DNA from: Streptomyces sp. ISL-11
Lineage (GTDB): Bacteria; Actinomycetota; Actinomycetes; Streptomycetales; Streptomycetaceae
Length of the DNA stretch: 64,000 nucleotides
Assembly: GCF_018614525.1 (NCBI RefSeq)
Contig: NZ_JAGGOL010000029.1
Span: 62,001 to 126,000 of the forward strand
Direction of reading: 5' to 3'
In this document: in pieces, positions 1 through 64,000 of the stretch
How positions within the stretch are numbered: position 1 is the first letter of the stretch
How the letters are laid out: each line of letters begins with the position of its first letter
Made by a program: the position numbers and the translations under genes
Notes under the pieces: generated by a model
Told to the model about the DNA's origin: nothing
What the model saw: only the letters and a program-made list of their open reading frames with translations
The model's database searches: none

Positions 1-84
1 ATCCTGGCGAAGCTGGACCTGCCGAAGGCCGACGCGGATCACCGGCGGGTACTGGCTGTGCTGCGGTTCCTGGGCGTGGGATAG
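1..84 (+). CDS. C-terminal end of an unidentified protein (partial)
   Basis: The first 27 codons of the window form the end of a reading frame that begins upstream and stops at TAG. The visible tail is Leu/Ala/Arg-rich (LDLPKADADHRRVLAVLRFL) and looks helical. No family can be named from so little. It is followed after 39 nt by the HAD hydrolase gene on the same strand. Confidence 0.5.
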   Translation: MLAKLDLPKADADHRRVLAVLRFLGVG

Positions 85-111
85 GGAGCGGCCGGGGCGC
101 CCGGGGTGCTC

Positions 112-117
112 TAGTCT
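112..117 (+). promoter_or_regulatory. -10 box TAGTCT for a leaderless HAD gene
   Basis: TAGTCT fits the actinobacterial TAnnnT -10 pattern and ends exactly 6 nt before the ATG at 124. No Shine-Dalgarno sequence lies in between, so transcription probably begins at or next to the start codon. No convincing -35 box is visible. Confidence 0.45.
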
Positions 118-123
118 GCCGTC

Positions 124-786
124 ATGATTCGCGCAGTGGTGTTCGATGTGGGCGAGTGCCTCGTGGACGAGACCCGCGAGTACGGGACGTGGGCCGACTG
201 GCTGGGCGTGCCGCGGCACACCTTCGCCGCGATGTTCGGTGCGGTGATCGCGCAGGGGCGCGACTACCGCGAGACCTTCCAGGAGTTCCGGCCGGGTTTC
301 GACCTCGGCGAGCAGCGCGCGGCCCGCGCTGCGGCCGGGCAGCCCGAATGGTTCGGCGAGGACGATCTCTACCCGGACGTGCGGCCTGCTCTGAGGGAGC
401 TCCGGGAGGCGGGCCTATGGCTGGGCATCGCCGGAAATCAGACCGTCTGGGCCGGTGGTCTGCTCCGTGAGCTGTTCGCGGGCGACGTGGACCTCATCGG
501 GACCAGCGACGACTGGGGCGCGTCCAAGCCGGACCCGGAGTTCTTCGTCCGGGTCGCCGAGGTCGTGCCGTTCCGGCCGGAAGAGATCCTTTACGTCGGC
601 GACCGCGTCGACAACGACATCAGGCCCGCGGCCTCCGCGCGCATGCACACGGCACTCGTCCGACGCGGCCCGTGGGCGACGATCCAGTGGCAGACGCCGG
701 ATGCGCAGAGCGTTCCCACGTTCCGGGTCGAAAGTCTGACGGAACTTGTGGAACGTATCGCGAAGTTCAACGCCGAAGCGCGCTGA
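124..786 (+). CDS. HAD-superfamily hydrolase
   Basis: A 220-residue protein with the haloacid dehalogenase layout. Motif I is FDVGECLVD (nucleophile D8), the conserved Lys lies in SKPDPEFF, and the acidic motif IV is GDRVDNDI. The second Asp of the classic DxD is Gly10, as in the DxG subgroup of HAD phosphatases (YihX-like), so substrate and acid-base details are open. A cap domain of about 70 residues follows motif I. Likely a small soluble phosphatase or dehalogenase; the substrate is unknown. The start has no Shine-Dalgarno site but a TAnnnT box 6 nt upstream. Its 3' end overlaps the convergent XRE regulator gene by 20 nt. Confidence 0.85.
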   Translation: MIRAVVFDVGECLVDETREYGTWADWLGVPRHTFAAMFGAVIAQGRDYRETFQEFRPGFDLGEQRAARAAAGQPEWFGEDDLYPDVRPALRELREAGLWLGIAGNQTVWAGGLLRELFAGDVDLIGTSDDWGASKPDPEFFVRVAEVVPFRPEEILYVGDRVDNDIRPAASARMHTALVRRGPWATIQWQTPDAQSVPTFRVESLTELVERIAKFNAEAR

Positions 787-2044
787 CGGTCGTTCCCCAG
801 GAGTACAGCCGGTCGTCAAGGTCTCGTACACACGGCTCGTGCTGCCAGGCCGCGAGCGATCGACGTACGTCCCGGACCCGGTCCATGCCCGTTGCGTACC
901 AGGTTGTTCCGAGTTGTTCGAGGGCTTGGCACGCGTACGCGCATGCCTTCTCCGGATCGCCCGCGGCTGCCTCGACTGCCGCGAGGTCGCCGAGGATCAC
1001 CGTGCGCTGCTTGCCGGATTCGGCAGGCAACTGATCGAGTGCCGATTGCAGTGTCTCCCGGGCCTGCGGAAGATGCCCCGCCTTCAGTTGGGTATTGCCC
1101 TTGAACGCGGCGAGTCGTGTCGCATCGAACCAGTCCATCCATGGAGGTGACGCGCCCTCGGATCCGTTCGCCAGCACATCCTCGCCATGCCTGATCAAGT
1201 GGAGCGCTGTGCGCAGATTGCCGCACCGCGTTTGGCATTCCGCCTCGACGGCGTCCAGCCATGCCCAGAACTCCGCCGACGCCGGGCCACGGCGAGCGTA
1301 GGCGCGAGCGGCTACGAGGCGCTCGACCGCGTCGTCTCTACGCCCGGCCCAGCCGGGAATGAACGCGGTGTGCGCGAGGACGGCGCTGCCCAGAAGAGAA
1401 TCGTCCGCCTCACCGGCGGCTTGCAGCGCACGCAGTAGCGTCTCGCCTGCCCGATCCGCTTGCCTCAGGTCGAAGAACTCGATACGCCCTGCGAGTAGGT
1501 AGCTCTCCGCGAGGGCTGCGGCGATAACGGCTCGACTTCCGCCGACTGTCTCCGAGAGGAGTGCGCACCCCAGACGGGCATGGCCGAGCACTGCCGGGTG
1601 CAGGGTGGCCGGGGCCACTGACCAGTACAGACGTCGGTGTGCCCGGGTGACATCGGCGAAGTCCTGGCCGACGCGGACCGGTTTGAGGCAGCTCGTCGTT
1701 CCGGAGGGCACGGGCGTCAAGGCTGCCGCAGTCGTCGTGCCGTTGACGGGATCGAGGCACATGGGGTCTGGCGGCCGGTTTTCGGACTGCCCCCACGGCG
1801 GGGTGAAACCCAGCTCCTCCAGGGGCTGACGGAGCAGATGCACGAGGACACGGCCGACGTCCGGGTGAGGCCAGGGTGGAGCGGCTGATTCCCAGCGCCG
1901 CACCTGACGTACACCTGCCGTCACACCTCGCATCCCCAGCTTGGGCGCGGACCGACCGATGGCATCTGCCAGCGCCTGCTGCGACGCGAAACCGGCAGCC
2001 ACTCGCGCTGATTTCAACCGGACATTTCCGGGAGCTCGTGACAC
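767..2044 (-). CDS. XRE-family regulator with TPR-like C-terminal region
   Basis: About 425 residues. The N-terminal 80 residues hold a Cro/C1-type helix-turn-helix (QQALADAIG ... GVRQVRRWE), the rest is Ala/Leu-rich helical repeats of TPR type (for example AQARETLQSALDQLP). This architecture is common in Streptomyces as DNA-binding regulators of unknown ligand. The frame also opens with a TTG at 2074, but the GTG at 2044 has GGAGG 4 nt before it and is preferred. It is divergent from the DUF6415-like gene at 2234, a frequent pairing, and may control it. Target operator and signal cannot be read from the sequence. Confidence 0.75.
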   Translation of the reverse strand: MSRAPGNVRLKSARVAAGFASQQALADAIGRSAPKLGMRGVTAGVRQVRRWESAAPPWPHPDVGRVLVHLLRQPLEELGFTPPWGQSENRPPDPMCLDPVNGTTTAAALTPVPSGTTSCLKPVRVGQDFADVTRAHRRLYWSVAPATLHPAVLGHARLGCALLSETVGGSRAVIAAALAESYLLAGRIEFFDLRQADRAGETLLRALQAAGEADDSLLGSAVLAHTAFIPGWAGRRDDAVERLVAARAYARRGPASAEFWAWLDAVEAECQTRCGNLRTALHLIRHGEDVLANGSEGASPPWMDWFDATRLAAFKGNTQLKAGHLPQARETLQSALDQLPAESGKQRTVILGDLAAVEAAAGDPEKACAYACQALEQLGTTWYATGMDRVRDVRRSLAAWQHEPCVRDLDDRLYSWGTTVSALRR

Positions 2045-2233
2045 GGACCCTCCAGACGCAGCCGTCGTCCCCAAGCTACGTCCTGGCAGGGCCTGATGAG
2101 GTCACCCACTTGGGTCTATCGAGGTCCCCTGAGAGTCCTTCTGACGTCCTCCAAGAGTCCTCGAATCGGACCGCCTCGAACGGGAGGCTCTCACCAAGGC
2201 TGACCACCCACCACCTAACGGCGAGGAACCCCC

Positions 2234-2551
2234 ATGCCCGACCTCATCGACGCCGGCCAGATCAACCGCACCATCGACAGGGCCCTCACAACTTCCGTGC
2301 TGCCGACGCACACAGAGCTCAAAGAGCTGGAGGCGGACCTCCGCCGTCACATCCACGCCCTGCTGCCCGTAGTCGATGCGCAGACCGCCGACACGAGCCC
2401 CGCGAGCAAGGACTGGGCCATGCGAAGGTTCACGCTCGCCCGCGCCCGCGCCGTGCTCCTCGACGGGCCCGGTGCCGGGCTGCGGTCCGCCGCCGAGCAC
2501 GTGGACAGCCTTGCCCGCGTCTGCCGGGCGCTCCTCGGCCACCGCCTGTGA
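2234..2551 (+). CDS. Small DUF6415-like protein
   Basis: A 105-residue, mostly helical soluble protein with no signal peptide or membrane segment. The pattern (TELKELEADLRRHIHALLPV, RARAVLLDGPGAG, CRALLGHRL) resembles the Streptomyces DUF6415 proteins often found beside XRE/TPR regulators; this family name is from recall and not checked. GAGGAA lies before the ATG at 2234. It is divergent from the XRE regulator and convergent with the TetR gene. Function is unknown. Confidence 0.7.
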   Translation: MPDLIDAGQINRTIDRALTTSVLPTHTELKELEADLRRHIHALLPVVDAQTADTSPASKDWAMRRFTLARARAVLLDGPGAGLRSAAEHVDSLARVCRALLGHRL

Positions 2552-2573
2552 GTGCGCGCGCCGGACGCCGTCC

Positions 2574-3158
2574 TCAAGCGGGGCGCAACCCCCGCAGGAC
2601 CAGGTCGCATACCGCCTCGAACGCCGCGTCGATCTCCGGGCGGGACCACTCCGCCGCGTACGCCGGGTCGTGGAAGCGGTTCGTCGCGTCCCAGACCGCC
2701 CGTGCCGTCATGACGGGGTCCACGGCCCCCAACTCGCCCTGAGCGACCCCATTTTCGACGATGCCGGCCAGCTGGCCGATCATCGTCTCGATGTGCCGCT
2801 CGACGACACCGCTGTTCTCGCCGACCAGGACCATGTACGTCGCGAACAGCTCGGGGTCGTCGCCCGCCTTGCGGCGCTTCGCCGCGAAGAGGGCGGTCAG
2901 CCACTCCCGCAGGCGCGGCTCGGCGGGCCCCTCCGCGTCGGCGACGGCGGACAGTGCGGTGTGCGACCGGTCGAGCCAGCGCTGGGTGACCGCCTCGCGG
3001 AGGGCGGCCTTGCTGCCGAAGTGGCGGTAGACGCTGCCGTGGCTGACGCCGAGGGCCCGCGCCACGTCGACCACCGTGGCCTTGGCCGGGCCGAAGCGGC
3101 GCAGCACGTCCTCGGTGGCTTCCAGGATGCGGGCGGGGGTCAGCGTCTCGGGCGGCAT
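2574..3158 (-). CDS. TetR-family transcriptional repressor
   Basis: About 194 residues. The N-terminus has a TetR helix-turn-helix: ILEATEDVLRRFG, then VVDVARALGVSHGSVYRHFGSKAALREAV. The helical C-terminal domain is the ligand-binding and dimer part (TetR_C class). The ORF is open 31 codons further upstream, but the ATG at 3158 is preceded by GAAAGG at a proper distance. It lies 89 nt downstream of the aldo/keto reductase gene on the same strand and probably forms an operon with it. The palindrome upstream of that gene is a good candidate operator. Confidence 0.88.
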   Translation of the reverse strand: MPPETLTPARILEATEDVLRRFGPAKATVVDVARALGVSHGSVYRHFGSKAALREAVTQRWLDRSHTALSAVADAEGPAEPRLREWLTALFAAKRRKAGDDPELFATYMVLVGENSGVVERHIETMIGQLAGIVENGVAQGELGAVDPVMTARAVWDATNRFHDPAYAAEWSRPEIDAAFEAVCDLVLRGLRPA

Positions 3159-3247
3159 CGGAGCGTACGGCCTTTCGGTTCGGGGCGGGGGCGCGGGGAG
3201 CCCCCTCAATGACCGTACCCCCCGGTCGCCGCGCCCCGCGGGGACGG

Positions 3248-4252
3248 TCACTTCTCGCTGTCGAGGTGCGCCATCTGGTCCGTCGGGTAGCGGTCGCCCG
3301 CCGCCGCGCCGGCCGGGACGGCCCGCTCGATGGCGGCGAGGTCGGCCGCTTCCAGCTTGACGTCGAGCGCGCCCAGCGCCTCCGCGAGGCGGTCGCGGCG
3401 GCGGGCGCCGACCAGGGGGACGATGTCCTCGCCGCGCGAGAGGACCCAGGCGATGGCGGTCTGGGCGACGGTGGCGTCCTTCGCCTCGGCGACCTCGCGG
3501 AGCGCCTCGACCAGGTCCAGGTTGTGCTGGAGGTTCTCGCCCTGGAAGCGCGGGCTCATGCCGCGGAAGTCATTCGCGGCGAGCTGCCGGTCGCGGGTGA
3601 AGTGGCCGCTGATCAGGCCGCGCGAGAGCACACCGTACGCCGTGACGCCGATGCCCAGTTCACGCAGGGTGGGCAGGATGTCGTCCTCGATGCCGCGTGA
3701 GATCAGCGAGTACTCGATCTGGAGGTCGGCGATCGGCGCGACGGCGGCCGCGCGGCGGATGGTGTCGGCGTTGACCTCGGAGAGGCCGATGTGCCGGACG
3801 TGGCCGGCCTCGACCAGCTCGGCGATGGCGCCGACGGTCTCCTCGATCGGGACGTCCGGGTCGAGGCGGGCGAGCCGGTAGACGTCGATGTGGTCGGTGC
3901 CCAGGCGCTGCAGCGAGTACGCGGCGAAGTTCTTGACCGCGTTCGGGCTGCCGTCGACGCCGGTGAAGCCGCCCTCGACGGTGCGCAGGGCGCCGAACTT
4001 CACGCTGGTCAGGGCCCTTTCGCGGGCGCCGGCGGGGGCGGTGCGCAGCGCTTCGTTGATGAGCAGTTCGTTGTGGCCCATGCCGTAGAAGTCGCCGGTG
4101 TCGATCAGGGTGACGCCGGCGTCGAGTGCGGCGTGGATCGTGGCGATCGACTCGGCGCGGTCGGCGTCGCCGTAGAGGGCGGACATGCCCATCGCGCCGA
4201 GGCCGAGAGCGGATACCTGCGGGCCGGTGGTGCCGAGAGTGCGGTGCTGCAC
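3248..4252 (-). CDS. Aldo/keto reductase
   Basis: A 334-residue NADPH-dependent oxidoreductase of the AKR superfamily (AKR11/13-like, YajO/PLR type). Catalytic residues of the tetrad are visible: D51 and Y56 in TLIDTGDFYG, Lys in LTSVKFG and His in TDHIDVYR. The TIM-barrel fold runs from the first strand (VSALGLGAMGMS) to the NADP-binding end (VGARRRDRLAEAL). A GTG at 4252 with AAGGAG 6 nt upstream is chosen over the longer reading from 4330. It probably detoxifies carbonyls. The TetR gene follows on the same strand and a perfect 14-bp inverted repeat lies 79 nt upstream of the start, which suggests substrate-induced derepression. Confidence 0.9.
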   Translation of the reverse strand: MQHRTLGTTGPQVSALGLGAMGMSALYGDADRAESIATIHAALDAGVTLIDTGDFYGMGHNELLINEALRTAPAGARERALTSVKFGALRTVEGGFTGVDGSPNAVKNFAAYSLQRLGTDHIDVYRLARLDPDVPIEETVGAIAELVEAGHVRHIGLSEVNADTIRRAAAVAPIADLQIEYSLISRGIEDDILPTLRELGIGVTAYGVLSRGLISGHFTRDRQLAANDFRGMSPRFQGENLQHNLDLVEALREVAEAKDATVAQTAIAWVLSRGEDIVPLVGARRRDRLAEALGALDVKLEAADLAAIERAVPAGAAAGDRYPTDQMAHLDSEK

Positions 4253-4330
4253 GGGGGACTCCTTCACGGGGCTGCGGGAACCGGTGCGCGAGAGCGCGCA
4301 CGGGTTCCGGGTACACAGGAAGAGTGACAC

Positions 4331-4364
4331 ATGGAATGACAGATTTCAATATCTGTCATTCCAT
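4331..4364. promoter_or_regulatory. Perfect 14-bp palindrome, probable TetR operator
   Basis: ATGGAATGACAGAT, 6-nt loop TTCAAT, ATCTGTCATTCCAT. The arms match perfectly and the site is very AT-rich compared with its surroundings. It lies upstream of the AKR-TetR pair and downstream of the MFS gene. No T-tract follows in either direction, so an operator is more likely than a terminator. Confidence 0.6.
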
Positions 4365-4405
4365 CTCCTCTCTCCTCGTGTCCCTGTGCGCCCGCACCAG
4401 CGATT

Positions 4406-5872
4406 TCAAGCCAGCTTGCGCGGCAGTCGCAGGCTCAACGCCAGTGTCACGGCCGTCACCACCAGATGCGCGCCGAGCGTCACCACCACGGCATCCCGCA
4501 TCGCCATGGACCCCGACAGCGACAGGAAGAGCGAGCCGAGCGTGGCCACGCCGAGGGCCATGAACGACTGCTGGGTCGTGGTCATCACACCGCCGCCCAC
4601 CCCGGCCTGCGCCACCGGCACCTCGCTCAGCACGACCCGCAGCGTCATCGGCAGCAGCAGCCCGTTGCCCAGCCCCAGCACGGCCAGCGACGGCCCGGGA
4701 CCGACCGCGCCCAGCCCGTCCCAGCCCCAGTGGAAGGTCGCGGCCAGCCCCAGCAGGCCCGCCACCTGGAACAGCGCGCCGGCGGTCACCGCCCGCCGCC
4801 CGAACCGCGCCGCCAGCCGGGGCCCGGCCAGCGAACCGAGCAGGAAGGTCACGCACAGCGGCAGCAGCGCCAGCCCGGCCGCCAGCGGACCCAGCCGCAG
4901 GCCCTCCTGCAGCGCCACCGCCAGGACGAACATGAAGCCGCCCCAGCCCAGGGAGAACGGCACCAGCAGCGCCAGCCCGGTGCGCACCGAGTGCACCCGC
5001 AGCAGCGACGGCGGCACCAGCGGCGTCCGCCCGGCGGCCTCCTCGCGCCGCTCCACCAGGACGAACGCCACGGCCGCCACGGGGAAGACCGCCAGCAGCA
5101 TCCACGCCCACACCGGCCACCCCGTCGCCCGGCCCTCCGTCAGCGGCAGCAGCAGCGAGATCAGCGTCAGCGACAGCAGAACGGTGCCCCGCCCGTCCAC
5201 CCGCGTCGGACGGTCCGAGCGCGTCTCGGGGACCGTACGCACCGCCAGCAGCAGCGCGAACGCCGCGACCGGCGCGTTCACCAGGAAGATCGAGCGCCAG
5301 CCGGTGCCCCAGAGGTCCACGGAGACCAGGACGCCGCCGAGCACCTGCCCCACCGACGCCGCGACCCCGGCCGTGCCGCTGTACAGGCTCAGCGCCTTGG
5401 TGCGCCGCGCCCCGGCGGTCGTGGCCTGGATCGTCGCCAGCACCTGCGGCAGCATCAGCGCCGATGCCGCGCCCTGCGCCACGCGGGCGGCGACCAGCGA
5501 CCAGGCGTCCGGCGCCAGCCCGCAGGCCACGGACGTCACCCCGAACGCGGCCGTCCCCCAGAGGAACAGCCGCCTGCGGCCGACCATGTCGCCCAGCCGC
5601 CCGCCGAGGACGAGCAGCACGGCGTACGCGACGCCGTAGCCCCCGACGACCATCTCCAGCAGGGCCGGGCCGGCGTGCAGGTCGTGGTCGATGGTGGGCA
5701 GGGCGACGTTGACGATGAAGAAGTCGACCATCGGCAGCGCCGCACCGATCAGCACGGTGAACAGGCCCAGCGGGCGCAACGCGGAGGAGGGGCCGGTGGG
5801 GCCGGCGGCGGCCGCCGGGGAGAGGGGGGCCGGCCGGACGTCTGTACGGGTATCGCTTCGGGTATCGCTCAC
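4406..5872 (-). CDS. MFS multidrug exporter (DHA2, 14-TM type)
   Basis: A 488-residue integral membrane protein of the EmrB/QacA (DHA2) branch of the major facilitator superfamily. TM1 carries the family hallmark DFFIVNVALPTI, TM2-3 GGRLGDMVGRRRLF, and TM5 has the proton-antiport motif C-like GQVLGGVLVS region. About 14 hydrophobic segments are seen. It should expel hydrophobic drugs in exchange for protons. The start is GTG at 5872 without a Shine-Dalgarno site. It is divergent from the MmyB-type regulator at 5974, and the 101-nt gap holds several GGTAC repeats, so that regulator probably controls it. Confidence 0.9.
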   Translation of the reverse strand: MSDTRSDTRTDVRPAPLSPAAAAGPTGPSSALRPLGLFTVLIGAALPMVDFFIVNVALPTIDHDLHAGPALLEMVVGGYGVAYAVLLVLGGRLGDMVGRRRLFLWGTAAFGVTSVACGLAPDAWSLVAARVAQGAASALMLPQVLATIQATTAGARRTKALSLYSGTAGVAASVGQVLGGVLVSVDLWGTGWRSIFLVNAPVAAFALLLAVRTVPETRSDRPTRVDGRGTVLLSLTLISLLLPLTEGRATGWPVWAWMLLAVFPVAAVAFVLVERREEAAGRTPLVPPSLLRVHSVRTGLALLVPFSLGWGGFMFVLAVALQEGLRLGPLAAGLALLPLCVTFLLGSLAGPRLAARFGRRAVTAGALFQVAGLLGLAATFHWGWDGLGAVGPGPSLAVLGLGNGLLLPMTLRVVLSEVPVAQAGVGGGVMTTTQQSFMALGVATLGSLFLSLSGSMAMRDAVVVTLGAHLVVTAVTLALSLRLPRKLA

Positions 5873-5884
5873 GCAGTAGACGAT

Positions 5885-5941
5885 GCCGGTACCGCCAGCC
5901 TGGTACCAGAGCCTCCTTATCCTGGTACAAGTACTACCTGG
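5885..5941. promoter_or_regulatory. Cluster of GGTAC-centred repeats between divergent genes
   Basis: Three GGTAC cores occur in 57 nt: GCCGGTACCGCC (about 5885-5896), the perfect palindrome CTGGTACCAG (5900-5909), and CCTGGTACAAGTACTACCTGG (5921-5941). The spacing suits binding of a dimeric helix-turn-helix protein, likely the MmyB-type regulator encoded alongside. Confidence 0.5.
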
Positions 5942-5973
5942 AACGGGGCCGCCGCGTCCCGCACGCTGGAGGC

Positions 5974-6870
5974 ATGAGCACGATGCTGCAGGAGCCCCCT
6001 ACCGCCGTCGTCGCCGTGCCCACGGCCGGCGACGTCCGCCGGGGCGAGCTGGCCGCCTTTCTGCGCAGCCGCCGCGAACGCGTCTCCCCCGAGGAGGCCG
6101 GCCTGCCGCGCGGCCCCCGGCGCCGCACCCCCGGCCTGCGCCGCGAGGAGGTCGCGCACCTCGCCGCGGTGGGCGTCACCTGGTACACGTGGCTGGAGCA
6201 GGCACGGGACATCAAGGTCTCCGCGCAGGTCCTGGACGCCATCGCCCGCGCCCTGCGGCTCGACCGCGGCGAGCGCAGCCACCTCTTCGCCCTCGCCGGC
6301 ACCGTCGACCCCATGCCGGACACCGGTTGCGCGGGCGTCTCGACGGAGCTGCGGCTGATGCTGGAGCAACTGGACCCGCTCCCCGCCTGCGTCCAGAACG
6401 CCCGTTACGACATCCTGGCCCACAACCGCGCGTACGGGCGGCTGGTGGCCGACCTCGACGCGCTGCCGCCCGACGAGCGCAACTGCATGTGGCTCACCTT
6501 CACCCACCCCGACTGGCGGGACGCCTTCGCCGACCGTGAGGAGGTGATCCGGGCGATGGCCGCGAAGTTCCGCGCCGCGATGGCCGGACACATCGCCGAT
6601 CCCGCCTGGAAGTGCCTGCTCAAGCGGCTCCTGGACGCCTCGCCCGAGTTCCGCGCGCTGTGGGCGCGGCACGAGGTCGCCCCGCCCACCGCCTACGGCA
6701 CCCGGATGTTCCGGCAGCCCGACGTGGGCCTGCTCCGGCTGCGCCAGACCAGCCTGTGGGTCGCCCCGCACGCGGGCGGCCGGCTGGTGAGCTTCACCCC
6801 CGTCGACGACGAGTCGCGCCGGAGGCTGGAGCGGCTGGGCGAGATCCTCCGCGCGGAGTCAGCCCGCTGA
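5974..6870 (+). CDS. MmyB-type XRE transcriptional regulator
   Basis: 298 residues with an N-terminal helix-turn-helix (LRREEVAHLAAVGVTWYTWLEQ, shown in part) and the C-terminal MmyB-like PAS-fold ligand domain (ILAHNRAYGRLV, CMWLTFTHPDWRD, FRALWARHEV). These proteins bind fatty-acid-like ligands in solved homologues. It is divergent from the DHA2 exporter and probably represses it. Its last codons overlap the convergent MarR gene by 12 nt. Confidence 0.9.
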   Translation: MSTMLQEPPTAVVAVPTAGDVRRGELAAFLRSRRERVSPEEAGLPRGPRRRTPGLRREEVAHLAAVGVTWYTWLEQARDIKVSAQVLDAIARALRLDRGERSHLFALAGTVDPMPDTGCAGVSTELRLMLEQLDPLPACVQNARYDILAHNRAYGRLVADLDALPPDERNCMWLTFTHPDWRDAFADREEVIRAMAAKFRAAMAGHIADPAWKCLLKRLLDASPEFRALWARHEVAPPTAYGTRMFRQPDVGLLRLRQTSLWVAPHAGGRLVSFTPVDDESRRRLERLGEILRAESAR

Positions 6871-7317
6871 GCCGTCCGGGCCGTTCCCGGGCCGCCGCGC
6901 CAGCCGGGCCGCGATGCGGTCCAGCGCCGCGAGGTCGTCCTCGGGCAGGTCGAGCAGGGCGGCCGGGGGAGTGCCGAGGATCCGCTCGGCGCGTTCGGCG
7001 GCCTCCCGGCCCGCCGCCGTGACCGAGACGATCTTCGATCGGCGGTCGGCGGGGTTGGCGGTGCGTTCCACGAGACCGCGCCCGGCGAGGTCGTCGACCA
7101 CCAGGGTGGTGTACGGACGGTCGGTCAGCAGCTCCTCCGCGAGTTCGCGCAGCGTGAGCGGACGCCGGGCGAGCCTGCGCAGCGCCTTCACGCGGAAGAA
7201 GCTCATGCCGAGCGCGTCGATGACCTCCTTGCGGCGCTCGTTGCCGCCCAGGACGATCTCCCGGAGGTTGGCCCAGGCGCGCTGCGCGGCTGCCGGCGTG
7301 GTCTCGTGCGTGGTCAT
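6859..7317 (-). CDS. MarR-family regulator
   Basis: A 152-residue winged-helix regulator. The recognition region reads LTLRELAEELLTDRPYTTLV followed by the wing DRRSKIVSVTAAG, the usual DxRxxx..LT MarR signature. The ATG at 7317 overlaps the TGA of the upstream exporter gene (ATGA), so both are translated together from one mRNA. It most likely senses a substrate of that exporter and binds the AT-rich inverted repeat at 8753-8789. Confidence 0.9.
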   Translation of the reverse strand: MTTHETTPAAAQRAWANLREIVLGGNERRKEVIDALGMSFFRVKALRRLARRPLTLRELAEELLTDRPYTTLVVDDLAGRGLVERTANPADRRSKIVSVTAAGREAAERAERILGTPPAALLDLPEDDLAALDRIAARLARRPGNGPDGSAG

Positions 7318-8723
7318 GGTGTCGTCACCGGGATCCTCTGGTCGGAGTCGAGGCGCGCGGTGGTTCGCGCGGCGGTTCCGGCGGCCCAGCGGCCGGTGGT
7401 GATCGTACCGAGGACCAGGACGGACAGCCCGCAGCCGGTGATGATCCACCAGCCCGCCGACCGGGATCCGGCGGCGACGGCCGCGCCGATCACGGCGACG
7501 CCGAGCGAGCTGCCGACCTGCCGGCTGGTCGAGGCGATCGCCGCGGCCACCCCGGCGCGCGAGCGCGGCATGCCGGAGACGGCGGTGTTGGTGATCGGTG
7601 CGTTCACCAGCCCGAAGCCGGTGCCGAAGAGGACGTAGGCGGTGAACAGCAGGCCGTCGGAGGACCGGGCGTCGAGGACCGTGAACAGCAGGCCGCTGGC
7701 GGTCATGGCCGCGCCCGCCAGCAGGAGCGGCAGCCGGGGGCCGCGGGCGCCGACGAGCCGGCCCGACAGCGGCGCGCAGACCAGGCACATGACGGCCATC
7801 GGCAGCATGAACAGCCCCGCGTCGAGCGCGGAGAGGCCGCGTTCGCTCTGCAGGTAGAGGTTGTTGAGGAAGAGGAAGCCGCCGAGCGCCGCGAAGGCGC
7901 TGACGGCGATGACCGTGGCGCCGCCGAACGGGACGCTGCGGAAGAACGCCGGCTCGATCAGCGGCTCGGTGCGCCGCCGCTCGTAGGCCGGCAGGACGGC
8001 GAGGGAGCCGGCCGCGACGGTGAAGCAGCCCAGGATCAGCGGCGAGGTCCAGCCCGCGGCGGGGCCCTCGATGATCCCGTACGTCATCGAACCGAGCAGC
8101 GTGATCACCAGCAGCTGGCCGACCGGGTCGACCCGGCGTGGCTTCGGGGCGCGGGACTCGGGGATGTGGCGGGCGGTCAGGAACAGGGCGAGCAGGCCGA
8201 CCGGCAGGTTGATCCAGAAGATCGAGCGCCAGCCGACCGACTCCACGAGCGCGCCGCCGAGCAGCGGCCCGGCGGCCATGCTGATGCCGACGACGCCGCC
8301 CCAGACGCCGATCGCCCGGGCGCGTTCCCGGGGCTCGGTGAAGGTGTTGGTGATGATCGACATCGCGACGGGATTGAGCATCGAGCCGCCCACGGCCTGG
8401 ACGGTCCGGAAGGCGATCAGCCAGCCCAGGCCCGGCGCAAGGCTGCACAGCAGCGATCCGGTGGTGAACAGCACCAGGCCGGCCTGGAACACCCGCTTGC
8501 GGCCGATCCGGTCGGCGGTCGAGCCGGCGAGCATCAGCAGCGAGGCGAGGACGAGCGTGTAGGCGTCGATGATCCACTGCAGGCCGGAGACGGAGGCGTG
8601 GAGCTCCTGCCGCAGGGACGGCAGGGCCACGTTGAGGATCGTGATGTCGAGGCTGACGAGCAGCAGGCTCGTACAGCAGATGGCCAGGACGAGCAGACGA
8701 CGGCGGTGCGAGAGCTCGGGCAC
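7314..8723 (-). CDS. MFS multidrug exporter (DHA2 type)
   Basis: 469 residues, 14 predicted membrane segments. TM1 carries LLLVSLDITILNVALPSL, followed by STADRIGRKRVF (motif A) and GPLLGGALVES (motif C), all typical of DHA2 drug:H+ antiporters. Start GTG at 8723 with GAGGAG 4 nt upstream. It is the first gene of a two-gene operon with the MarR regulator, which begins inside its stop codon. The exported compound is unknown. Confidence 0.9.
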   Translation of the reverse strand: MPELSHRRRLLVLAICCTSLLLVSLDITILNVALPSLRQELHASVSGLQWIIDAYTLVLASLLMLAGSTADRIGRKRVFQAGLVLFTTGSLLCSLAPGLGWLIAFRTVQAVGGSMLNPVAMSIITNTFTEPRERARAIGVWGGVVGISMAAGPLLGGALVESVGWRSIFWINLPVGLLALFLTARHIPESRAPKPRRVDPVGQLLVITLLGSMTYGIIEGPAAGWTSPLILGCFTVAAGSLAVLPAYERRRTEPLIEPAFFRSVPFGGATVIAVSAFAALGGFLFLNNLYLQSERGLSALDAGLFMLPMAVMCLVCAPLSGRLVGARGPRLPLLLAGAAMTASGLLFTVLDARSSDGLLFTAYVLFGTGFGLVNAPITNTAVSGMPRSRAGVAAAIASTSRQVGSSLGVAVIGAAVAAGSRSAGWWIITGCGLSVLVLGTITTGRWAAGTAARTTARLDSDQRIPVTTP

Positions 8724-8752
8724 GGGGCTCCTCGGAAGGATGATGACAGATC

Positions 8753-8789
8753 TAGTTGTATGAATGTAATCGTTTTAGCTCTACAACTA
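8753..8789. promoter_or_regulatory. AT-rich inverted repeat, probable MarR operator
   Basis: TAGTTGTA (8753-8760) and TACAACTA (8782-8789) are perfect 8-bp arms 21 nt apart in an unusually AT-rich stretch between the exporter-MarR operon and dus. MarR regulators commonly bind such half-sites over their own promoter. Confidence 0.5.
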
Positions 8790-8821
8790 AAGGGGGTGGG
8801 TGCGTACGGGACAATGGAGGC

Positions 8822-10015
8822 ATGACCCAAGACGCCGCCTCGCCGCTCTCCATCGGTCCGCACTCGGTGTGGCCGCCGGTGGTGCTCGCCCCCATGGCGG
8901 GGATCACCAACGCGCCCTTCCGCACGCTCTGCCGCGAATTCGCCGAAGGCGCCGGCTGGGGGTCTGGGGGTTATCCCCCGGAAAGGCACAGTTCCGGCGG
9001 CAAGGGGCTCTTCGTCAGCGAGATGATCACCACCCGGGCGCTCGTCGAGCGGGACGCCAAGACGATGCGGCTGATCCACTTCGACGGCACCGAGAAGCCG
9101 CGCTCGATCCAGCTCTACGGGGTCGACCCGGTGACCGTCGGCAAGGCCGTCCGCATGATCGTGGACGAGGGCCTGGCCGACCACATCGACCTCAACTTCG
9201 GCTGCCCGGTCCCCAAGGTCACCCGCAAGGGCGGCGGCTCGGCGCTGCCGTACAAGCGCAACCTGCTGCGCTCGATCCTGCGCGAGGCCGTCGCCAACGC
9301 CGGCTCCCTGCCGGTCACCATGAAGATGCGCAAGGGCATCGACGACGACCACATCACCTACCTCGACGCCGGCCGGATCGCCGTCGAGGAGGGCGTCACG
9401 GCCATCGCGCTGCACGGCCGCACGGCGGCGCAGCACTACAGCGGTACGGCCGACTGGGAGGCCATCGCGCGCCTGAAGGAGGCCGTCCCGGAGATACCGG
9501 TCCTCGGCAACGGCGACATCTGGTCGGCGGAGGACGCCGTGCGGATGATGCGCGAGACCGGCTGCGACGGCGTCGTGGTCGGCCGGGGCTGCCTGGGCCG
9601 TCCGTGGCTCTTCGGCGACCTGGTGGCCGCCTTCGAGGGCGGCGGGGCGCCGGCGGCGCCCACCTTCGGGGAGGTGGCCCGCGTCATGGTGCGCCATGCG
9701 CGGCTGCTGGGGGAGTGGCTGGGGAGCGAGGAGCGCGGGGTCGTCGACTTCCGCAAGCACGTCGCCTGGTACACCAAGGGCTTCTCCGTCGGCTCGGAGG
9801 CGCGGAAGAAGCTGGCAATCGCCTCATCGCTGGACGAAATGGACGCTCTTCTGAGCGGGCTCGATCTGGACCAGTCCTGGCCCGTCGGCGCGAACGGGCC
9901 CCGTGGGCGTACGTCCGGCCGTGACCGCGTCGTGCTCCCGGACGGCTGGCTGAACGACCCGTACGACTGCGCGGCCGTCGGGGCGGACGCGGAACTTGAT
10001 ACATCCGGTGGCTGA
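8822..10015 (+). CDS. dus: tRNA-dihydrouridine synthase
   Basis: A 397-residue FMN enzyme that reduces uridines in the D-loop of tRNA. Dus signatures are present: VLAPMAGITNAPFRTLC (FMN binding), IDLNFGCPVPKVTRKGGGS with the catalytic Cys, LHGRTAAQHYSG, GNGDI and VGRGCLGRPW. After FRTLCREF there is an extra run of about 17 residues (AEGAGWGSGGYPPERHS) before GGKGLFVSEM that family members normally lack; it is encoded by a G5/C5 palindromic DNA segment. The ATG at 8822 is preceded by GACAAT ending 6 nt before it, and the GGAGG is only 1 nt from the ATG, so the mRNA may be leaderless. Confidence 0.93.
   Translation: MTQDAASPLSIGPHSVWPPVVLAPMAGITNAPFRTLCREFAEGAGWGSGGYPPERHSSGGKGLFVSEMITTRALVERDAKTMRLIHFDGTEKPRSIQLYGVDPVTVGKAVRMIVDEGLADHIDLNFGCPVPKVTRKGGGSALPYKRNLLRSILREAVANAGSLPVTMKMRKGIDDDHITYLDAGRIAVEEGVTAIALHGRTAAQHYSGTADWEAIARLKEAVPEIPVLGNGDIWSAEDAVRMMRETGCDGVVVGRGCLGRPWLFGDLVAAFEGGGAPAAPTFGEVARVMVRHARLLGEWLGSEERGVVDFRKHVAWYTKGFSVGSEARKKLAIASSLDEMDALLSGLDLDQSWPVGANGPRGRTSGRDRVVLPDGWLNDPYDCAAVGADAELDTSGG
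8950..8993 (+). repeat. In-frame palindromic insertion inside dus
   Basis: The segment contains GGGGG TTAT CCCCC (8966-8979) within a TGGGGGTCTGGGGGTTAT context and length divisible by three. It encodes a Gly/Pro-rich peptide at the surface loop between the first strand and GLFVSEM. It looks like a small mobile palindromic element fixed in frame. Confidence 0.5.
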
Positions 10016-10086
10016 GCGGCGTGATTCTCGCCACCTGTGATCAGGGTGGCGCTCAGATGAGCGGCTAGAATCGGGATCTATCTTTT

Positions 10087-10113
10087 GAGGGGTGGCACTG
10101 GGTGCCACCCCTC
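10087..10113 (+). terminator. Terminator hairpin after dus
   Basis: GAGGGGTGGCAC, loop TGG, GTGCCACCCCTC: a perfect 12-bp stem followed by TTGCGTT. It lies 72 nt after the dus stop codon. Confidence 0.75.
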
Positions 10114-10394
10114 TTGCGTTCACTTCTCGACGTTGAAGCCGTTCGATCATCGACGGTGCGTGATTCCCTCCGTGCTCTTTGTCATCCTGAGTTCAAGACT
10201 TGAACATGACACTCTCCAGCCCTTTTCCGGACCGTGACTTTCGATCTGCTGGCAGACGGGTGGTTACGGCCGCATGACCGTGGAGTGGACCTCCTCAGAC
10301 GCCTTCGATCTGGGTACGCTCCCCGCCGTCAGCACGTTTGAGCAGGCCCTCCCCCAACTGTGTACGGGGGGACCCCAGTGAGGAGTCGAGTCCC
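10114..10394. other. Intergenic region upstream of ppdK
   Basis: About 280 nt without a plausible gene. It probably carries the ppdK promoter (no confident -35/-10 pair could be fixed). At 10347-10376 lies a C-rich/G-rich hairpin (TCCCCC, 10-nt loop, GGGGGGA) of a type seen repeatedly in Streptomyces leaders; it ends about 20 nt before the ppdK start. Confidence 0.4.
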
Positions 10395-13109
<2,715 letters not shown>

Positions 13110-13181
13110 CCGGGCCCGGCCCGAGTGCGCGGGAGCCGCCGCCGGTTGTCCGGCGGCGGCTCCGTTGTGCCTGCGGCGAGC

Positions 13182-13250
13182 GTCCTCAAACGCCGGACGG
13201 GCTGGAAAATCCAGCCCGTCCGGCGTTTGAGGACACCGCGCGTAGCGCGG
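13182..13250. repeat. Repeat copy C1: 25-bp hairpin of the CCTCAAACGCCGGACGGGCT family
   Basis: Arms 13182-13206 and 13210-13234 pair perfectly over 25 bp around an AAA loop; a second small hairpin CCGCGC GTA GCGCGG follows at 13236-13250. The CCTCAAACGCCGGACGGGCT core recurs in the composite repeats C2, C3 and C6 of this window. Placed right after ppdK, it should act as a bidirectional terminator. Confidence 0.8.
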
Positions 13251-13328
13251 AGGGCACCGCTGCGTGACGGGCAGATTTCGGGGTGCGGCGCCGGTCATGG
13301 AGAAGACGGCACCCAGCCGGACATGGCG

Positions 13329-13364
13329 AGGGGCGGCGCCCGTGCGGGAGCGCCGCCCCTCTTT
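13329..13364 (+). terminator. Hairpin with T-run downstream of ppdK
   Basis: AGGGGCGGCGC (13329-13339) pairs with GCGCCGCCCCT (13350-13360) and is followed by CTTT. A third hairpin, GTTGCCGCCCG/CGGGCGGCAAC, lies at 13383-13412. Confidence 0.55.
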
Positions 13365-13412
13365 ACTCCCCCACCGGGAGTTGTTGCCGCCCGCATCGGC
13401 TCGGGCGGCAAC

Positions 13413-13615
13413 TCGCATACTCAGCGGCCGCTTATTCGCTCGCCACCCCCCACGGGAACGAGCGGGAGCAGCCCCGAGTGCGTGAATAGCATTTCGCTTC
13501 CGACATGTTCCGCGCGAGTCCTTTCAACTGTGGCCAAAAGGACGTGGTAACAGCTCGTATCGGTGTGCATACTCAGTGAGCGGGGGGTGGTTGCGATGTC
13601 TCATGTGGGGGTTTG
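13413..13615. other. Intergenic promoter region of the ArsR-like gene
   Basis: No gene is visible. The stretch from about 13490 is less GC-rich and should hold the promoter of the gene at 13616. A 9-nt sequence, GCATACTCA, occurs at about 13416 and again near 13567; its meaning is unclear. Confidence 0.35.
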
Positions 13616-14641
13616 GTGCTGCGCGTCCATTTCACGGGACTCGATCTGGCCCGGTTGCGCCTGGCCGGAGACCCGGACGCACTCTGGGAAACCGTATTGA
13701 GCCTGCACCGGCTCCGGGACAAACAAGGCGAGTCGATCTTCGGTGATTGGCGGTCGGAAACCCGGACCCGGTTGAATGGTGAAACGCGGCTACTGGCGCC
13801 GCTGGTCCCCTCCCGCGGATATTTTCCCGACTTCCTGACCCCGCCCGAAGGCGTCCTCGGACTGGACTCGGGCATGCAGGCCCTGCGCGAGACGCCCGCC
13901 GAGCGGGTCCACCAGGAGCTCGGCAGGCTCTCCACGGTCCGTACGCTCCCCGCTTGGATACGATCCATGGCCGAGGGCGACACCCGGGCCTTCGCCAAGC
14001 TGACCGGTGCCCTGCACGCCTACCACGAGGCGGCCATCGCCCCCTACTGGGCGCACATCCAGGCGCAGATAGAGGCCGACCGGGCGGTGCGCGGCCGGGC
14101 CCTGCTCGACGGCGGCGCCGACGCGCTGCTGTCCTCACTGCCGCCGATGATGCGCTGGCGGGCCCCCGTGCTGGAGGCCGACTACCCCGTGGACCGCGAC
14201 GTCCACCTCAACGGCCGCGGACTGCTGCTCGTCCCCTCCTTCTTCTGCCGGCGCACGCCCGTCACCTACGTCAACCCCGACCTGGCGCCCGTCCTCGTCT
14301 ACCCCGCGCGCCACATGTCGGAGTGCGCGTCCGCCGTCGACACCGCGCCGCGCTCGCTCGGCAAGCTCGTCGGCCACACCCGCTCGGCCGTCCTCGGTTC
14401 CATCGGCGGCGGCTGTACGACCAGTGAACTCGCCCGCCGGGTCGGGGTGTCCGCCGCCTCCGCCAGCCAGCACGCGGGGGTGCTGCGCGAGGCGGGCCTG
14501 GTGCTGACGCTGCGCAACGGCAGCGCGGTGCTGCACACCCTGACACCGCTGGGCGCGGCACTGCTGCGCGGCGGCCACCGCCCGCCGGCCCGGCGGGCTC
14601 AGTCGTCGATGCCGGAACGTTCGACGCCCGCGACGATGTAG
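13616..14641 (+). CDS. ArsR-type winged-helix regulator with N-terminal DUF5937-like domain
   Basis: 341 residues. The first 230 residues form a conserved actinobacterial domain (VHFTGLDLARLRLAGDPDAL, SIFGDWR) and the last 90 a winged helix (CTTSELARRVGVSAASASQ, VLREAGLVLTLRNGSAVLHT). No metal-binding Cys pair of classic ArsR proteins is seen, so it probably senses something else. GTG at 13616 has GGGGG 4 nt upstream. It converges on the sugar importer operon with a 43-nt 3' overlap; regulation of the importer by it is possible but not shown. Confidence 0.85.
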   Translation: MLRVHFTGLDLARLRLAGDPDALWETVLSLHRLRDKQGESIFGDWRSETRTRLNGETRLLAPLVPSRGYFPDFLTPPEGVLGLDSGMQALRETPAERVHQELGRLSTVRTLPAWIRSMAEGDTRAFAKLTGALHAYHEAAIAPYWAHIQAQIEADRAVRGRALLDGGADALLSSLPPMMRWRAPVLEADYPVDRDVHLNGRGLLLVPSFFCRRTPVTYVNPDLAPVLVYPARHMSECASAVDTAPRSLGKLVGHTRSAVLGSIGGGCTTSELARRVGVSAASASQHAGVLREAGLVLTLRNGSAVLHTLTPLGAALLRGGHRPPARRAQSSMPERSTPATM

Positions 14642-15465
14642 CGCTGGAGCAGCAGGAAGACCAGCAGCAGCGGCACGATCGACACCGCGGCCGCCACGAA
14701 CAGTTCGTGGAGATTGACGATCTGCGCGGTGGTGAAGGTCGACAGCGCCACCTGCACCGTCCAGGCGTCGCGGTCCTGGCCGATGACCAGGGGCCACAGG
14801 AAGGCGTTCCACGCGCCGATGAAGACGATCGTGGCGACGGCGGCGAAGACCGGCCGCGAGTTGGGCACGACGATCCGCCAGTACGTACGCCAGTAGCCGA
14901 GCCCGTCGACCTGCGCGGCGTCCTCCAACTCCCGGGGGAAGCCCAGGAAGTACTGGCGGAAGACGAAGCAGGCGAACGCGCTGAACAGTGTCGGCACGAT
15001 CAGGCCGCGCAGCGTGGAGATCCAGCCCAGCGAGGAGACCAGCACGAACGTGGGCAGGAAGGTCACCGCCGCCGGCACCATCAGCGTGCCGAGGATCGCG
15101 TAGAAGACGGCGTCGGCGTGGCGGTAGGGGATCCGGGCCAGGCCGTAGCCGGCGAGCGAGGCGAGCAGCACCGTGCCCAGCGTGGTCGCCACCGCGATCA
15201 GCGTGGAGTTCAGCAGCGCGTGCGCCATCGGCACGGCGGGGTCGTCGAACAGCTCGCGCACGTTCGACCAGCGCACGTCACGGGGGAAGAACGTCCAGTC
15301 CGGCGCCGTGATGTCCGCCTCGGAGGCGAGGCCGTTGCGGACGAGCAGGTAGAAGGGGATCAGGAACAGCGCCGCCAGCGCGATCAGCAGGACCAGCCGC
15401 AGCGCCCGTCCGGTCCGTACGAGGGCGTCGTCGAGCACGCCGTCCCGGCTCCGCGTCCGCGTCAT
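14599..15465 (-). CDS. Sugar ABC transporter permease (MalG-like)
   Basis: 288 residues, six predicted membrane segments, with the binding-protein-dependent permease EAA loop (ELEDAAQVDGLGYWRTYWRIVVPNSRP, shown in part as DAAQVDGLGYWRTYWRIVVP). The short N-terminal tail before TM1 is MalG-like. ATG at 15465 overlaps the TGA of the upstream permease gene (ATGA). It is the last gene of a three-gene carbohydrate importer operon; no ATPase gene is present, so a shared MsiK-type ATPase is expected to energise it. Confidence 0.92.
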   Translation of the reverse strand: MTRTRSRDGVLDDALVRTGRALRLVLLIALAALFLIPFYLLVRNGLASEADITAPDWTFFPRDVRWSNVRELFDDPAVPMAHALLNSTLIAVATTLGTVLLASLAGYGLARIPYRHADAVFYAILGTLMVPAAVTFLPTFVLVSSLGWISTLRGLIVPTLFSAFACFVFRQYFLGFPRELEDAAQVDGLGYWRTYWRIVVPNSRPVFAAVATIVFIGAWNAFLWPLVIGQDRDAWTVQVALSTFTTAQIVNLHELFVAAAVSIVPLLLVFLLLQRYIVAGVERSGIDD

Positions 15466-16388
15466 GCCGCACCCTCCCCGCGCCGGCCGAGCCCGGACCA
15501 GCGTGCCTGTACGACCGTGACCACCGCGATGATCAGTGCCAGGATCACCGCGCCGGCGCTGCCCAGCCCGAGGTTCTGGCCCTGCCCGAGCGCGGTGTAG
15601 TAGAGGTAGACCAGCGGCGGCCGGGCGTACGGCGGGTAGCCGCGCGCGTCCGAGAGCAGGTTGTAGAACTCGTCGAACGCCTGGAACGCGCCGATGACCA
15701 GCAGCAGCACCACCGCCACCGAGGTCGGGCGCAGCGCGGGGAACGTGATGTGGCGGAAGGTCTGCCACCCCGGCCGGGCGCCGTCGACGGCGGCGGCCTC
15801 GTACAGCTGCGGCGGGATGCGCTGGAGGCCGGCCAGGAAGAGGACCATGTAGAAGCCCGCCTGGAGCCAGAGCCGCACGGTGACCACGACCAGCCAGTAC
15901 CAGGGCGGATCGGTCGTCGCGAGCCAGGCGACCTGGTCGGTGCCGAACCAGCCCAGCACGGTGTTCGCCAGGCCGAACCGCACCCCATTGAAGATCGACA
16001 TCTTCCAGATCAGCGCGGCCACGACGTACGAGCAGGCGGCCGGCAGGAAGAACACCGAACGGAAGAACGCCTGGGCGCGCCGCAGCCTGCCCACCGCCAG
16101 TGCCAGGCCGAGGGAGAGCGCGTAGGTCGCCGGGACGATGAAGGCGGTGAAGAGCGCGAAGGTCGCCAGCGACGAGCGGAACGCCGGGTCGCGCAGCATG
16201 GCCGTGTAGTTGTCCAGGCCGACGAAGTCCGTCGGGGTGACGGTGTTCTGCGCGTCGAAGAAGCTGAGCCAGACGCTCCAGGCCAGCGGTACGTACGTGA
16301 ACAGCAGCAGCCCGAGGGCGAAGGGGCCGGTGAAAATCCAGAACCAGAGGGTTCGGTTCCGCTGGCGGGCCGTGCCGGGAGCCGACAC
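15462..16388 (-). CDS. Sugar ABC transporter permease (MalF-like)
   Basis: 308 residues, six membrane segments. The N-terminus contains WFWIFTGPFALGLLLFTYVP (TM1) and a periplasmic-type loop with FVGLDNYTAML, typical of MalF/UgpA permeases. The EAA loop is YEAAAVDGARPGWQTFRHIT. The GTG at 16388 follows the stop codon of the binding-protein gene after 1 nt and has GAAGAGG upstream; the frame open to 16469 is not used. Confidence 0.92.
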   Translation of the reverse strand: MSAPGTARQRNRTLWFWIFTGPFALGLLLFTYVPLAWSVWLSFFDAQNTVTPTDFVGLDNYTAMLRDPAFRSSLATFALFTAFIVPATYALSLGLALAVGRLRRAQAFFRSVFFLPAACSYVVAALIWKMSIFNGVRFGLANTVLGWFGTDQVAWLATTDPPWYWLVVVTVRLWLQAGFYMVLFLAGLQRIPPQLYEAAAVDGARPGWQTFRHITFPALRPTSVAVVLLLVIGAFQAFDEFYNLLSDARGYPPYARPPLVYLYYTALGQGQNLGLGSAGAVILALIIAVVTVVQARWSGLGRRGEGAA

Positions 16389-16389
16389 G

Positions 16390-17649
16390 TCAGGACCTCT
16401 TCCGCACGCGCCGCAGCTCGGTGTCGGCGGTACGGACGACCGCGCGAAGCTCGGCCGCCGGGTCGGCACCGCCCTTGATGACGCGGTTGAGCGCGTCCTG
16501 GTAGGCGGTCTGGCAGGCGACCGTCCACAGCAGGGGCTGGGCGTAGCCGTGGTCGGTGGTGAAGCGGACGACCTCGGCCGCGGCGCCCTCCTTCAGCCGC
16601 GTGGCCTTGGCGGCCAGCGAGATGCGGGCGGGGATGTGGAAGCCGTAGGAGAGCGCGAAGTCCTCCTGGTGGTCGGTGCGGTCCACCCACAGCCACTTCA
16701 CGTACGCCTTCGCCGCGTCCCGGTGCCGGCTGCGGGCGCTGACCGCCGCCCCGTACGCGCCGACCGGCACGGCCGGCCTGCCGGAGGGCCCGTCGGCCGG
16801 GAAGGGCAGGACGCCGAAGTCGTCACCGAGTGCCTTCTTCACCTGCGGCAGCGTCCACAGGCCGGACCACTGCATCGCGGTGAGCCCCTGGACGAGTGCG
16901 GAGGGGTCGGACCAGTCGGTGGGCGCGCCCAGCAGCAGTGACTTGTCGGCGTACAGCCGACGGAGCTTGCCGAGGGTGCGGGCCGCGGCCGGGTCGTCGA
17001 AGCCGACGCGGCCGTCGTCGGTGACCAGCGAGAGGCCCGCGGCGTACAGGGGCGTGCCGCCCAGGACGCCCGAGCCGCCGTCGTTGCCGAGGAACAGCCC
17101 TTTGACCTTGGAGTCCGTGAGCCGTTTGGCCGTGTCGACCAGCTCGTCCAGGCTGCGGGGCGGGCGGGCGCCGGCCTTCTCCAGCAGGCTCTTGCGGTAG
17201 TAGAGCAGCTGTGTGTCGACGACCTGGGGCACGCCCCACACCCGGCCGTCGTACGTCTTGGGCGCGATGACCGCCTTCGGGAAGTCGCTCTCGACGCCCT
17301 TGAGCAGGTCCGTGAGGTCGACGACCTGACCGCCCTGGATCTGGTCCAGTGTCGGACCGTTGACCTCGAAGACGTCCGGACCGGAGTCGGTCAGCAGGGC
17401 GGCCGCGGTCTGCTGGTCGTAGGCGCCGGGCCGCCACTGGATACGGACGTCGGCCGGCCGGTAGGCGGCGGCGTACCGGCGGACCGCCCGCTCGGTGCCC
17501 GCCTCGCCGTACTGGTGGTACCAGTGCGACAGGCGGGTTCGCGAACCACCGTCGTCCCGGCCGGTGTTGGAACCGCACGCGACGGCGAGCCCGCCCGTCA
17601 GGGCCAGCCCGCCACCGGCGGTCAGGAGTCGTCTGCGGCTGATCGGCAT
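16390..17649 (-). CDS. Extracellular sugar-binding lipoprotein of an ABC importer
   Basis: 419 residues of solute-binding protein family 1. The N-terminus has a twin-arginine signal (ISRRRLLTAGGG) and a lipobox ending in LAVAC, so it is exported by Tat and lipid-anchored. Middle region motifs such as GPDVFEVNGPTLDQ and VWGVPQVVDTQLLYYRKSLL are typical of maltose/multiple-sugar binding proteins. It is the first gene of the importer operon. GAGGGG lies 9 nt before the ATG. The promoter region contains a GACGGTC direct repeat about 50-70 nt upstream. The sugar cannot be told. Confidence 0.93.
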   Translation of the reverse strand: MPISRRRLLTAGGGLALTGGLAVACGSNTGRDDGGSRTRLSHWYHQYGEAGTERAVRRYAAAYRPADVRIQWRPGAYDQQTAAALLTDSGPDVFEVNGPTLDQIQGGQVVDLTDLLKGVESDFPKAVIAPKTYDGRVWGVPQVVDTQLLYYRKSLLEKAGARPPRSLDELVDTAKRLTDSKVKGLFLGNDGGSGVLGGTPLYAAGLSLVTDDGRVGFDDPAAARTLGKLRRLYADKSLLLGAPTDWSDPSALVQGLTAMQWSGLWTLPQVKKALGDDFGVLPFPADGPSGRPAVPVGAYGAAVSARSRHRDAAKAYVKWLWVDRTDHQEDFALSYGFHIPARISLAAKATRLKEGAAAEVVRFTTDHGYAQPLLWTVACQTAYQDALNRVIKGGADPAAELRAVVRTADTELRRVRKRS

Positions 17650-17771
17650 GTCGCTCGTCCCCTCGCTGGGTCGGCCGTTCGAAGACCGTCCGCTGTGGAC
17701 CGTCTGCGATCGTACGGCTCAACGATCAACGATGGAGGGGGATTGCGACAGACGCGTTATCGCCGTGTGGC

Positions 17772-17991
17772 GGCCGGTTCGGTGTGCGGGGTGCTGCGGG
17801 CCGTTGTCGTGCGCACCACCGCTGCGCGGCGGTGTCCTCAGTCTCCCCCAGCTACCGCTGGGGGTGCCCCCAACGGGCTGAAATTGGCTGAGCTCAGCCG
17901 AATCGAGCCCGTCCGGCGTTTGAGGACGCGCCCGGAGGGCGCCAGCCGCCGCAGGCGGCAAAGACGACCCGCAGTCGACGATCCGCCGGAC
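17772..17991. repeat. Composite repeat C2 abutting the KimA-like stop codon
   Basis: Modules in order: diverged left end, GTGCGCACCACCGCTGCGCG hairpin, CCCCCAGCTACCGCTGGGGG hairpin (17845-17864), GGCTGAGCTCAGCC (17886-17899), the AGCCCGTCCGGCGTTTGAGG core, GCCGCCGCAGGCGGC (17946-17960), and the right end GATCCGCCGGAC (17980-17991), which touches the TAG stop of the gene ending at 17991. Together with the SBP leader (17650-17771) it fills a gene-free stretch. Confidence 0.75.
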
Positions 17992-19865
17992 TAGTCCGTG
18001 TCACCTCCGCGGACGCGGAACCGCAGTCGGCAGATGACCGCGTCGGTGTCCCGGCGCACCGCATGCGCGACGACCGCGCCCCGCTGGTTCTGCAGCAGCC
18101 GCTGCCATACGTGCGCGGGTTCGACCTCCGGGATCAGCACCGTGACGCGGTTGCCGGGGTGCCGGGCGGCCAGCTCACGGACGTAGCCGACGATCGGGCG
18201 GCCCAGGGCCCGGGTGTCCGCGGGCAGTTCGACCAGGTCCACGCCCGGCCGCCACAGCTCCCAGTCGCGGCGCAGCGACTCCGCGGCCCGCCGGCCCTCG
18301 GCGTCGGGCTGGGCGACGGTCACCGCCACCACCTCGTCGCCCAGGGACACGGCGGCGGTCAGCGCCTCGCTGGTCAGCCGGGACAGCGAGGAGACCGGCA
18401 CGACGACCACGGAGTGGCAGCGGCGCGGCGGCTCCGGCACCCGGCCCAGCCCGAGCCGCTCGCCGATCCGCCCGTACGCGCGGTGGACGGCCTCGAAGAC
18501 CGCGACCAGCAGCGGCAGGGCGAGGACGATCAGCCAGGCGCCCTCCTCGAACTTCGTCGCGGTGACGACGACGGCCGAGACGCCGGTGAGCGCCGCGCCG
18601 AAGCCGTTGAGCAGGGTCCGGCCCCGCCATCCGGCGGAACGTTCCCGCCGCCAGTGGCGGACCATGCCGACCTGGCAGATGGTGAACCCGACGAACACCC
18701 CGATCGCGAAGAGCGGTACGAGCGTGTTGACGTCCCCGCCGGAGAGGACCAGCAGCAGCGCGGAGACGGCGGCCAGTGCCAGCACACCGTGGCGGTGGAC
18801 CTGGCGGTCGGCCTTCAGGCCGAAGACGTGCGGCAGGTAGTTGTCGCGGGCCAGCAGCCCCATCAGCACCGGCAGGCCGCCGAAGGAGGTGTTCGCGGCC
18901 AGCGCCAGCAGGACGACGGTCGCGAACTGCACCACATAGAACGCGCCGTTGTGGCCGAGTGAGGCGTCGGCGAGCTGCGCGAGGACGGTCACGCCCTCGA
19001 CCGGCTGGAGGTGGAAGCGGCCGATGAGGACGGACAGGCCGATCAGCATGACGCCCAGCAGCGCGCCGAGCGCGACCTCGGTGCGCTGGGCGCGCCGGGC
19101 CGCCGGGGCGCGGAAGGACGGCACGGCGTTGGCGACGGCCTCGACGCCGGTGAGCGCGGAGCAGCCGGAGGCGAACGCCTTCAGCAGGAGGAGGGCGCCC
19201 ACGGTGGTGGCGTTCCCGCCGAGGACGGAGGCGTGCCCGGCGGCCTCGGTGCTCGCGGGCGCGTCCCGGAAGAGCCCCACCACGATCATCGTCAGGACCG
19301 ACCCGACGAAGACGGCGGTCGGCACGATGAACGCCTTCGCCGATTCCACGATGCCGCGCAGGTTGACGGCGGTGACCAGGGCCAGCACGCCCAGGCAGAT
19401 CCACAGCCGCTCGCCGTAGAGGGAGGGGAAGGCGGAGGTCAGGGCGGCGACCCCGGCGGTGACGGAGACGGCCACGTTCAGCACGTAGTCCAGCACCAGC
19501 GACGCCGCCGTCACCAGGCTGGTGCGCCGGCCCAGGTGCCGCTTGGCGACGGCGTAACTGCCGCCGCCGTCCGGGAACGCGGCGATGACCTGCCGGTAGG
19601 AGGCGACGAGCACGGCCAGCAGCGCGGCGATCGCGAGCGTGACCGGCAGGGTGAAGCCGAGGCCGTACGCTCCCGCGGCCGCCAGCACCAGCACGATCGA
19701 CTCGGGCCCGTACGCGACGGAGGCCATCGCGTCGAGGGACAGGGCCGCGAGTCCCTGCGTCGTGGTCAGCCGGTGCCGGTCCTCGCCGGCGGGGCGCGCG
19801 GCGCCGGTATCGGGCGGCTCCTCGCCGGTCCCCGCGAGCTCGTCCGTACGGGCCACCATGGACAT
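17991..19865 (-). CDS. APC-superfamily permease of the KimA (YdaO) type
   Basis: 624 residues: about 12 membrane segments in the first 450 residues, then a soluble C-terminal domain of about 150 residues (HSVVVVPVSSLSRLTSEALT). The membrane part follows the Bacillus potassium importer KimA closely: LSLDAMASVAYGPESI, SYRQVIAAFPDGGGSYAVAK, LVLDYVLNVAVSVTAGVAAL. KimA imports K+ and is inhibited by c-di-AMP binding to its cytosolic domain. Potassium uptake is therefore likely; amino-acid transport is the alternative. I saw no c-di-AMP riboswitch in the 160 nt upstream. GGAGG precedes the ATG by 11 nt (second ATG at 19859). Confidence 0.85.
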   Translation of the reverse strand: MSMVARTDELAGTGEEPPDTGAARPAGEDRHRLTTTQGLAALSLDAMASVAYGPESIVLVLAAAGAYGLGFTLPVTLAIAALLAVLVASYRQVIAAFPDGGGSYAVAKRHLGRRTSLVTAASLVLDYVLNVAVSVTAGVAALTSAFPSLYGERLWICLGVLALVTAVNLRGIVESAKAFIVPTAVFVGSVLTMIVVGLFRDAPASTEAAGHASVLGGNATTVGALLLLKAFASGCSALTGVEAVANAVPSFRAPAARRAQRTEVALGALLGVMLIGLSVLIGRFHLQPVEGVTVLAQLADASLGHNGAFYVVQFATVVLLALAANTSFGGLPVLMGLLARDNYLPHVFGLKADRQVHRHGVLALAAVSALLLVLSGGDVNTLVPLFAIGVFVGFTICQVGMVRHWRRERSAGWRGRTLLNGFGAALTGVSAVVVTATKFEEGAWLIVLALPLLVAVFEAVHRAYGRIGERLGLGRVPEPPRRCHSVVVVPVSSLSRLTSEALTAAVSLGDEVVAVTVAQPDAEGRRAAESLRRDWELWRPGVDLVELPADTRALGRPIVGYVRELAARHPGNRVTVLIPEVEPAHVWQRLLQNQRGAVVAHAVRRDTDAVICRLRFRVRGGDTD

Positions 19866-20026
19866 CTTTTGTCGTACCTCCGTGACGTGGAACGCCCAGA
19901 GTGCGCCCGCTTCCGAGTGCTCGCGCCCGGTCTTGGCGGGCCCTTGGCGGGTTTCGGCGGGATCTTCCCGCTTTCTTGACGCGCCAGGCAGCGCGGACCC
20001 GAGCCGGTGTCAGTGGTGCGTCACGC

Positions 20027-20950
20027 TCAAACCCAGCCGTACCGGACGCCCGTCATCCGCTCCGACACCGCCCACAGCCCGGCCGCGGCCGTCCCGTCGC
20101 GTGTCCAGGCGGCCCGTACCGAACGGGCCGGCGCGCCCCGCATCATCACGGCCCGCGGCCCGAAGAAATCGTCCTGCCGCACCTCCGGCGCCGTGGCCGC
20201 GTACAGCGCCGGCAGCGCCCCGTCCTCCGCGCTCTGCGCGAACGCCCGGTTGAGCAGCCGCACGAACTGCTCCGCCACGTCCCGCTCCTCCATCCGCACC
20301 CCGGCCGTCTGGAGGTTCGTCGCCGCGTACCCGGGATGCGCCGCGGCCGCCACGACCGGGGAGCCCACCGCCGTCAGCCGCCGTGCCAGCTCGTGGGTGA
20401 AGAGCAGGTTGGCGCTCTTGGACCGGCCGTAGGCGATCCACCGGCGGTAGCGGTGCTCCATGTTGAGGTCGCGCGGGTCGACCGTGCCGAGGAAGTGCAG
20501 CGCGCTGGAGACGGTCACGATCCGCGCCCCGTGCCCTGTCTCCTTGAGCAGCGGCAGCAGCAGCCCGGTCAGCGCGAAGTGACCCAGATGGTTGGTCCCG
20601 AACTGCATTTCGAACCCGTCGACCGTCTTGCGCTCCGGCAGCGCCATCACACCGGCGTTGTTGACGAGCAGGTCGAGCCGGTCACCGGGAAAGCCCGCCG
20701 CGAAGGCCCGTACGGACGACAGGTCGGCCAGGTCCAGCTCCGCGAGCATCACGTCCGCGCCCGGCGCCTCCGCCCGCAGCCGCTCCTCGGCCGCCTTGCC
20801 GCGCGCGGCGTCCCGGCACGCCAGCACCACCCGCGCCCCACGCCGGGCCAGCTCCCTCGCGGTCACGTACCCGAGACCACTGTTGGCCCCGGTCACCACG
20901 GCGGTGCGCCCACTCTGATCGGGGATGTCACTCGAGGTCCAGCTCTTCAC
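20027..20950 (-). CDS. Short-chain dehydrogenase/reductase
   Basis: 307 residues, classical SDR fold. NADP-binding TGANSGLG, the NNAG motif (LLVNNAG), catalytic Ser in VTVSSALH and YxxxK as YGRSK. Closest in pattern to retinol dehydrogenase/WW-domain-oxidoreductase-like bacterial SDRs. The substrate is unknown. It is followed upstream, in divergent orientation, by the TSUP permease gene. Confidence 0.9.
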   Translation of the reverse strand: MKSWTSSDIPDQSGRTAVVTGANSGLGYVTARELARRGARVVLACRDAARGKAAEERLRAEAPGADVMLAELDLADLSSVRAFAAGFPGDRLDLLVNNAGVMALPERKTVDGFEMQFGTNHLGHFALTGLLLPLLKETGHGARIVTVSSALHFLGTVDPRDLNMEHRYRRWIAYGRSKSANLLFTHELARRLTAVGSPVVAAAAHPGYAATNLQTAGVRMEERDVAEQFVRLLNRAFAQSAEDGALPALYAATAPEVRQDDFFGPRAVMMRGAPARSVRAAWTRDGTAAAGLWAVSERMTGVRYGWV

Positions 20951-21176
20951 GTCCGCAGCTCCTACGCGTCGGTAGCCTCCGGGCCTCCCAGACTAGGCGA
21001 CGACGGCGGGGCGGGGCCCGCGATCGGGCCGACAGCGATCCCGGGCGCGGCCCGGAGCGCTCCTCCGCGCGGTGTACCCCGTCGGTTCCGCGGAAAGCCT
21101 CAAGGTGTTCCGGCTCCGGCCCATGCCACCGGCTCACCTTCGCACGCGAGTTGAGGGAGCCCGTACGATCCCACCG

Positions 21177-21962
21177 GTGACGCACGAGATATCGCTGACC
21201 ACGCTGCTCCTGCTCTGCCTGGCCGCCGTCGCCGCCGGGTGGATCGACGCCGTGGTCGGCGGAGGCGGGCTGCTGCAACTGCCCGCGCTGCTGGTGGGGC
21301 TGCCGCACGTGCCGCCCGCGCACATCCTGGGCACCAACAAGGCCGTCGCCATCTGCGGCACCACCGCGGCCGCCGTCTCCTACGTCCGCAACGCCGGGCT
21401 GGACCTGCGGATGGCCCTCCGCATCGGGCTCGCCGCGCTGGGGGGATCGCTGGCGGGGGCGTTCTTCGCGTCCGGCATCAACAGCGCCGTCCTGCGGCCC
21501 CTGATCATGGCCGTGCTGCTCGCCGTCCTCGCCTTCGTGCTGCTCCGGCCCGCCTTCGGGGTGACACCGGGTGCCGCCGTCCCGGCGACGCGGCGGCGCG
21601 TGCTGACCGCGATCCTCGTCGCGGGCCTGGGCATCGGTTTCTACGACGGGCTCATAGGACCGGGCACGGGCACGTTCCTGGTCCTGGCGCTGGCCGGGAT
21701 CCTCCACATGGACCTGCTCAGGGCCTCCGGCACCGCCAAGATCGTCAACGTCTGTACGAACGTGGGCGCGCTGGTGACGTTCTCCGCGCAGGGCTCCGTG
21801 CTGTGGCAGGTGGCCGCGCCCATGGCCCTGTGCAATCTCACCGGCGGCGCGGTCGGCGCGCGGATGGCGCTGAAACGGGGGAGCGGGTTCGTCCGCGGCG
21901 TGCTGCTCGTGGTGGTGGTGACCCTGGTCTGCAAGCTCGGCTATGACCAGTGGGGTGGGTGA
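21177..21962 (+). CDS. TSUP (TauE/SafE) family permease
   Basis: 261 residues, eight predicted membrane segments. TM1 AAGWIDAVVGGGGLLQLPAL and the second-half repeat GFYDGLIGPGTGTFLVLAL show the two internal halves of the TauE/SafE family, which move sulfite or organosulfur anions. The start chosen is GTG at 21177; TACGAT ends 7 nt before it and no Shine-Dalgarno site is in range, so it may be leaderless. The ORF is open back to 21072. Confidence 0.9.
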   Translation: MTHEISLTTLLLLCLAAVAAGWIDAVVGGGGLLQLPALLVGLPHVPPAHILGTNKAVAICGTTAAAVSYVRNAGLDLRMALRIGLAALGGSLAGAFFASGINSAVLRPLIMAVLLAVLAFVLLRPAFGVTPGAAVPATRRRVLTAILVAGLGIGFYDGLIGPGTGTFLVLALAGILHMDLLRASGTAKIVNVCTNVGALVTFSAQGSVLWQVAAPMALCNLTGGAVGARMALKRGSGFVRGVLLVVVVTLVCKLGYDQWGG

Positions 21963-22060
21963 GGCGGGTGACACTCATCGGGAAATCGGTCCGGTGAGGG
22001 TTGGACCCGGGCGGTTCCGGTTAGCCTGTCGATTACCTTCCTGACCTGGTGGGGGTTCTT

Positions 22061-23008
22061 GTGCGTTTCTCCCGGTGGCGCCGCACCCGGTGGGTCCGGG
22101 CCGTGCTCGCGGGGCTGTATGTCGTCACGCTCGCGGCCGCCGTGCCCAAGGGCGCCGGCGGACACGGCCGGGAGGGCAGCTGGTCCAGCGAGGAGGCCCA
22201 GCGGTTCTGGGGGCCCTCGCGGGTGGCGGCCGCCCCGGCGTCCGACGACGAGGCCGCCCGCAAGGCCGCCGACGCGGACGACGCCTCCGGAGCGCAGCCC
22301 GTCACCGGCAGCGCGCGACACTTCGACGGGGTGCCCTCGGTCGGCGCGCTGGTCTTCGTCGGCGAGGACCTGAGGGACCATCACTGCACGGCGAGCGTCG
22401 TGCACAGCCCCAAGGGCAATCTGATCGTCACCGCCGGGCACTGCGCGCTGGGCGACGACGCCGCCTTCGTCCCCGGCTACCGGGCCGGCGCGGACCGGCA
22501 GCCGTACGGCGTGTGGCCGGTGGACCGGGCGTACGTCGACCCCCGCCGCACCGACACCGGCGAGGGCTCCGACCTGGACTTCGCCTTCGCCACCGTCAGG
22601 CCCGACGGCCGCGGCCGGCAGATCGAGCGCGTCACGGGCGCCAACCGCCTGGTCCGCACCCCCGGCTACAGCAACAAGGTGACGGTCATCGGCTATCCGG
22701 ACGCCGACGACGACCCCGCCGACCAGGCCATCCGCTGCACCGCCCGGACCAGCCGACTGGAGGGGCAAAGACAGCTGCGCATGCGGTGCGAGGGCTTCGT
22801 CTCCGGCACGTCGGGCAGCCCCTGGCTCACCCATTTCGACGAGAAGACGAAGACCGGCGACCTGGTCGGCGTGCTCGGCGGCCTCAACGGCGGTGGGCCC
22901 GACGGTGACGACAGCGCACGGATCTCCTACAGCCCGGTCAATGACGACGAGATCTTCAAGCTCTATCTGGACGCCATAAACGGACGGGAGCCGCACCGGG
23001 CCTCCTGA
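22061..23008 (+). CDS. Secreted trypsin-like serine protease (S1 family)
   Basis: 315 residues. The N-terminus (RWRRTRWVRAVLAGLYVVTLAA) is a signal peptide. The catalytic triad is readable: His in IVTAGHC, Asp in DLDFAF and Ser in GTSGSPW, as in glutamyl-endopeptidase-like S1 proteases of actinobacteria. A charged pro-region of about 70 residues lies between signal and protease domain. GTG at 22061 with GGGGG 5 nt upstream is preferred over GTG at 22049. The convergent small secreted protein gene starts 5 nt beyond its stop. Confidence 0.9.
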   Translation: MRFSRWRRTRWVRAVLAGLYVVTLAAAVPKGAGGHGREGSWSSEEAQRFWGPSRVAAAPASDDEAARKAADADDASGAQPVTGSARHFDGVPSVGALVFVGEDLRDHHCTASVVHSPKGNLIVTAGHCALGDDAAFVPGYRAGADRQPYGVWPVDRAYVDPRRTDTGEGSDLDFAFATVRPDGRGRQIERVTGANRLVRTPGYSNKVTVIGYPDADDDPADQAIRCTARTSRLEGQRQLRMRCEGFVSGTSGSPWLTHFDEKTKTGDLVGVLGGLNGGGPDGDDSARISYSPVNDDEIFKLYLDAINGREPHRAS

Positions 23009-23013
23009 GCCCC

Positions 23014-23370
23014 TTACCCGTCGGACGGTGCGTGGCCGATCCAGCCTCCCGGCGGCTGCGACTGGGCGTCCCCGCCGACGTCCCGGTTCCGTACGTCGAT
23101 GGCGCCTCCGCCGCCGTCGTGGTCGCTGCCGGCCGTGCCCCGGCCGCCGACCAGCGAATTGCCCGTCCGGTCGACCTCCAGCCAGGAATCGGCACGGGAA
23201 TTGTCGATCACCAGGAATCCGACCGGATGTCCCTCGCCGCAGAACGCCGCCTCGGCGTCGTCGTCCGGCTGCGCGGACACCGGGAGCGCGGCGGCCTCGG
23301 CGCCGGCGAGCAGCACGCTCGCCGCCAGCGCGACGGTGAGGCCCGTGGCGAGCAGGGGTCCGCGGATCAC
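23014..23370 (-). CDS. Small secreted protein of unknown function
   Basis: 118 residues with an N-terminal signal peptide (LLATGLTVALAASVLLAGAEAA) followed by an acidic, Gly-rich mature part of about 80 residues (FCGEGHPVGFLVIDNSRAD, VDRTGNSLVGG). Only one Cys remains after cleavage. No family recognised. Its GTG at 23370 overlaps the TGA of the upstream lyase gene (GTGA), so it is translationally coupled to it. It was missed by simple ORF length rules because the frame is open far upstream. Confidence 0.65.
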   Translation of the reverse strand: MIRGPLLATGLTVALAASVLLAGAEAAALPVSAQPDDDAEAAFCGEGHPVGFLVIDNSRADSWLEVDRTGNSLVGGRGTAGSDHDGGGGAIDVRNRDVGGDAQSQPPGGWIGHAPSDG

Positions 23371-24230
23371 GCCGATACCCGGTGCCGCCGGTGCTGCCGC
23401 CTGTCGATGTTCTGCTCCAGCAGCCGGGTCGAACTCTCGACCCCGACGGCACCGGACATCCGGGTGTCCGGCAGACGGCCGTCCGCCATTTTGAGTTCGG
23501 CCAGCGCGCTGTCGATCGCACGGTGTGCCGCGAAAAGGCACGGCGTGCTGTAGATGGCGACGTCGACGCCCAATTCCGTGAGTTCGGTGAGCGAAAGGCT
23601 CGGGGATTTTCCGCCCGCGATCTGATTGAACAGCAGGGGTTTGTCCCCGATGACGGAACGGACCTTGCGAATCCATTCCAGACTCCGTACCCCGTCGACC
23701 AGGACGACGTCGGCGCCGGTCTCCGCCAGCGCGGCCGCGCGGCGCAGGATCTCGGTCTCCTCGGTGGCGTCCGTACGGGCCACCACGAGCAGGTCCTGCC
23801 TGCTGCTCAGGACCAGGTCGAGCTTCTTGAGGTAGTCCTCCAGGGGCAGGATGACCTTCCCGTCGGCGTGCCCGCACCGGCGCGGGCGCTGCTGGTCCTC
23901 CAGGATGACCCCGGACGCCCCGGCCCGCTCCAGCCGCCGCACCACATGGCAGGCGACCTCGGGGTCGACGTAGCCGTCGTCGATGTCCACCAGCAGGTGG
24001 TGGTCGGGGAAGGCCGGCCGCAGCCGTTCGACGAAGGCCAGCATGTCCGGCCAGGCGATGAAACCGATGTCGGGGAGCCCGTAATGGGACGCGGCGAAAC
24101 CGAACCCGGATACGAAGAACCCGTTGTAGTGCTGGGCCGCGATGGAGGCCGAGTACATGTCGTAGATGCCGATGAGCGGGGTGGTCCGGGGCGAATCGAC
24201 TGCTTCTCGCAGGGCGGTGCCGTAGCGCAT
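23367..24230 (-). CDS. Isocitrate lyase/PEP mutase superfamily enzyme
   Basis: 287 residues, TIM barrel. Motifs: GIYDMYSA (start of barrel), HHLLVDIDDGYVD (metal-binding acidic strand), GVILEDQQRPRRCGHADGK. The RRCGH loop with Cys matches the lyase branch (KKCGH/KRCGH of isocitrate and 2-methylisocitrate lyase), not the NSxxH loop of PEP mutase. A C-C lyase on a small 2-hydroxy diacid is therefore expected; no phosphonate genes are near. ATG at 24230 has AAAGGAG 5 nt upstream. It is the first gene of a pair with the small secreted protein. Confidence 0.82.
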   Translation of the reverse strand: MRYGTALREAVDSPRTTPLIGIYDMYSASIAAQHYNGFFVSGFGFAASHYGLPDIGFIAWPDMLAFVERLRPAFPDHHLLVDIDDGYVDPEVACHVVRRLERAGASGVILEDQQRPRRCGHADGKVILPLEDYLKKLDLVLSSRQDLLVVARTDATEETEILRRAAALAETGADVVLVDGVRSLEWIRKVRSVIGDKPLLFNQIAGGKSPSLSLTELTELGVDVAIYSTPCLFAAHRAIDSALAELKMADGRLPDTRMSGAVGVESSTRLLEQNIDRRQHRRHRVSA

Positions 24231-24472
24231 CCGTTCTCCTTTGGCGTCCGGAACTCGCAGTGTTCTCACGACCGTCGCTCGGCGCAGGGAAGAACGGGCG
24301 GCAGAGCGCCCGAGCGGTAATTCTTCCGATGCGTCGGCACATACGTTTTCAGAATCGCCGGAAGGTGTAAACGGCGACTTCTGAGCAAGTCCCTGTCAAA
24401 GAATGATGCGACCGTATGGTTGTCCGCCCGGGAAGGCCCGAAAAGGCCCGGAAAGGAATGGTCACGCCATGG
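24231..24472. other. Promoter region of the lyase-like gene
   Basis: 242 nt, less GC-rich than the surroundings between about 24320 and 24420 (GTTTTCAGAATCG, TAAACGGCGACTTCTGAG). It should contain the promoter of the gene starting at 24230. No repeat or RNA recognised. Confidence 0.3.
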
Positions 24473-24664
24473 TCAGCGGCACGTAAAGGGCTCGGCGTAG
24501 GAGAGGATGTCGCGCATCGCGGGCGCGTACGCGGTCGGAGTCCGGTCCCGGAAGTACTCGCCCCACGCGGGATCCGGGGGAGGATGCCGTAGTCGGTGCT
24601 CGCCCGGAAGCCGTAGCGACCGTAGTACGCGCGGCTGCCGAGGAGCGCGACGCTCCCGCCGTGC
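24473..24664 (-). pseudogene. GNAT acetyltransferase remnant (truncated and frameshifted)
   Basis: On the minus strand about 60 codons still read as the C-terminal end of a GNAT acetyltransferase: VALLGSRAYYGRYGFRASTDYGIL, then after a one-base shift near 24578 PPDPAWGEYF, TAYAPAMRDI and YAEPF before TGA (quoted in parts). The N-terminal acetyl-CoA binding half is missing; the SanA-like gene occupies its place. It is a decayed gene, not a functional one. Confidence 0.65.
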
Positions 24665-24687
24665 CTCCGGCCGGGACCGCCCCGCGC

Positions 24688-25380
24688 CTACCGCCGCTCC
24701 CGCGGCGCCCCCGACTCCGCCAGGGCCTGCTCCACGCCCGGCTCGTGCGGCCCCAGGAACCGCGGTCCGGGCCGTACGAGCGCGTCCAGCGCCGCCTTGC
24801 CCGAGGCGAAGACCTCGCGTGCCCCGCCCGCGTACCAGGTGACGTCGTGCACCGCGTCCACCCCGACGCCGTGCGCGTCGATGCCCGCCGCCCCGCACAG
24901 CGCCAGCGCCCGGCGTATATGGAATCCCTGGCTCACCAGGATGGCCTTCTTCACCCCGAATATCCGCACCGCCCGGGTGCACGAGTCCCAGGTGTCGAAG
25001 CCCGCGAAGTCGCTGACGATCCGGTCCGCGGGCACCCCCCGCTTCGTCAGATACGCGCGCATCGCGTCCGGCTCGTCGTACTCCACGCGGCTGTTGTCAC
25101 CGGTGACCAGCACCACCTTCACCTTGCCCGCCCGGTACAGCTCGACCGCCGCGTCCAGCCGGTGCGCCAGATACGGGGACGGCCTGCCCTCCCACAGACC
25201 CGCGCCGAAGACCATCACCACCGGCGCCGACGGCGCGCTCTCCACGTCCCGGACCCGCGGCGCCGCCGAGGCGTACACCCACGTGATGGGCATCAGCGCC
25301 AGCACACAGCCGGCCACCACCGCCCACAGCGCGCGCCGCCACCCCCGTCTCGTACTCGGCAGACTGCGCCTCAACCTCAT
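24688..25380 (-). CDS. SanA/DUF218-domain membrane-anchored protein
   Basis: 230 residues with one N-terminal membrane anchor ([20 protein letters not shown]) and an extracytoplasmic DUF218 domain: [44 protein letters not shown] and [12 protein letters not shown]. SanA/ElyC/YdcF-like proteins affect envelope integrity and vancomycin tolerance in E. coli; the reaction is unknown. GGGAGG lies 10 nt before the ATG. It is divergent from dgt. Confidence 0.87.
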
Positions 25381-25520
25381 GTTCGATCATCCTCCCGTTG
25401 CCCAGGATCAACGCCGCCGGAGCCCCGGCGGTTCCCGGCCTTCCGGTCGGCGGCCGGAAAGGCCGTCACCGACCCCCCATGCCGTCGCTGCTGTCACACC
25501 CTGCGGTTACCGTCGGAGGT

Positions 25521-26846
25521 ATGAACGGCTCAGCACGGACCGCGACGGAACAGCCCCCACTCGCCGGGTACGAGGCGTCGGACCTGGAGCGCTGGGCGCC
25601 CGAGCCCGACAAGCGCCCAGGCCGCACCGCCTTCCAGCGCGACCGGGCGCGCGTCCTGCACTCCGCCGCGCTGCGCCGGCTCGCCGGCAAGACCCAGGTC
25701 GTCACGCCCGGCGTCAGCGGCCAGGCGTGGGACGCCAGCCCCCGTACGCGCCTGACGCACTCCCTGGAGTGCGCCCAGGTCGGACGCGAGCTGGGCGCCG
25801 CCCTGGGCTGCGACCCCGATCTGGTGGAGGTCGCCTGCCTGGCACACGACCTCGGTCACCCCCCGTTCGGCCACAACGGCGAGCAGGCGCTCAACGAAGT
25901 CGCCGAAGCCTGCGGCGGTTTCGAGGGCAACGCCCAGTCCCTGCGGCTGCTCTCGCGCCTGGAGCCCAAGCGCTTCGTGACCCGCGCCGGCAGCGGCGAG
26001 CTCTTCAGCGTCGGCCTCAACCTCACCCGGGCCGCCCTCGACGCCGCCACCAAGTACCCCTGGCCGCGCGGCGGTCACCCCAAGGACCCCGACTCCCGCA
26101 AGTTCGGGGTCTACGAGGACGACGTCCCCGTCTACGACTGGTTCCGCCAGGGCGCGCCCGAAGGAGGCCAGAGCTTCGAGGCGCAGGTCATGGACTGGTC
26201 CGACGACGTCGCCTACTCCGTGCACGACGTCGAGGACGGCCTGCACGCCGGCCACCTCGACCCCAACTTCCTGCTCGCCGACCCCGAGCGGCGCGAGGTG
26301 TTCGCCGTCGCCGCCGCCCGTTACGCCCCCGGTGCCGACCCCGAGGAGCTCGCCGAGGCCCTCGACGGCCTCCTCGAACAGGAGTGGTGGCCGCACGGCT
26401 ACGACGGCTCCGCCGTCGCCCAGGCCCGCCTGAAGGACGCCACCAGCCAGCTCATCGGCCGGTTCTGCCTCGCCGCCGAGTCCGCCACCCGCGCCGGCTA
26501 CGGCCCCGGCCGCCTGACGCGCTACCGCGCCGAGCTCGTCGTGCCCCGCAGGACCCGGCTGGAGTGCGCCGTCCTGAAGGCCGTCGCCGACCGGTACGTC
26601 ATGCAGCGCGAGGACCAGGAAAAGCTCCGCGCCGACCAGCGCGTGGTCATCGCCGAGCTCGCCGAGGCCCTCGTCGCCCGCGCGCCCGACGGCCTCGACC
26701 CGCAGTTCCGCTCCCTGTTCACCGCCGCCGACGACGACAGGGGACGGCTGCGCGCCGTCGTCGACCAGATCGCCGCGCTCACCGACGTCTCCGCCCGCGC
26801 CCTGCGCGCGCGCCTCACCGGCGCACGTTCTGTGACGAAAGAGTGA
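25521..26846 (+). CDS. dgt: Deoxyguanosinetriphosphate triphosphohydrolase
   Basis: 441 residues of the HD superfamily. It splits dGTP (and probably other dNTPs) to the nucleoside and triphosphate. Metal-binding HD residues are in [16 protein letters not shown] and [17 protein letters not shown]; the later Asp is in [13 protein letters not shown]-terminal [20 protein letters not shown] is typical of dGTPase type 2. The ATG at 25521 follows GGAGGT without spacing; TACCGT ends 7 nt upstream, so it may be leaderless. It lies in the dgt-dnaG neighbourhood usual for Streptomyces. Confidence 0.95.
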
Positions 26847-27019
26847 CCCATTGTCCATGGAATCCGGGCACTCGCCCGCCACCATGCGGGTACTGACCCG
26901 TCCGGGGTAGTCCCTCTTCCGGCCGTGGCCTCCGTGCGGGACCCTCTGCACGGGCACGGGCCGATTTCGACCGGGGGCGGTTAGCGCAGACGCACTGCGT
27001 GGCAGCGAGGAGGCAGCAA

Positions 27020-28285
27020 GTGGTCGACGCACACCAGACGTTCGTCATCGTCGGAGGGGGCCTCGCGGGGGCGAAGGCCGCCGAGACCCTCCGCTCGGAG
27101 GGCTTCACCGGCCGGGTGATCCTCATCTGCGACGAACGTGACCACCCCTACGAGCGGCCCCCGCTCTCCAAGGGGTATCTGATCGGCAAGGACGACCGCG
27201 AGAGCGTCTTCGTCCACGAGCCGGCCTGGTACGCACGCGCCGACATCGAGCTGCACCTGGGCCAGCCCGCCGTCCACCTCGACCGCGCGGCGAAGTCCGT
27301 CCGCCTCGGCGACGGCACCCTCGTCCACTACGACAAGCTGCTGCTGGCCACCGGCGCCGAGCCCCGCCGCCTCGACATCCCCGGCACCGGCCTGGCCGGC
27401 GTCCACCACCTGCGCCGCCTCGCCCACGCCGAGCGGCTGCGCGGCGTCCTGTCCTCCCTCGGCCGCGACAACGGCCACCTCGTCATCGCCGGCGCCGGCT
27501 GGATCGGCCTGGAGGTCGCCGCCGCCGCCCGCGGCTACGGCGCCGAGGTGACCGTCGTCGAGCCCGAGCCCACCCCGCTGCACTCCGTCCTCGGCCCCGA
27601 GCTCGGCCAGCTCTTCACCGACCTGCACGCCGAGCACGGCGTCCGCTTCCACTTCGGCGCCCGGCTCACCGAGATCACCGGCCACGACGGCATGGTCCTG
27701 GCCGCCCGCACCGACGACGGCGAGGAGCACCCCGCCCACGACGTCCTCGCCGCCATCGGCGCCGCCCCGCGCACCGCCCTCGCCGAGGCCGCCGGCCTCG
27801 CCCTCGTCGACCGGGCCGACGGCGGGGGAGTCGCCGTCGACGCCTCCCTGCGCACCTCCGACCCCGACATCCACGCCGCCGGCGACGTCGCCGCCGCCGA
27901 GCACCCCTGGCTGAACACCCGGCTGCGCGTCGAGCACTGGGCCAACGCGCTCAACGAAGGCCCCGCCGCCGCCCGCGCCATGCTGGGCCAGGACGTCTCC
28001 TACGACCGGGTGCCCTACTTCTTCTCCGACCAGTACGACGTGGGCCTGGAGTACTCCGGCTACGCGCCCCCCGGCTCGTACGACCAGGTCGTGTGCCGGG
28101 GCGACGTCGGCAAGCGCGAATTCATCGCCTTCTGGCTGTCCGAGGGCCGCCTCCTGGCCGGGATGAACGTCAATGTGTGGGATGTCACCGAAACCATTCA
28201 GAAGCTGATCCGCTCCGGCGTCCGCCTCGACCCCGACGCCCTCGCGGACCCGGGCGTCGCGCTGGAGGGCCTGCTCCCCTCATGA
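27020..28285 (+). CDS. FAD-dependent ferredoxin/rubredoxin-type NAD(P)H oxidoreductase
   Basis: 421 residues. FAD-binding Rossmann motif VIVGGGLAGAKAAETL at the N-terminus, ERPPLSKGYL, the ATGAEPR hinge, a second NAD-binding GAGWIGLEVA and the FAD-closing IHAAGDVA motif. This is the layout of ferredoxin and putidaredoxin reductases. A reductase C-terminal domain ends the protein. GTG at 27020 has GGAGG 6 nt upstream. The next gene starts inside its stop codon (ATGA). Confidence 0.92.
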   Translation: MVDAHQTFVIVGGGLAGAKAAETLRSEGFTGRVILICDERDHPYERPPLSKGYLIGKDDRESVFVHEPAWYARADIELHLGQPAVHLDRAAKSVRLGDGTLVHYDKLLLATGAEPRRLDIPGTGLAGVHHLRRLAHAERLRGVLSSLGRDNGHLVIAGAGWIGLEVAAAARGYGAEVTVVEPEPTPLHSVLGPELGQLFTDLHAEHGVRFHFGARLTEITGHDGMVLAARTDDGEEHPAHDVLAAIGAAPRTALAEAAGLALVDRADGGGVAVDASLRTSDPDIHAAGDVAAAEHPWLNTRLRVEHWANALNEGPAAARAMLGQDVSYDRVPYFFSDQYDVGLEYSGYAPPGSYDQVVCRGDVGKREFIAFWLSEGRLLAGMNVNVWDVTETIQKLIRSGVRLDPDALADPGVALEGLLPS

Positions 28286-28764
28286 GCACCGCCCGCACCG
28301 AGCTCGTACCCGCCGCGGCGATCCTCCCCCTGCGCCACGCGGTGCTGCGCCCCGGCCTGCCCGAGGCCGCCGCCGTCTTCCCCGAGGACAGCGCCCCCGG
28401 CACCTTCCACATCGCGGCCTACGACCCCGGGAGAGCGGTGCGGGCCTGCGTCACCTTCCTCCCGGAGCCCCTCCCGGGCACGGGCGAGGACGCGTACCGC
28501 TTCCGCGGCATGGCCAGCGACCCGGCCGCGCGCGGCCTGGGCTACGGCGTCGCCGTCCTGCGGGCCGGCCTCGCCGAGGCCGCCGCGCGCGGCGCCTGCC
28601 TGGTGTGGTGCAACGGACGCACCTCCGCCCGCGGGTTCTACGAGCACCACGGCTTCACCGCCCGCGGCGAGGAGTTCGAGGTGGAGGGCATCGGCCCGCA
28701 TCTCGTCTTCACGATCAAGCTCTCCGGCACCGGGGCGGGCGGAGGTGCCGGCGTCCGGCCGTAG
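28282..28764 (+). CDS. GNAT-family N-acetyltransferase
   Basis: 160 residues. Acetyl-CoA-binding motif A is degenerate but readable: MASDPAARGLGYGVAVL, followed by LVWCNGRTSARGFYEHHGF. The target amine is unknown. ATG overlaps the stop of the reductase gene, so both are coupled. Its own TAG stop is part of the TAGAAT -10 box of dnaG. Confidence 0.88.
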   Translation: MSTARTELVPAAAILPLRHAVLRPGLPEAAAVFPEDSAPGTFHIAAYDPGRAVRACVTFLPEPLPGTGEDAYRFRGMASDPAARGLGYGVAVLRAGLAEAAARGACLVWCNGRTSARGFYEHHGFTARGEEFEVEGIGPHLVFTIKLSGTGAGGGAGVRP

Positions 28765-28767
28765 AAT
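28762..28767 (+). promoter_or_regulatory. Consensus -10 box TAGAAT of leaderless dnaG
   Basis: TAGAAT is the best Streptomyces -10 consensus in the window. It begins at the stop codon of the upstream gene and ends 6 nt before the GTG start of dnaG (28774). There is no Shine-Dalgarno site, so dnaG mRNA should start at its GTG. Confidence 0.7.
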
Positions 28768-28773
28768 TCACCC

Positions 28774-30672
28774 GTGGCAGGACGGATCAACGATGACGAC
28801 GTGAAGGCGGTCCGGGACGCGGTCCCGATCGACGCCGTCGTGTCCGAGTACCTCCAGCTGCGCAACGCCGGCGGCGGCAACCTCAAGGGCCTGTGTCCCT
28901 TCCACGACGAGAAGTCCCCGTCCTTCCAGGTCAGCCCCGCCAAGGGGCTCTTCTACTGCTTCGGCTGCCAGGAGGGCGGGGACACCGTCGACTTCGTCAT
29001 GAAGATCGACCACCTCTCCTTCGCCGAGACCATCGAGCGCCTCGCCTCCCAGGCCGGCATCACGCTGCGCTACGAGGAGGGCGGCTACACCCCCGGCCGC
29101 CAGCAGGGCGAGCGCATCCGCCTGGTCGAGGCCCACAAGCACGCCGCGAAGTTCTACGCCGAGCAGCTCGACGGCGCCGAGGCCGAGATCGGCCGGAAGT
29201 TCCTCGCGAGCCGCGGCTTCGACCAGGCCGCCGCCCAGCACTTCGGCGTCGGCTACAGCCCGGCCGGCTGGGACCACCTCACCCGCTTCCTGCGCGGCAA
29301 GGGCTTCAGCGACAAGGAGCTGATCCTCTCCGGCCTCGCCCAGGACAGCCGCAACGGCCGGCCCATCGACCGCTTCCGCGGCCGCCTGATGTGGCCCATC
29401 CGCGACATCACCGGCGAGGTCATCGGCTTCGGCGCCCGCAAGCTCCGCGACGACGACAACGGCCCGAAGTACCTCAACACCCCCGAGACCCAGATCTACA
29501 AGAAGTCGCACGTCCTCTACGGCATCGACCTCGCCAAGAAGGACATCGCCAAGACCAGCCGCGCCGTCGTCGTCGAGGGCTACACCGACGTCATGGCCTG
29601 CCACCTGGCCGGCGTCACCACCGCCATCGCCACCTGCGGCACCGCCTTCGCCGGCGACCACATCAAGATCCTCCGCCGGCTGCTGATGGACAACTCTGCC
29701 GCCGAGGTCGTCTTCACCTTCGACGGCGACGCCGCCGGCCAGAAGGCCGCCCTGCGCGCCTTCGAGGACGACCAGAAGTTCGCCGCCGAGACCTCCATCG
29801 CCATCACCCCCGGCGGCATGGACCCGTGCGAACTGCGCCTCGCCGAGGGCGACGCCGCCGTGCAGTCCCTGGTGGAGACCCGCACCCCGCTCTTCGCCTT
29901 CGCCATCCGCCAGATGGTCGCCCGGCACAACCTCGACACCGCCGAGGGCCGCGCCGCCGCCCTCGAAGCCGCCGCGCCCATCGTCGGCAACATCAAGAAC
30001 AGCTCGATCCAGCACGAGTACGCCGTCCAGCTCGCCGGCATGCTCGGCATCCTCGACACCCAGTTCGTCGTCCGCCGCGTCGGCCAGCTCGCCCGCTGGG
30101 CCCGCGAGCGCGGCGGCAGGCCCGAGCAGGGCCGTACGCACCACCGCGCCGCCCCCGCGCCCGCCGCCCCCCAGCCGCCCGTCCGCTCCGGCCCCGCGCT
30201 CAACCTGCGCAGCCCCGCGCAGCTCACCGAGCGCGAGCTCCTCAAACTCGCCCTCCAGCGCCCGGAGCTGGTCGCCCCCGCCTTCGACGCCTACGGCGAG
30301 GACGAGTTCACCGCCGCGCCCTACGTCACCGTCCGCCGCGCCATCGAGCAGGCCGGAGGCGTCACCGACGCCCCCGACGACTACCTCACCCGCGTCCGCG
30401 ACGCCGCCCCCGACGACACGGTCCGCGCCCTGGTCACCGAGCTCGCCGTCGAGGCCATCCGGCACAAGAACGTGGACGAGGTCTACGCCGGCATGCAGCT
30501 CGTCCAGGTCCGGCTGCGGGCGGTCGAACGCCGCGTCCAGGAGGTCCAGGGCAGCCTCGTCCGGCTGAACACCCAGGCGGCCCCCGAACACCTGGCCGCC
30601 GTGCAGAACGAGCTGTGGGTCCTGGAGCAGTACGCCCGCTCCCTGAAGGACCGGGGCGCCGCCGCGCTCTAG
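28774..30672 (+). CDS. dnaG: DNA primase
   Basis: 632 residues. CHC2 zinc ribbon with C41, H44, C62 and C65 (CPFHDE ... FYCFGC), the RNA-polymerase core with FRGRLMWPIRDI and GFGARKL, the Toprim glutamate in VVVEGYTDVMA and the DGD of FTFDGDAAGQKAA, and a helicase-interacting C-terminal domain after an Ala/Pro linker near residues 450-480. Makes RNA primers at the replication fork. The start is GTG, leaderless. The TAG stop is directly followed by composite repeat C3. Confidence 0.98.
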   Translation: MAGRINDDDVKAVRDAVPIDAVVSEYLQLRNAGGGNLKGLCPFHDEKSPSFQVSPAKGLFYCFGCQEGGDTVDFVMKIDHLSFAETIERLASQAGITLRYEEGGYTPGRQQGERIRLVEAHKHAAKFYAEQLDGAEAEIGRKFLASRGFDQAAAQHFGVGYSPAGWDHLTRFLRGKGFSDKELILSGLAQDSRNGRPIDRFRGRLMWPIRDITGEVIGFGARKLRDDDNGPKYLNTPETQIYKKSHVLYGIDLAKKDIAKTSRAVVVEGYTDVMACHLAGVTTAIATCGTAFAGDHIKILRRLLMDNSAAEVVFTFDGDAAGQKAALRAFEDDQKFAAETSIAITPGGMDPCELRLAEGDAAVQSLVETRTPLFAFAIRQMVARHNLDTAEGRAAALEAAAPIVGNIKNSSIQHEYAVQLAGMLGILDTQFVVRRVGQLARWARERGGRPEQGRTHHRAAPAPAAPQPPVRSGPALNLRSPAQLTERELLKLALQRPELVAPAFDAYGEDEFTAAPYVTVRRAIEQAGGVTDAPDDYLTRVRDAAPDDTVRALVTELAVEAIRHKNVDEVYAGMQLVQVRLRAVERRVQEVQGSLVRLNTQAAPEHLAAVQNELWVLEQYARSLKDRGAAAL

Positions 30673-30945
30673 GCGGTGGCCGGCGGGTCGTCGGCTGCGG
30701 GCCGGTCTTTGCCGCCTGGTCGCCTGCGGCGGGCGGGCCGTCTTTGCCGCCTGCGGCGGCGGGCGCCCTGCGGGCGCGTCCTCAAACGCCGGACAGGCTT
30801 GATTGCGGCTGAGCCCAGCCACAATCAAGCCCGTTGGGGGCACCTCCCAGCGGTAGCTGGGGGAGATTGAGGACACCGCCGCGCAGCGGTGGTGCGCACG
30901 ACACGACCCGCAGCCGCCCGCTCACATGAACCGCCGGACACGGCC
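30673..30945. repeat. Composite repeat C3 after dnaG
   Basis: About 270 nt: a CCGGCGGGTCGTCGGCTGCG end beside the dnaG TAG stop, two copies of a TTTGCCGCCTG module, the CTCAAACGCCGGACAGGCTT core, an inner hairpin GGCTTGATTG/CAATCAAGCC (30796-30831), CCCAGC GGTA GCTGGG (30846-30861), CACCGCCGCGCAGCGGTGGT, a GTGCGCACGACACGACCCGC module, and the end GAACCGCCGGACACGGCC (30928-30945). It likely ends dnaG transcription. Confidence 0.78.
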
Positions 30946-31212
30946 CCCGCTGCCCAGCAGGACACCGCTGTCACGGCCGGTCACGGAACGGACTCAGAAA
31001 GTACCCGCACGCCCCTCGTGGCGGGCCTGTGTCGTACCCCACACTGGTGGGCGGTGCCTGAGTCCTCGGAGTGCGGCAGGTCCGGCCGCAGGGACCCGGA
31101 ACCCTCCGTGAAGCCGCACGTGATCCACGGGACGGACGCCGGCCCGGCCGCCCCCGTCCCTCCGTCGCATGCCATCCCCTGACAGGCAGCGATCACCTTG
31201 GAGGTCGCCCCC
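30946..31212 (+). other. Leader and promoter region of the sigma factor gene
   Basis: 267 nt without a credible gene. It should hold the promoter of the sigma factor gene. The Shine-Dalgarno GGAGG at about 31201-31205 is placed 8 nt before the GTG. No firm -35/-10 pair is assigned. Confidence 0.35.
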
Positions 31213-32343
31213 GTGCAGACCCGGACTCCGGCCCGGCACCGGACACCGCCCGTGCCCCAGGCCCACCCGGCCCCGACCGTGCCCCAGCAGGCCGAGCCGC
31301 CCGCAGCCGAGCGCCTCCCCGACGACGCCGCCCCCGAGGCGGATCCGCCACCGGGGCCGGAACCGGACGCCGATCCGGACCGCGACCCCGACCGGATCGC
31401 CCGCGCCGACGCCGCGCGCGCCGACACCAGCGGGCCCTCCTCCGACCTGTTCCGTCAGTACTTGCGCGAGATCGGCCGGATCCCCCTGCTCTCGGCGGCC
31501 GAGGAGGTGGAGCTGGCCCGCTGCGTCGAGGCCGGCCTCTTCGCGGAGGAGAAGCTGGGCAGCACCCCCGACCTCGACTCCCAGCTCGCCGTCGACCTCG
31601 ACCGCCTGGTCGTCCTCGGCCGGATGGCCAAGCGCCGCCTCATCGAGGCCAACCTCCGCCTGGTCGTCTCCGTCGCCAAGCGCTACATCGGCCGCGGGCT
31701 GACCATGCTCGACCTCGTACAGGAGGGAAACCTCGGCCTGATCAGGGCCGTCGAGAAGTTCGACTACGCCCGCGGCTACAAGTTCTCGACGTACGCGACC
31801 TGGTGGATCCGCCAGGCCATGTCCCGGGCGCTCGCCGACCAGGCCCGTACGATCCGCGTCCCCGTCCACGTCGTCGAGCTGATCAACCGCGTCGTCCGCG
31901 TCCAGCGCCGCATGCTCCAGGAGCGCGGCTACGAACCCACCGCCGAGGAGGTCGCCGCCCACCTCGAACTCACCCAGGAGCGCGTCAGCGAAGTGCTGCG
32001 CCTCGCCCAGGAGCCGGTCTCGCTGCACGCGCCCGTCGGCGAGGAGGACGACGTCGCGCTCGGCGACCTCATCGAGGACGGCGACGCCGCCTCACCCGTG
32101 GAATCGGCCGCCTTCCTGCTGCTGCGCGAGCACCTGGAGGCCGTCCTCTCCACGCTCGGTGAGCGGGAGCGCAAGGTCGTCCAGCTGCGCTACGGGCTGG
32201 TCGACGGCCGGCCGCGCACCCTGGAGGAGATCGGCCGGATCTTCGGCGTCACCCGCGAACGCATCCGTCAGATCGAGTCCAAGACCCTCAACAAGCTGCG
32301 TGACCACGCCTTCGCCGACCAACTGCGCGGCTACCTCGACTGA
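31213..32343 (+). CDS. hrdA: Principal-type RNA polymerase sigma factor, probably HrdA
   Basis: 376 residues. After a Pro/Asp-rich N-terminal tail of about 75 residues come region 1.2 ([21 protein letters not shown], quoted as [20 protein letters not shown]), region 2 ([38 protein letters not shown]), region 3 and region 4 with [14 protein letters not shown]. It lacks a long region 1.1, so it is a group 2 (HrdA/C/D) rather than HrdB sigma. I recall hrdA lying near dnaG in S. coelicolor, which supports the symbol but is not proof. GTG at 31213 with GGAGG is preferred over the TTG at 31198. Confidence 0.9.
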
Positions 32344-32361
32344 CGGCGCACCCGCCCGCCC

Positions 32362-33786
32362 TTACTGGAAGGCCCCGGGGTGGGTCTGCTCGCGCACGGT
32401 CACGTACTGCTGGCGCACCGCCTGGCCCACCGGCAGGTCCTCGCCCGGCTCGAACACCTGGCCCGCGGCCGCGGGCCACAGCGGGGGCTGCTGCGGCGAC
32501 AGCGTGCCGTGCTGGACCCCCAGCGCCCACGCCGCCTGCCGGGCCGCGCCCAGCGCCGCGTAGTCCGCCGGCTCCACCACGACGACCTGCGCGCCGAACA
32601 GCTGCGGCGCGATCGCCCGCACCGCCGGCAGTTCGGCCGCGGCACCCAGCAGGAAGACCCGCCGCACCTGCACACCGCGGGTGCGCAGCACGTCGAGGGC
32701 GTCGGTGAGCCCGCACAGCATGCCCTCGAACGCGGCCCGCGCCAGGTGCTCCGGCTTCATGCTCTCGCGCCGCAGCCCGGTCAGCGTCCCGGCCGTGTGC
32801 GGCAGGTGCGGGGTCCGCTCGCCCTCCAGATAGGGCAGCAGGACCAGCCCGTACGAGCCCGGAGTGGACCGCATCGCCAGCTCGGACAGGCCCGGCAGGT
32901 CCGTGCCCAGCATCTCCGCCGTGCCGCGCAGCACCCGCACCGCGTTGAGCGTGTGCACCACCGGCAGGTGCATGCCGGTGGCGTCGGCGAACGAGGTGAT
33001 GGTGCCGGTGGGGTCCACGAGCGCCTCGTGGTGCACGGCGAACACCGAGCCCGAGGCGCCCAGCGAGACGACCGCGTCGCCCAGCCCGACCCCGAGCCCG
33101 AACGCCGCCGCCATCGTCTCGCCCGTACCGGCGGAGATCAGCAGGCCCTCGGGCGTGTGCCCGGCCGGCTCGGCGGGCGCGAGCACGTCCGGGAGCGTCA
33201 GCTGGTGGCCCAGCGCCAGCTCCACGAGATCGGGCCGCCAGGAGTTGGTGGCGGCCGACCAGTAGCCCGTGCCGGAGGCGTCCCCGCGGTCCGTCGTGCG
33301 CCGCACGGGGCGTCCCAGCAGCTGCCAGACCAGCCAGTCGTGCGGCTGGAGCGCCGCCGCGGCCCGGGTCGCCGACTCCGGTTCGTTGCGCGCCAGCCAG
33401 CGCAGCTTCGCCACCGCCTGCCCGGCCTGCGGCACCGAACCGACGGCCTGCGCCCACGCGGTCCGGCCGCCCAGCGCGTCGGCCAGGTCGGCCGCCGCGG
33501 GCTGCATCCGCTTGTCGTTGCCGAGCAGGGCGGGCCGTACGAGCACTCCGCCCGCGTCCAGGACCAGCAGGCCCTGCTGCTGCGCGGAGACGCCGATGGC
33601 CTGGACGCCTTCCAGGACGCCGCCCGCGGCGGCCTCGCCCAGCGACATCAGCCAGGCCTGTGGATCACCGTCGGAGGTGGCGGGGTGCGGCGCGTAACCC
33701 TGCCTGAGCACGGCACCCGTCTCCGCATCGCAGACGACGATCCGTGTGCTCTCGGTCGAACTGTCCAGTCCGGCGACTATCCCCAT
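32362..33786 (-). CDS. FGGY-family carbohydrate kinase (xylulokinase-like)
   Basis: 474 residues of the ASKHA fold. The phosphate-1 strand GIVAGLDSSTESTRIVV, QQQGLLVLD, the second half with LGASGSVFAVH, and the FGGY C-terminal part VFLLGAAAELPAVRAIAPQL are typical of xylulokinase. It phosphorylates a sugar or polyol with ATP; xylulose is likely. It converges with the sigma factor gene (18 nt apart). The ATG at 33786 has no clear ribosome-binding site. Confidence 0.88.
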   Translation of the reverse strand: MGIVAGLDSSTESTRIVVCDAETGAVLRQGYAPHPATSDGDPQAWLMSLGEAAAGGVLEGVQAIGVSAQQQGLLVLDAGGVLVRPALLGNDKRMQPAAADLADALGGRTAWAQAVGSVPQAGQAVAKLRWLARNEPESATRAAAALQPHDWLVWQLLGRPVRRTTDRGDASGTGYWSAATNSWRPDLVELALGHQLTLPDVLAPAEPAGHTPEGLLISAGTGETMAAAFGLGVGLGDAVVSLGASGSVFAVHHEALVDPTGTITSFADATGMHLPVVHTLNAVRVLRGTAEMLGTDLPGLSELAMRSTPGSYGLVLLPYLEGERTPHLPHTAGTLTGLRRESMKPEHLARAAFEGMLCGLTDALDVLRTRGVQVRRVFLLGAAAELPAVRAIAPQLFGAQVVVVEPADYAALGAARQAAWALGVQHGTLSPQQPPLWPAAAGQVFEPGEDLPVGQAVRQQYVTVREQTHPGAFQ

Positions 33787-33827
33787 GCCGTGATGATGCC
33801 AAACTCCCGGCGCCATCCCGTCACCGG

Positions 33828-34115
33828 TCAGGTGTTGCTCGTCCCCCAGTCGTCCTCGGTGGCCGAGCGCTGCTCGCGCAGCGAACGGACCCGCTCGCTC
33901 ACCGAGCCCGGCAGCCGCTCGCCGACCTTCGCCAGGCCCCTGGAGGCCATCGCCCGGCCGTTCTGCGCGGCGGACTCGGCGGTGTTGCGGACGGCGGGGT
34001 TCTGGGCGATCCGCTGCGCCCCTTTGCGCAGCTGTTCGTACCGCTCGCGGCCGGCCCGTGTGCCGAGCACATAGCCGACGGCTGCTCCGATCAAGAACGT
34101 CAGCCGGTAGCGCAT
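33828..34115 (-). CDS. Small YtxH-like membrane-anchored protein
   Basis: 95 residues: an N-terminal glycine-rich membrane segment (LTFLIGAAVGYVLGTRAGRE) followed by an amphipathic helical region with repeated Ala/Arg (AQNPAVRNTAESAAQNGRA). The pattern is that of YtxH-domain stress proteins. ATG at 34115 is preceded by GGTGGAG; the frame open to 34154 is less likely. It lies 41 nt upstream of the FGGY kinase gene on the same strand. Role unknown. Confidence 0.8.
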   Translation of the reverse strand: MRYRLTFLIGAAVGYVLGTRAGRERYEQLRKGAQRIAQNPAVRNTAESAAQNGRAMASRGLAKVGERLPGSVSERVRSLREQRSATEDDWGTSNT

Positions 34116-34323
34116 CGCGCTCCACCCTTCACTCGGATCCCTTGTGCCCCACACGTCTTCGAGGGGGTCGCCGGTCTGTGCTCCGCGCCTACCCCTCGCG
34201 TGCGAAGGTCACTCCCGGGCACCGATTGGCGGAGCACCCCCCTGCTTGCGCTAATGTATGTGTCGCAGCGAGCGCACGCCGCCCGGGAGACCGGACGACA
34301 GTGCATTCGAGGCACCGCAGCAA
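34116..34323 (+). promoter_or_regulatory. Promoter region of the tRNA-Asn pair
   Basis: The 208-nt gap between divergent genes contains an AT-rich CTAATGTATG at 34251-34260 about 65 nt before the first tRNA; TAATGT is a possible -10. No convincing -35 at standard spacing was found. Confidence 0.35.
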
Positions 34324-34396
34324 TCCCCTGTAGCTCAATTGGCAGAGCAGCCGACTGTTAATCGGCAGGTTACTGGTTCGAGTCCAGTCGGGGGAG
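34324..34396 (+). tRNA. tRNA-Asn (GTT), copy 1
   Basis: 73 nt, cloverleaf complete. Acceptor TCCCCTG/CGGGGGA with discriminator G, D arm GTAGCTCAATTGGCAGAGC, anticodon arm CCGACTGTTAATCGG (anticodon GTT), T arm ACTGGTTCGAGTCCAGT. CCA is not encoded. Confidence 0.97.
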
Positions 34397-34401
34397 CGCG
34401 A

Positions 34402-34474
34402 TCCTCTGTAGCTCAATTGGCAGAGCAGCCGACTGTTAATCGGCAGGTTACTGGTTCGAGTCCAGTCGGAGGAG
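34402..34474 (+). tRNA. tRNA-Asn (GTT), copy 2
   Basis: 73 nt, identical to copy 1 except for a compensated pair in the acceptor stem (TCCTCTG/CGGAGGA instead of TCCCCTG/CGGGGGA). It starts 5 nt after copy 1 and must share its transcript. Confidence 0.97.
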
Positions 34475-34485
34475 CAGGACGAGGA

Positions 34486-34508
34486 GGGCCCCGCGAGGGG
34501 CCCTTTTT
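34486..34508 (+). terminator. Rho-independent terminator of the tRNA-Asn operon
   Basis: GGGCCCC GCGA GGGGCCC followed by TTTTT: a 7-bp GC stem with a tetraloop and a real T-tract, 12 nt after copy 2. Confidence 0.9.
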
Positions 34509-34653
34509 CGCGTCCGGAGGGAACCATCCCGCCGTGATCGAAGTCCTCAAGGTCAGGTCGGTCACGCATTGCGGACCCTCAGGGGCAGCAGATCGTATGA
34601 GCGGCTATGCTGCGGCAGACGGCGCGCACAGATGTGCGCGACGCGCCGTGAAC

Positions 34654-34727
34654 GGGGCGGTAGCTCAGCCGGTTAGAGCAGCGGACTCATAATCCGTCGG
34701 CCGTGGGTTCGAGTCCCACCCGCCCCA
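34654..34727 (+). tRNA. tRNA with CAT anticodon (elongator Met or Ile2)
   Basis: 74 nt. Acceptor GGGGCGG/CCGCCCC with discriminator A, anticodon arm GCGGACTCATAATCCGT, T arm GTGGGTTCGAGTCCCAC. CAT can be elongator methionine or, after lysidine modification, isoleucine; the fully paired G1-C72 end excludes initiator tRNA. CCA is not encoded. A small hairpin GCGCACA GA TGTGCGC lies at 34623-34638 just upstream. Confidence 0.93.
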
Positions 34728-35038
34728 CTCACGCGATGTTGTGCAGAAACGATGCAACCTGCGGTTTCCGTGCCCCGACTGGTTTCGATCAGGCGGGGCA
34801 CAGTGCTGTTGGGGGCCGGTTGCGCGAGCGGTGCGTGAGCGCGGTGGCGAAGGATACGGCCTGACGAGCCCGGGACATGAGCCTGGCGGCCTCCAGGTCG
34901 ATCTCGAGCGGCAGGCTCGTACGGGTGTCCGAGATCAGCGCGCTCTTGGCTGCGCTCGGCCTTTGGATGATGGAGGCCGGCCGAAGGCTTGAGGAGCGGT
35001 GACTGTGCCAACGATCAGGCAAGGGCACCGGCGGGAAG
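34728..35038. other. Region between tRNA-CAT and the accessory cassette
   Basis: 311 nt. It starts with a hairpin GTGCCCCG/CGGGGCAC (34770-34801) that may end the tRNA transcript. Beyond it no convincing gene is seen; a minus-strand frame 34789-35028 shows no known motif and may be remnant sequence of an element inserted next to the tRNA. Confidence 0.4.
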
Positions 35039-35920
35039 TCAGCCCGTTTCCTCTGTGGCTGTTTTCCGGGCTCCGTCCAGCCCGGTCATTGCCGCGTCGA
35101 AGCCGGACGTGACCGGTGGCTTCGGGCTCGGAAGCCTTCGCGGCGCGGTGGTCACCGCAAGCCGGGTCAGGCTGGTGCCCACGGCGTCGGGGCCATGCCG
35201 CATGAGTGCCCACAGCGCACTGATCTCGCGGCTGGACTCCCAGATTCCGTGCTCGGGGGCCGCGAAAGCGGTGACCGTCAGATGGTGTTCGAGGAACGGT
35301 TGGTGATCGAGGTAGTTCATGCCTCCTGGCCCGCACAGGTAGCCATGGCAGCCGGTCGCGTGTGTGAGGTCCGCGAGGCGTTGCGAGCGTTCCGGTCGGG
35401 ACGGCAGGTCGCTGCTGTGAAGGACTCGTCCCTGCCAACCGAGCAGATCCAGCAGAAGGACGGTGGACGCCTCGGCCACTACCGCTGTCCGGTCGGTCGC
35501 TGTGAACAGGCGGAGCACCCTCTCGAGCTCACCGCTCAGGACGGGCCAGTGGGGGCCGGCCCCGTAGTACCACTGAACCATCCGTGCGGTCCGTCGCCCT
35601 GAGCGCACAGGCTCAGCCATCAGGGCCTCGCGGAGGACCGTCTGACGGCCTCGCGGCAGGTGCGTGGGAATGGACAGCCATTGGCGGCTCTGGGGATCAC
35701 TCAGAGCTGCCAGGCGGGTCCGGTGCTGGTAGTCGCGGCGGGCGAACTGAACGTCGTCCAGGACGATCCAGAAGTCCGCTGCGAACAGCTTGGCCAGCGT
35801 GTGAAGCCGCGGGGACAGGTTGGGCTGGTGGATGGCGCACAGCCCGCCCCCGGCGTGGTGCTCAGACCTTGAGGAGGCGGCTGTCGAAGCCGGCTGCGAG
35901 GAGAGATTCGTACGCGGCAT
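35039..35920 (-). CDS. WbqC-family protein
   Basis: 293 residues. The WbqC signature is clear: CAIHQPNLSPRLHTLAKLF, FWIVLDDVQFARRDYQHRTR and WLSIPT, with later YLDHQPFLEHHLTV. WbqC-like proteins occur in O-antigen and other glycan or amino-sugar clusters, but their reaction is not established. The ATG at 35920, with GGAGG 6 nt upstream, lies 59 nt inside the preceding YdcF-like gene, so both are tightly coupled. About 24 residues precede the conserved domain. Confidence 0.85.
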   Translation of the reverse strand: MPRTNLSSQPASTAASSRSEHHAGGGLCAIHQPNLSPRLHTLAKLFAADFWIVLDDVQFARRDYQHRTRLAALSDPQSRQWLSIPTHLPRGRQTVLREALMAEPVRSGRRTARMVQWYYGAGPHWPVLSGELERVLRLFTATDRTAVVAEASTVLLLDLLGWQGRVLHSSDLPSRPERSQRLADLTHATGCHGYLCGPGGMNYLDHQPFLEHHLTVTAFAAPEHGIWESSREISALWALMRHGPDAVGTSLTRLAVTTAPRRLPSPKPPVTSGFDAAMTGLDGARKTATEETG

Positions 35921-36530
35921 ATACGTCCTCCGGGACGTCCTGCCCGATGGCGAAGTCGAGCTTCGGATACTCGATCACCCGCTGCAGGTCCCCGACGAGC
36001 TGGTCGACGACGAGCTGTTCGTCGCCGATCGTCTTGAGGTAGTCGTCGAACTCCAGTGGGGCCGAGGCACAGACCACCTCGACCTCGGGCCACACCTTGC
36101 GGGCGGTGGCGCAGGCACGTCGTTCCATGTAGGGCATGGAGACCAGCAGCACGGTCCTCACAGCGATCCCGGTGGCGGCCAGGACATCGCGGGAGAGAGT
36201 GATGTTCTGCCCGGTGTTCCTGGCGTTGGGCTCCAGCAGAACTGCTTCCGCAGGCACGCCGAGGGCGAGCGCGTGCTCGCGGAAGTGCACGGCCTCGCCG
36301 CGCGGGAAGCGGTCGGGGGCGGTGGGGTTGGAGCCGCCGGAGAAGACGAGTGTGGGGAACAGCCCGGCCCGATACAGCTCGGCACAGAACGCGGGGACCC
36401 CGAGGTCGTGGCTGCCCAGGCCGATCGCGGCGTCGCAGGGCCGAGCTTTGTGGTGCATCTGGTGGTAGTCCCAGATCAGCTTGGCATGCCGGCGCTGGTC
36501 GTCGGTGATGGCCCGCTGGTTGTCGCTCAC
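35862..36530 (-). CDS. YdcF-family (DUF218) protein
   Basis: 222 residues, no membrane anchor. DUF218 motifs: AAIGLGSHDLGVPAF, LVFSGGSNP, RGEAVHFREHALALGV, VLLEPNARNTGQNITLSRDVL and LVSMPYMERRACATA. E. coli YdcF binds S-adenosylmethionine; the activity is unknown. It is cytosolic here, unlike the membrane-bound SanA-type relative at 24688. It follows the XRE regulator gene by 16 nt and overlaps the WbqC-like gene by 59 nt. Confidence 0.87.
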   Translation of the reverse strand: MSDNQRAITDDQRRHAKLIWDYHQMHHKARPCDAAIGLGSHDLGVPAFCAELYRAGLFPTLVFSGGSNPTAPDRFPRGEAVHFREHALALGVPAEAVLLEPNARNTGQNITLSRDVLAATGIAVRTVLLVSMPYMERRACATARKVWPEVEVVCASAPLEFDDYLKTIGDEQLVVDQLVGDLQRVIEYPKLDFAIGQDVPEDVYAAYESLLAAGFDSRLLKV

Positions 36531-36546
36531 TCGCGTCTCTCCCTGG

Positions 36547-37644
36547 TCACCGCCGCCGTGGGCCGTCCGCCCCCGCGGTCGTGGTCCGGATGCTCTCGAT
36601 GCTGCTCAGCTGGTGGCTCATGCCACATCGCGTGGCCAGCTTCGCAGCCAGGTCGAGGGCCTGGAGCCCATCATCCCGGGTGGCAGGGTCGGACAGCAGG
36701 ATGTGTCCGTGGGCGGTGTTCAGGCGCACACGCTGCATCGGCGAGTCGGTGGCGCCGGTGCTCCGGGCGATGTCGATGAAGTGCAGGGCACTGGCGAGGT
36801 CGCCGGCGCCCCGGTGGGCAAGGGCAAGCTTCTGATGGGCGACCGACCAGTCGTCGGGCTCGGCGAGGTCTTCGAAGTCGCGGGTCGCGGCGAGCATGAC
36901 CCGGGTCGCGTAGTCGTGGTTGCCGTCTTTGCTCAGCGCGGTTCCCACCCACAGGCGGGCCCGGGCGCGGTCGCGGCGGGCAAGCCGGTCGTCGACGGCG
37001 AGGCGCTCGTACTGGCGAGCGGCAGTTTCCAGACGACCGGACATCTCCGCGACGACTGCGAGCGAGAGGTCGAGCTGGGCGACGCGGCGGGGGATATCGA
37101 GCTGGCTGAAGATCGAGCGGGCTCCGGCGTACGCGTGCTGGGCCGACAGCGGCCCCAGCACCGCCCCTTGGTCGCGCTTGAGGTCACCTGACAAGGCGGT
37201 GGAGCGGGCGAGGAGGTACAGGCCCTTGTCGTCCAGTTGCGGGGTAGCGAAGCGGGACAGCCACCTGCCCAGCAGACTGTCGGCGAAAGAGAAGTTCTGC
37301 CTGCTCAGGGCGACAACGATGCGGTCCAGGTCATCGGTCCACGATTCGTACTCCCATGCCCTGGGGCCTGCCGCGGTGATCCGTCGACCTGTTGCGAGCG
37401 GCTTGTCGGCCTCGGACAGGAACGTCTCGAACCGTAGATGCGCTGCCGCGTCCGCCCTCGCGAGCGCGGTGTCCAAGATCGCCTGAGTGTCCGAACGAGG
37501 CTCGATCGAAGCCAGGAGCTTTTCCCACTTGGAGATGGTCCGGACGGCGACACCGAGGTGTCCGGCGAACGCGCGGACACTCATTCGCAGCGCGAGACGC
37601 AGGGCTCTGGCCTCCAGGCCGGTCCAGTGGTGCACGGTCGCCAC
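36547..37644 (-). CDS. XRE-family regulator with helical-repeat sensor region
   Basis: 365 residues. Helix-turn-helix near the N-terminus: SVRAFAGHLGVAVRTISKWE. The remaining 280 residues are TPR-like helices (LLARSTALSGDLKRDQ, ETAARQYERLA, AHQKLALAHRGAGDLASAL). Proteins of this build stand beside small biosynthetic or signalling cassettes in Streptomyces. It is the first gene of the leftward operon and is divergent from the rightward operon at 37829, so it may control both. Confidence 0.85.
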   Translation of the reverse strand: MATVHHWTGLEARALRLALRMSVRAFAGHLGVAVRTISKWEKLLASIEPRSDTQAILDTALARADAAAHLRFETFLSEADKPLATGRRITAAGPRAWEYESWTDDLDRIVVALSRQNFSFADSLLGRWLSRFATPQLDDKGLYLLARSTALSGDLKRDQGAVLGPLSAQHAYAGARSIFSQLDIPRRVAQLDLSLAVVAEMSGRLETAARQYERLAVDDRLARRDRARARLWVGTALSKDGNHDYATRVMLAATRDFEDLAEPDDWSVAHQKLALAHRGAGDLASALHFIDIARSTGATDSPMQRVRLNTAHGHILLSDPATRDDGLQALDLAAKLATRCGMSHQLSSIESIRTTTAGADGPRRR

Positions 37645-37828
37645 GCGTCGCTCCCTTCCGAGAGCTCATGCAAGCACGGTCGGTTCATGCAGGGGGACGG
37701 AAGTACAACGCAAGTGCAACACGAGGTCATTTCGTCGCCGTTCGTGAGCGAGGACGCTGCAAGAGGCAGGCCAAGCCCCAGCCCCGGGCCGCCTCCTTTG
37801 CAGCCCCCGAGCTCTTGGACGGTCACAC

Positions 37829-38269
37829 GTGATGGAACCCCTTACCGAACACCGTCGGGTCAGCGGCCCGGTCGTCTATGGCTTTCTGCGGCTGATCAAC
37901 ATCTCCGACGCCCGGCAGGCCGCGCTGTCGGCATCGCTGGCCGAGTACTGCCACCAGCACGAACTGTCGTTGTGCGGCGTCTTCACCGAGTGCACGACTG
38001 TCGTGCCCTCGGGGGCTTTCACCGGACTGATGGACGTGCTGGAGCTGCCCGACACCTACGGTGTCGTGCTGCCCGCCATGTCCCACCTGGGCCCCCGGGC
38101 CATAGCCACCGGTCGAGGCAAACGCATCGCAGCGGCCGGGGCCCGGCTGTTGCTCGTCCGAGGCGACAAAAAGCCGTCTCCACCTCACCACGGGCTCTCC
38201 GGACCGGCCGGCGTCCTGTCCCGGCACCGTGGGCGGGGCCCTGCACCAGCCCTGGAGGCGGAGTCATGA
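37829..38269 (+). CDS. Small recombinase-like or unknown protein
   Basis: 146 residues. The first 110 residues have the outline of a serine-recombinase N-terminal domain (VVYGFLRLINISDARQAALS, YGVVLPAMSHLG), but the catalytic Ser of the RVS motif is replaced (RLINIS) and there is no DNA-binding domain, so it is not an active recombinase. GTG 37829 and ATG 37832 are both possible starts. It heads the rightward operon and overlaps the next gene by ATGA. Confidence 0.6.
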   Translation: MMEPLTEHRRVSGPVVYGFLRLINISDARQAALSASLAEYCHQHELSLCGVFTECTTVVPSGAFTGLMDVLELPDTYGVVLPAMSHLGPRAIATGRGKRIAAAGARLLLVRGDKKPSPPHHGLSGPAGVLSRHRGRGPAPALEAES

Positions 38270-38694
38270 GGCTGACCTTGCCCGACATCGACCAGCGAAC
38301 CTTCGACTCGGTGCCCGACTCGGTCGGCCGGGCCCGAGACTTCACCGACAAGTCCCTCCTCGCCTGGGGATTGGACGCCCTCGCGGACGACGTCCGGCTG
38401 TGTGTCTCCGAGCTGGCGACCAACGCGGTCGTCCACGGGACCGACCACAGCACTGATCAGAACTTCCTGGTCCGGCTCATCGCCGACGACCGCTACGTCC
38501 ACCTCGAAGTGCACGACGATCACCACCTCTGGCCCGAGCGCCGCCAGGCGGATGAAGGTGACCTTTCAGGGCGCGGACTGGGCCTGGTCGCCGCACTCTC
38601 TGCCGGGTGGTGCGTCGAACCCCGCCAGCCGTCCGGAAAGATCGTCTGGACGCGTTTCGAGATCGCACCTGCTCCACGGGAGACGTCATGCTGA
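38266..38694 (+). CDS. RsbW-like ATP-binding protein (anti-sigma-type HATPase)
   Basis: 142 residues of the GHKL fold. N box ELATNAVVHG, G1-like HDDHHLWPE and G2 GRGLGLVAAL. Such single-domain proteins are anti-sigma kinases or their orphan relatives, very numerous in Streptomyces. Its ATG overlaps the stop of the preceding gene and its own end overlaps the next gene by 7 nt. Partner unknown. Confidence 0.87.
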   Translation: MRLTLPDIDQRTFDSVPDSVGRARDFTDKSLLAWGLDALADDVRLCVSELATNAVVHGTDHSTDQNFLVRLIADDRYVHLEVHDDHHLWPERRQADEGDLSGRGLGLVAALSAGWCVEPRQPSGKIVWTRFEIAPAPRETSC

Positions 38695-39170
38695 CGCGCG
38701 CCCTGACGCCCGCTCCCTTGTCCGGGCCCGGTCCATGTTTGCTGGTCTCGCTCAGCACCTGGACCTGGTCCGGCACCGATCCGGTCGGGCAGGACGTTGC
38801 CCACATCCTGCTGGCCCACCCGCCCGGCCGCAGCGGCCGCGATGCCCCGGAGGCCATCGCCTCCCGGATGCGGCACATCGCGGCCAGCCTCGGCGGACTG
38901 GCCGGCTCTCGTGGCAGCCTTCCGGAACTTGATGGCCGCCTGCATGTCGTCGGCGACCGGGTATTGCTGAAGTTCCATGGATCCCGCTACGGCCTGCGTC
39001 TGCCGATGTATCCCGGCTGGACCAGCCTCCTCGCCCGCCGGGGCAGAGCCGTCCTGATCGTGGGCCTGGACCCGTTGCCGCAGTCCGCAGATGCCGCCCG
39101 AGTCGACGCATACATCGACGCTGCTCCGGCGGCCGGCCGACTTCTCTTCGGCCTCGCTCGTACCCCCTGA
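38688..39170 (+). CDS. Conserved Streptomyces-type protein of unknown function
   Basis: 160 residues, soluble, no known motif that I can name. Segments: LLVSLSTWTWSGTDPVGQDV, HVVGDRVLLKFHGSRYGLRL and RAVLIVGLDPLPQSADA. The ATG at 38688 has GGGAG 5 nt upstream and overlaps the stop of the ATPase gene. It must be co-translated with its neighbours in the rightward operon. Confidence 0.7.
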   Translation: MLTRALTPAPLSGPGPCLLVSLSTWTWSGTDPVGQDVAHILLAHPPGRSGRDAPEAIASRMRHIAASLGGLAGSRGSLPELDGRLHVVGDRVLLKFHGSRYGLRLPMYPGWTSLLARRGRAVLIVGLDPLPQSADAARVDAYIDAAPAAGRLLFGLARTP

Positions 39171-39227
39171 CTCCACTACCGGCCACCCCTGCACGACACC
39201 ACGCACTGCAACTGAGAGGGAACTGCC

Positions 39228-40350
39228 ATGGAACCCTTCGAACGTGCCCGGCTGGACGCCTACTTCGCAAAGGTCGCCACCCAGTTCGTCCCGGCCGAAC
39301 AGGCCACGTCGTTCCTGGTCACGCACTTGCTCGCCGAGCGCCCGGCATTCGTCCGTGCAGTCGCGGCCATGAGCCGGCTGCGGGCCGTGCTGCCCAAGCC
39401 GAAGTCCGTCAACGCCGTCGCGCAGCGCGAGGTCGAGCAGGCCATCCCCTGCGACACGCTCTCACGGGAGCTCTTCACCGACCCCGACACCGCCTTGAAC
39501 TACCTCGAATCCCGGGCTCCCGGCGAGAGTGTCGTCCTGCTGGACGTCGGCGGCTACTTCACCCCCACCATCAGCGAGCTTCACAGCCGCTACTCCGGTC
39601 AGGTCCTCGGCGTCATCGAAGACACCGAGAACGGACACCGCCGCTACGCCGAGGTCGACAAGCTGCCGTGCCCCGTCGTTTCGGTCGCTCGCTCGCCACT
39701 GAAGGATCCCGAGGACTTCCTCGTCGGCCAGTCCGTCGTCTTCTCCACAGAAGCCGTGATGCGCGCCCGAGGGGGACATCCTCCACGGCCGCCCTGCCTT
39801 GGTGATCGGCTTCGGCAAGCTCGGTAGCTCCATCGCTCGCCTGCTCCATGCCAAGGGCGTCCAGGTCATCGTCTACGACATCGACCCCGTCCGCCGCACC
39901 CAGGCCCTCTCTCAGGGTTTCGTTGTCGCCCGCGACCGCGAAGCCACCCTGGCCGGCGCCGGGCTGGTGCTCTGCGCGACCGGCTCCCTCTCCCTACAGG
40001 GCGAGGATTTCCCGCATCTGCGCAACGGCGCCTACGTCGCCACCGTCACCAGCAGCGAGGACGAGCTGGAGCTGGACGGCCTGCCGGACGTTTACACCCG
40101 CACGGCGGCCGGCGAGCACGTCACGCGCTACCAGACCACTGGCCATTACTTCTACCTGGCCAACGGCGGGAACGCCGTCAACTTCCTGCACGGCGCGAGC
40201 GTCGGACCGTTCATCTTCCTGGTCCAGGCCGAAATACTGGCCGCGATCAGGATGCTCACCCGCGCTGATCTCGCCCCCGGCATGCACGAGGTCAGCGCCA
40301 ACGACCGAGCCGCTATCGCGGCGACCTGGCTCTCCTACTTCAACAGGTGA
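39228..40350 (+). pseudogene. S-adenosylhomocysteinase-like NAD-binding protein with a frameshift
   Basis: The first part (39228 to about 39768) gives LPKPKSVNAVAQREVEQA, VLLDVGGYFTPT and GVIEDTENGHRRY. The second part (in frame from about 39769) gives EGDILHGRPALVIGFGKLGS, a Rossmann NAD site, then VYDIDPVRRTQA and a C-terminal domain. The two fit one protein of about 373 residues if one C of CCC (39766-39768) is extra. The layout resembles the NAD domain of adenosylhomocysteinase, but the substrate-binding residues are not seen. It may be a pseudogene, a sequencing error or a programmed +1 shift at GCC-CGA. NUDIX starts at its TGA (GTGA). Confidence 0.75.
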
Positions 40351-40898
40351 TCGATTTGGCCATCACGGCAGACCACATCCGCACCACCATCAGCAGCTAC
40401 CTCGATGAGCATCCCGAAGAGAGGCCCGCCCTCGCCCCCGTCCCCGACCTCCTGGACGCTGGAGCCGACCTCACCAGCCGCAAGGAGTTCCGCGGCCACG
40501 CGACGGCCGGCGCCATTCTGGCCGGGCAAGACGGACGCGTCCTGCACATCCACCACCTCGCCCTGGACACCTGGCTCCTGCCTGGCGGCCATCTGGAAGC
40601 CGAGGACGAGACGCTGCTGGACGCAGCCCTGCGCGAACTCAGCGAGGAGACGGGCATCCCCTCCGATGCCGTCACGCCGATGAGCGACTGTCCGATCCAC
40701 ATCGACGTCCACCTCATCCCGGCCAGCGACGCCAAAGGCGAGCCGGAGCACCAGCACTTCGACTTTCGGTTCCTCTTTCGAACCACAGCCGAGGTGGGTC
40801 AGCTCCAAGCTGAAGAAGTGACCGACGCGGCATGGCGTGACATTGACACGATGGGTGACGGACACATGCGGCAGAGGGTCGCCGTTGCCCTCCCCTGA
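40347..40898 (+). CDS. NUDIX hydrolase
   Basis: 183 residues. The NUDIX box reads GGHLEAEDETLLDAALRELS followed by EETGI, complete and with all metal-binding Glu residues. It hydrolyses a nucleoside diphosphate linked to another group; the substrate is unknown. An N-terminal helical extension of about 50 residues precedes the domain. GTG overlaps the stop of the SAHH-like gene. It is the last gene of the rightward operon. Confidence 0.92.
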   Translation: MIDLAITADHIRTTISSYLDEHPEERPALAPVPDLLDAGADLTSRKEFRGHATAGAILAGQDGRVLHIHHLALDTWLLPGGHLEAEDETLLDAALRELSEETGIPSDAVTPMSDCPIHIDVHLIPASDAKGEPEHQHFDFRFLFRTTAEVGQLQAEEVTDAAWRDIDTMGDGHMRQRVAVALP

Positions 40899-41271
40899 CT
40901 TGCCGAGTGGGGTGGCATACGAGGTCGACGAGAGCGCCGCAAGCAGGACTCTGATGCCCCTTTGTACGGGCCCGCCATCCAGTGTGTGACGGCAGCCGCG
41001 TAGGCCGTCGGCCGGGCCCGCGCCTGCTGTCCGTACGGCCCGGCCCCGGGCGGTCAGGGTTCCCCCCCCCGGCGCCGGGCGGCGCACGCTGGAAGGGCAC
41101 ACGGGTGTGTGCCGGTCATGGGGGCTCACCGTGAACCGCGGAGATCCGCGGACGGCCCCTGGCCGAGTTGTCGGGACCAGGAGGAGCCGTGCCCCCCGGC
41201 GAGCCGCCCGCGCCGCTCACCCGGCATGACGCATGGTGCCGGGCTTCGCGGCGCATCCGCGGGAGACTAGG
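40899..41271. other. Gene-free stretch after the NUDIX gene
   Basis: About 370 nt with no credible coding region, containing a run of nine C residues (CCCCCCCCC) near 41060-41070 and GC-rich sequence leading into repeat C4. It is the right border of the accessory cassette. Confidence 0.35.
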
Positions 41272-41428
41272 CCGCCTCCGGCGGGTCTTCGGCTGTGGGC
41301 CGCTTTGCCGCCTGCGGCGGCGGGCGCCCTGTGGGCGCGTCCTCGATCTCCCCCAGCTACCGCTGGGAGGTGCCCCCAGACGGGCTTGATTCGGCAGCCG
41401 CCCGCTCACGTGATCCGCCGGACAGGCC
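41272..41428. repeat. Composite repeat C4 abutting the PAP2 stop codon
   Basis: Modules: CTCCGGCGGGTCTTCGGCTG left end, GCCGCCTGCGGCGGC hairpin, CCCCCAGCTACCGCTGGGAG hairpin, CAGACGGGCTTGATTCGG, GCAGCCGCCCGCTCACGTG and right end GATCCGCCGGACAGGCC (41412-41428), which touches the TAG stop of the PAP2 gene. It separates two convergent genes. Confidence 0.78.
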
Positions 41429-42082
41429 CTACGCCGCCCGGTGCCGGTTCGGCCGCGCGGGGACGCTCAGCAACGGCCCCAGCGCCCCGTCGCGCAGCTT
41501 GGTCACCAGCGGAGCGCCGAACCGGCGCGCGAGCAGCACGGTGATGACGGCCGTGCAGGACCCGGCGACGGCCGCGACCATGACGTCGTGCGGGTAGTGG
41601 GCGCCGACGTAGACGCGGGAAGCGCCCATCAGCACAGCGGCGAGGGCGGTGACGGCGGCCAGGCGCCGGTTGACGAAGAACAGCGCGGCGGCGACCGCGA
41701 AGGCGACGGTGGTGTGGTTGCTGGGGAAGGCGAAGTCGCTGGTCGGCGGGCACGGCTCGATGAGGAAGTCGTGCGGCAGCGCCCGGCACGGACGTGGCTC
41801 CTCGAAGACCGACTTGATGCCGTCGTTCACCAGGTACGACAGGACGACCGACACCGGCGCGAACAGGGCGGCGGCCATGGTGCGGGCATCGTGACGACGG
41901 GCGAGCCACCACCCGGCCAGCAGGAACACGGCGAAGAGCGCGACGCCGTAGCTGGTGTAAGCGAACGCGGTGCCGTTCAGCCAGTGCGTGTGCCGGGCGA
42001 AATCGGTGACCGAGGTGTACCAGTCGCCGTCGATCGCAGCGCCGTCCAGGCCGTGCGCGCCGAGGGTGGAGGAAGTCGTCAT
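41429..42082 (-). CDS. PAP2-family membrane phosphatase
   Basis: 217 residues with about five membrane segments. The three PAP2 motifs are present: KSVFEEPRPC, FPSNHTT and SRVYVGAHYPHD. It should dephosphorylate a lipid phosphate (undecaprenyl pyrophosphate or phosphatidate). GGAG lies 11 nt before the ATG. Three partial 15-bp tandem repeats lie in its upstream region at 42101-42140. Confidence 0.92.
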   Translation of the reverse strand: MTTSSTLGAHGLDGAAIDGDWYTSVTDFARHTHWLNGTAFAYTSYGVALFAVFLLAGWWLARRHDARTMAAALFAPVSVVLSYLVNDGIKSVFEEPRPCRALPHDFLIEPCPPTSDFAFPSNHTTVAFAVAAALFFVNRRLAAVTALAAVLMGASRVYVGAHYPHDVMVAAVAGSCTAVITVLLARRFGAPLVTKLRDGALGPLLSVPARPNRHRAA

Positions 42083-42100
42083 CGGGGGCAGCTCTCCGGT

Positions 42101-42140
42101 GGTTCGGGAAACAGTGGTTCGGGAAACAGCGGTTCGGAAG
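42101..42140. repeat. 15-bp tandem repeat upstream of the PAP2 gene
   Basis: GGTTCGGGAAACAGT (42101-42115), GGTTCGGGAAACAGC (42116-42130) and a partial GGTTCGGAAG (42131-42140). They lie 19 nt upstream of the PAP2 start, a place where a regulator could bind. Confidence 0.7.
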
Positions 42141-42274
42141 GCGCGGGTTCGGCGTGGCGGAGGCTCGCGCGGTGGTGCGGCGGGTTCCGGTGGGTGGATG
42201 ATCCGGTCAGGCGGCGGCGGCCCTGGGGCGCGGCGCCACGGACCCCCACAGCGCCGGAACCGGCGGCTGTTCGG

Positions 42275-42649
42275 TCATCCCCACAGCGCCTGCGCCGCGG
42301 CGACCCCGGCGAAGGCCGCGCCGAGACCGGCGACCACGCTCCCCAGCGCGTTGGCCGTGGCGAAGAAGCGCGACCCGTCCTCGGCCAGCCGCAGCGTCTC
42401 GTAGGAGAACGTGGAATAGGTCGTCAACGCCCCGCACAGGCCCGTGCCGACCAGGAGCTGGACATGGGAGGACGCCGCCCCTGCCGTCACCGCCCCGGTG
42501 ACCAGCCCGAGCACCAGGCAGCCGACGACATTGACGGTGAAGGTACCCCACGGGAAGACGGTGTCGTGCCGCTTCTGCACCGCCCGGTCCGTGAGATAGC
42601 GCAGCGGCGCTCCGGCCATCGCGCCCATGACCACCAGCAGCCAGCTCAC
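42275..42649 (-). CDS. crcB: Fluoride channel FluC (CrcB), copy 1
   Basis: 124 residues, four membrane segments. FluC hallmarks: [27 protein letters not shown] (Asn and the central membrane break), [15 protein letters not shown] with the conserved TTYSTF. It is a fluoride exporter; the second copy at 42996 could make a heterodimer or two dimers. GTG at 42649 overlaps the stop of DUF190 (GTGA). Confidence 0.95.
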
Positions 42650-42999
42650 GCCTTCTCCTTCTTCTTGCGGCCGACGTAGCGGATGACCTCCACCTCGTCG
42701 AGGATGACCAGACCCTCGCCCACCAGCTCGTCCAGCTGCGGCAGGAAGGCCCGGACCCGTTCCTCGGTGTCCACGATGACGATCGCCACGGGCAGGTCCT
42801 CGCTCAGCGACAGCAGCCGCGCGGTGTGGATCAGCGAAGACGCCCCGAACCCCTCGATGCCCTTGAAGACGCTCGCCCCCGCCAGCCCTGCCTTGTGGGC
42901 CCGGTGGACGATCTCGGTGAACAGAGGCCGGTGATGCCAGGTGTCGTTCTCCCCGACGAAGATCGTCAGGCGCAGGGAGCTGCCGTTCAGCCGGGTCAT
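42646..42999 (-). CDS. DUF190-family protein
   Basis: 117 residues. DUF190 (PII-like fold) signature: [35 protein letters not shown] and [19 protein letters not shown]190 genes frequently stand next to fluC; a role in fluoride resistance or regulation is suggested by that link only. Both start and stop overlap the flanking FluC genes by 4 nt. Confidence 0.92.
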
Positions 43000-43490
43000 C
43001 GTGCCCTCCACTCGATCACGCGCCGGGTCAGCGCGGCCGTCGCCCACACCGCCGCCAGAGCGGACAGCAGCGTGAGCCCGAGATACGCGAGGCCGGTCGC
43101 GGCGCGCCCGCGATCGACCAGATGCTGGATGTCCACCGCATAGGTGGAGAACGTCGTGAAGCCGCCCAGGACACCGGTGCCGAAGAAGGGCCGCACCAGT
43201 CGGTGAGCCGCCCACACCTCTGTGATCACTACCAGGAACACGCCGATGACCGCGCAACCGATCACGTTGACGATCAGCGTTGTCCAGGGGAAGGCGCCGG
43301 GAGCGGTCGGCCACAACAGGGACGCTCCATAGCGGGCAGCGGCTCCGAGCCCGCCACCGAGGGAGACCGCGCAGACGATCGGCAGCTGGTCCCGCCGCCG
43401 TGACGCCCGCCGGCGCTCCCGCGCCGACGGTTCGATGTCCGGATCGACGGGCTCTCGCACCGCCCGGGCCCAAGGTGTTCCCACGTACAC
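42996..43490 (-). CDS. crcB: Fluoride channel FluC (CrcB), copy 2
   Basis: 164 residues: an N-terminal Arg-rich tail of about 35 residues absent from copy 1, then four membrane segments with [27 protein letters not shown] and [15 protein letters not shown]. First gene of the fluC-DUF190-fluC operon. GTG at 43490 with GGGAG 4 nt upstream. I saw no fluoride riboswitch in the leader. Confidence 0.93.
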
Positions 43491-43493
43491 GTC

Positions 43494-43550
43494 TCCCTAC
43501 TCGCCGGGCGCCCGCACGGAAAAACGGGCACGCTTGATCGCAAGTAGGGA
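43494..43550. promoter_or_regulatory. Inverted repeat TCCCTACT/AGTAGGGA in the FluC leader
   Basis: TCCCTACT (43494-43501) and AGTAGGGA (43543-43550) are perfect inverted 8-bp arms around 41 nt, with the proximal arm over the Shine-Dalgarno of the first fluC. They could pair in the mRNA and mask the ribosome site, or bind a regulator. Confidence 0.4.
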
Positions 43551-43761
43551 CTGTTGGCAGCAGAGGTGCTGCGGTTCGGGTACGGCGAGCCCCACCGCCG
43601 CGCGGTAGCCCGTAAGGCCACCGCTGACGGCCAGAGTATCGCTGGTCGTGCGCCTCCGCCCACTTCGGGGAGGCCCACCGAGGCCGGCCCCGTGCGTCGG
43701 CCGCCCTTAGGCTGGCCGGCGACCTGGCCTTTCGGCCGGTGGGCGAAGGGAGGCGCACGCC

Positions 43762-44427
43762 GTGACGGACAGCGAGCGGGACCTGGCGGACGCGCAGCGG
43801 CGGCATTGGCAGGACACCTACACCGCCCACCCGGGCATGTACGGAGAGCAGCCCTCCGCGCCGGCCGTCCACGCTGCCCGGGTGTTCCGGGCGAGCGGGG
43901 CGAGGGACGTCCTCGAGCTGGGCGCCGGGCACGGCCGCGACGCCCTGTACTTCGCCCGTGAGGGCTTCACCGTCCGGGCCACCGACTTCAGCCCCGTCGG
44001 CCTGGAGCAGTTGCGGGACGCCGCCCGTGTCCATGGCGTCGACCAGCGGGTGACCACCGTGGCGCACGACGTGCGCGAGCCGCTGCCGCTGCCGGACGAC
44101 TCCGTCGACGCGGTCTTCGCGCACATGCTGCTGTGCATGGCCCTGTCCACCAAGGAGATCCACACCCTGGTGGACGAGGTCCGCCGCGTCCTGCGGCCCG
44201 GCGGAGTGTTCGTCTTCACCGTCCGCCACACCGGCGACGCCCACTACGGCGCCGGCATCGCACGCGGCGACGACATCTGTGAACACGGCGGCTTCGCCGT
44301 GCACTTCTTCCCTCGCGACCTCGTCGACGCCCTCGCCGGCGAATGGAAGCTGGAGGAGGTCCACGCCTTCGAGGAGGGTGAACTGCCGCGCCGCCTCTGG
44401 CGTGTCACCCAGGTGCTGCCCCGATGA
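43762..44427 (+). CDS. Class I SAM-dependent methyltransferase
   Basis: 221 residues, Methyltransf_11/25 type. SAM site [20 protein letters not shown], acidic loop [17 protein letters not shown] and [17 protein letters not shown] at 43762 has GGGAGG 8 nt upstream. Divergent from the FluC operon; no link in function is visible. Confidence 0.9.
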
Positions 44428-44489
44428 GGGCGAGCGGGATACCGGCTGCGGACATCACCGTCGACGGCGATGGAGGAGTGAAGGCCGGC

Positions 44490-44984
44490 TCAGGAGGTGC
44501 GGTCGGGGTCGAGGAGGTCGGCGATGTGGAGCAGGGCGGGCAGGGCCGTGCGGAGGGCGGACCGGTCTTCCTCGGTCAGTGACCGAAGCGCCTCGCACAA
44601 GCGGCGTTCGTGGGCGTCGTTCCAGGCCGCCAGCTGGTCGCGGCCCGCGTCGGTGAGGGTGACGGCGGACGCCCGGCGGTCGCGGGGGTCGACCGTGCGG
44701 GTGACCAGTCCCGCGGTCATCATCTGGCCGATCAGGCCGCTGACGGTGCTGACGGCCAGGCGTTGGCGGGCGGCGATGTCGCCGACCCTGGCCGGGGCGT
44801 GTTCGGCCAGGGTCTGGAGCAGTTCGACCTGGGCCATGGGCAGGGTCTCCCACGGGTAGTCCGTGCGGATCGAGGAGCGCAGGGCCCGCCGCAGCCGGGT
44901 GACGGCCTCGGTCAGAAGCCGGGCGTCCGGGGCGCCGGCGGCTTGAGGGGCCGTCGGTCGCCCGGGCCCTGGCTGCGGTGACAT
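44490..44984 (-). CDS. MarR-family regulator
   Basis: 164 residues. Recognition helix region RVGDIAARQRLAVSTVSGLI and wing DPRDRRASAVTLTDAG follow the MarR pattern. Pro/Ala-rich N-terminal tail of 20 residues. It converges on the methyltransferase gene; 185 nt separate it from the cupin gene upstream, on the same strand. It may regulate the cupin and/or the MFS exporter further upstream. Confidence 0.9.
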   Translation of the reverse strand: MSPQPGPGRPTAPQAAGAPDARLLTEAVTRLRRALRSSIRTDYPWETLPMAQVELLQTLAEHAPARVGDIAARQRLAVSTVSGLIGQMMTAGLVTRTVDPRDRRASAVTLTDAGRDQLAAWNDAHERRLCEALRSLTEEDRSALRTALPALLHIADLLDPDRTS

Positions 44985-45169
44985 GGGGTCACTCTAGTGG
45001 GGTGGACGCGGAGGTTCGCCGGGTCGGTACCCGCGTTGGCGACGGGCATGCCGGCTGGGGGCGAGACGTGTCCGGGCCGGGGCTCGCGAGCACCGGCAGC
45101 AGCCCCTCACACGGTCCGCTCCGACCACGAGCCCGGGGGGTGTCCGCGGTCGCGGCCCGAACGGGCGGG

Positions 45170-45661
45170 CTACCGCGGCGCGTCCGAGGCGGCCTGGTAG
45201 GAGCTGGTGCCGTAACGGCTGCGGAACTCGGCCAGGAGCTCGTCGGTCGCCTCGGCCCCGGCGCTCACGGCGGCGTGGACGTCGCGGAAGTAGTTTTCGT
45301 AGCCGGCGGGAGTGTAGAGGCACAGGGCGCGTGCGGGGACCGGGCCCGCGTTGCGGAAGCCGTGCGGGGTGCCACGGGTGGCGGCGAGCAGGTCCCCGGG
45401 GCCGGCTGTCACCTCGCCGTCCCCGGTGTGGAGTATCAGCTCGCCCTCCAGAACGTAGAAGTACTCGTCGTGTCCGTCGTGCACGTGTGGCCTGGCGCCG
45501 ATGGTGCCGGGGGCGAGGCTGAACTCCTCGAAGGAGAAGTGCCCGCCGGTGTGTTCGGCGGTGAGCCGGAAGAAGTGCTCGACACCGGCGACGTCGATGA
45601 GTTCGCCGTCCTGGGGGCGGCGCAGAAGCGGGCGGGCGGGGATCCGGGCCTGATCAGTCAT
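45170..45661 (-). CDS. Cupin-domain protein
   Basis: 163 residues, a single cupin barrel. Metal-binding motif 1 is RPHVHDGHDEYFYVLEGELI and motif 2 GTPHGFRN. It could be a dioxygenase or a sugar/ligand-binding cupin; the function is not predictable. It lies between the MarR and MFS genes on the same strand. Confidence 0.9.
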   Translation of the reverse strand: MTDQARIPARPLLRRPQDGELIDVAGVEHFFRLTAEHTGGHFSFEEFSLAPGTIGARPHVHDGHDEYFYVLEGELILHTGDGEVTAGPGDLLAATRGTPHGFRNAGPVPARALCLYTPAGYENYFRDVHAAVSAGAEATDELLAEFRSRYGTSSYQAASDAPR

Positions 45662-45785
45662 GGCTGCATTGTGGCCCCGCCGTCCTCCTCCGCCGCGAGT
45701 GAGCCCCCGGCAAGGATCCGGTGAACCTTCGCGGTCACAGCACTGGACGCGTCGAGGTCACGGTCGGTACGCGCCCCGGTGGTGC

Positions 45786-47267
45786 TCAGCCGATGGTGGG
45801 CGTGGGCTTGTGGAATGCGTTGCGGCTGGTGGTGGCGAGGGTGACCAGGGAGGCGATGAACAACGCCATGACGGCGTAGCGGGGGCCGTCCGGCCGGTCA
45901 GCGTCGCCGGGGAGTTGGAGGGTGAGGGTGACGAGGGCGACGCCGAGCGCGGTGCCCAGGCCGCGGGCCATGTTGACCAGTCCGCCGCCGGTTCCGGAGG
46001 AGCGCACGGGGATGGCGGCCATGACGAGGGCGTTGTTGGCGGGGATGAAGACGCCCAGCCCCAGGCCGAGCAGCGCGAGGGCCGGCGGCAGCCAAGCGGC
46101 GTTCACGGGAACGACGAGCATGACGGCCAGGGCGCCGGTACTCACCGCCGCGCCCAGGACGCAGCGGGCCCGTTCGCTCCAGACGGCCGGCAGGATCCGT
46201 TCGGCGGACGCGGCCGCGAGCGCGAAGCCCGCCGGGAGCGCGGTGAGGATCAGCCCGGCACTCAGTGCGGACGACCCGTGCGCGGCGAACACGAGAGGGA
46301 CGAGCACGAGGGGGCCGAAGAGCACCAGATAGCCGCACAGGGCTCCGACCAGGCCGAAGGAGACGGCCGGACCGCGGAACAGGCCGGGGCTGACGAGGGG
46401 GCACAGGGCATGGCGTTGGCGCAGGGTGAACGCCCAGCCCGTGCCGACGGCCACGATGAACAGGGCAGCCGCCCACCAGGGGGAGACGGCCGGACGGGAC
46501 AGCACGGACAGGGCGAGCAACGCCCCGGTCGTGGTGGCGGCCAGGAGCGCGAGCCCTGGCCAGTCGAAGCTCCGCGTGCGGTGGTGGGCACGGGTGCGGG
46601 GCAGCAGGAAATGACCGGCCGTCATGGTGAGAAGCCCTACGGGCACGTTCAGGGCGAAGATCCAGCGCCAGCCCAGGGTGGAGACGAGCGCGCCGCCGAC
46701 CAGGGGTCCCAGTGCGAGTCCGAGCGCCTGGGCGGCCGCCTGGGTCCCGAGGGCGAGCCTCATACGTCCCGGGGGCGCGCTGGTGGCCACGAGGGCGACG
46801 CTGTTGGCCTGCATCATCGCGGCGCCCGTGGCCTGGGCGATGCGCAGGGCGATCAGCGCGGAGAGGGATGAGGCGAGTGCGCAGGACCCGGAGGCGGCTG
46901 TGAAGACGACGAAGCCGTAGAGGTAGAGCAGTTTGCGGCCGTGGGCATCCGAGAACCGGCCCACGGGCAGCAGCAGGGCGGTGAGGGTGAGGAGATAGGC
47001 GAGCGAGACCCAGCTGACGGCGGCCAGTGAGGCGTGGAACTCCGCACGCAGGCCGGGGTAGGTGAGGGTGACGATGCTGGCGTCGAGCTGGCCCATGAAG
47101 GCCCCGAAGCACACGGTGGCGACGGCCAGCCGCCAGGCGCCGGCATAGGTGCGTATGCGTTCGGGCCGCCGGCGCTCCCGCACCAGGGTCTCGGGCAACC
47201 GGGCGCGTATGCGCAGGCGTATTCGCTCTCGCTTCACGTCACCGGCTCGCGTCGCGTCACCGGGCAT
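45786..47267 (-). CDS. MFS exporter (14-TM DHA2-like)
   Basis: 493 residues with about 14 membrane segments after an Arg-rich N-terminal tail. Motifs: GQLDASIVTLTYPGLR (TM1), VGRFSDAHGRKLLY (motif A) and GPLVGGALVSTLGWRW (motif C). ATG at 47267 with GGAGGG 4 nt upstream. A near-perfect 12-bp palindrome about 95 nt upstream (47361-47387) is a likely repressor site. The substrate is unknown. Confidence 0.9.
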   Translation of the reverse strand: MPGDATRAGDVKRERIRLRIRARLPETLVRERRRPERIRTYAGAWRLAVATVCFGAFMGQLDASIVTLTYPGLRAEFHASLAAVSWVSLAYLLTLTALLLPVGRFSDAHGRKLLYLYGFVVFTAASGSCALASSLSALIALRIAQATGAAMMQANSVALVATSAPPGRMRLALGTQAAAQALGLALGPLVGGALVSTLGWRWIFALNVPVGLLTMTAGHFLLPRTRAHHRTRSFDWPGLALLAATTTGALLALSVLSRPAVSPWWAAALFIVAVGTGWAFTLRQRHALCPLVSPGLFRGPAVSFGLVGALCGYLVLFGPLVLVPLVFAAHGSSALSAGLILTALPAGFALAAASAERILPAVWSERARCVLGAAVSTGALAVMLVVPVNAAWLPPALALLGLGLGVFIPANNALVMAAIPVRSSGTGGGLVNMARGLGTALGVALVTLTLQLPGDADRPDGPRYAVMALFIASLVTLATTSRNAFHKPTPTIG

Positions 47268-47360
47268 CTGACCCTCCCTCCTGCCGGGCAGCCCGTCGGG
47301 GTGGGATCGGCACCTTGGTGGCTCGTCGGCCACGCGCTGCCCTCCGATCCCGAGATTACA

Positions 47361-47387
47361 TCGGTTACCGAAGTGTTCGGCAACCGA
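47361..47387. promoter_or_regulatory. Palindromic operator TCGGTTACCGAA/TTCGGCAACCGA
   Basis: Arms 47361-47372 and 47376-47387 pair over 12 bp with a single mismatch and a GTG centre. The shape is that of a TetR-family operator. It is between the MFS gene (leftward) and the thioredoxin gene (rightward). The rest of the 375-nt gene-free stretch (47268-47642) shows nothing else recognisable. Confidence 0.55.
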
Positions 47388-47642
47388 CACGAACCGGCGC
47401 GAAGGGGTGCGACCGGCGCCCGCTGTCCGGCACCACCTCGGCGTCCTCGTGACCCCCTGCGGCGAGCGCACCGCACGCCCGACCCGGTCCTGCGGCGCCC
47501 CGCCCGGGAACTTTGCGGTGGGGCGTTTGGTCTTCCGGGGCTGGGCAGGCTGATGCTCACAAGGAAAAGGAATACGGCCCGGTCATGCCCTGTTGGCGCT
47601 GCTGGGCCACCCGACCGCACGACCGGAAGCAGGAGCCGCACA

Positions 47643-48044
47643 ATGAGCAGCAGCACGGTGGAGCTCACCAAGGACAACTTCGACGAGATCGTCTCCGGCA
47701 GCGGGTTCGTGCTCATCGACTTCTGGGCCGAGTGGTGCGGTCCGTGCCGGCAGTTCGCGCCGGTCTACGAGGGTGCCGCCGGGCGGCACGACGACCTCGT
47801 CTTCGCCAAGGTCGACACCGAGGCGCAGCCCGAGCTGGCCTCCGCGTTCCAGATCCAGTCGATCCCCACGCTGATGATCGTGCGGGACAACATCGCGGTG
47901 TTCGCCCAGCCCGGCGCGCTGCCCGAGGCCGCGCTGGAGGACGTCATCCAGCAGGCCCGCGCGCTGGACATGGACGAGGTGCGCGCCTCCGTCGCCGAGG
48001 AGCAGGCCAAGGCCGAGGGTGGAGAGCGGCCCGCCGGTGAGTGA
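47643..48044 (+). CDS. Thioredoxin-family protein
   Basis: 133 residues. Redox site WAEWCGPCRQF with a normal CGPC pair, followed by FAKVDTEAQPELASAF and SIPTLMIV (cis-Pro). The C-terminal 25 residues are an acidic helical tail beyond the usual thioredoxin length. A cytosolic disulfide reductase. GGAG lies 7 nt before the ATG. The histidine phosphatase gene overlaps its last 8 nt. Confidence 0.94.
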   Translation: MSSSTVELTKDNFDEIVSGSGFVLIDFWAEWCGPCRQFAPVYEGAAGRHDDLVFAKVDTEAQPELASAFQIQSIPTLMIVRDNIAVFAQPGALPEAALEDVIQQARALDMDEVRASVAEEQAKAEGGERPAGE

Positions 48045-48633
48045 GCTGCTGCTGATCCGGCACGGCGAGACCGAGTGGAGCCGCACCGGGCGGCACACCG
48101 GGCTCACCGACATCCCCCTCACCGAGCACGGCGAGCGACAGGCGGAAGCGCTGCGGCCGCTCCTCGCGGGCCGCCGCATCGGCCACGTACTGGCCAGCCC
48201 GCTGAAGCGGGCGCTGCGCACCGCCGAGCTGGCCGGGCTGGACCCCGAGGCCGACCCCGATCTGCGGGAGTGGGACTACGGCGGCTACGAGGGAATAGCG
48301 ACCGCCGAGATCCACCGCACCCGGCCCGACTGGTATCTGTGGGACGACGGCGTCGTGCCCGGAGCCGAGGGACACCCGGGGGAGACCGCCGGCCAGGTCG
48401 GCGCCCGTGCCGACCGGGTGCTGGACCGGGTCGCGCCGTGGCTGCGCGAGGCGGACGGCCCGGACGTGGTGCTCGTGGCGCACGCCCACTTCCTGCGGGT
48501 GCTGACGGCACGCAGGCTCGGACTGCCGCCCACCGCGGGTGCCCTCTTCCGGCTCGACACCGCTACTGTCAGCCGGATCGGCACCGAACACGGGCGACCC
48601 GCGCTCGTGGCCTGGAACCTGCCCTCGGCCTGA
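48037..48633 (+). CDS. Histidine phosphatase family protein (phosphoglycerate-mutase-like)
   Basis: 198 residues. Catalytic LLIRHGETEWS motif with phosphorylated His, second His in VVLVAHAHFLRVL and the RALRTAEL segment. Likely a broad or sugar-phosphate phosphatase of the GpmB/CobC kind. GTG at 48037 is chosen because it couples with the thioredoxin stop; GTG at 48019 also fits the frame. Confidence 0.92.
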   Translation: MSELLLIRHGETEWSRTGRHTGLTDIPLTEHGERQAEALRPLLAGRRIGHVLASPLKRALRTAELAGLDPEADPDLREWDYGGYEGIATAEIHRTRPDWYLWDDGVVPGAEGHPGETAGQVGARADRVLDRVAPWLREADGPDVVLVAHAHFLRVLTARRLGLPPTAGALFRLDTATVSRIGTEHGRPALVAWNLPSA

Positions 48634-48730
48634 CCCCGCCGGGGTCGCGCCGAGCGTGTCGGAACCGGGCCCGGTGCCGTGACCGGCCGATGATCGGGTG
48701 CGGTACGAAGACCGCCCCCGGTCCTCATGT

Positions 48731-48757
48731 GAACCGTATGAACGGTATGAACCGTTT
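48731..48757. repeat. Three 9-bp repeats upstream of the OsmC gene
   Basis: GAACCGTAT, GAACGGTAT and GAACCGTTT stand head to tail at 48731-48757, 23 nt before the GTG of the OsmC gene. They also form nested ACCGT/ACGGT inverted pairs. A regulator site is possible. Confidence 0.55.
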
Positions 48758-48779
48758 CTTTCAGTGGAGGGATGCCATC

Positions 48780-49205
48780 GTGGCCACGACCCGCACCGCG
48801 CACACCGTCTGGGAAGGCGAACTGCTCAAGGGCAGCGGAACCGTCACCTTCGACTCCTCCGGCATCGGGGATTACCCCGTCTCCTGGCCGGCCCGCGCCG
48901 AGCAGGCCAATGGCAAGACCAGCCCCGAGGAGCTGATCGCGGGCGCCCACTCCAGCTGCTACTCCATGGCGCTCTCGCACGGCCTGACCGGCGCCGGCAC
49001 GCCCCCCACCCGCCTGGAGACCAAGGCCGACGTCACCTTCCAGCCGGGCGAGGGCATCACCGGCATCCACCTCACCGTCCGTGCCGAGGTGCCCGGCCTG
49101 GACGACGCCGGCTTCGCCGCGGCGGCCGAGGACGCCAAGAAGAACTGCCCGGTCAGCCAGGCCCTGACCGGTACGACGATCACGCTGACGGCCGAGCTGG
49201 TCTGA
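48780..49205 (+). CDS. OsmC-family peroxide reductase
   Basis: 141 residues. The two redox Cys regions are AGAHSSCYSMALS and KNCPVSQAL; the Arg/Glu helix SPEELIAGAHSS is also typical. OsmC reduces organic hydroperoxides with a thiol. It differs from the Ohr subgroup member at 53648. GTG at 48780 with GGAGG 9 nt upstream. Confidence 0.93.
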   Translation: MATTRTAHTVWEGELLKGSGTVTFDSSGIGDYPVSWPARAEQANGKTSPEELIAGAHSSCYSMALSHGLTGAGTPPTRLETKADVTFQPGEGITGIHLTVRAEVPGLDDAGFAAAAEDAKKNCPVSQALTGTTITLTAELV

Positions 49206-49252
49206 GCCGGCCCGTAGGGTCACGAGGCCGGGGGCGGTGCCCCCGGCCTCAC

Positions 49253-49807
49253 TCATTTCTGCAGTGCCGCGTAGACGATGAGGTTCCGGTCGGGGACGCC
49301 CTCCGCGCAGGTGACCAGGCGCAGCACCGGCTCCGACGTCGGCCCGTAGACCTTCCGCCGCGGGAACGCGCTCTTGTCGACCTCCTCCGTGTCCGTCACG
49401 GTGAAGTGCAGGATCTTGCCGTCGCCCCGCTTCACGTCGATCGCGGCGCCCCGGCCCAGCTCGCGCAGGCCGTGGAAGACGGCCTGGCCGTCGGGGGCGT
49501 CGGCGTGCCCGATGATGACGGCCGCGCCGGGCCTGCCCGGCTTGGCGCCGCCGGTGTACCAGCCGGCCGTCGTGCCCTTCTCCGCCGGCGGCAGCTGCGC
49601 GGTGCCGTCGCTCTTCGAGCCCAGGCGCAGCAGGGCGCTGTCGACGCCGAGGGACGGGATGGAGATCCGGGACGGCTCCTCGGCCGAGGCGGGGGTGCCG
49701 ACGGCCCGGGAGTCGTCGCCGCCGAGCGAGCCGCCGCTGCCGAGCGAGCAGCCGGTCACGAGCGCGGCGGCCAGGGCAAGGAAGGCGATCACAGGGAAGC
49801 GGGGCAT
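49253..49807 (-). CDS. Class F sortase-like lipoprotein
   Basis: 184 residues. N-terminal signal ending in LVTGC (lipobox-like). Sortase residues are visible: His in VIIGHADAP, Cys in LRLVTCAEG and Arg in PDRNLIVYA. Class F sortases are actinobacterial transpeptidases, usually without a sorting-signal partner nearby, as here. Start ATG at 49807; the ribosome site is weak. Repeat C5 lies upstream. Confidence 0.9.
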   Translation of the reverse strand: MPRFPVIAFLALAAALVTGCSLGSGGSLGGDDSRAVGTPASAEEPSRISIPSLGVDSALLRLGSKSDGTAQLPPAEKGTTAGWYTGGAKPGRPGAAVIIGHADAPDGQAVFHGLRELGRGAAIDVKRGDGKILHFTVTDTEEVDKSAFPRRKVYGPTSEPVLRLVTCAEGVPDRNLIVYAALQK

Positions 49808-49936
49808 CGGTATCCGTCCGGGAAGGGGAGAAAGTCCCGCCCACGCTAGGTGCGCGGCCGGGCCCCTGCATCGGGTGAATGGCCAGTTCCGTATACGCCT
49901 GAAGGATGAGACGGCGCGGGCGCCGGGGCAGTGCTG

Positions 49937-50166
49937 GGCCGTGTCCGGTGGATCCCCAGCTATCGCCGGGGGTGCCCCCAACAGGCTGAAAGCGGCTGAG
50001 CTCAGCGAAATCAAGCCTGTCTGGGGGCACCTCCCAGCGGTAGCTGGGGGAGATTGAGGACGCGCCCGCAGGGCGCCCGCCGCCGCAGGCGGCAAAGACG
50101 GCCCGCCCGCCGCAGGCGACCAGGCGGCAAAGCCGGCCCGCAGCCGAAGATCCGCCGGACACGGCC
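49937..50166. repeat. Composite repeat C5 with 18-bp terminal inverted repeats
   Basis: Left end GGCCGTGTCCGGTGGATC (49937-49954) and right end GATCCGCCGGACACGGCC (50149-50166) are inverted with one mismatch in 18. Inside: CCCCAGCTATCGCCGGGGGT, GGCTTGAAAGCGGCTGAGCT-like and AAATCAAGCCTGTCTGGGGG modules, CTCCCAGCGGTAGCTGGGGG, GCGCCCGCAGGGCGC, GCCGCCGCAGGCGGC and a duplicated GCCGCAGGCGAC module. The right end touches the TAG stop of the gene ending at 50166. The outer 129 nt (49808-49936) are the sortase leader. Confidence 0.85.
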
Positions 50167-50765
50167 TACGGGCGGAGCAGGCGCTGGAACAGCCCCCAGG
50201 TGAACTCCGCCACGTACTCGCCGCGCACCCCGTCCGCGTCCGGGGCCGTGAACGCCAGCCCCCAGCGCGTCGGTGCCGTCCCCTCCATCGGCCGGGCGGG
50301 CGCGAAGGCGCGCGCCACCTCGTCGACCGTGCAACACCACGGCCGCAGGTCCTCGACCGTCCGCAGCTCGGGGCCGGCCGCGCCGGGAGCCCGGACCAGC
50401 CATTCGTTCCACACCGCGCCGCCCGGCGCGGCCAGCACCTCGAACCGCAGGTCCGGCCAGAGCGGCACCCGCCAGGACGCGGCTTCGAAGCTCAGGTCGC
50501 CCACCCGGCGCGCCCCGGAGGTCTCGGGCGGCCCGAGGACCGAGCGGTAGCGCGCGCCGGCCCCGCGCCGGCGCGGCGAGTGCAGCATGGCCTGCCAGCG
50601 GCGATTGGCCTCGCGCATCGCGGCCCGGTCGGCCCCCAGCTCGCGCAGGGCGTCCTCGACCGGCCCCGGCTGGTGATCGGCCATCCGCCGCAGCAGGACG
50701 AGCTGGAACTCCAGGGGACCGAAGGGCTCGGGTTCGGGCTGGGGCGCGTGAGTCATGAGGGTCAT
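50166..50765 (-). CDS. Conserved protein of unknown function
   Basis: About 199 residues, soluble. Segments: GPLEFQLVLLRRMADHQPGP, REANRRWQAMLHSPRRRG, SFEAASWRVPLWPDLRFEVL and DGVRGEYVAEFTWGLFQRLL. It is rich in Trp and Arg, with no family I can name. The long frame is open upstream to 51047, but the first convincing starts are ATG 50765 and ATG 50756; neither has a clear ribosome site. Its stop codon is fused to the end of repeat C5. Confidence 0.65.
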   Translation of the reverse strand: MTLMTHAPQPEPEPFGPLEFQLVLLRRMADHQPGPVEDALRELGADRAAMREANRRWQAMLHSPRRRGAGARYRSVLGPPETSGARRVGDLSFEAASWRVPLWPDLRFEVLAAPGGAVWNEWLVRAPGAAGPELRTVEDLRPWCCTVDEVARAFAPARPMEGTAPTRWGLAFTAPDADGVRGEYVAEFTWGLFQRLLRP

Positions 50766-51076
50766 CGTGGCGCACGCGTGGCGCTCGGCGGAGAAGAAGA
50801 CGCGAGGAACCGGACAGCTGCCGTGATGGCCGCCCAGCGCAACGACGCGGCGACCTGGTGGCTGCGTCCGTGGCGAAGTGTTCGCCGGCGCCGTGTTGCT
50901 GACGGCAGGTCGGTTCCACTTCACCGCCCGCGCCGCGGACCGTCCGGTACGGCGGTGACGAACCGGCTTGTACGCGCGGGCCGTTCCGCCGCCCGTCGCG
51001 CAAGCTTTACCTCCCGGCGGCCGTGCGGCGGCCCGCACGCCTCCCACGCCCCACGCGCGCCCGATACGGTCTGGTC

Positions 51077-51592
51077 ATGACGGAAATCGACCCGCGTCGC
51101 ACCGCCCTGGTACTGATCGACCTGATGGAGCGCATGGTCGCGCTGCCTCTCGCGCCCCGGGACGGCGACGAAGTGGCCCGTACGGCGGGGGAGTTGGCGC
51201 GGTCCTTCCGCAAGGCGGGCGCGCCGGTCGTCGTGGTGCGGGTGGAGCGGCCGGGTGTGGCGGAGCAGCCGCCGGGCAGCGGGCTGCTCGCCGGGATCGC
51301 CGAGCCGGGCGACATCGAGGTCGTCAAGCGGACCGTCGGCGCGTTCCACGGCACGGATCTGGACGAGCGATTGCGGGAGCACGGCGTACGGACCCTCGTC
51401 CTCGGCGGCGTCGCCACGAACCTGGGCGTGGAGTCGACCGCCCGCGCGGCCGCGGACCACGGCTACGAGCTGGTCTTCGTCGAGGACGCGATGAGCGCCC
51501 TGACGGCGGAGGAGCACCGGGCGTCGGTGACGCTGGACATGCCGCGCCTGGGCACGGTGGTCAGCGCGTCGGGGCTCCGCTTTCCGGCGTAG
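51077..51592 (+). CDS. Isochorismatase-like hydrolase
   Basis: 171 residues of the cysteine-hydrolase fold. Catalytic Asp D15 (LVLIDLMERM) and Lys K84 (VVKRTVGAFHGTDL) are present and the cis-peptide GGVATNLGVEST follows, but the Cys position is Gly117. Thiol-based amide hydrolysis is therefore excluded; members with a non-Cys residue include vinyl-ether hydrolases such as isochorismatases. TACGGT ends 6 nt before the ATG at 51077 and there is no ribosome site, so the mRNA is probably leaderless. Confidence 0.88.
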   Translation: MTEIDPRRTALVLIDLMERMVALPLAPRDGDEVARTAGELARSFRKAGAPVVVVRVERPGVAEQPPGSGLLAGIAEPGDIEVVKRTVGAFHGTDLDERLREHGVRTLVLGGVATNLGVESTARAAADHGYELVFVEDAMSALTAEEHRASVTLDMPRLGTVVSASGLRFPA

Positions 51593-51607
51593 CGGGGGTG
51601 GCGACCG

Positions 51608-51821
51608 GGCCCGTGTCCGGTGGGTCGTGTGATCGGGCGGCTGCGGGCCGTGTCGTGCGCACCACCGCTGCGCGGTGGTGTCCTCAAGCGCCGGACGGGC
51701 TTGATTGTGGCTGAGCCCAGCGAAATCAAGCCCGTCCGGCGATTGAGGACGCGCCCGCAGGGCGCCCGCCGCCGCAGGCGGCAATGACGGCCCGCGGCCG
51801 AAGATCCGTCGGACGCCGCCT
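51608..51821. repeat. Composite repeat C6
   Basis: Left end GGCCCGTGTCCGGTGGGTC, then GTGCGCACCACCGCTGCGCG, CCTCAAGCGCCGGACGGGCT, a TTGATTGTGGCTGAGCCCAG inner hairpin, AATCAAGCCCGTCCGGCGAT, GCGCCCGCAGGGCGC, GCCGCCGCAGGCGGC and right end GATCCGTCGGACGCCGCC (51804-51821). Directly followed by copy C7 in the same orientation. Confidence 0.78.
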
Positions 51822-51986
51822 CTGGGCCGTGTCGTGCGCACCACCGCTGCGCGGCGGTGTACTCAAGCGCCGGACGCTGAAGTGGCTGAGCCCGGCCGGA
51901 TTCAAGCCCTCCGGCGTTGAGGACACCGCGCCCACCGCCGCAGGCGGCAAAGACGGCCCGCGGCCGAAGATCCGTCGGACACGGCC
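51822..51986. repeat. Composite repeat C7, shorter tandem copy
   Basis: Starts with GGCCGTGTCGTGCGCACCAC-like sequence, then CTCAAGCGCCGGACGCTGAA, TGGCTGAGCCCGGCC, a degenerate CCGGCGTTGAGGACACCGCG and right end GATCCGTCGGACACGGCC (51969-51986). It lacks the CCCCCAGCTACC hairpin. With C6 it fills the gap between two convergent genes (51593-52002). Confidence 0.75.
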
Positions 51987-52002
51987 CCCGTCCCGCCGGG
52001 CG

Positions 52003-52425
52003 TCAGCCCGCAAGCATTCGCCGCAGCAGATCCCGCAGCACCGTCCGTTCCTGCGCCGACAACCCCGCCAAGGGCTCGCGTGCGAAGTCCAGTGACTCCC
52101 GCAGGCGGGCCGCCGTGAGTTTGCCGTCCGTCGTGGCCGCCGCGAGCTTCACGCGGCGGTCGTCGGCGTCCGGGCGGCGTTCGACCAGGCCGCGGGCCTC
52201 CAGGCGGTCGACGATGCCGGTGACGTTGGACGGCTCGCACTTGAGCTGCTGGGCGATGCGCCGCATCGGCATCGGCTCCAGCGACAGCAGGGCCAGCACC
52301 TTCGCCTGGGCTCCGGTGAGGGAGTGCTTGCCGGCAGCCTCCTCGTATTCCTCGTGGTAGCGCGCCACGACATTCGCGATGAGGTCGACCACTTCACGGG
52401 TCAGGGCATCGGTTCGAGGGACCAT
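52003..52425 (-). CDS. MarR-family regulator
   Basis: 140 residues. Helix-turn-helix MPMRRIAQQLKCEPSNVTGI and wing RRPDADDRRVKLAAATTDG. One Cys (in QQLKCEP) lies in the DNA-recognition helix region, not at the N-terminal position of OhrR sensors. It is divergent from the NADP oxidoreductase gene and close to ohr, so electrophile or redox sensing is plausible. The shared gap of 87 nt contains an inverted repeat. Confidence 0.9.
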   Translation of the reverse strand: MVPRTDALTREVVDLIANVVARYHEEYEEAAGKHSLTGAQAKVLALLSLEPMPMRRIAQQLKCEPSNVTGIVDRLEARGLVERRPDADDRRVKLAAATTDGKLTAARLRESLDFAREPLAGLSAQERTVLRDLLRRMLAG

Positions 52426-52445
52426 GACGTCAGGTTACCCGGTTG

Positions 52446-52497
52446 CTTGACAACATGAAATATCGAGGCGCATGGTTGTTTCAGTTGCTGAACCATT
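52446..52497. promoter_or_regulatory. Divergent promoter with inverted-repeat operator
   Basis: TTGACA (52447-52452) and CATGGT (52471-52476) are a -35/-10 pair at 18-bp spacing reading right. ATGGTT (52472-52477) and AACCAT (52491-52496) plus the inner TTCAG TTG CTGAA form a nested inverted repeat over and after the -10, a fitting MarR site. GGAGG for the oxidoreductase follows. Confidence 0.55.
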
Positions 52498-52512
52498 AGG
52501 AGGCTGCGTTCC

Positions 52513-53532
52513 ATGTCCGCAACGCCCACCACCGGCCGTGAATGGCATCTCGTCGCCCGCCCGCACGGCTGGCCGAAGCCCGAGGACTTCGCCCTGCGCG
52601 AGACGGAGATCTCTGAGCCCGGCGAGGGCCAGATCCTGGTGCGCAATATCCACCTCTCGGTCGACCCGTACATGCGCGGCCGGATGAACGACGCCAAGTC
52701 CTACCTGCCCCCGTACGAGCTCGACCAGCCCATGCTGGGCGGCGCGGTCGGCGAGGTCGTCTCCTCCCGCTCCGACGCGTTCCGGCCCGGCGACCACGTC
52801 CTGCACGGCCTCGGCTGGCGCGAGTACGCGCTGCTCGACGCCAAGGGCGCCGTCAAGGTCGACGAGAACGTCGCCCCGCTGTCGACCTACCTCGGCGTGC
52901 TCGGCATGCCGGGCCTGACCGCCTACGCCGGTCTGCTGGAGGTCGCCTCCTTCAAGGAGGGCGACGCCGTCTTCGTCTCCGGCGCCGCCGGTGCCGTCGG
53001 CAGCGAGGTCGGCCAGATCGCCAAGCTCAAGGGCGCCTCGCGCGTCATCGGCAGCGCGGGCTCGGACGAAAAGGTCAGGCTCCTGGTGGAGGAGTACGGC
53101 TTCGACGCCGCCTTCAACTACAAGAACGGCCCGGTCACCGAGCAGCTCCGCGAGGCCGCCCCCGACGGCATCGACGTCTACTTCGACAACGTCGGCGGCG
53201 ACCACCTCGAAGCCGCCATCGACTCCCTCAAGCTGCACGGCCGGGTCACCGTCTGCGGCATGATCGCGCAGTACAACGCGACCGAGCCGACCCCCGCCCC
53301 GCGCAACCTCACCTCCGTCATCGGCAAGCGGCTGCGCATCCAGGGCATGCTCGTCGCCGACCACCGCCACCTTCAGCAGCAGTTCGTGGGCGAGGTCGGG
53401 GCCTGGGTGCGGTCCGGAGAGCTGAAGTACCGCGAGACCGTCGTCAAGGGCATCGACCACGCGGTCGACGCGTTCCTCGGCCTGCTCCGCGGCGAGAACA
53501 CCGGCAAGATGATCGTCTCCCTCGGCGACTGA
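52513..53532 (+). CDS. NADP-dependent MDR oxidoreductase (alkenal reductase/CurA-like)
   Basis: 339 residues, medium-chain dehydrogenase/reductase without zinc ligands. Signs: VDPYMRGRMND, GLTAYAGLLEVASFKEGDAV, the dinucleotide motif SGAAGAVGSEVGQIAKL and DVYFDNVGG. Enzymes of this group reduce activated C=C bonds of enals and enones. GGAGG is 10 nt before the ATG. The stop codon lies in a GACTGAC-rich tandem repeat, and a 15-bp hairpin follows. Confidence 0.93.
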   Translation: MSATPTTGREWHLVARPHGWPKPEDFALRETEISEPGEGQILVRNIHLSVDPYMRGRMNDAKSYLPPYELDQPMLGGAVGEVVSSRSDAFRPGDHVLHGLGWREYALLDAKGAVKVDENVAPLSTYLGVLGMPGLTAYAGLLEVASFKEGDAVFVSGAAGAVGSEVGQIAKLKGASRVIGSAGSDEKVRLLVEEYGFDAAFNYKNGPVTEQLREAAPDGIDVYFDNVGGDHLEAAIDSLKLHGRVTVCGMIAQYNATEPTPAPRNLTSVIGKRLRIQGMLVADHRHLQQQFVGEVGAWVRSGELKYRETVVKGIDHAVDAFLGLLRGENTGKMIVSLGD

Positions 53533-53562
53533 CGACTGGTGACTGACGACTGACGGCCTCCC

Positions 53563-53594
53563 GACCGGCGCCCGGGGCACCCCGGGCGCCGGTC
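53563..53594 (+). terminator. 15-bp hairpin after the oxidoreductase gene
   Basis: Arms 53563-53577 (GACCGGCGCCCGGGG) and 53580-53594 (CCCCGGGCGCCGGTC) pair perfectly. No T-tract, so a stem-only terminator of the Streptomyces kind. A tandem GACTGACGACTG pair (53527-53552) precedes it. Confidence 0.65.
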
Positions 53595-53647
53595 GCCGCC
53601 GCCCCCTGCGCCGCCACACCCTCCCGACACCACTCCAAGGAACCCGC

Positions 53648-54076
<429 letters not shown>

Positions 54077-54151
54077 CGGCAGTCCCCCACAGGGGTTCGC
54101 GGGGCGGCGTCGGGCGACGCCGCCCCGCGACACGCCCGGGCGGCCCGACGC

Positions 54152-54157
54152 TACTCT
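54152..54157 (+). promoter_or_regulatory. -10 box TACTCT of a leaderless gene
   Basis: TACTCT ends 7 nt before the ATG at 54165 and no ribosome site intervenes. Confidence 0.4.
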
Positions 54158-54164
54158 TCACGCC

Positions 54165-54947
54165 ATGCGAGATCTGATGGCGGGCATGACCTACCTGGCC
54201 AAAGGCCAGCGATGGGTGGGGCGCAACCGGCGGCAATGGGGCTTCGGACTGCTCCCCGGGCTGCTCACGTTCGCCGGGTACGCGGCCGCCTTCGTCGTCC
54301 TGTTCTTCCGGGCCGACAACGTCATCGACTGGGCCACCCCCTTCGCCGACGACTGGGCCTCGCCCTGGCTCGGCATCTTCCGTGGCGCGCTGACCGCCCT
54401 GCTCTTCGGCGGCGGCCTGCTGCTCGCGCTCATCTCCTTCACCGCCGTGACCCTGCTGGTCGGCCAGCCCTTCTACGAGGAGCTGTCCGAGCGGGTCGAC
54501 CGCGCCGAGGGCGGCACGGTCCCCGAGTCCGGGCTGCCGCTCTGGCGCGAGCTGTGGATCTCCGCCCGGGAGAGCCTCGCGGTGCTGTGCCGCGTGGCGC
54601 TGTGGGGCGTCCTCCTCTTCGCCCTCGGTTTCGTGCCCGTCGTCGGGCAGACCGTCATCCCGGCGATCGGCTTCTGCATCTCCGGCTTCTTCCTCACCGA
54701 GGAACTCACCGCCGTCGCCCTCCAGCGCCGCGGCGTCCCGCTGCGCGAGCGGCTGCGGATGCTGCGCTCCCGCAAGCTGCTCGCCCTGGGCTTCGGGGTG
54801 CCGCTGACCCTGCTCTTCCTGGTGCCGCTCGTCGCGGTGTTCGTCATGCCGGGTGCCGTCGCGGGCGCGACGCTGCTCGTACGGGACCTGACGGGCGAGG
54901 CGGCACCGGAGCCGGTGGAGGACGCCGGGGCCTTCGACAGGTCGTAA
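54165..54947 (+). CDS. EI24-domain membrane protein
   Basis: 260 residues, four to six membrane segments. EI24/CysZ features: GLLPGLLTFAGYAAAFVVLF, LLLALISFTAVTLLVGQPFY, FALGFVPVVGQTVIPAIGF and the FLTEELTAVALQRRGV stretch. CysZ imports sulfate in gamma-proteobacteria, but actinobacterial EI24 proteins have no assigned substrate. Possibly leaderless (see the -10 box upstream). Confidence 0.87.
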   Translation: MRDLMAGMTYLAKGQRWVGRNRRQWGFGLLPGLLTFAGYAAAFVVLFFRADNVIDWATPFADDWASPWLGIFRGALTALLFGGGLLLALISFTAVTLLVGQPFYEELSERVDRAEGGTVPESGLPLWRELWISARESLAVLCRVALWGVLLFALGFVPVVGQTVIPAIGFCISGFFLTEELTAVALQRRGVPLRERLRMLRSRKLLALGFGVPLTLLFLVPLVAVFVMPGAVAGATLLVRDLTGEAAPEPVEDAGAFDRS

Positions 54948-54973
54948 GGGACTCACCGGGCGGTCTGGTCCGG

Positions 54974-55519
54974 TCACCTCTTCCGGTAGGCGAGGCGCAG
55001 ATTCTGCGGCCCGCGATGGGCCCGCAGGAGGACGAACCCGCCGTCCCGGCTCCCGAGGGCGCGCAGGGACGTGAGGCCGCGGCGCCGCATCAAGGGGCGC
55101 CACAGGAACAGCGCGAGCTGCCCTCCCGGGCGCAGTACGCGCCCGGCCTCCGCCAGAGCCGCGTGCGGGTCGGGCATCTCCTCCAGGCTGTAGCTGTACA
55201 ACAAGGCGTCGAGGCTCGCGGACGCGAAGGGCAGGGCGCAGCCGTCGCCTGCGATGTGGGCGGTCGCCGCGCCCGGTCCCGTTCCGCGCCGGGCACGGGG
55301 GTCGTGGGCGGCGGGATCCACGGCCACGAGGAGGCTGCCGGGCCCCAGGCGGGCGGCCAGGGCGGTGGTGTAGTAGCCGCCGCCGCTGCCGATCTCGGCG
55401 CAGCGCATGCCGGCCACAGGGGTGATCCAGCGGACGTCGCGGGAGGGGCTGTCGCCCAGGGCGGCCCTGATGAGGCGGTGGCTGATGAAGGCGTAGCAGC
55501 CGACGGGGGTTCTGGGCAT
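54974..55519 (-). CDS. Class I SAM-dependent methyltransferase
   Basis: 181 residues. SAM-binding strand MRCAEIGSGGGYYTTALAAR, VAVDPAAHDPRA, LDALLYSYSLEEMPD and VLRPGGQLALFLWRPL. ATG at 55519 has GGGAGG 8 nt upstream; the frame open to 55852 is not supported. It converges with the EI24 gene. Substrate unknown. Confidence 0.87.
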   Translation of the reverse strand: MPRTPVGCYAFISHRLIRAALGDSPSRDVRWITPVAGMRCAEIGSGGGYYTTALAARLGPGSLLVAVDPAAHDPRARRGTGPGAATAHIAGDGCALPFASASLDALLYSYSLEEMPDPHAALAEAGRVLRPGGQLALFLWRPLMRRRGLTSLRALGSRDGGFVLLRAHRGPQNLRLAYRKR

Positions 55520-55611
55520 GAGGGATCCCTCCCCCGTGCCACCCCCTGGTGTAACGGTGAAGGGGCGGATGGGCGGACCTGCCGACCCGGACCCGCCCCC
55601 CCCGACGCCCG

Positions 55612-56337
55612 TCAGCCCAGGACGTTCGCCGTCACCAGCCCGGCCTCCGTGTCCGGGCCCTCCGCGAGCATCGTGCCGTCCGGGGCCCAGACCGCGCTCA
55701 GCCCACAGGCGTCGTACGGGCCGGCCGGGCCGCAGTGGTTGGCGAGCAGCACGTGGACGCCGTTTTCCTTGGCCAGCGCGGGGAAGATCTCCATCCGTTC
55801 CCGCGCGCCGCCGCCCCGCCCGTACAGCGAGCTCGCCAGCAGCACCGCGCACCCGTCGGCGGCGGCCCGCGCCGTCAGGTCGGGGAAGTGGGCGTCGAAG
55901 CAGATGGCGAGCCCGAAGCGGACGCCGCCGAGCGTGAACCGGCCGTCGGCCGTGCCCGCAACGAAGCCGGCCGCCAGCTCGGTCTCCGTCACGTGCCGCT
56001 TGTCGTAGCGCGTGAGCAGGACGCCGTCCGGCCCGTAGACGTACGAGCTGATCGTCGGTCCCGCCTCCGTGCGCCCCGCGCAGTTGACCACCGCCGCGAC
56101 GCCCGCCGTCCGGCAGGCGTCGCGGACCGGGGCCAGGCGGGGGTCGTCCGGCTCGGTGGTCAGACCGTTCCGGCCGTCCGCGACGGCGTCGAGCTCGTAG
56201 CCGGGGAGGGCGAGCTCGGGGAAGACGACGAGGGAGACGCCCCGCCCGCCGGCCTCGGTGACGAGCCCGGCCATCCGGGCCGCGTTGGCCCCGATGTCGC
56301 GGGGCCGGGCGGTGAACTGCGCTGCTGCGATGATCAT
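55612..56337 (-). CDS. Carbon-nitrogen hydrolase (nitrilase superfamily)
   Basis: 241 residues, complete triad: Glu in VVFPELALPGYEL, Lys in YDKRHVTETE and Cys in LAICFDAHFPD. It hydrolyses an amide, nitrile or carbamoyl group. The order and length fit the amidase-like branch rather than true nitrilases. It follows the pyroglutamyl-peptidase-like gene on the same strand by 7 nt and is likely co-transcribed. Confidence 0.93.
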   Translation of the reverse strand: MIIAAAQFTARPRDIGANAARMAGLVTEAGGRGVSLVVFPELALPGYELDAVADGRNGLTTEPDDPRLAPVRDACRTAGVAAVVNCAGRTEAGPTISSYVYGPDGVLLTRYDKRHVTETELAAGFVAGTADGRFTLGGVRFGLAICFDAHFPDLTARAAADGCAVLLASSLYGRGGGARERMEIFPALAKENGVHVLLANHCGPAGPYDACGLSAVWAPDGTMLAEGPDTEAGLVTANVLG

Positions 56338-56344
56338 GCGGTCA

Positions 56345-57658
56345 TCATGACCGCTGTCCGGCGCCCACGGCCACCGTGATCACCGACCGCACCTGCGCGG
56401 TGATCGCGAGCCGGTTCGCCACGAACTCCGGGTCGCTGACCTGCCCCGTCGCCGGATCGGCGTTGCCGTCGCCGAACGCCAGCACCGGCGTGTGCAGATG
56501 GCCGCCGGGCACCGGCGCGCGCACCGCGTCCCGCAGGAGGGTGGCGCGGTAGGCGATCTCGTTGGAGAGGTAGTCGCCCCCGCCGCCCTCCCGCGCGGTC
56601 GAGCCCGGGGTCGGCCCGTCCGGCCGGTCGACGGGCTCCGTGGCCCCCGCCGGGATCTCGGTGACGGCGGTGTTGTCGTGGACGGTGTACGGGCCGGTCC
56701 GCGCGGCGACGATCGCGGCGTACGGGAGGGTGGTGGACGTCCACTGCGGCTGCGGGTGGACGGTCGGCACGCCGGGCGGCACGGGCACGGTCTCCGTGCG
56801 GGAGACGCGCGCGTTGTCCGGATAGCCGCCGCGCCAGGCGCCGTTGGTGCGCTCGACGTCGAAACGGCCGGGGCGGCCCTGGCTGATGGTCGTGAACAGG
56901 TCCACGCGGCGCGGCCCGGGCCGCAGGTGCGGCAGCAGGGTCCGCTCGACGGTCCCCTGCGCGAAGTCCTCCCAGCGCACGGGGAACACGGCGGCCTCGA
57001 CGCGCGCGGGCCCGGCGGGCGTCTGGACGGTCGTCCCGTCGAGCGCGAGCGCGGCCGCGCCGGAGGGGTTCGACCGGCGGGCGTCGGCGTCGAGCTGGAA
57101 CGGGTCGAAGCCGGTGATCAGTACCCGCTTCACCCGCTGCCCGGCGGGCAGCTCGATGGAATCCTGGCCCCGGGAGGAGCGCTCGACCGCCGCGATCAGG
57201 GCGGACCGCTGCTTTTCGGACAACTCGAAGCCCGGTTTCCACTCGCGCACGGCGCGCGTCATGCCCAGCCGCGCCCAGTACAGCGGCCGGTCGTCGTCCC
57301 GGCTCAGGTCCCCGCCGTCCGGCCCCCGGCCCTGCGCCCGGTCCACCGCCCGCCGCCACAGCCGCCGCCCCTCGGCGACGGCCAGCCGCTCGGCCTGCGG
57401 AGCGGTGCGCGTACGGTCCAGGGCACGCGCGAAGCCGGGGGCGACCTCGTCGAAACCGCTGCGCCGGAGGATCTCGCCGGGTACGGGCCCGGAGAGGCGC
57501 TGCTCCTCGACGGTGGGCCCATCCGTTGTGGCCGGGGCGGGGGCGCCGGCCCAGGCGGGAGCGGGGAACAGGGCGGCGCACGCGACGAGCGACGCGCCCA
57601 GCGATATCCAGAATCTTTCCGCAGGTCTCATGAGTCTCATGAGCCAGAAGGAAACCAC
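56345..57658 (-). CDS. Secreted pyroglutamyl-peptidase-like protein with Cys-to-Ser active site
   Basis: 437 residues from the longest start (GTG 57658; ATG 57640 and 57631 also possible). Signal peptide up to FPAPAWA. The C-terminal half is the peptidase C15 fold: KRVLITGFDPFQLD, the Glu region VFPVRWEDF and GGHLHTPVLAFGDGN with the His. Where family members have GTYVCN, here GGDYLSNEIAY stands, so the catalytic Cys is Ser365. An extra N-terminal domain of about 170 residues is unusual. It may be a serine variant or a binding protein. Confidence 0.8.
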   Translation of the reverse strand: MVSFWLMRLMRPAERFWISLGASLVACAALFPAPAWAGAPAPATTDGPTVEEQRLSGPVPGEILRRSGFDEVAPGFARALDRTRTAPQAERLAVAEGRRLWRRAVDRAQGRGPDGGDLSRDDDRPLYWARLGMTRAVREWKPGFELSEKQRSALIAAVERSSRGQDSIELPAGQRVKRVLITGFDPFQLDADARRSNPSGAAALALDGTTVQTPAGPARVEAAVFPVRWEDFAQGTVERTLLPHLRPGPRRVDLFTTISQGRPGRFDVERTNGAWRGGYPDNARVSRTETVPVPPGVPTVHPQPQWTSTTLPYAAIVAARTGPYTVHDNTAVTEIPAGATEPVDRPDGPTPGSTAREGGGGDYLSNEIAYRATLLRDAVRAPVPGGHLHTPVLAFGDGNADPATGQVSDPEFVANRLAITAQVRSVITVAVGAGQRS

Positions 57659-57739
57659 TGTGTGACCATGGGACGGTAGAGGGCAGGGAGGGTGACCAAC
57701 TTCCTTCGCCGACCGATGCTTTCAGGCCACACTTGGCGC

Positions 57740-58498
57740 ATGCGAATAGCCGAGTACGTCGCCGCCCCGCTGTTCGATCCGGGGAGTGGCCAAGGAGCCC
57801 GTCAGTTCGCCGAGTTGGCCATAGCGTTGCTGCTGTCCTCGCTCGTCGGACTGGAACGCGAGTTGCAGCAGAAGAGCGCCGGATTGCGTACGCACACCCT
57901 GGTGGGGGTGGGCAGCGCGCTGTTCATGGAGGTCTCCATCCACGGCTTCAACGCCGTGGCGGGCCTGACCGCCGCACAGCAGGACCCCTCCCGGGTGGCC
58001 GCGCAGATCGTCTCCGGCATCGGATTCATCGGCGGCGGCCTCATCTTCGTCCGCCGCGACGCGGTGCGCGGCCTGACCACCGCGGCCACGATCTGGCTGA
58101 CCTGCGCGGTCGGCATGGCCTGCGGCGGCGGCCTGCCGCTGCTGGGCGCGGCCGCGACGCTGGTGCACTTCCTGGTCGTCCGGGGCTTCCCCGTGGTGAC
58201 CCGCCGCCTGGCCATGGTGCCCGGCGACCGCGTCGAACTCCGGCTGTCCTACCGGACCCGCAGGGGTCTGCTGGGGCGCGTCCTGGAGCTGTGCACCAAG
58301 CGCGGCTTCCGGGTGACGGACGTCCACATCGAGCCGGACCCGGCCGCGGACACCCGCGAGAAGGGCCGCTGCAAGGAGGCCGGCGTCGTCCTCAGCCTGG
58401 AGGGCAAGGGTTCCGCGTATCCCCTGGTGGAGGAGCTCATGGACTGGGACGGCATCCTGGGCGTCGGGGTGCGGTCGGCGCAGGACAGCACGGAGTAG
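57740..58498 (+). CDS. MgtC/SapB-family membrane protein
   Basis: 252 residues: four to five membrane segments, then a soluble domain. MgtC hallmarks: LLSSLVGLERELQQKSAGLR, HTLVGVGSALFMEVS and VSGIGFIGGGLIFVRRDAVR, GLTTAATIWLTCAVGMACG. MgtC proteins aid growth in low magnesium and influence the F-ATPase. ATG at 57740 is used; a GTG at 57692 would add 16 residues. The 66-nt gap after it holds the remnant of a repeat (CCTCCGGCGGATCTTCGGCT). Confidence 0.9.
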   Translation: MRIAEYVAAPLFDPGSGQGARQFAELAIALLLSSLVGLERELQQKSAGLRTHTLVGVGSALFMEVSIHGFNAVAGLTAAQQDPSRVAAQIVSGIGFIGGGLIFVRRDAVRGLTTAATIWLTCAVGMACGGGLPLLGAAATLVHFLVVRGFPVVTRRLAMVPGDRVELRLSYRTRRGLLGRVLELCTKRGFRVTDVHIEPDPAADTREKGRCKEAGVVLSLEGKGSAYPLVEELMDWDGILGVGVRSAQDSTE

Positions 58499-58540
58499 GA
58501 ACGCCCCACGGCCCATGAAGGGAGCCGGTCCGCGCGTGGC

Positions 58541-58595
58541 CCTCCGGCGGATCTTCGGCTGGGCTCAGCCGCTTTCGAGCCCGTCCGGGCAGGGG
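58541..58595. repeat. Truncated composite repeat C8
   Basis: TCCGGCGGATCTTCGGCTG, GGCTCAGCC and AGCCCGTCCGGGCAGGGGGC match the end, the centre and the core of the C2-C7 family, in a stretch that overlaps the end of the MFS gene. It is a short fragment. Confidence 0.5.
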
Positions 58596-60031
58596 GCATG
58601 GACCCGCCGGGTGAGGGCGAGGGCCGCCGTCGCGGTGGTGAGAGCGAGGACGGCCAGGGACGCGTGAATCCCGGCCGTCAGGTGCTGCTCGGCGATCGGC
58701 CAGGAGGCGTGCCCCGCGCCGCGTGCCGTACCGGGCGGGCCGGGTGGTGTCCCGCGGACGAAGGGGAGACGGTCCGCGGCGAGGAGCACAGCTCCCGCGA
58801 CGACGGGCCCCGACGCGCCGCCCAGCATGGCGAAGGTGGTGGCCGTCGCCGTGGCGCCCGCCGTGCGGTGCCGGGCGGTGACCGTGGCCATGGCCGCCCC
58901 GTTGGCCAGGCCCAGACCGCAGCCGACCAGCACGTAGGCGCCGCACAGCAGCCAGAGGGGTGTGGGCCGGCCGAAGCCGCTCGTAGCGGTGAGCAGGCCG
59001 GCCGCGACGCACAGCAGGCCGGCCCTGAGCAGCCGCCGCCCGTGGCCACGGGCGGTACCGGCGGCGGCCAGGCGGCCCGTGAGAACGGCGGGGAGCGTGG
59101 CGGGCAGCGTGAGCAGCGTGGCCCGGAACGGGCCGAGCGCGTGCGCGTGGGCGAGGTAGAAGTACGTGAGGAAGGTGAAGGCGGAGTTCGCGGTGAACAG
59201 CGTGAGCAGCCCCCAGAGGGCGCGGTGCGCGGGGGAGTGGCGCAGGAGTCGCGCGTCGAGCGCGGCATGCGGGTGGCGCCGGGTCCGCCGTACGAGGAGG
59301 AGCAGCAGTACGGCGGCGGCCGGGCCGGAAACCGTCGTCAAGGCCGCCGGTCCCGTGACGGCGATGAGGATCGCGGCGGCGGCTCCTGTGCACAGGGCGA
59401 TTCCCGTGATGTCGAGCGGCGTCCGGGACATGAGGGGCGTACGAGCCACCGGCAGGGCGAGCGCACCGCAGACCGTGACGGCGGCGAGCACCGCGAGGGC
59501 GCCGAAGACACCGCGCCAGCCGAGGGCTGTGGTGAGCGAACCGCCCAGGAGCGGCCCCAGGCAGGACGCGACGGCGGCGGTGGAGACCCACCCGGCGACG
59601 GCTCGCGTCTCGTTCCCGGACGTACGGTGCAGAGCGAGCAGGAGCGTCAGGCTGACGGGAGAGAGGACTGCCCCGCCCGTCCCTTGCAGCAAGCGCGCGC
59701 CGATCAGGCCCGGGGCACCGCCCGCGACGGCGGCCCACAGGGTGCCGGCGGTGAAGACGGCCAGTGCGGCCAGCAGGACGCGGCGCGGGCCGATCCGGTC
59801 GGCGAGCCTGCCCGCTCCCAGTTGCAGGGGACCGGCGGACAGTTGATAGCCGGCGGCGAACCACTGGGCCTGCGCCGGACTCAGCCGGAGGTCCTGCGAG
59901 GCGGCCGGTAGGGCCGCCGCCGGGGCGGCGATGGCCAGGGCTCCGCACAACAGCGCCAGGTGGCAGGCGAGCAGGGCCGCTCGCGGGGGCAGGGCGGTGG
60001 CGCGCGTCAGCGGTCCGGCATCCGGGATCAG
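58565..60031 (-). CDS. MFS exporter (DHA2-like) with non-canonical start
   Basis: About 488 residues, 14 membrane segments. Motifs: LSPAQAQWFAAGYQLSAGPL, GRLADRIGPRRVLL (motif A), LQGTGGAVLSPVSL and GPLLGGSLTTALGW (motif C). Between the upstream gene's stop and TM1 no ATG, GTG or TTG lies in frame. A CTG at 60031-60029, which overlaps that stop as CTGA, is the likely start. It is coupled to the FAD monooxygenase gene and probably exports its product. Confidence 0.82.
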   Translation of the reverse strand: MIPDAGPLTRATALPPRAALLACHLALLCGALAIAAPAAALPAASQDLRLSPAQAQWFAAGYQLSAGPLQLGAGRLADRIGPRRVLLAALAVFTAGTLWAAVAGGAPGLIGARLLQGTGGAVLSPVSLTLLLALHRTSGNETRAVAGWVSTAAVASCLGPLLGGSLTTALGWRGVFGALAVLAAVTVCGALALPVARTPLMSRTPLDITGIALCTGAAAAILIAVTGPAALTTVSGPAAAVLLLLLVRRTRRHPHAALDARLLRHSPAHRALWGLLTLFTANSAFTFLTYFYLAHAHALGPFRATLLTLPATLPAVLTGRLAAAGTARGHGRRLLRAGLLCVAAGLLTATSGFGRPTPLWLLCGAYVLVGCGLGLANGAAMATVTARHRTAGATATATTFAMLGGASGPVVAGAVLLAADRLPFVRGTPPGPPGTARGAGHASWPIAEQHLTAGIHASLAVLALTTATAALALTRRVHAPCPDGLESG

Positions 60032-61470
60032 AGGGCGTATCCGTCGGGACGGACGACGCAGGCTCGGCGGCAGGCGTCGGAGCGGACGGTCACCAGCGGG
60101 TGGGGCAGGCTCTGGGCGCGGGGGTCGGAGGTGCCGTGGGCGGGGGTGAGATGGACGTGATGGCCGGCCCGCAGCGCTTCGAAGAGGCGGGCCGGGGAGC
60201 CGTGGTCGGGCGCGGCGAGCAGGGGAACGTCGGGTACGCGCCGCCCGCCCCGGAACCGTCCGTCCGTCTGCCCGGCGCTCGGTGACAGGCCCGCCAGGGT
60301 CGCGGCGAGACGGCTCCGCACGGCGGGCGACCGGGCCGCGCGGAGGACGACGGCACGCAGGGCGTGGGCCCACACGGCCGGTGCCGCGTTGAGGTGCAGG
60401 AGGGCGCCCGTCAGCCGGAGTACGGACGTGGCGGTGTGCCGTCGCTCGTGAGCGTAGGCGTCCAGCAAGAGGTCGCGGCGGGGGTCGGCGGCGGCTGCCG
60501 CGAGCCGCCAGCCGAGGCTCATGGCGTCGGCGATCCCGGTGTTGAGCCCCTGGCCGCCGGTGGGCGGGTGGACATGGGCGGCGTCGCCGGCCAGGACGAC
60601 GCGACGGTGGCGGTACCGGCTCGCGTGCAGCCGCTCGCACCGGTAGCGGCTGATCTGCCGGACGTCGCGCAGGGCGAGGTCGCGCCCCGCGATGCGACGG
60701 AGCAGCGCCGCCGCGTCGGCGACGTCGGCGCCCCGTGCGCGGCCCGCCCCGCACGGGCGGTAGTCGTAGAGGATGGCGCGCCAGAGCCCGTCGCCGAACG
60801 GCAGCAGAAGGGCCATGCCGTCGCGCCCGCAACGGCTCCACGGCTGCTGGGGTTCGAGGTCCAGCCGTGCGTCGACGGAGGTGACGTCGTACGGGTACAC
60901 GAAACGGGTGGTGGGTACGGCGGTGAGGCGGCGGACGGTGCTACGGGCGCCGTCGCATCCGGCGGCGTAGGAGGCGCGCAGGCAGCGGACCCGCCCGGCG
61001 TGACGCACCGTCAGTACGACGCCGTCGGCCCCCTGGCGCAGACCCGTGACGTCCGCGTCCCGGATGACGAGGGCCCCGCTCTTGCGCGCGTACGCCTCCA
61101 GCAGGGATTCCGTCTCGCACTGCGGCAGTGCGAGGGCGTACGGGAAAGGGCTGTCCAGTGGGCCGAAGGGTGCCGTGGCGAGCGGGGTGCCCAAGGGATA
61201 ATGCCGATAGCGGTGTCCGGCGGCGACGAAGGGCTCGGCGATGCCGCGCATGTCGAAGTATTCCAGCGTCCGGGAATGCAGGACCAGTGCCCGGGTCGCC
61301 GGAGCTATCCGCGGCTCCCGTTCCAGAACGGCGCAACTGATACCGCGTAAAGAAATTTCACAGGCCAACTGCAATCCGACGGGGCCGCCTCCGACAATGG
61401 CGATCTGAACAGCGTCCGGGAATTCGGCGTCGGGTGACGGGCGAGAGGGCCGGGGCGGGGAGTCGGGCAT
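60028..61470 (-). CDS. FAD-dependent aromatic monooxygenase (FAD_binding_3 type)
   Basis: 480 residues. FAD-binding GxGxxG: QIAIVGGGPVGLQLACEISL, the DG motif CDGARSTVRRL and GD motif VLAGDAAHVHPPTGGQGLNT. A shortened thioredoxin-like domain ends the protein (DVPLLAAPDHGSPARLFEAL). The pattern is that of class A hydroxylases (RdmE/MhpA, urate hydroxylase HpxO relatives). ATG at 61470 has GGAAGGG 7 nt upstream. It is divergent from the uricase-like gene with a 163-nt gap and first in an operon with the MFS gene. Confidence 0.93.
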   Translation of the reverse strand: MPDSPPRPSRPSPDAEFPDAVQIAIVGGGPVGLQLACEISLRGISCAVLEREPRIAPATRALVLHSRTLEYFDMRGIAEPFVAAGHRYRHYPLGTPLATAPFGPLDSPFPYALALPQCETESLLEAYARKSGALVIRDADVTGLRQGADGVVLTVRHAGRVRCLRASYAAGCDGARSTVRRLTAVPTTRFVYPYDVTSVDARLDLEPQQPWSRCGRDGMALLLPFGDGLWRAILYDYRPCGAGRARGADVADAAALLRRIAGRDLALRDVRQISRYRCERLHASRYRHRRVVLAGDAAHVHPPTGGQGLNTGIADAMSLGWRLAAAAADPRRDLLLDAYAHERRHTATSVLRLTGALLHLNAAPAVWAHALRAVVLRAARSPAVRSRLAATLAGLSPSAGQTDGRFRGGRRVPDVPLLAAPDHGSPARLFEALRAGHHVHLTPAHGTSDPRAQSLPHPLVTVRSDACRRACVVRPDGYAL

Positions 61471-61633
61471 GCGGGAGCCCTTCCGGATACCGGTCGTGCG
61501 GGTGACGCCAGAGTGGCAGCCGAGAACAGCCCTGTCCAGACGCCCGCTCGAACGGGGAATCGGGGCGGAAACACTCTCCCCGCCCACCCCCACCGGTCCG
61601 ACAATCCGACTTTCATGCGGGCTGTTGACCGGC

Positions 61634-62554
61634 ATGGTGGTGCCTGTGAATGTGTGGGAAGCCATTCGGGCGCCGGCCTTCGGGTCAGTGGAACGGAGGA
61701 CGGTGGGACACGCTCTCGGAGATCACGCCTACGGCGAATCGGGAATCGAGTTTCTGCTTGTCGACAGGTCGGGGCCCGACCAACGGACCCGCACATTCCG
61801 TGCCGATGTCCATTTCCTCGCGGACCTCCCCGAGGTGTACCGGGACGGCGACAACGCGCGCCTGCTGCCGACGGGTGCGATCTACAACACCGTGCTGGCA
61901 CTCGGGGCACGGCACACCACGGCCGAACCCGAGGTCTACGCCCTGGCGCTGGCCAAGCGGTTCCTCGAAGCGGCACCCCCGGTCGGAACCGCCGACATCC
62001 ACCTCGCGGCGTCGGACCTCTCTCCCCTGGAGGCCGGCGCATCACCGCCCGGCGTACGGCACTTCACCGCCGCGCCGCTTCCGCGCGACCACGCCCGCGT
62101 CACGCTCTCACGGGACGGCGGGGTCGCCGTGCGCGGCGGCCTGCGGGATGTCGAGCTGTTCGTGACCGCCGGTGCGACCTTCACCGGTTTCGCGCGCGAC
62201 GAGTACACCACCACGCAGGTTTTCACCGACCGCGTGTTCGGTGCGCGGCTCGACGTGACCTGGCGGCTCGCGGACGAGGAGGCGGATTACCGGGGCTGCC
62301 GGAGCCGGGCGCACCAGGCATTGACCGAAGCGTTCGCTGGTCACACGAGCCGGTCCAGTCAGCACACCTTCCATCACCTGGGATCCGCGGTCCTGGACGC
62401 TTGCTCCGGCATTTCTGAAGTACTCGTCGAGGGCGTCCACTTGACGCGTGCCCTGGTCGATCTCAGCCCTTTCGGCGTGGAGAACGAGGGCCGCGTCTAT
62501 ACGGCGGCGGATGCGCCGAGCAGCACCGTATCGGTCGTCGTGCACCGCGCTTGA
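61634..62554 (+). CDS. Uricase-fold protein lacking the catalytic Lys and His
   Basis: 306 residues. The T-fold of urate oxidase is clear: DGDNARLLPTGAIYNTVLAL, GLRDVELFVTAGATFTGFAR DEYTTTQVF (quoted in two parts), and the ending ALVDLSPFGVENEGRVY. The urate-binding Arg (R200, TDRVF) and Gln (Q243, SSQHTF) are kept, Thr80 too. Catalytic Lys of YGK is Glu35 (YGES), Asp after Thr is Gly81 and the His of PNKH is Thr271. So it is probably not a standard uricase. No clear ribosome site. It faces the FAD monooxygenase and could share its pathway. Confidence 0.85.
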   Translation: MVVPVNVWEAIRAPAFGSVERRTVGHALGDHAYGESGIEFLLVDRSGPDQRTRTFRADVHFLADLPEVYRDGDNARLLPTGAIYNTVLALGARHTTAEPEVYALALAKRFLEAAPPVGTADIHLAASDLSPLEAGASPPGVRHFTAAPLPRDHARVTLSRDGGVAVRGGLRDVELFVTAGATFTGFARDEYTTTQVFTDRVFGARLDVTWRLADEEADYRGCRSRAHQALTEAFAGHTSRSSQHTFHHLGSAVLDACSGISEVLVEGVHLTRALVDLSPFGVENEGRVYTAADAPSSTVSVVVHRA

Positions 62555-62657
62555 GGAATGTCTCCGGAGGTTCAGTGCGATCGTCATGCTCCGCGGTCCG
62601 CGCGTATTCCACCGCTTTCCACCGCTTTCCACCGCTCCGAAGGGAAAGGGAACCGCT

Positions 62658-63296
62658 GTGTTCACGAGACGTCTCCGAACGGCCCGGACCACCCTTGCCG
62701 CCGCAGCAGTCCTCACGGCCGCGGCACTCGCGCCGGTGGCCCACGCCACGACCCCGGGGGAGGGCTCCACCACCCTCCTGGCCTGCGCGGGAACCGTCGA
62801 ATCCACCTACTCGCCGGGGCTGACGTACGCCCCCAAGCCCACCGCGATCCGCTCACGCGCCCTGGTGGGCTGTCCCCTCTCCCTCGGCTCCAAGGTCACA
62901 TCGGCGACCTTCGGAGGCAGCTCGTCGGGGACGCTCTCCTGCCTGACCGGCCCGGCGAGCGGCACCTTGACGTTCGACTGGAACGACGGGGGAACGTCCA
63001 CCGCCTTCATCACCAGCGCCGCTTCCCTGCGCCCCAACGGCAACATCGTCACCGCCAGTACGGGCACCATCAAGTCCGGGAAGTTCAAGGGCGCCACGGT
63101 CGTCACCGAGGTCACGCTGCTCGCCTCCAGCCTCAGCGCATGCCTGACCCCCCAGGGCCTTACCTCGGCATCCGGACCCACGACGGTCACCATCGTCGGC
63201 CTGGCGACGGGCCACGGCCACGGCCACGGCCACGGCCACGGACACGGACACGGCCACGGCCACGGCCACGGCGACAAGCCGAAACACGAGGACTGA
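62658..63296 (+). CDS. Secreted protein with a (Gly-His)10 tail
   Basis: 212 residues. Signal peptide up to LAPVAHA, a Ser/Thr-rich mature domain with four Cys (LLACAGT, VGCPLSL, LSCLTG, LSACLT) likely in two disulfides, then ten Gly-His pairs and DKPKHED. The tail should bind Ni, Zn or Cu. GTG at 62658 has AAAGGG 7 nt upstream; the frame open from 62448 is not used. Function unknown. A 21-bp hairpin follows. Confidence 0.82.
   Translation: MFTRRLRTARTTLAAAAVLTAAALAPVAHATTPGEGSTTLLACAGTVESTYSPGLTYAPKPTAIRSRALVGCPLSLGSKVTSATFGGSSSGTLSCLTGPASGTLTFDWNDGGTSTAFITSAASLRPNGNIVTASTGTIKSGKFKGATVVTEVTLLASSLSACLTPQGLTSASGPTTVTIVGLATGHGHGHGHGHGHGHGHGHGHGDKPKHED
63210..63269 (+). repeat. Ten hexanucleotide repeats GGCCAC coding for Gly-His
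   Basis: 60 nt of GGMCAC units (eight GGCCAC and two GGACAC) in frame, giving ten Gly-His pairs. Such arrays vary in copy number by slippage. Confidence 0.9.
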
Positions 63297-63315
63297 AGAG
63301 CCACGTGAGCGGCAG

Positions 63316-63365
63316 AGCGGGGGCGGGTCCGGTCACGATCTCCAGTGACCGGACCCGCCCCCGCT
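63316..63365. terminator. 21-bp bidirectional terminator hairpin
   Basis: Arms 63316-63336 and 63345-63365 pair perfectly around an 8-nt loop, between two convergent genes. Confidence 0.85.
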
Positions 63366-63380
63366 GATGCGCCGGTGGGG

Positions 63381-64000
63381 TCAGACGCCCAGCTCGTGGG
63401 CGGCCAGGGCGGTGCCCTCGATGCGGGCGCGGATCTTGGCGAACGCGGTGTCGCGGGAGGTGGACGTGTCGTCGGCGAAGGGCGAGAACCCGCAGTCGTC
63501 GCACGTGCCCAGGCGCTCGACGGGCAGACGGCGGGCGGCGGCCAGGACCCGGTCGCGGACCTGCTCGGGGCTCTCGACGCGCGGGTCGATCGGGTCCGTG
63601 ACCCCGATGAACACGCGCGCCTGGCCGGGCAGGTGGTCGGCCAGCACCCCGAGCGCCTTCTCCGGATCCGGCTCGCTCGCCAGCTGGACGTAGAAGGCCC
63701 CGGCCTTGAGCCGCAGCAGTCCCGGCAGCAGGGCGGTGTAGTCCACGTCGAGGCTGTGGGTGGAGTCCTGGTCGCCGCCGGGGCAGGTGTGCACACCGAT
63801 ACGGGCCTGCTCGGCGGCGGTGAAGCGCTCCAGGACACGGTTGTTGATCGCGATGAACTGCTCCAGCAGGCCACCGCCCGGATCCAGTTTCAGCGCCAGG
63901 CGCGCCTCGGTGAAGTCGAGCTGGACGCTGTGCGCTCCGGCGTCCAGACAGCCGCGGATGTCGGCCTCCGCCTCGGCGGTGAGATCGTCGAGGAAGGCTT
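63381..64000 (-). CDS. Cobalamin-independent methionine-synthase-like protein (C-terminal part)
   Basis: The gene runs off the window; 205 C-terminal residues are visible. They show SVQLDFTEARLALKLDP, QARIGVHTCPGGDQDSTHSL, VQLASEPDPEKALGVLADH, IGVTDPIDPRVESPEQV and the zinc-ligand ending LGTCDDCGFSPFADDTST. This is the UROD/MetE C-terminal barrel. It is the short, stand-alone MetE-like family rather than full MetE, probably moving a methyl group to a thiol. Confidence 0.82.
   Translation of the reverse strand, partial: AFLDDLTAEAEADIRGCLDAGAHSVQLDFTEARLALKLDPGGGLLEQFIAINNRVLERFTAAEQARIGVHTCPGGDQDSTHSLDVDYTALLPGLLRLKAGAFYVQLASEPDPEKALGVLADHLPGQARVFIGVTDPIDPRVESPEQVRDRVLAAARRLPVERLGTCDDCGFSPFADDTSTSRDTAFAKIRARIEGTALAAHELGV

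Follow-up and report, generated by a model that had tools for sequence, protein, structure and literature searches.

Gene content and position of the cassette

A divergent cassette of eight genes lay behind a tRNA gene in the window, which here denotes the whole 64,000-nucleotide stretch of Streptomyces sp. ISL-11 DNA that was analysed. WbqC, YdcF and XRE/TPR genes run leftward, and resolvase-like, RsbW-like, DUF5949-like, SAH hydrolase-like (SAHH-like) and NUDIX genes run rightward. The labels chassis and payload in the following list are explained further below.

34654..34728, plus strand: tRNA-Met(CAT), found with ARAGORN; conserved left edge, preceded by two tRNA-Asn genes
35039..35920, minus strand: WbqC-family protein, chassis (PF08889, E 2.3e-23, 83.6 bits against a cut-off of 21.3)
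35862..36530, minus strand: YdcF/DUF218 protein, chassis (PF02698, E 1.3e-16, 61.1 bits against a cut-off of 27.6)
36547..37644, minus strand: XRE/TPR regulator, chassis (weak HTH and TPR matches; HTH_3 at 20 bits, under the cut-off of 23)
37645..37828, no strand: divergent intergenic region, the DNA between the two start codons
37701..37720, plus strand: tandem AAGTNNAAC-NN-AAGTNNAAC with an 11-bp period, predicted operator
37829..38269, plus strand: degenerate resolvase-N-like protein, chassis (resemblance to resolvases seen by eye)
38266..38694, plus strand: RsbW-like ATPase, chassis (HATPase_c_2, E 1.7e-15)
38688..39170, plus strand: DUF5949-like protein of 160 aa, chassis (PF19374, E 2.1e-4, slightly under the cut-off)
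39228..40350, plus strand: SAHH-like payload gene, frameshifted in the window (open reading frames 39228-39827 and 39799-40350)
40347..40898, plus strand: NUDIX hydrolase, payload (PF00293, E 7.8e-15; 4-bp overlap with the SAHH-like gene)

Four of the seven gene junctions overlap (by 59, 4, 7 and 4 bp) and three are gapped (by 16, 57 and 184 bp), so a first-pass annotation that described the genes as nearly all overlapping put this too strongly. Its suggestion of less GC-extreme codon use was borne out: GC3 of the cassette genes ranged from 0.80 to 0.89, and the six flanking genes lay at 0.92-0.96 except for one at 0.84. GC content was 0.66-0.70 in the cassette and mostly 0.70-0.77 outside it.

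DNA similarity of the left flank with relatives stopped at, or slightly beyond, the 3' end of tRNA-Met. The flank was matched in all 24 other genomes of the genus that were searched, up to the tRNA-Met end in 22 and only to position 34513 in two; in the 12 relatives that were read, the match ended between 34728 and 34819, and none of the 12 had a match to the cassette at this site. No paper describing the gene set was found in a literature search whose coverage lay mostly outside subscription journals. The earlier proposal of an undescribed regulator-plus-enzyme cassette beside a tRNA gene was supported.

Distribution of the gene set

From 104 relatives, 80 were kept as named loci. All eight gene families occurred together in 22 of these and XRE plus YdcF in 37, so the proposed set is real and its families co-occur in many genomes. 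Across the genus, the SAHH-like N-terminus was present in 48 of 295 genomes and XRE relatives in 56 of 295 (E 1e-30), fragments included in both counts; an XRE gene adjoined the SAHH-like gene in 14 genomes as counted by eye. The genes were therefore neither conserved in all Streptomyces nor confined to groups of two at most, the two patterns that the first-pass annotation had named as contradicting its grouping. A wider actinobacterial sample gave matches in 2 of 396 genomes, both from the same genus, at a cut-off (E 1e-50) that excludes distant members. The cassette was also conserved in Planomonospora, a member of another order (L044). The synteny conserved among the named loci argues that the gene set is not a chance neighbourhood.

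A constant chassis with exchangeable payloads

The constant part, termed the chassis, consisted of WbqC, YdcF and XRE/TPR and, divergently, the resolvase-like protein, the RsbW-like ATPase and the DUF5949-like protein. Both WbqC and YdcF scored well above their family cut-offs, and the YdcF proteins of other chassis loci having one were 53-89% identical to that of locus L049. A structural model of the L049 WbqC orthologue (pLDDT 82.8) had bacillithiol synthase, BshC, as its best structural neighbour (Z 13.8, rmsd 3.5, 225 of 265 residues; next match 7.8), which points to a predicted nucleotidyltransferase/ligase-like fold nearest to BshC. This is a likeness of predicted fold between proteins with 12% identity, the WbqC protein being half as long, and a search with Foldseek by itself found nothing for WbqC below E 0.001.

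The XRE/TPR protein is presumed to be both sensor and local regulator. Serine recombinases and resolvases carry a catalytic Ser motif, YxRVS, which was absent from the resolvase-like protein in 12 aligned orthologues; this protein had no Pfam or NCBIfam match up to E 1. The missing motif corrects its earlier description as recombinase-like. A plasmid copy of the cassette has a gene annotated as DUF5949 at the position of the DUF5949-like protein.

Payloads were tabulated for 79 chassis loci with an XRE match above 120 bits, and were sought within 4.5 kb. The set comprised 38 named loci, 40 fetched loci and the window; the fetched loci represent 40 of 43 chassis places in the genus sample that had no nearby SAHH-like gene (fragments G030, G080 and G120 were left out). 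The SAHH-like gene itself led to 38 of these 79 loci, and the window is the 39th, which biases the table. SAHH-like/NUDIX payloads were found at 37 loci and, together with a radical-SAM remnant, at one more; the others were radical SAM (9), aminoacyl-tRNA-synthetase-like (6), JmjC (4), TrmO-type (4) and none recognised (18). Among the alternatives were a radical-SAM enzyme paired with a Cys-containing peptide, a JmjC enzyme likewise paired with a peptide, and an aminoacyl-tRNA-synthetase-like protein accompanied by ASCH. SAHH-like, radical-SAM, JmjC and aminoacyl-tRNA-synthetase-like payloads all kept the operon direction and similar distances behind the chassis, and one JmjC payload (L193) ended with a gene of the APH phosphotransferase family.

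At other chassis copies, though not in the window, a short gene for a Cys-containing peptide comes after that of a radical-SAM enzyme, an arrangement that resembles radical-SAM peptide maturases (among them mycofactocin and StsB). However, in the best 25 of 31 NCBIfam models matched the scores stayed below the cut-off, and the peptide had no family match. Among the loci with no recognised payload, one (L069) had its SAHH-like gene farther away, beyond an insertion, and two (L175, L180) had only a short SAHH-like remnant. None of four plasmid copies had a recognised payload in their incomplete gene tables, which suggests a possible independent function for the chassis; some had unnamed genes on the same strand after the chassis.

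A quick XRE tree with one kind of support value, covering the 72 of 79 loci that passed a coverage filter, required 25 changes of the six payload labels, where the minimum is 5, and 12 when loci without a recognised payload were left out. The SAHH-like payload changed at least six times on well-supported branches, and a JmjC copy and an aminoacyl-tRNA-synthetase-like copy were sisters with a support of 95. The labels were clustered nevertheless (none of 200 shuffles needed so few changes), so inheritance accounts for part of the pattern. Read from the sequences, the cassette is thus a constant regulatory chassis with an exchangeable payload, each also occurring without the other, and not the single pathway that the first-pass annotation had made of the whole set.

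The divergent region was taken from 69 chassis loci, and an alignment of the regions measuring 121-259 bp contained conserved runs. With one mismatch allowed on either strand, the tandem AAGTNNAAC element occurred once in the 6.67-Mb genome. An exact copy lay in the divergent region of 53 of 75 chassis loci, covering every payload class, and was absent in 22; those 53 were the sole matches in 1.09 Mb of chassis loci. As copies with peptide-modifying payloads share both chassis and element, it seems that the chassis serves generally to carry short sets of biosynthetic genes.

The SAHH-like protein and its NUDIX partner

Most relatives encode the SAHH-like protein in a single open frame of about 373 aa. 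In the window a +1 shift within a run of G near 39772 splits the gene, which corrects the earlier gene list. A programmed frameshift is not favoured because most relatives have the single open frame. Recent mutation and draft-assembly error are indistinguishable here; unless the shift is a sequence error, the window copy may be inactive. The dN/dS values of its two halves against L049 were about 0.28 and 0.21. Single frames joining the SAHH-like and NUDIX genes (L062 and L091) were not trusted as fusions because the L062 pieces sit in two frames.

The protein has the SAHH fold with its NAD-binding domain: AdoHcyase_NAD matched the second half of the window gene (E 3e-11), PF00670 matched the L049 protein (E 9e-14), and a structural model (pLDDT 90.2) aligned over 358 residues with its best SAHH row (Z 36.6, rmsd 3.4, 21% identity). 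In common with AhcY/SAHH it has the fold along the whole length, the NAD-binding Rossmann motif, the Lys and Asp of 3'-oxidation and an N-terminal His, but it has 373 aa instead of about 485 and lacks the C-terminal tail. Further losses are the second Asp in DDGG, the second Glu in EETTTG, the Asn that follows FD, and the His in both GHFD and GHPS.

Six homologues were aligned with the housekeeping SAHH, and residues are given at their presumed positions in rat SAHH numbering. Equivalents of Lys185, Asp189 and His54 were retained, while Asp130 was replaced by Val/Ile, Glu155 by Asp/Gly/Met and Asn190 by Phe/His/Ile. Half of the six residues named for SAHH in titles of a reference list (His54, Asp130, Glu155, Lys185, Asp189 and Asn190; PMC8599513) were therefore changed. 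The TIGR00936 score of the C-terminal half of the window gene was 50.5 bits against an equivalog cut-off of 497.6, and a separate housekeeping SAH hydrolase in the genome scored 637.5 bits. The oxidation Lys and Asp being kept and other catalytic residues lost, the SAHH-like protein is probably not an SAH hydrolase; ordinary SAH recycling was rejected in view of the changed residues and the separate housekeeping copy.

The NUDIX hydrolase has both the domain and the box REUxEExGU, in which R96, E97, E100, E101 and G103 were invariant in 24 aligned rows; the first Gly-to-Glu spacing is one residue longer than in the usual consensus. Its gene and the SAHH-like gene occurred together in 75 of the 80 named loci, often with the 4-bp overlap. 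At 26 of the 80 loci the pair stood without any other cassette family, and some of these pairs adjoined other XRE regulators. NUDIX relatives on Streptomyces plasmids were uninformative as a clue to function, the three scanned at this place being proteins of three or four NUDIX stretches in varied contexts.

Distant homologues of the SAHH-like protein, 34-39% identical among the matches listed, point towards nucleosides. On Lactiplantibacillus plasmids they adjoin HD phosphohydrolase and MFS genes, and a Staphylococcus epidermidis plasmid has the homologue in a row with phosphoribosyltransferase, HD, NUDIX, LOG-family and MFS genes. AgmF of the angustmycin cluster is an SAHH-family dehydratase of angustmycin A biosynthesis described as keeping the key catalytic residues, with Lys185, Asp129, His56 and His299 proposed to act (PMC8599513). 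It is thus an SAHH-family protein recruited to nucleoside tailoring, and the phosphatase/phosphohydrolase, phosphoribosyltransferase, LOG-family and MFS functions of that setting recur in the S. epidermidis row. By alignment to the housekeeping SAHH rather than to AgmF, the SAHH-like family seems to have conserved just the Lys and the first of the His residues, the likely equivalents of Asp129 and His299 apparently being lost.

Signs of mobility

Exact flanking repeats of 21-71 bp were found at 4 of 35 cassettes. Two were tRNA 3' ends (36 bp at L039, 25 bp at L033), tRNA-Thr at one copy and tRNA-Gly at the other; the other two involved a DUF397 gene end and CRISPR-like repeats. A mismatched control pair reached 23 bp, so the 21-bp repeat at L063 was not beyond the control by length alone. 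Three kinds of search found no direct repeat and no tRNA 3'-end repeat in the window, and an attachment site at the tRNA, for which the first-pass annotation had asked that repeats be sought, was not supported there; such repeats are present at L039 and L033. The repeats around those copies recall actinomycete integrative elements at tRNA genes; the cassette differs from these in having no integrase among its genes in the window. Some cassette copies were seen by eye to adjoin integrase-like genes.

The SAHH-like/NUDIX pair was also present in predicted viral contigs. In L162 an amidase-like gene and a tyrosine integrase flank the pair and its HTH regulator; in L161 the pair, likewise with an HTH regulator, adjoins a large serine recombinase.

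Proposed function and alternative explanations

I consider it about an even chance that this is a small mobile two-module cassette whose payload would yield a modified nucleoside-type small molecule. The XRE/TPR protein would bind the tandem element between the divergent operons and switch both on a small-ligand signal, with the RsbW-like ATPase and the degenerate resolvase-like protein acting in control. It is predicted that the SAHH-like protein binds NAD and oxidises a nucleoside or nucleotide at the 3' position via its retained Lys and Asp, without SAH hydrolysis; the NUDIX hydrolase would cut a pyrophosphate bond in the precursor or product, and WbqC and YdcF, judging by the BshC-like fold and the DUF218 family, may handle or finish the product. 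Ligand, DNA binding, reaction and product are what I infer here. A broader version, possible but doubtful, would make this a mobile element of a new class. Its payload-independent chassis, comprising sensor, ligase and an operator of its own, would carry and control interchangeable biosynthetic payloads of two to four genes, whether their chemistry is that of nucleosides, peptides or aminoacyl groups. Every product would become the same type of signal, secreted or intracellular, which the XRE/TPR protein would read back.

A constant sensor with swappable effectors is also the layout expected of a phage-conflict system, in which the SAHH-like and NUDIX proteins would deplete or alter nucleotides on infection. 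The pair with its HTH regulator in the two viral contigs, the tRNA-end repeats at two copies and the phosphohydrolase partners in Streptomyces and lactic-acid bacteria fit this, but the SAHH-like (E 1e-10) and XRE (E 1e-20) proteins had no match in 50,697 phage records, and PADLOC-DB (2023 library) gave weak matches only (NAD-binding part E 0.041, NUDIX part E 5.8e-4). As the peptide-precursor payloads look biosynthetic and the gene row around the S. epidermidis homologue resembles a biosynthetic one, I regard phage conflict as unlikely. The peptide-precursor payloads do not fit self-protection either, whereby a nucleoside antibiotic or damaged nucleotide sensed by the XRE protein would be destroyed, and the S. 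epidermidis row also contains genes for a phosphoribosyltransferase and an exporter. House-cleaning is a frequent role of NUDIX and HD enzymes, and XRE control, scattered presence and the APH-family gene of the JmjC payload would suit such a role, which is nonetheless decidedly unlikely.

That chassis and payloads have no functional link, with the payloads brought in as passengers by recombination at hot spots and the chassis being a hitch-hiker, either selfish or regulatory, would explain why each is found alone. The recognised payloads' shared direction and similar spacing, the frequent 4-bp overlap of the SAHH-like/NUDIX pair and conservation in Planomonospora make this very improbable. Least credible is the earlier view that the whole set makes a SAM- or SAH-derived metabolite: E. 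coli YdcF binds SAM and the SAHH fold is present, but several catalytic and adenine-binding residues are changed, SAH hydrolysis has its own housekeeping enzyme, and YdcF remains where the SAHH-like gene is replaced.

If the modular reading is true, a single conserved regulator, together with a short DNA element and six genes, would provide a handle on several small undescribed biosynthetic units, found in about one fifth of the genus genomes sampled (by XRE relatives), and what silent payloads make might come to light if the regulator were switched. A divergent branch of the SAHH family, reaching from Streptomyces to lactic-acid bacteria, would then have left SAH metabolism, and its annotation as adenosylhomocysteinase would be misleading.

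Conservation of the gene set

All genes named in the first-pass annotation were found where it had placed them, arranged around a divergent promoter region beside tRNA-Met:

34654-34728: tRNA-Met(CAT)
Leftward from the promoter region: XRE/TPR, YdcF/DUF218, WbqC
Rightward from the promoter region: resolvase-like, RsbW-like ATPase, DUF5949-like, SAHH-like (S-adenosylhomocysteine hydrolase homologue), NUDIX hydrolase

The three leftward and first three rightward genes are called the chassis here, and the exchangeable genes that follow it the payload. Codon use less GC-extreme than in the flanks was borne out: GC3 is 0.80-0.89 in the cassette, whereas five of six flanking genes have 0.92-0.96 and the sixth has 0.84. 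The description of the genes as nearly all overlapping holds for four of the seven junctions and fails for three. The protein read as recombinase-like lacks the recombinase active site. The SAHH-like protein is present but needed correction, being encoded by a single gene of ~373 aa in relatives that is broken in the window, where a one-base shift within a G-run near 39772 splits it. Compared with the orthologue L049 from Streptomyces sp. PH10-H1, the halves showed dN of 0.145 and 0.070 and dS of 0.515 and 0.341. Both halves look to be under purifying selection, so the lesion would be either recent or an assembly error in this 219-contig draft.

Species genomes were searched with the N-terminal part of the SAHH-like protein, and 80 named loci were kept of 104. 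The SAHH-like and NUDIX genes were both detected in 75/80, XRE and YdcF in 37/80, and the co-occurrence that the first-pass annotation had proposed to look for was found for all eight families together in 22/80. Read from the locus comparison, gene order and strands in these loci are those of the window, and on such comparisons the gene set is no chance neighbourhood. These loci include L044 from Planomonospora, a member of another order, whose XRE protein is placed among those of Streptomyces in the tree (support 81). Among 295 genomes of the genus, fragments included, the SAHH-like N-terminus was found in 48 and the XRE protein in 56; the two lie side by side in 14 (counted by eye). No description of this gene set was found in the literature searched.

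A chassis with exchangeable payloads

The XRE gene had no adjoining SAHH-like gene in 42 of the 56 XRE-bearing genus genomes, and 40 of 43 such places were fetched. Most of them carry WbqC, YdcF and XRE and, divergently, the resolvase-like gene; after it come RsbW/DUF5949-like genes or else a small protein of another kind, with further genes beyond.

Payloads at 79 chassis loci (38 named, 40 fetched and the window); the counts are not population frequencies, since the search that gave the 38 named loci used the SAHH-like gene itself
SAHH-like/NUDIX: 37/79
SAHH-like/NUDIX plus radical-SAM remnant: 1/79
Radical SAM: 9/79
JmjC (47-48-residue peptide, JmjC, aldo/keto reductase and phosphotransferase-family genes): 4/79
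aaRS-like (protein with HIGT- and KLSKS-like motifs): 6/79, with an ASCH protein in 5/6
TrmO-type, convergent gene (PF01980 in L189): 4/79
None recognised: 18/79

Pfam support for the radical SAM, JmjC, AKR, APH and ASCH genes comes from one representative each. Among the 18 loci with no recognised payload, L069 has an SAHH-like gene farther away, beyond an insertion, and L175 and L180 retain a short SAHH-like remnant. When mapped on the XRE tree, which has 72 rows, the six payload labels required 25 changes, where the minimum is 5 and the mean after shuffling was 33.7, and none of 200 shuffles gave a number as low; the labels are thus clustered yet often changing. At least six changes of the SAHH-like payload fall on starred branches, and close chassis relatives can carry different payloads (e.g. 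JmjC in L195 and aaRS-like in L197). Payload genes also occur apart from the chassis: the SAHH-like/NUDIX pair was found without any other cassette family in 26/80 named loci, and the radical-SAM protein in 54/295 genus genomes versus 9/79 chassis loci.

At 37701-37720, within the divergent intergenic region, lies a tandem element of 11-bp period, AAGTNNAAC-NN-AAGTNNAAC. No other match was found on either strand of the 6.67-Mb genome when up to one mismatch was allowed, and shuffles of the window yielded none. The element was exact in 53/75 chassis loci, these 53 being the sole matches in the 1.09 Mb of those loci, and was absent from all 42 named loci without a chassis. It accompanied every recognised kind of payload (SAHH-like 25/37, radical SAM 8/9, JmjC 4/4, aaRS-like 6/6, TrmO-type 1/4) and was present in 9/15 loci with none recognised. 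The element is read as the predicted operator of the XRE protein.

Flanking DNA and signs of mobility

The left flank of the window site was matched in 24/24 other genomes of the genus, extending to the end of tRNA-Met in 22. In 12/12 genomes read, DNA similarity stops at or shortly past tRNA-Met, and nothing cassette-like was seen within 15 kb after it. For the closest genome, similarity ends at 34819 and restarts at 47624, which places the cassette within a 12.8-kb variable region. Att-like repeats, which the first-pass annotation had proposed to look for, were not found in the window, where the best repeat was 11 bp and the tRNA 3' ends matched at best 22/39 and 21/36. In another genome (L223:6836-6881, orientated as in the site comparison), the 3' end of tRNA-Met is repeated exactly over 46 bp at 6.4 kb downstream of the tRNA, so that this tRNA probably serves some element; the L223 repeat probably belongs to a different element at the same tRNA-Met.

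Exact direct repeats directly outside the cassette were found for 4/35 cassettes; in a control with mismatched flank pairs, 1/509 reached 16 bp, that pair having 23 bp.

Exact direct repeats outside cassettes
L039: 36 bp, tRNA-Thr 3' end
L033: 25 bp, tRNA-Gly 3' end
L045: 71 bp, looks like a DUF397 gene end
L063: 21 bp, CRISPR-like repeat

In L063 (Streptomyces sp. sk2.1), two short CRISPR-like repeat stretches (4700-4900 and 9700-9950) bracket the cassette, both in one orientation and each followed by similar sequence; no cas gene was seen by eye among the listed gene starts. Some other copies adjoin integrase-like or relaxase-like genes (by eye), and the XRE gene occurs on nine Streptomyces plasmid records. 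Predicted viral contigs also carry the SAHH-like/NUDIX pair, beside a large serine recombinase (PF00239, PF07508) in L161 and beside a tyrosine integrase (PF00589) in L162. In L162:4100-13538, an HTH/TPR-like regulator gene and the pair lie between that integrase and an amidase-like gene (Amidase_2, slightly below cut-off), which is a usual place for accessory genes.

Possible chemistry of the payloads

The model of the L049 SAHH-like protein (pLDDT 90.2) matches SAHH along its length (Z 36.6, 358 aligned, 21% identity). Named SAHH residues were put at their presumed positions on an alignment with the window genome's housekeeping SAHH: equivalents of Lys185 and Asp189, an N-terminal His and the NAD motif are kept, but the family has lost the likely equivalents of Asp130, Glu155 and Asn190, together with both His residues in the C-terminal half and the tail at the C terminus. 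C3' oxidation of a nucleoside-like substrate would be kept and SAH hydrolysis lost. The residue names come from the titles of works cited by PMC8599513.

Distant homologues are 34-35% (Lactiplantibacillus), 38% (Rhizobium) and 39% (Aeromonas) identical to L049. The gene was matched on 45 Lactiplantibacillus plasmid records, some holding fragments only; on the two read (L142, L143) it forms a three-gene unit with MFS and HD phosphohydrolase genes, and an HD gene also adjoins the homologue on Pediococcus records. By eye, neither a NUDIX nor an HD gene was seen beside the Rhizobium and Aeromonas homologues, which argues against an obligatory partner. One of them, L146 (NZ_AP026896.1), without a NUDIX neighbour by eye, is labelled an Aeromonas caviae plasmid, yet at 4.94 Mb is probably a chromosome.

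A homologue on a Staphylococcus epidermidis plasmid, which shares 48% identity with that of Lactiplantibacillus, stands in a row (L159/L213, NZ_CP121498.1, ~1654-10805) with HpaB-type oxygenase, NUDIX, Xaa-Pro peptidase, PLP enzyme, phosphoribosyltransferase, HD, LOG-family (TIGR00730) and MFS genes. This row, of which no description was found in the literature searched, looks like a nucleoside biosynthesis cluster. It resembles the angustmycin cluster in its phosphoribosyltransferase, LOG-family, MFS and SAHH-family genes; there, according to PMC8599513, AgmF, a dehydratase of the SAHH family, works together with the LOG-kind phosphoribohydrolase AgmA, a phosphatase, a phosphoribosyltransferase and MFS exporters.

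Other payloads differ in kind. In the copies with a full peptide sequence (L171, L176, L191), radical SAM adjoins a short Cys-containing peptide with ECSC(S/D)AGDD close to its C terminus, followed by a GNAT (L171) or phosphotransferase-like gene; no peptide was called in L172, another radical-SAM locus. The peptide of the JmjC payload is conserved (L186, L188, L193, L195), and this payload possibly makes a ribosomally produced, modified peptide. In L190, L196, L197, L199 and L202, a 373-aa protein precedes the ASCH-domain gene; its HIGT- and KLSKS-like motifs are presumably class I aminoacyl-tRNA synthetase signatures, and the L190 protein, which was scanned, had no Pfam match. In the chassis, the WbqC model (pLDDT 82.8) is structurally closest to BshC (Z 13.8; next match 7.8), a mere hint of ligase chemistry.

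On the sequence comparisons made here, a modular architecture with its own DNA element and signs of mobility in several copies is well supported. The payload would act in nucleoside chemistry, and the cassette may have a signalling role.
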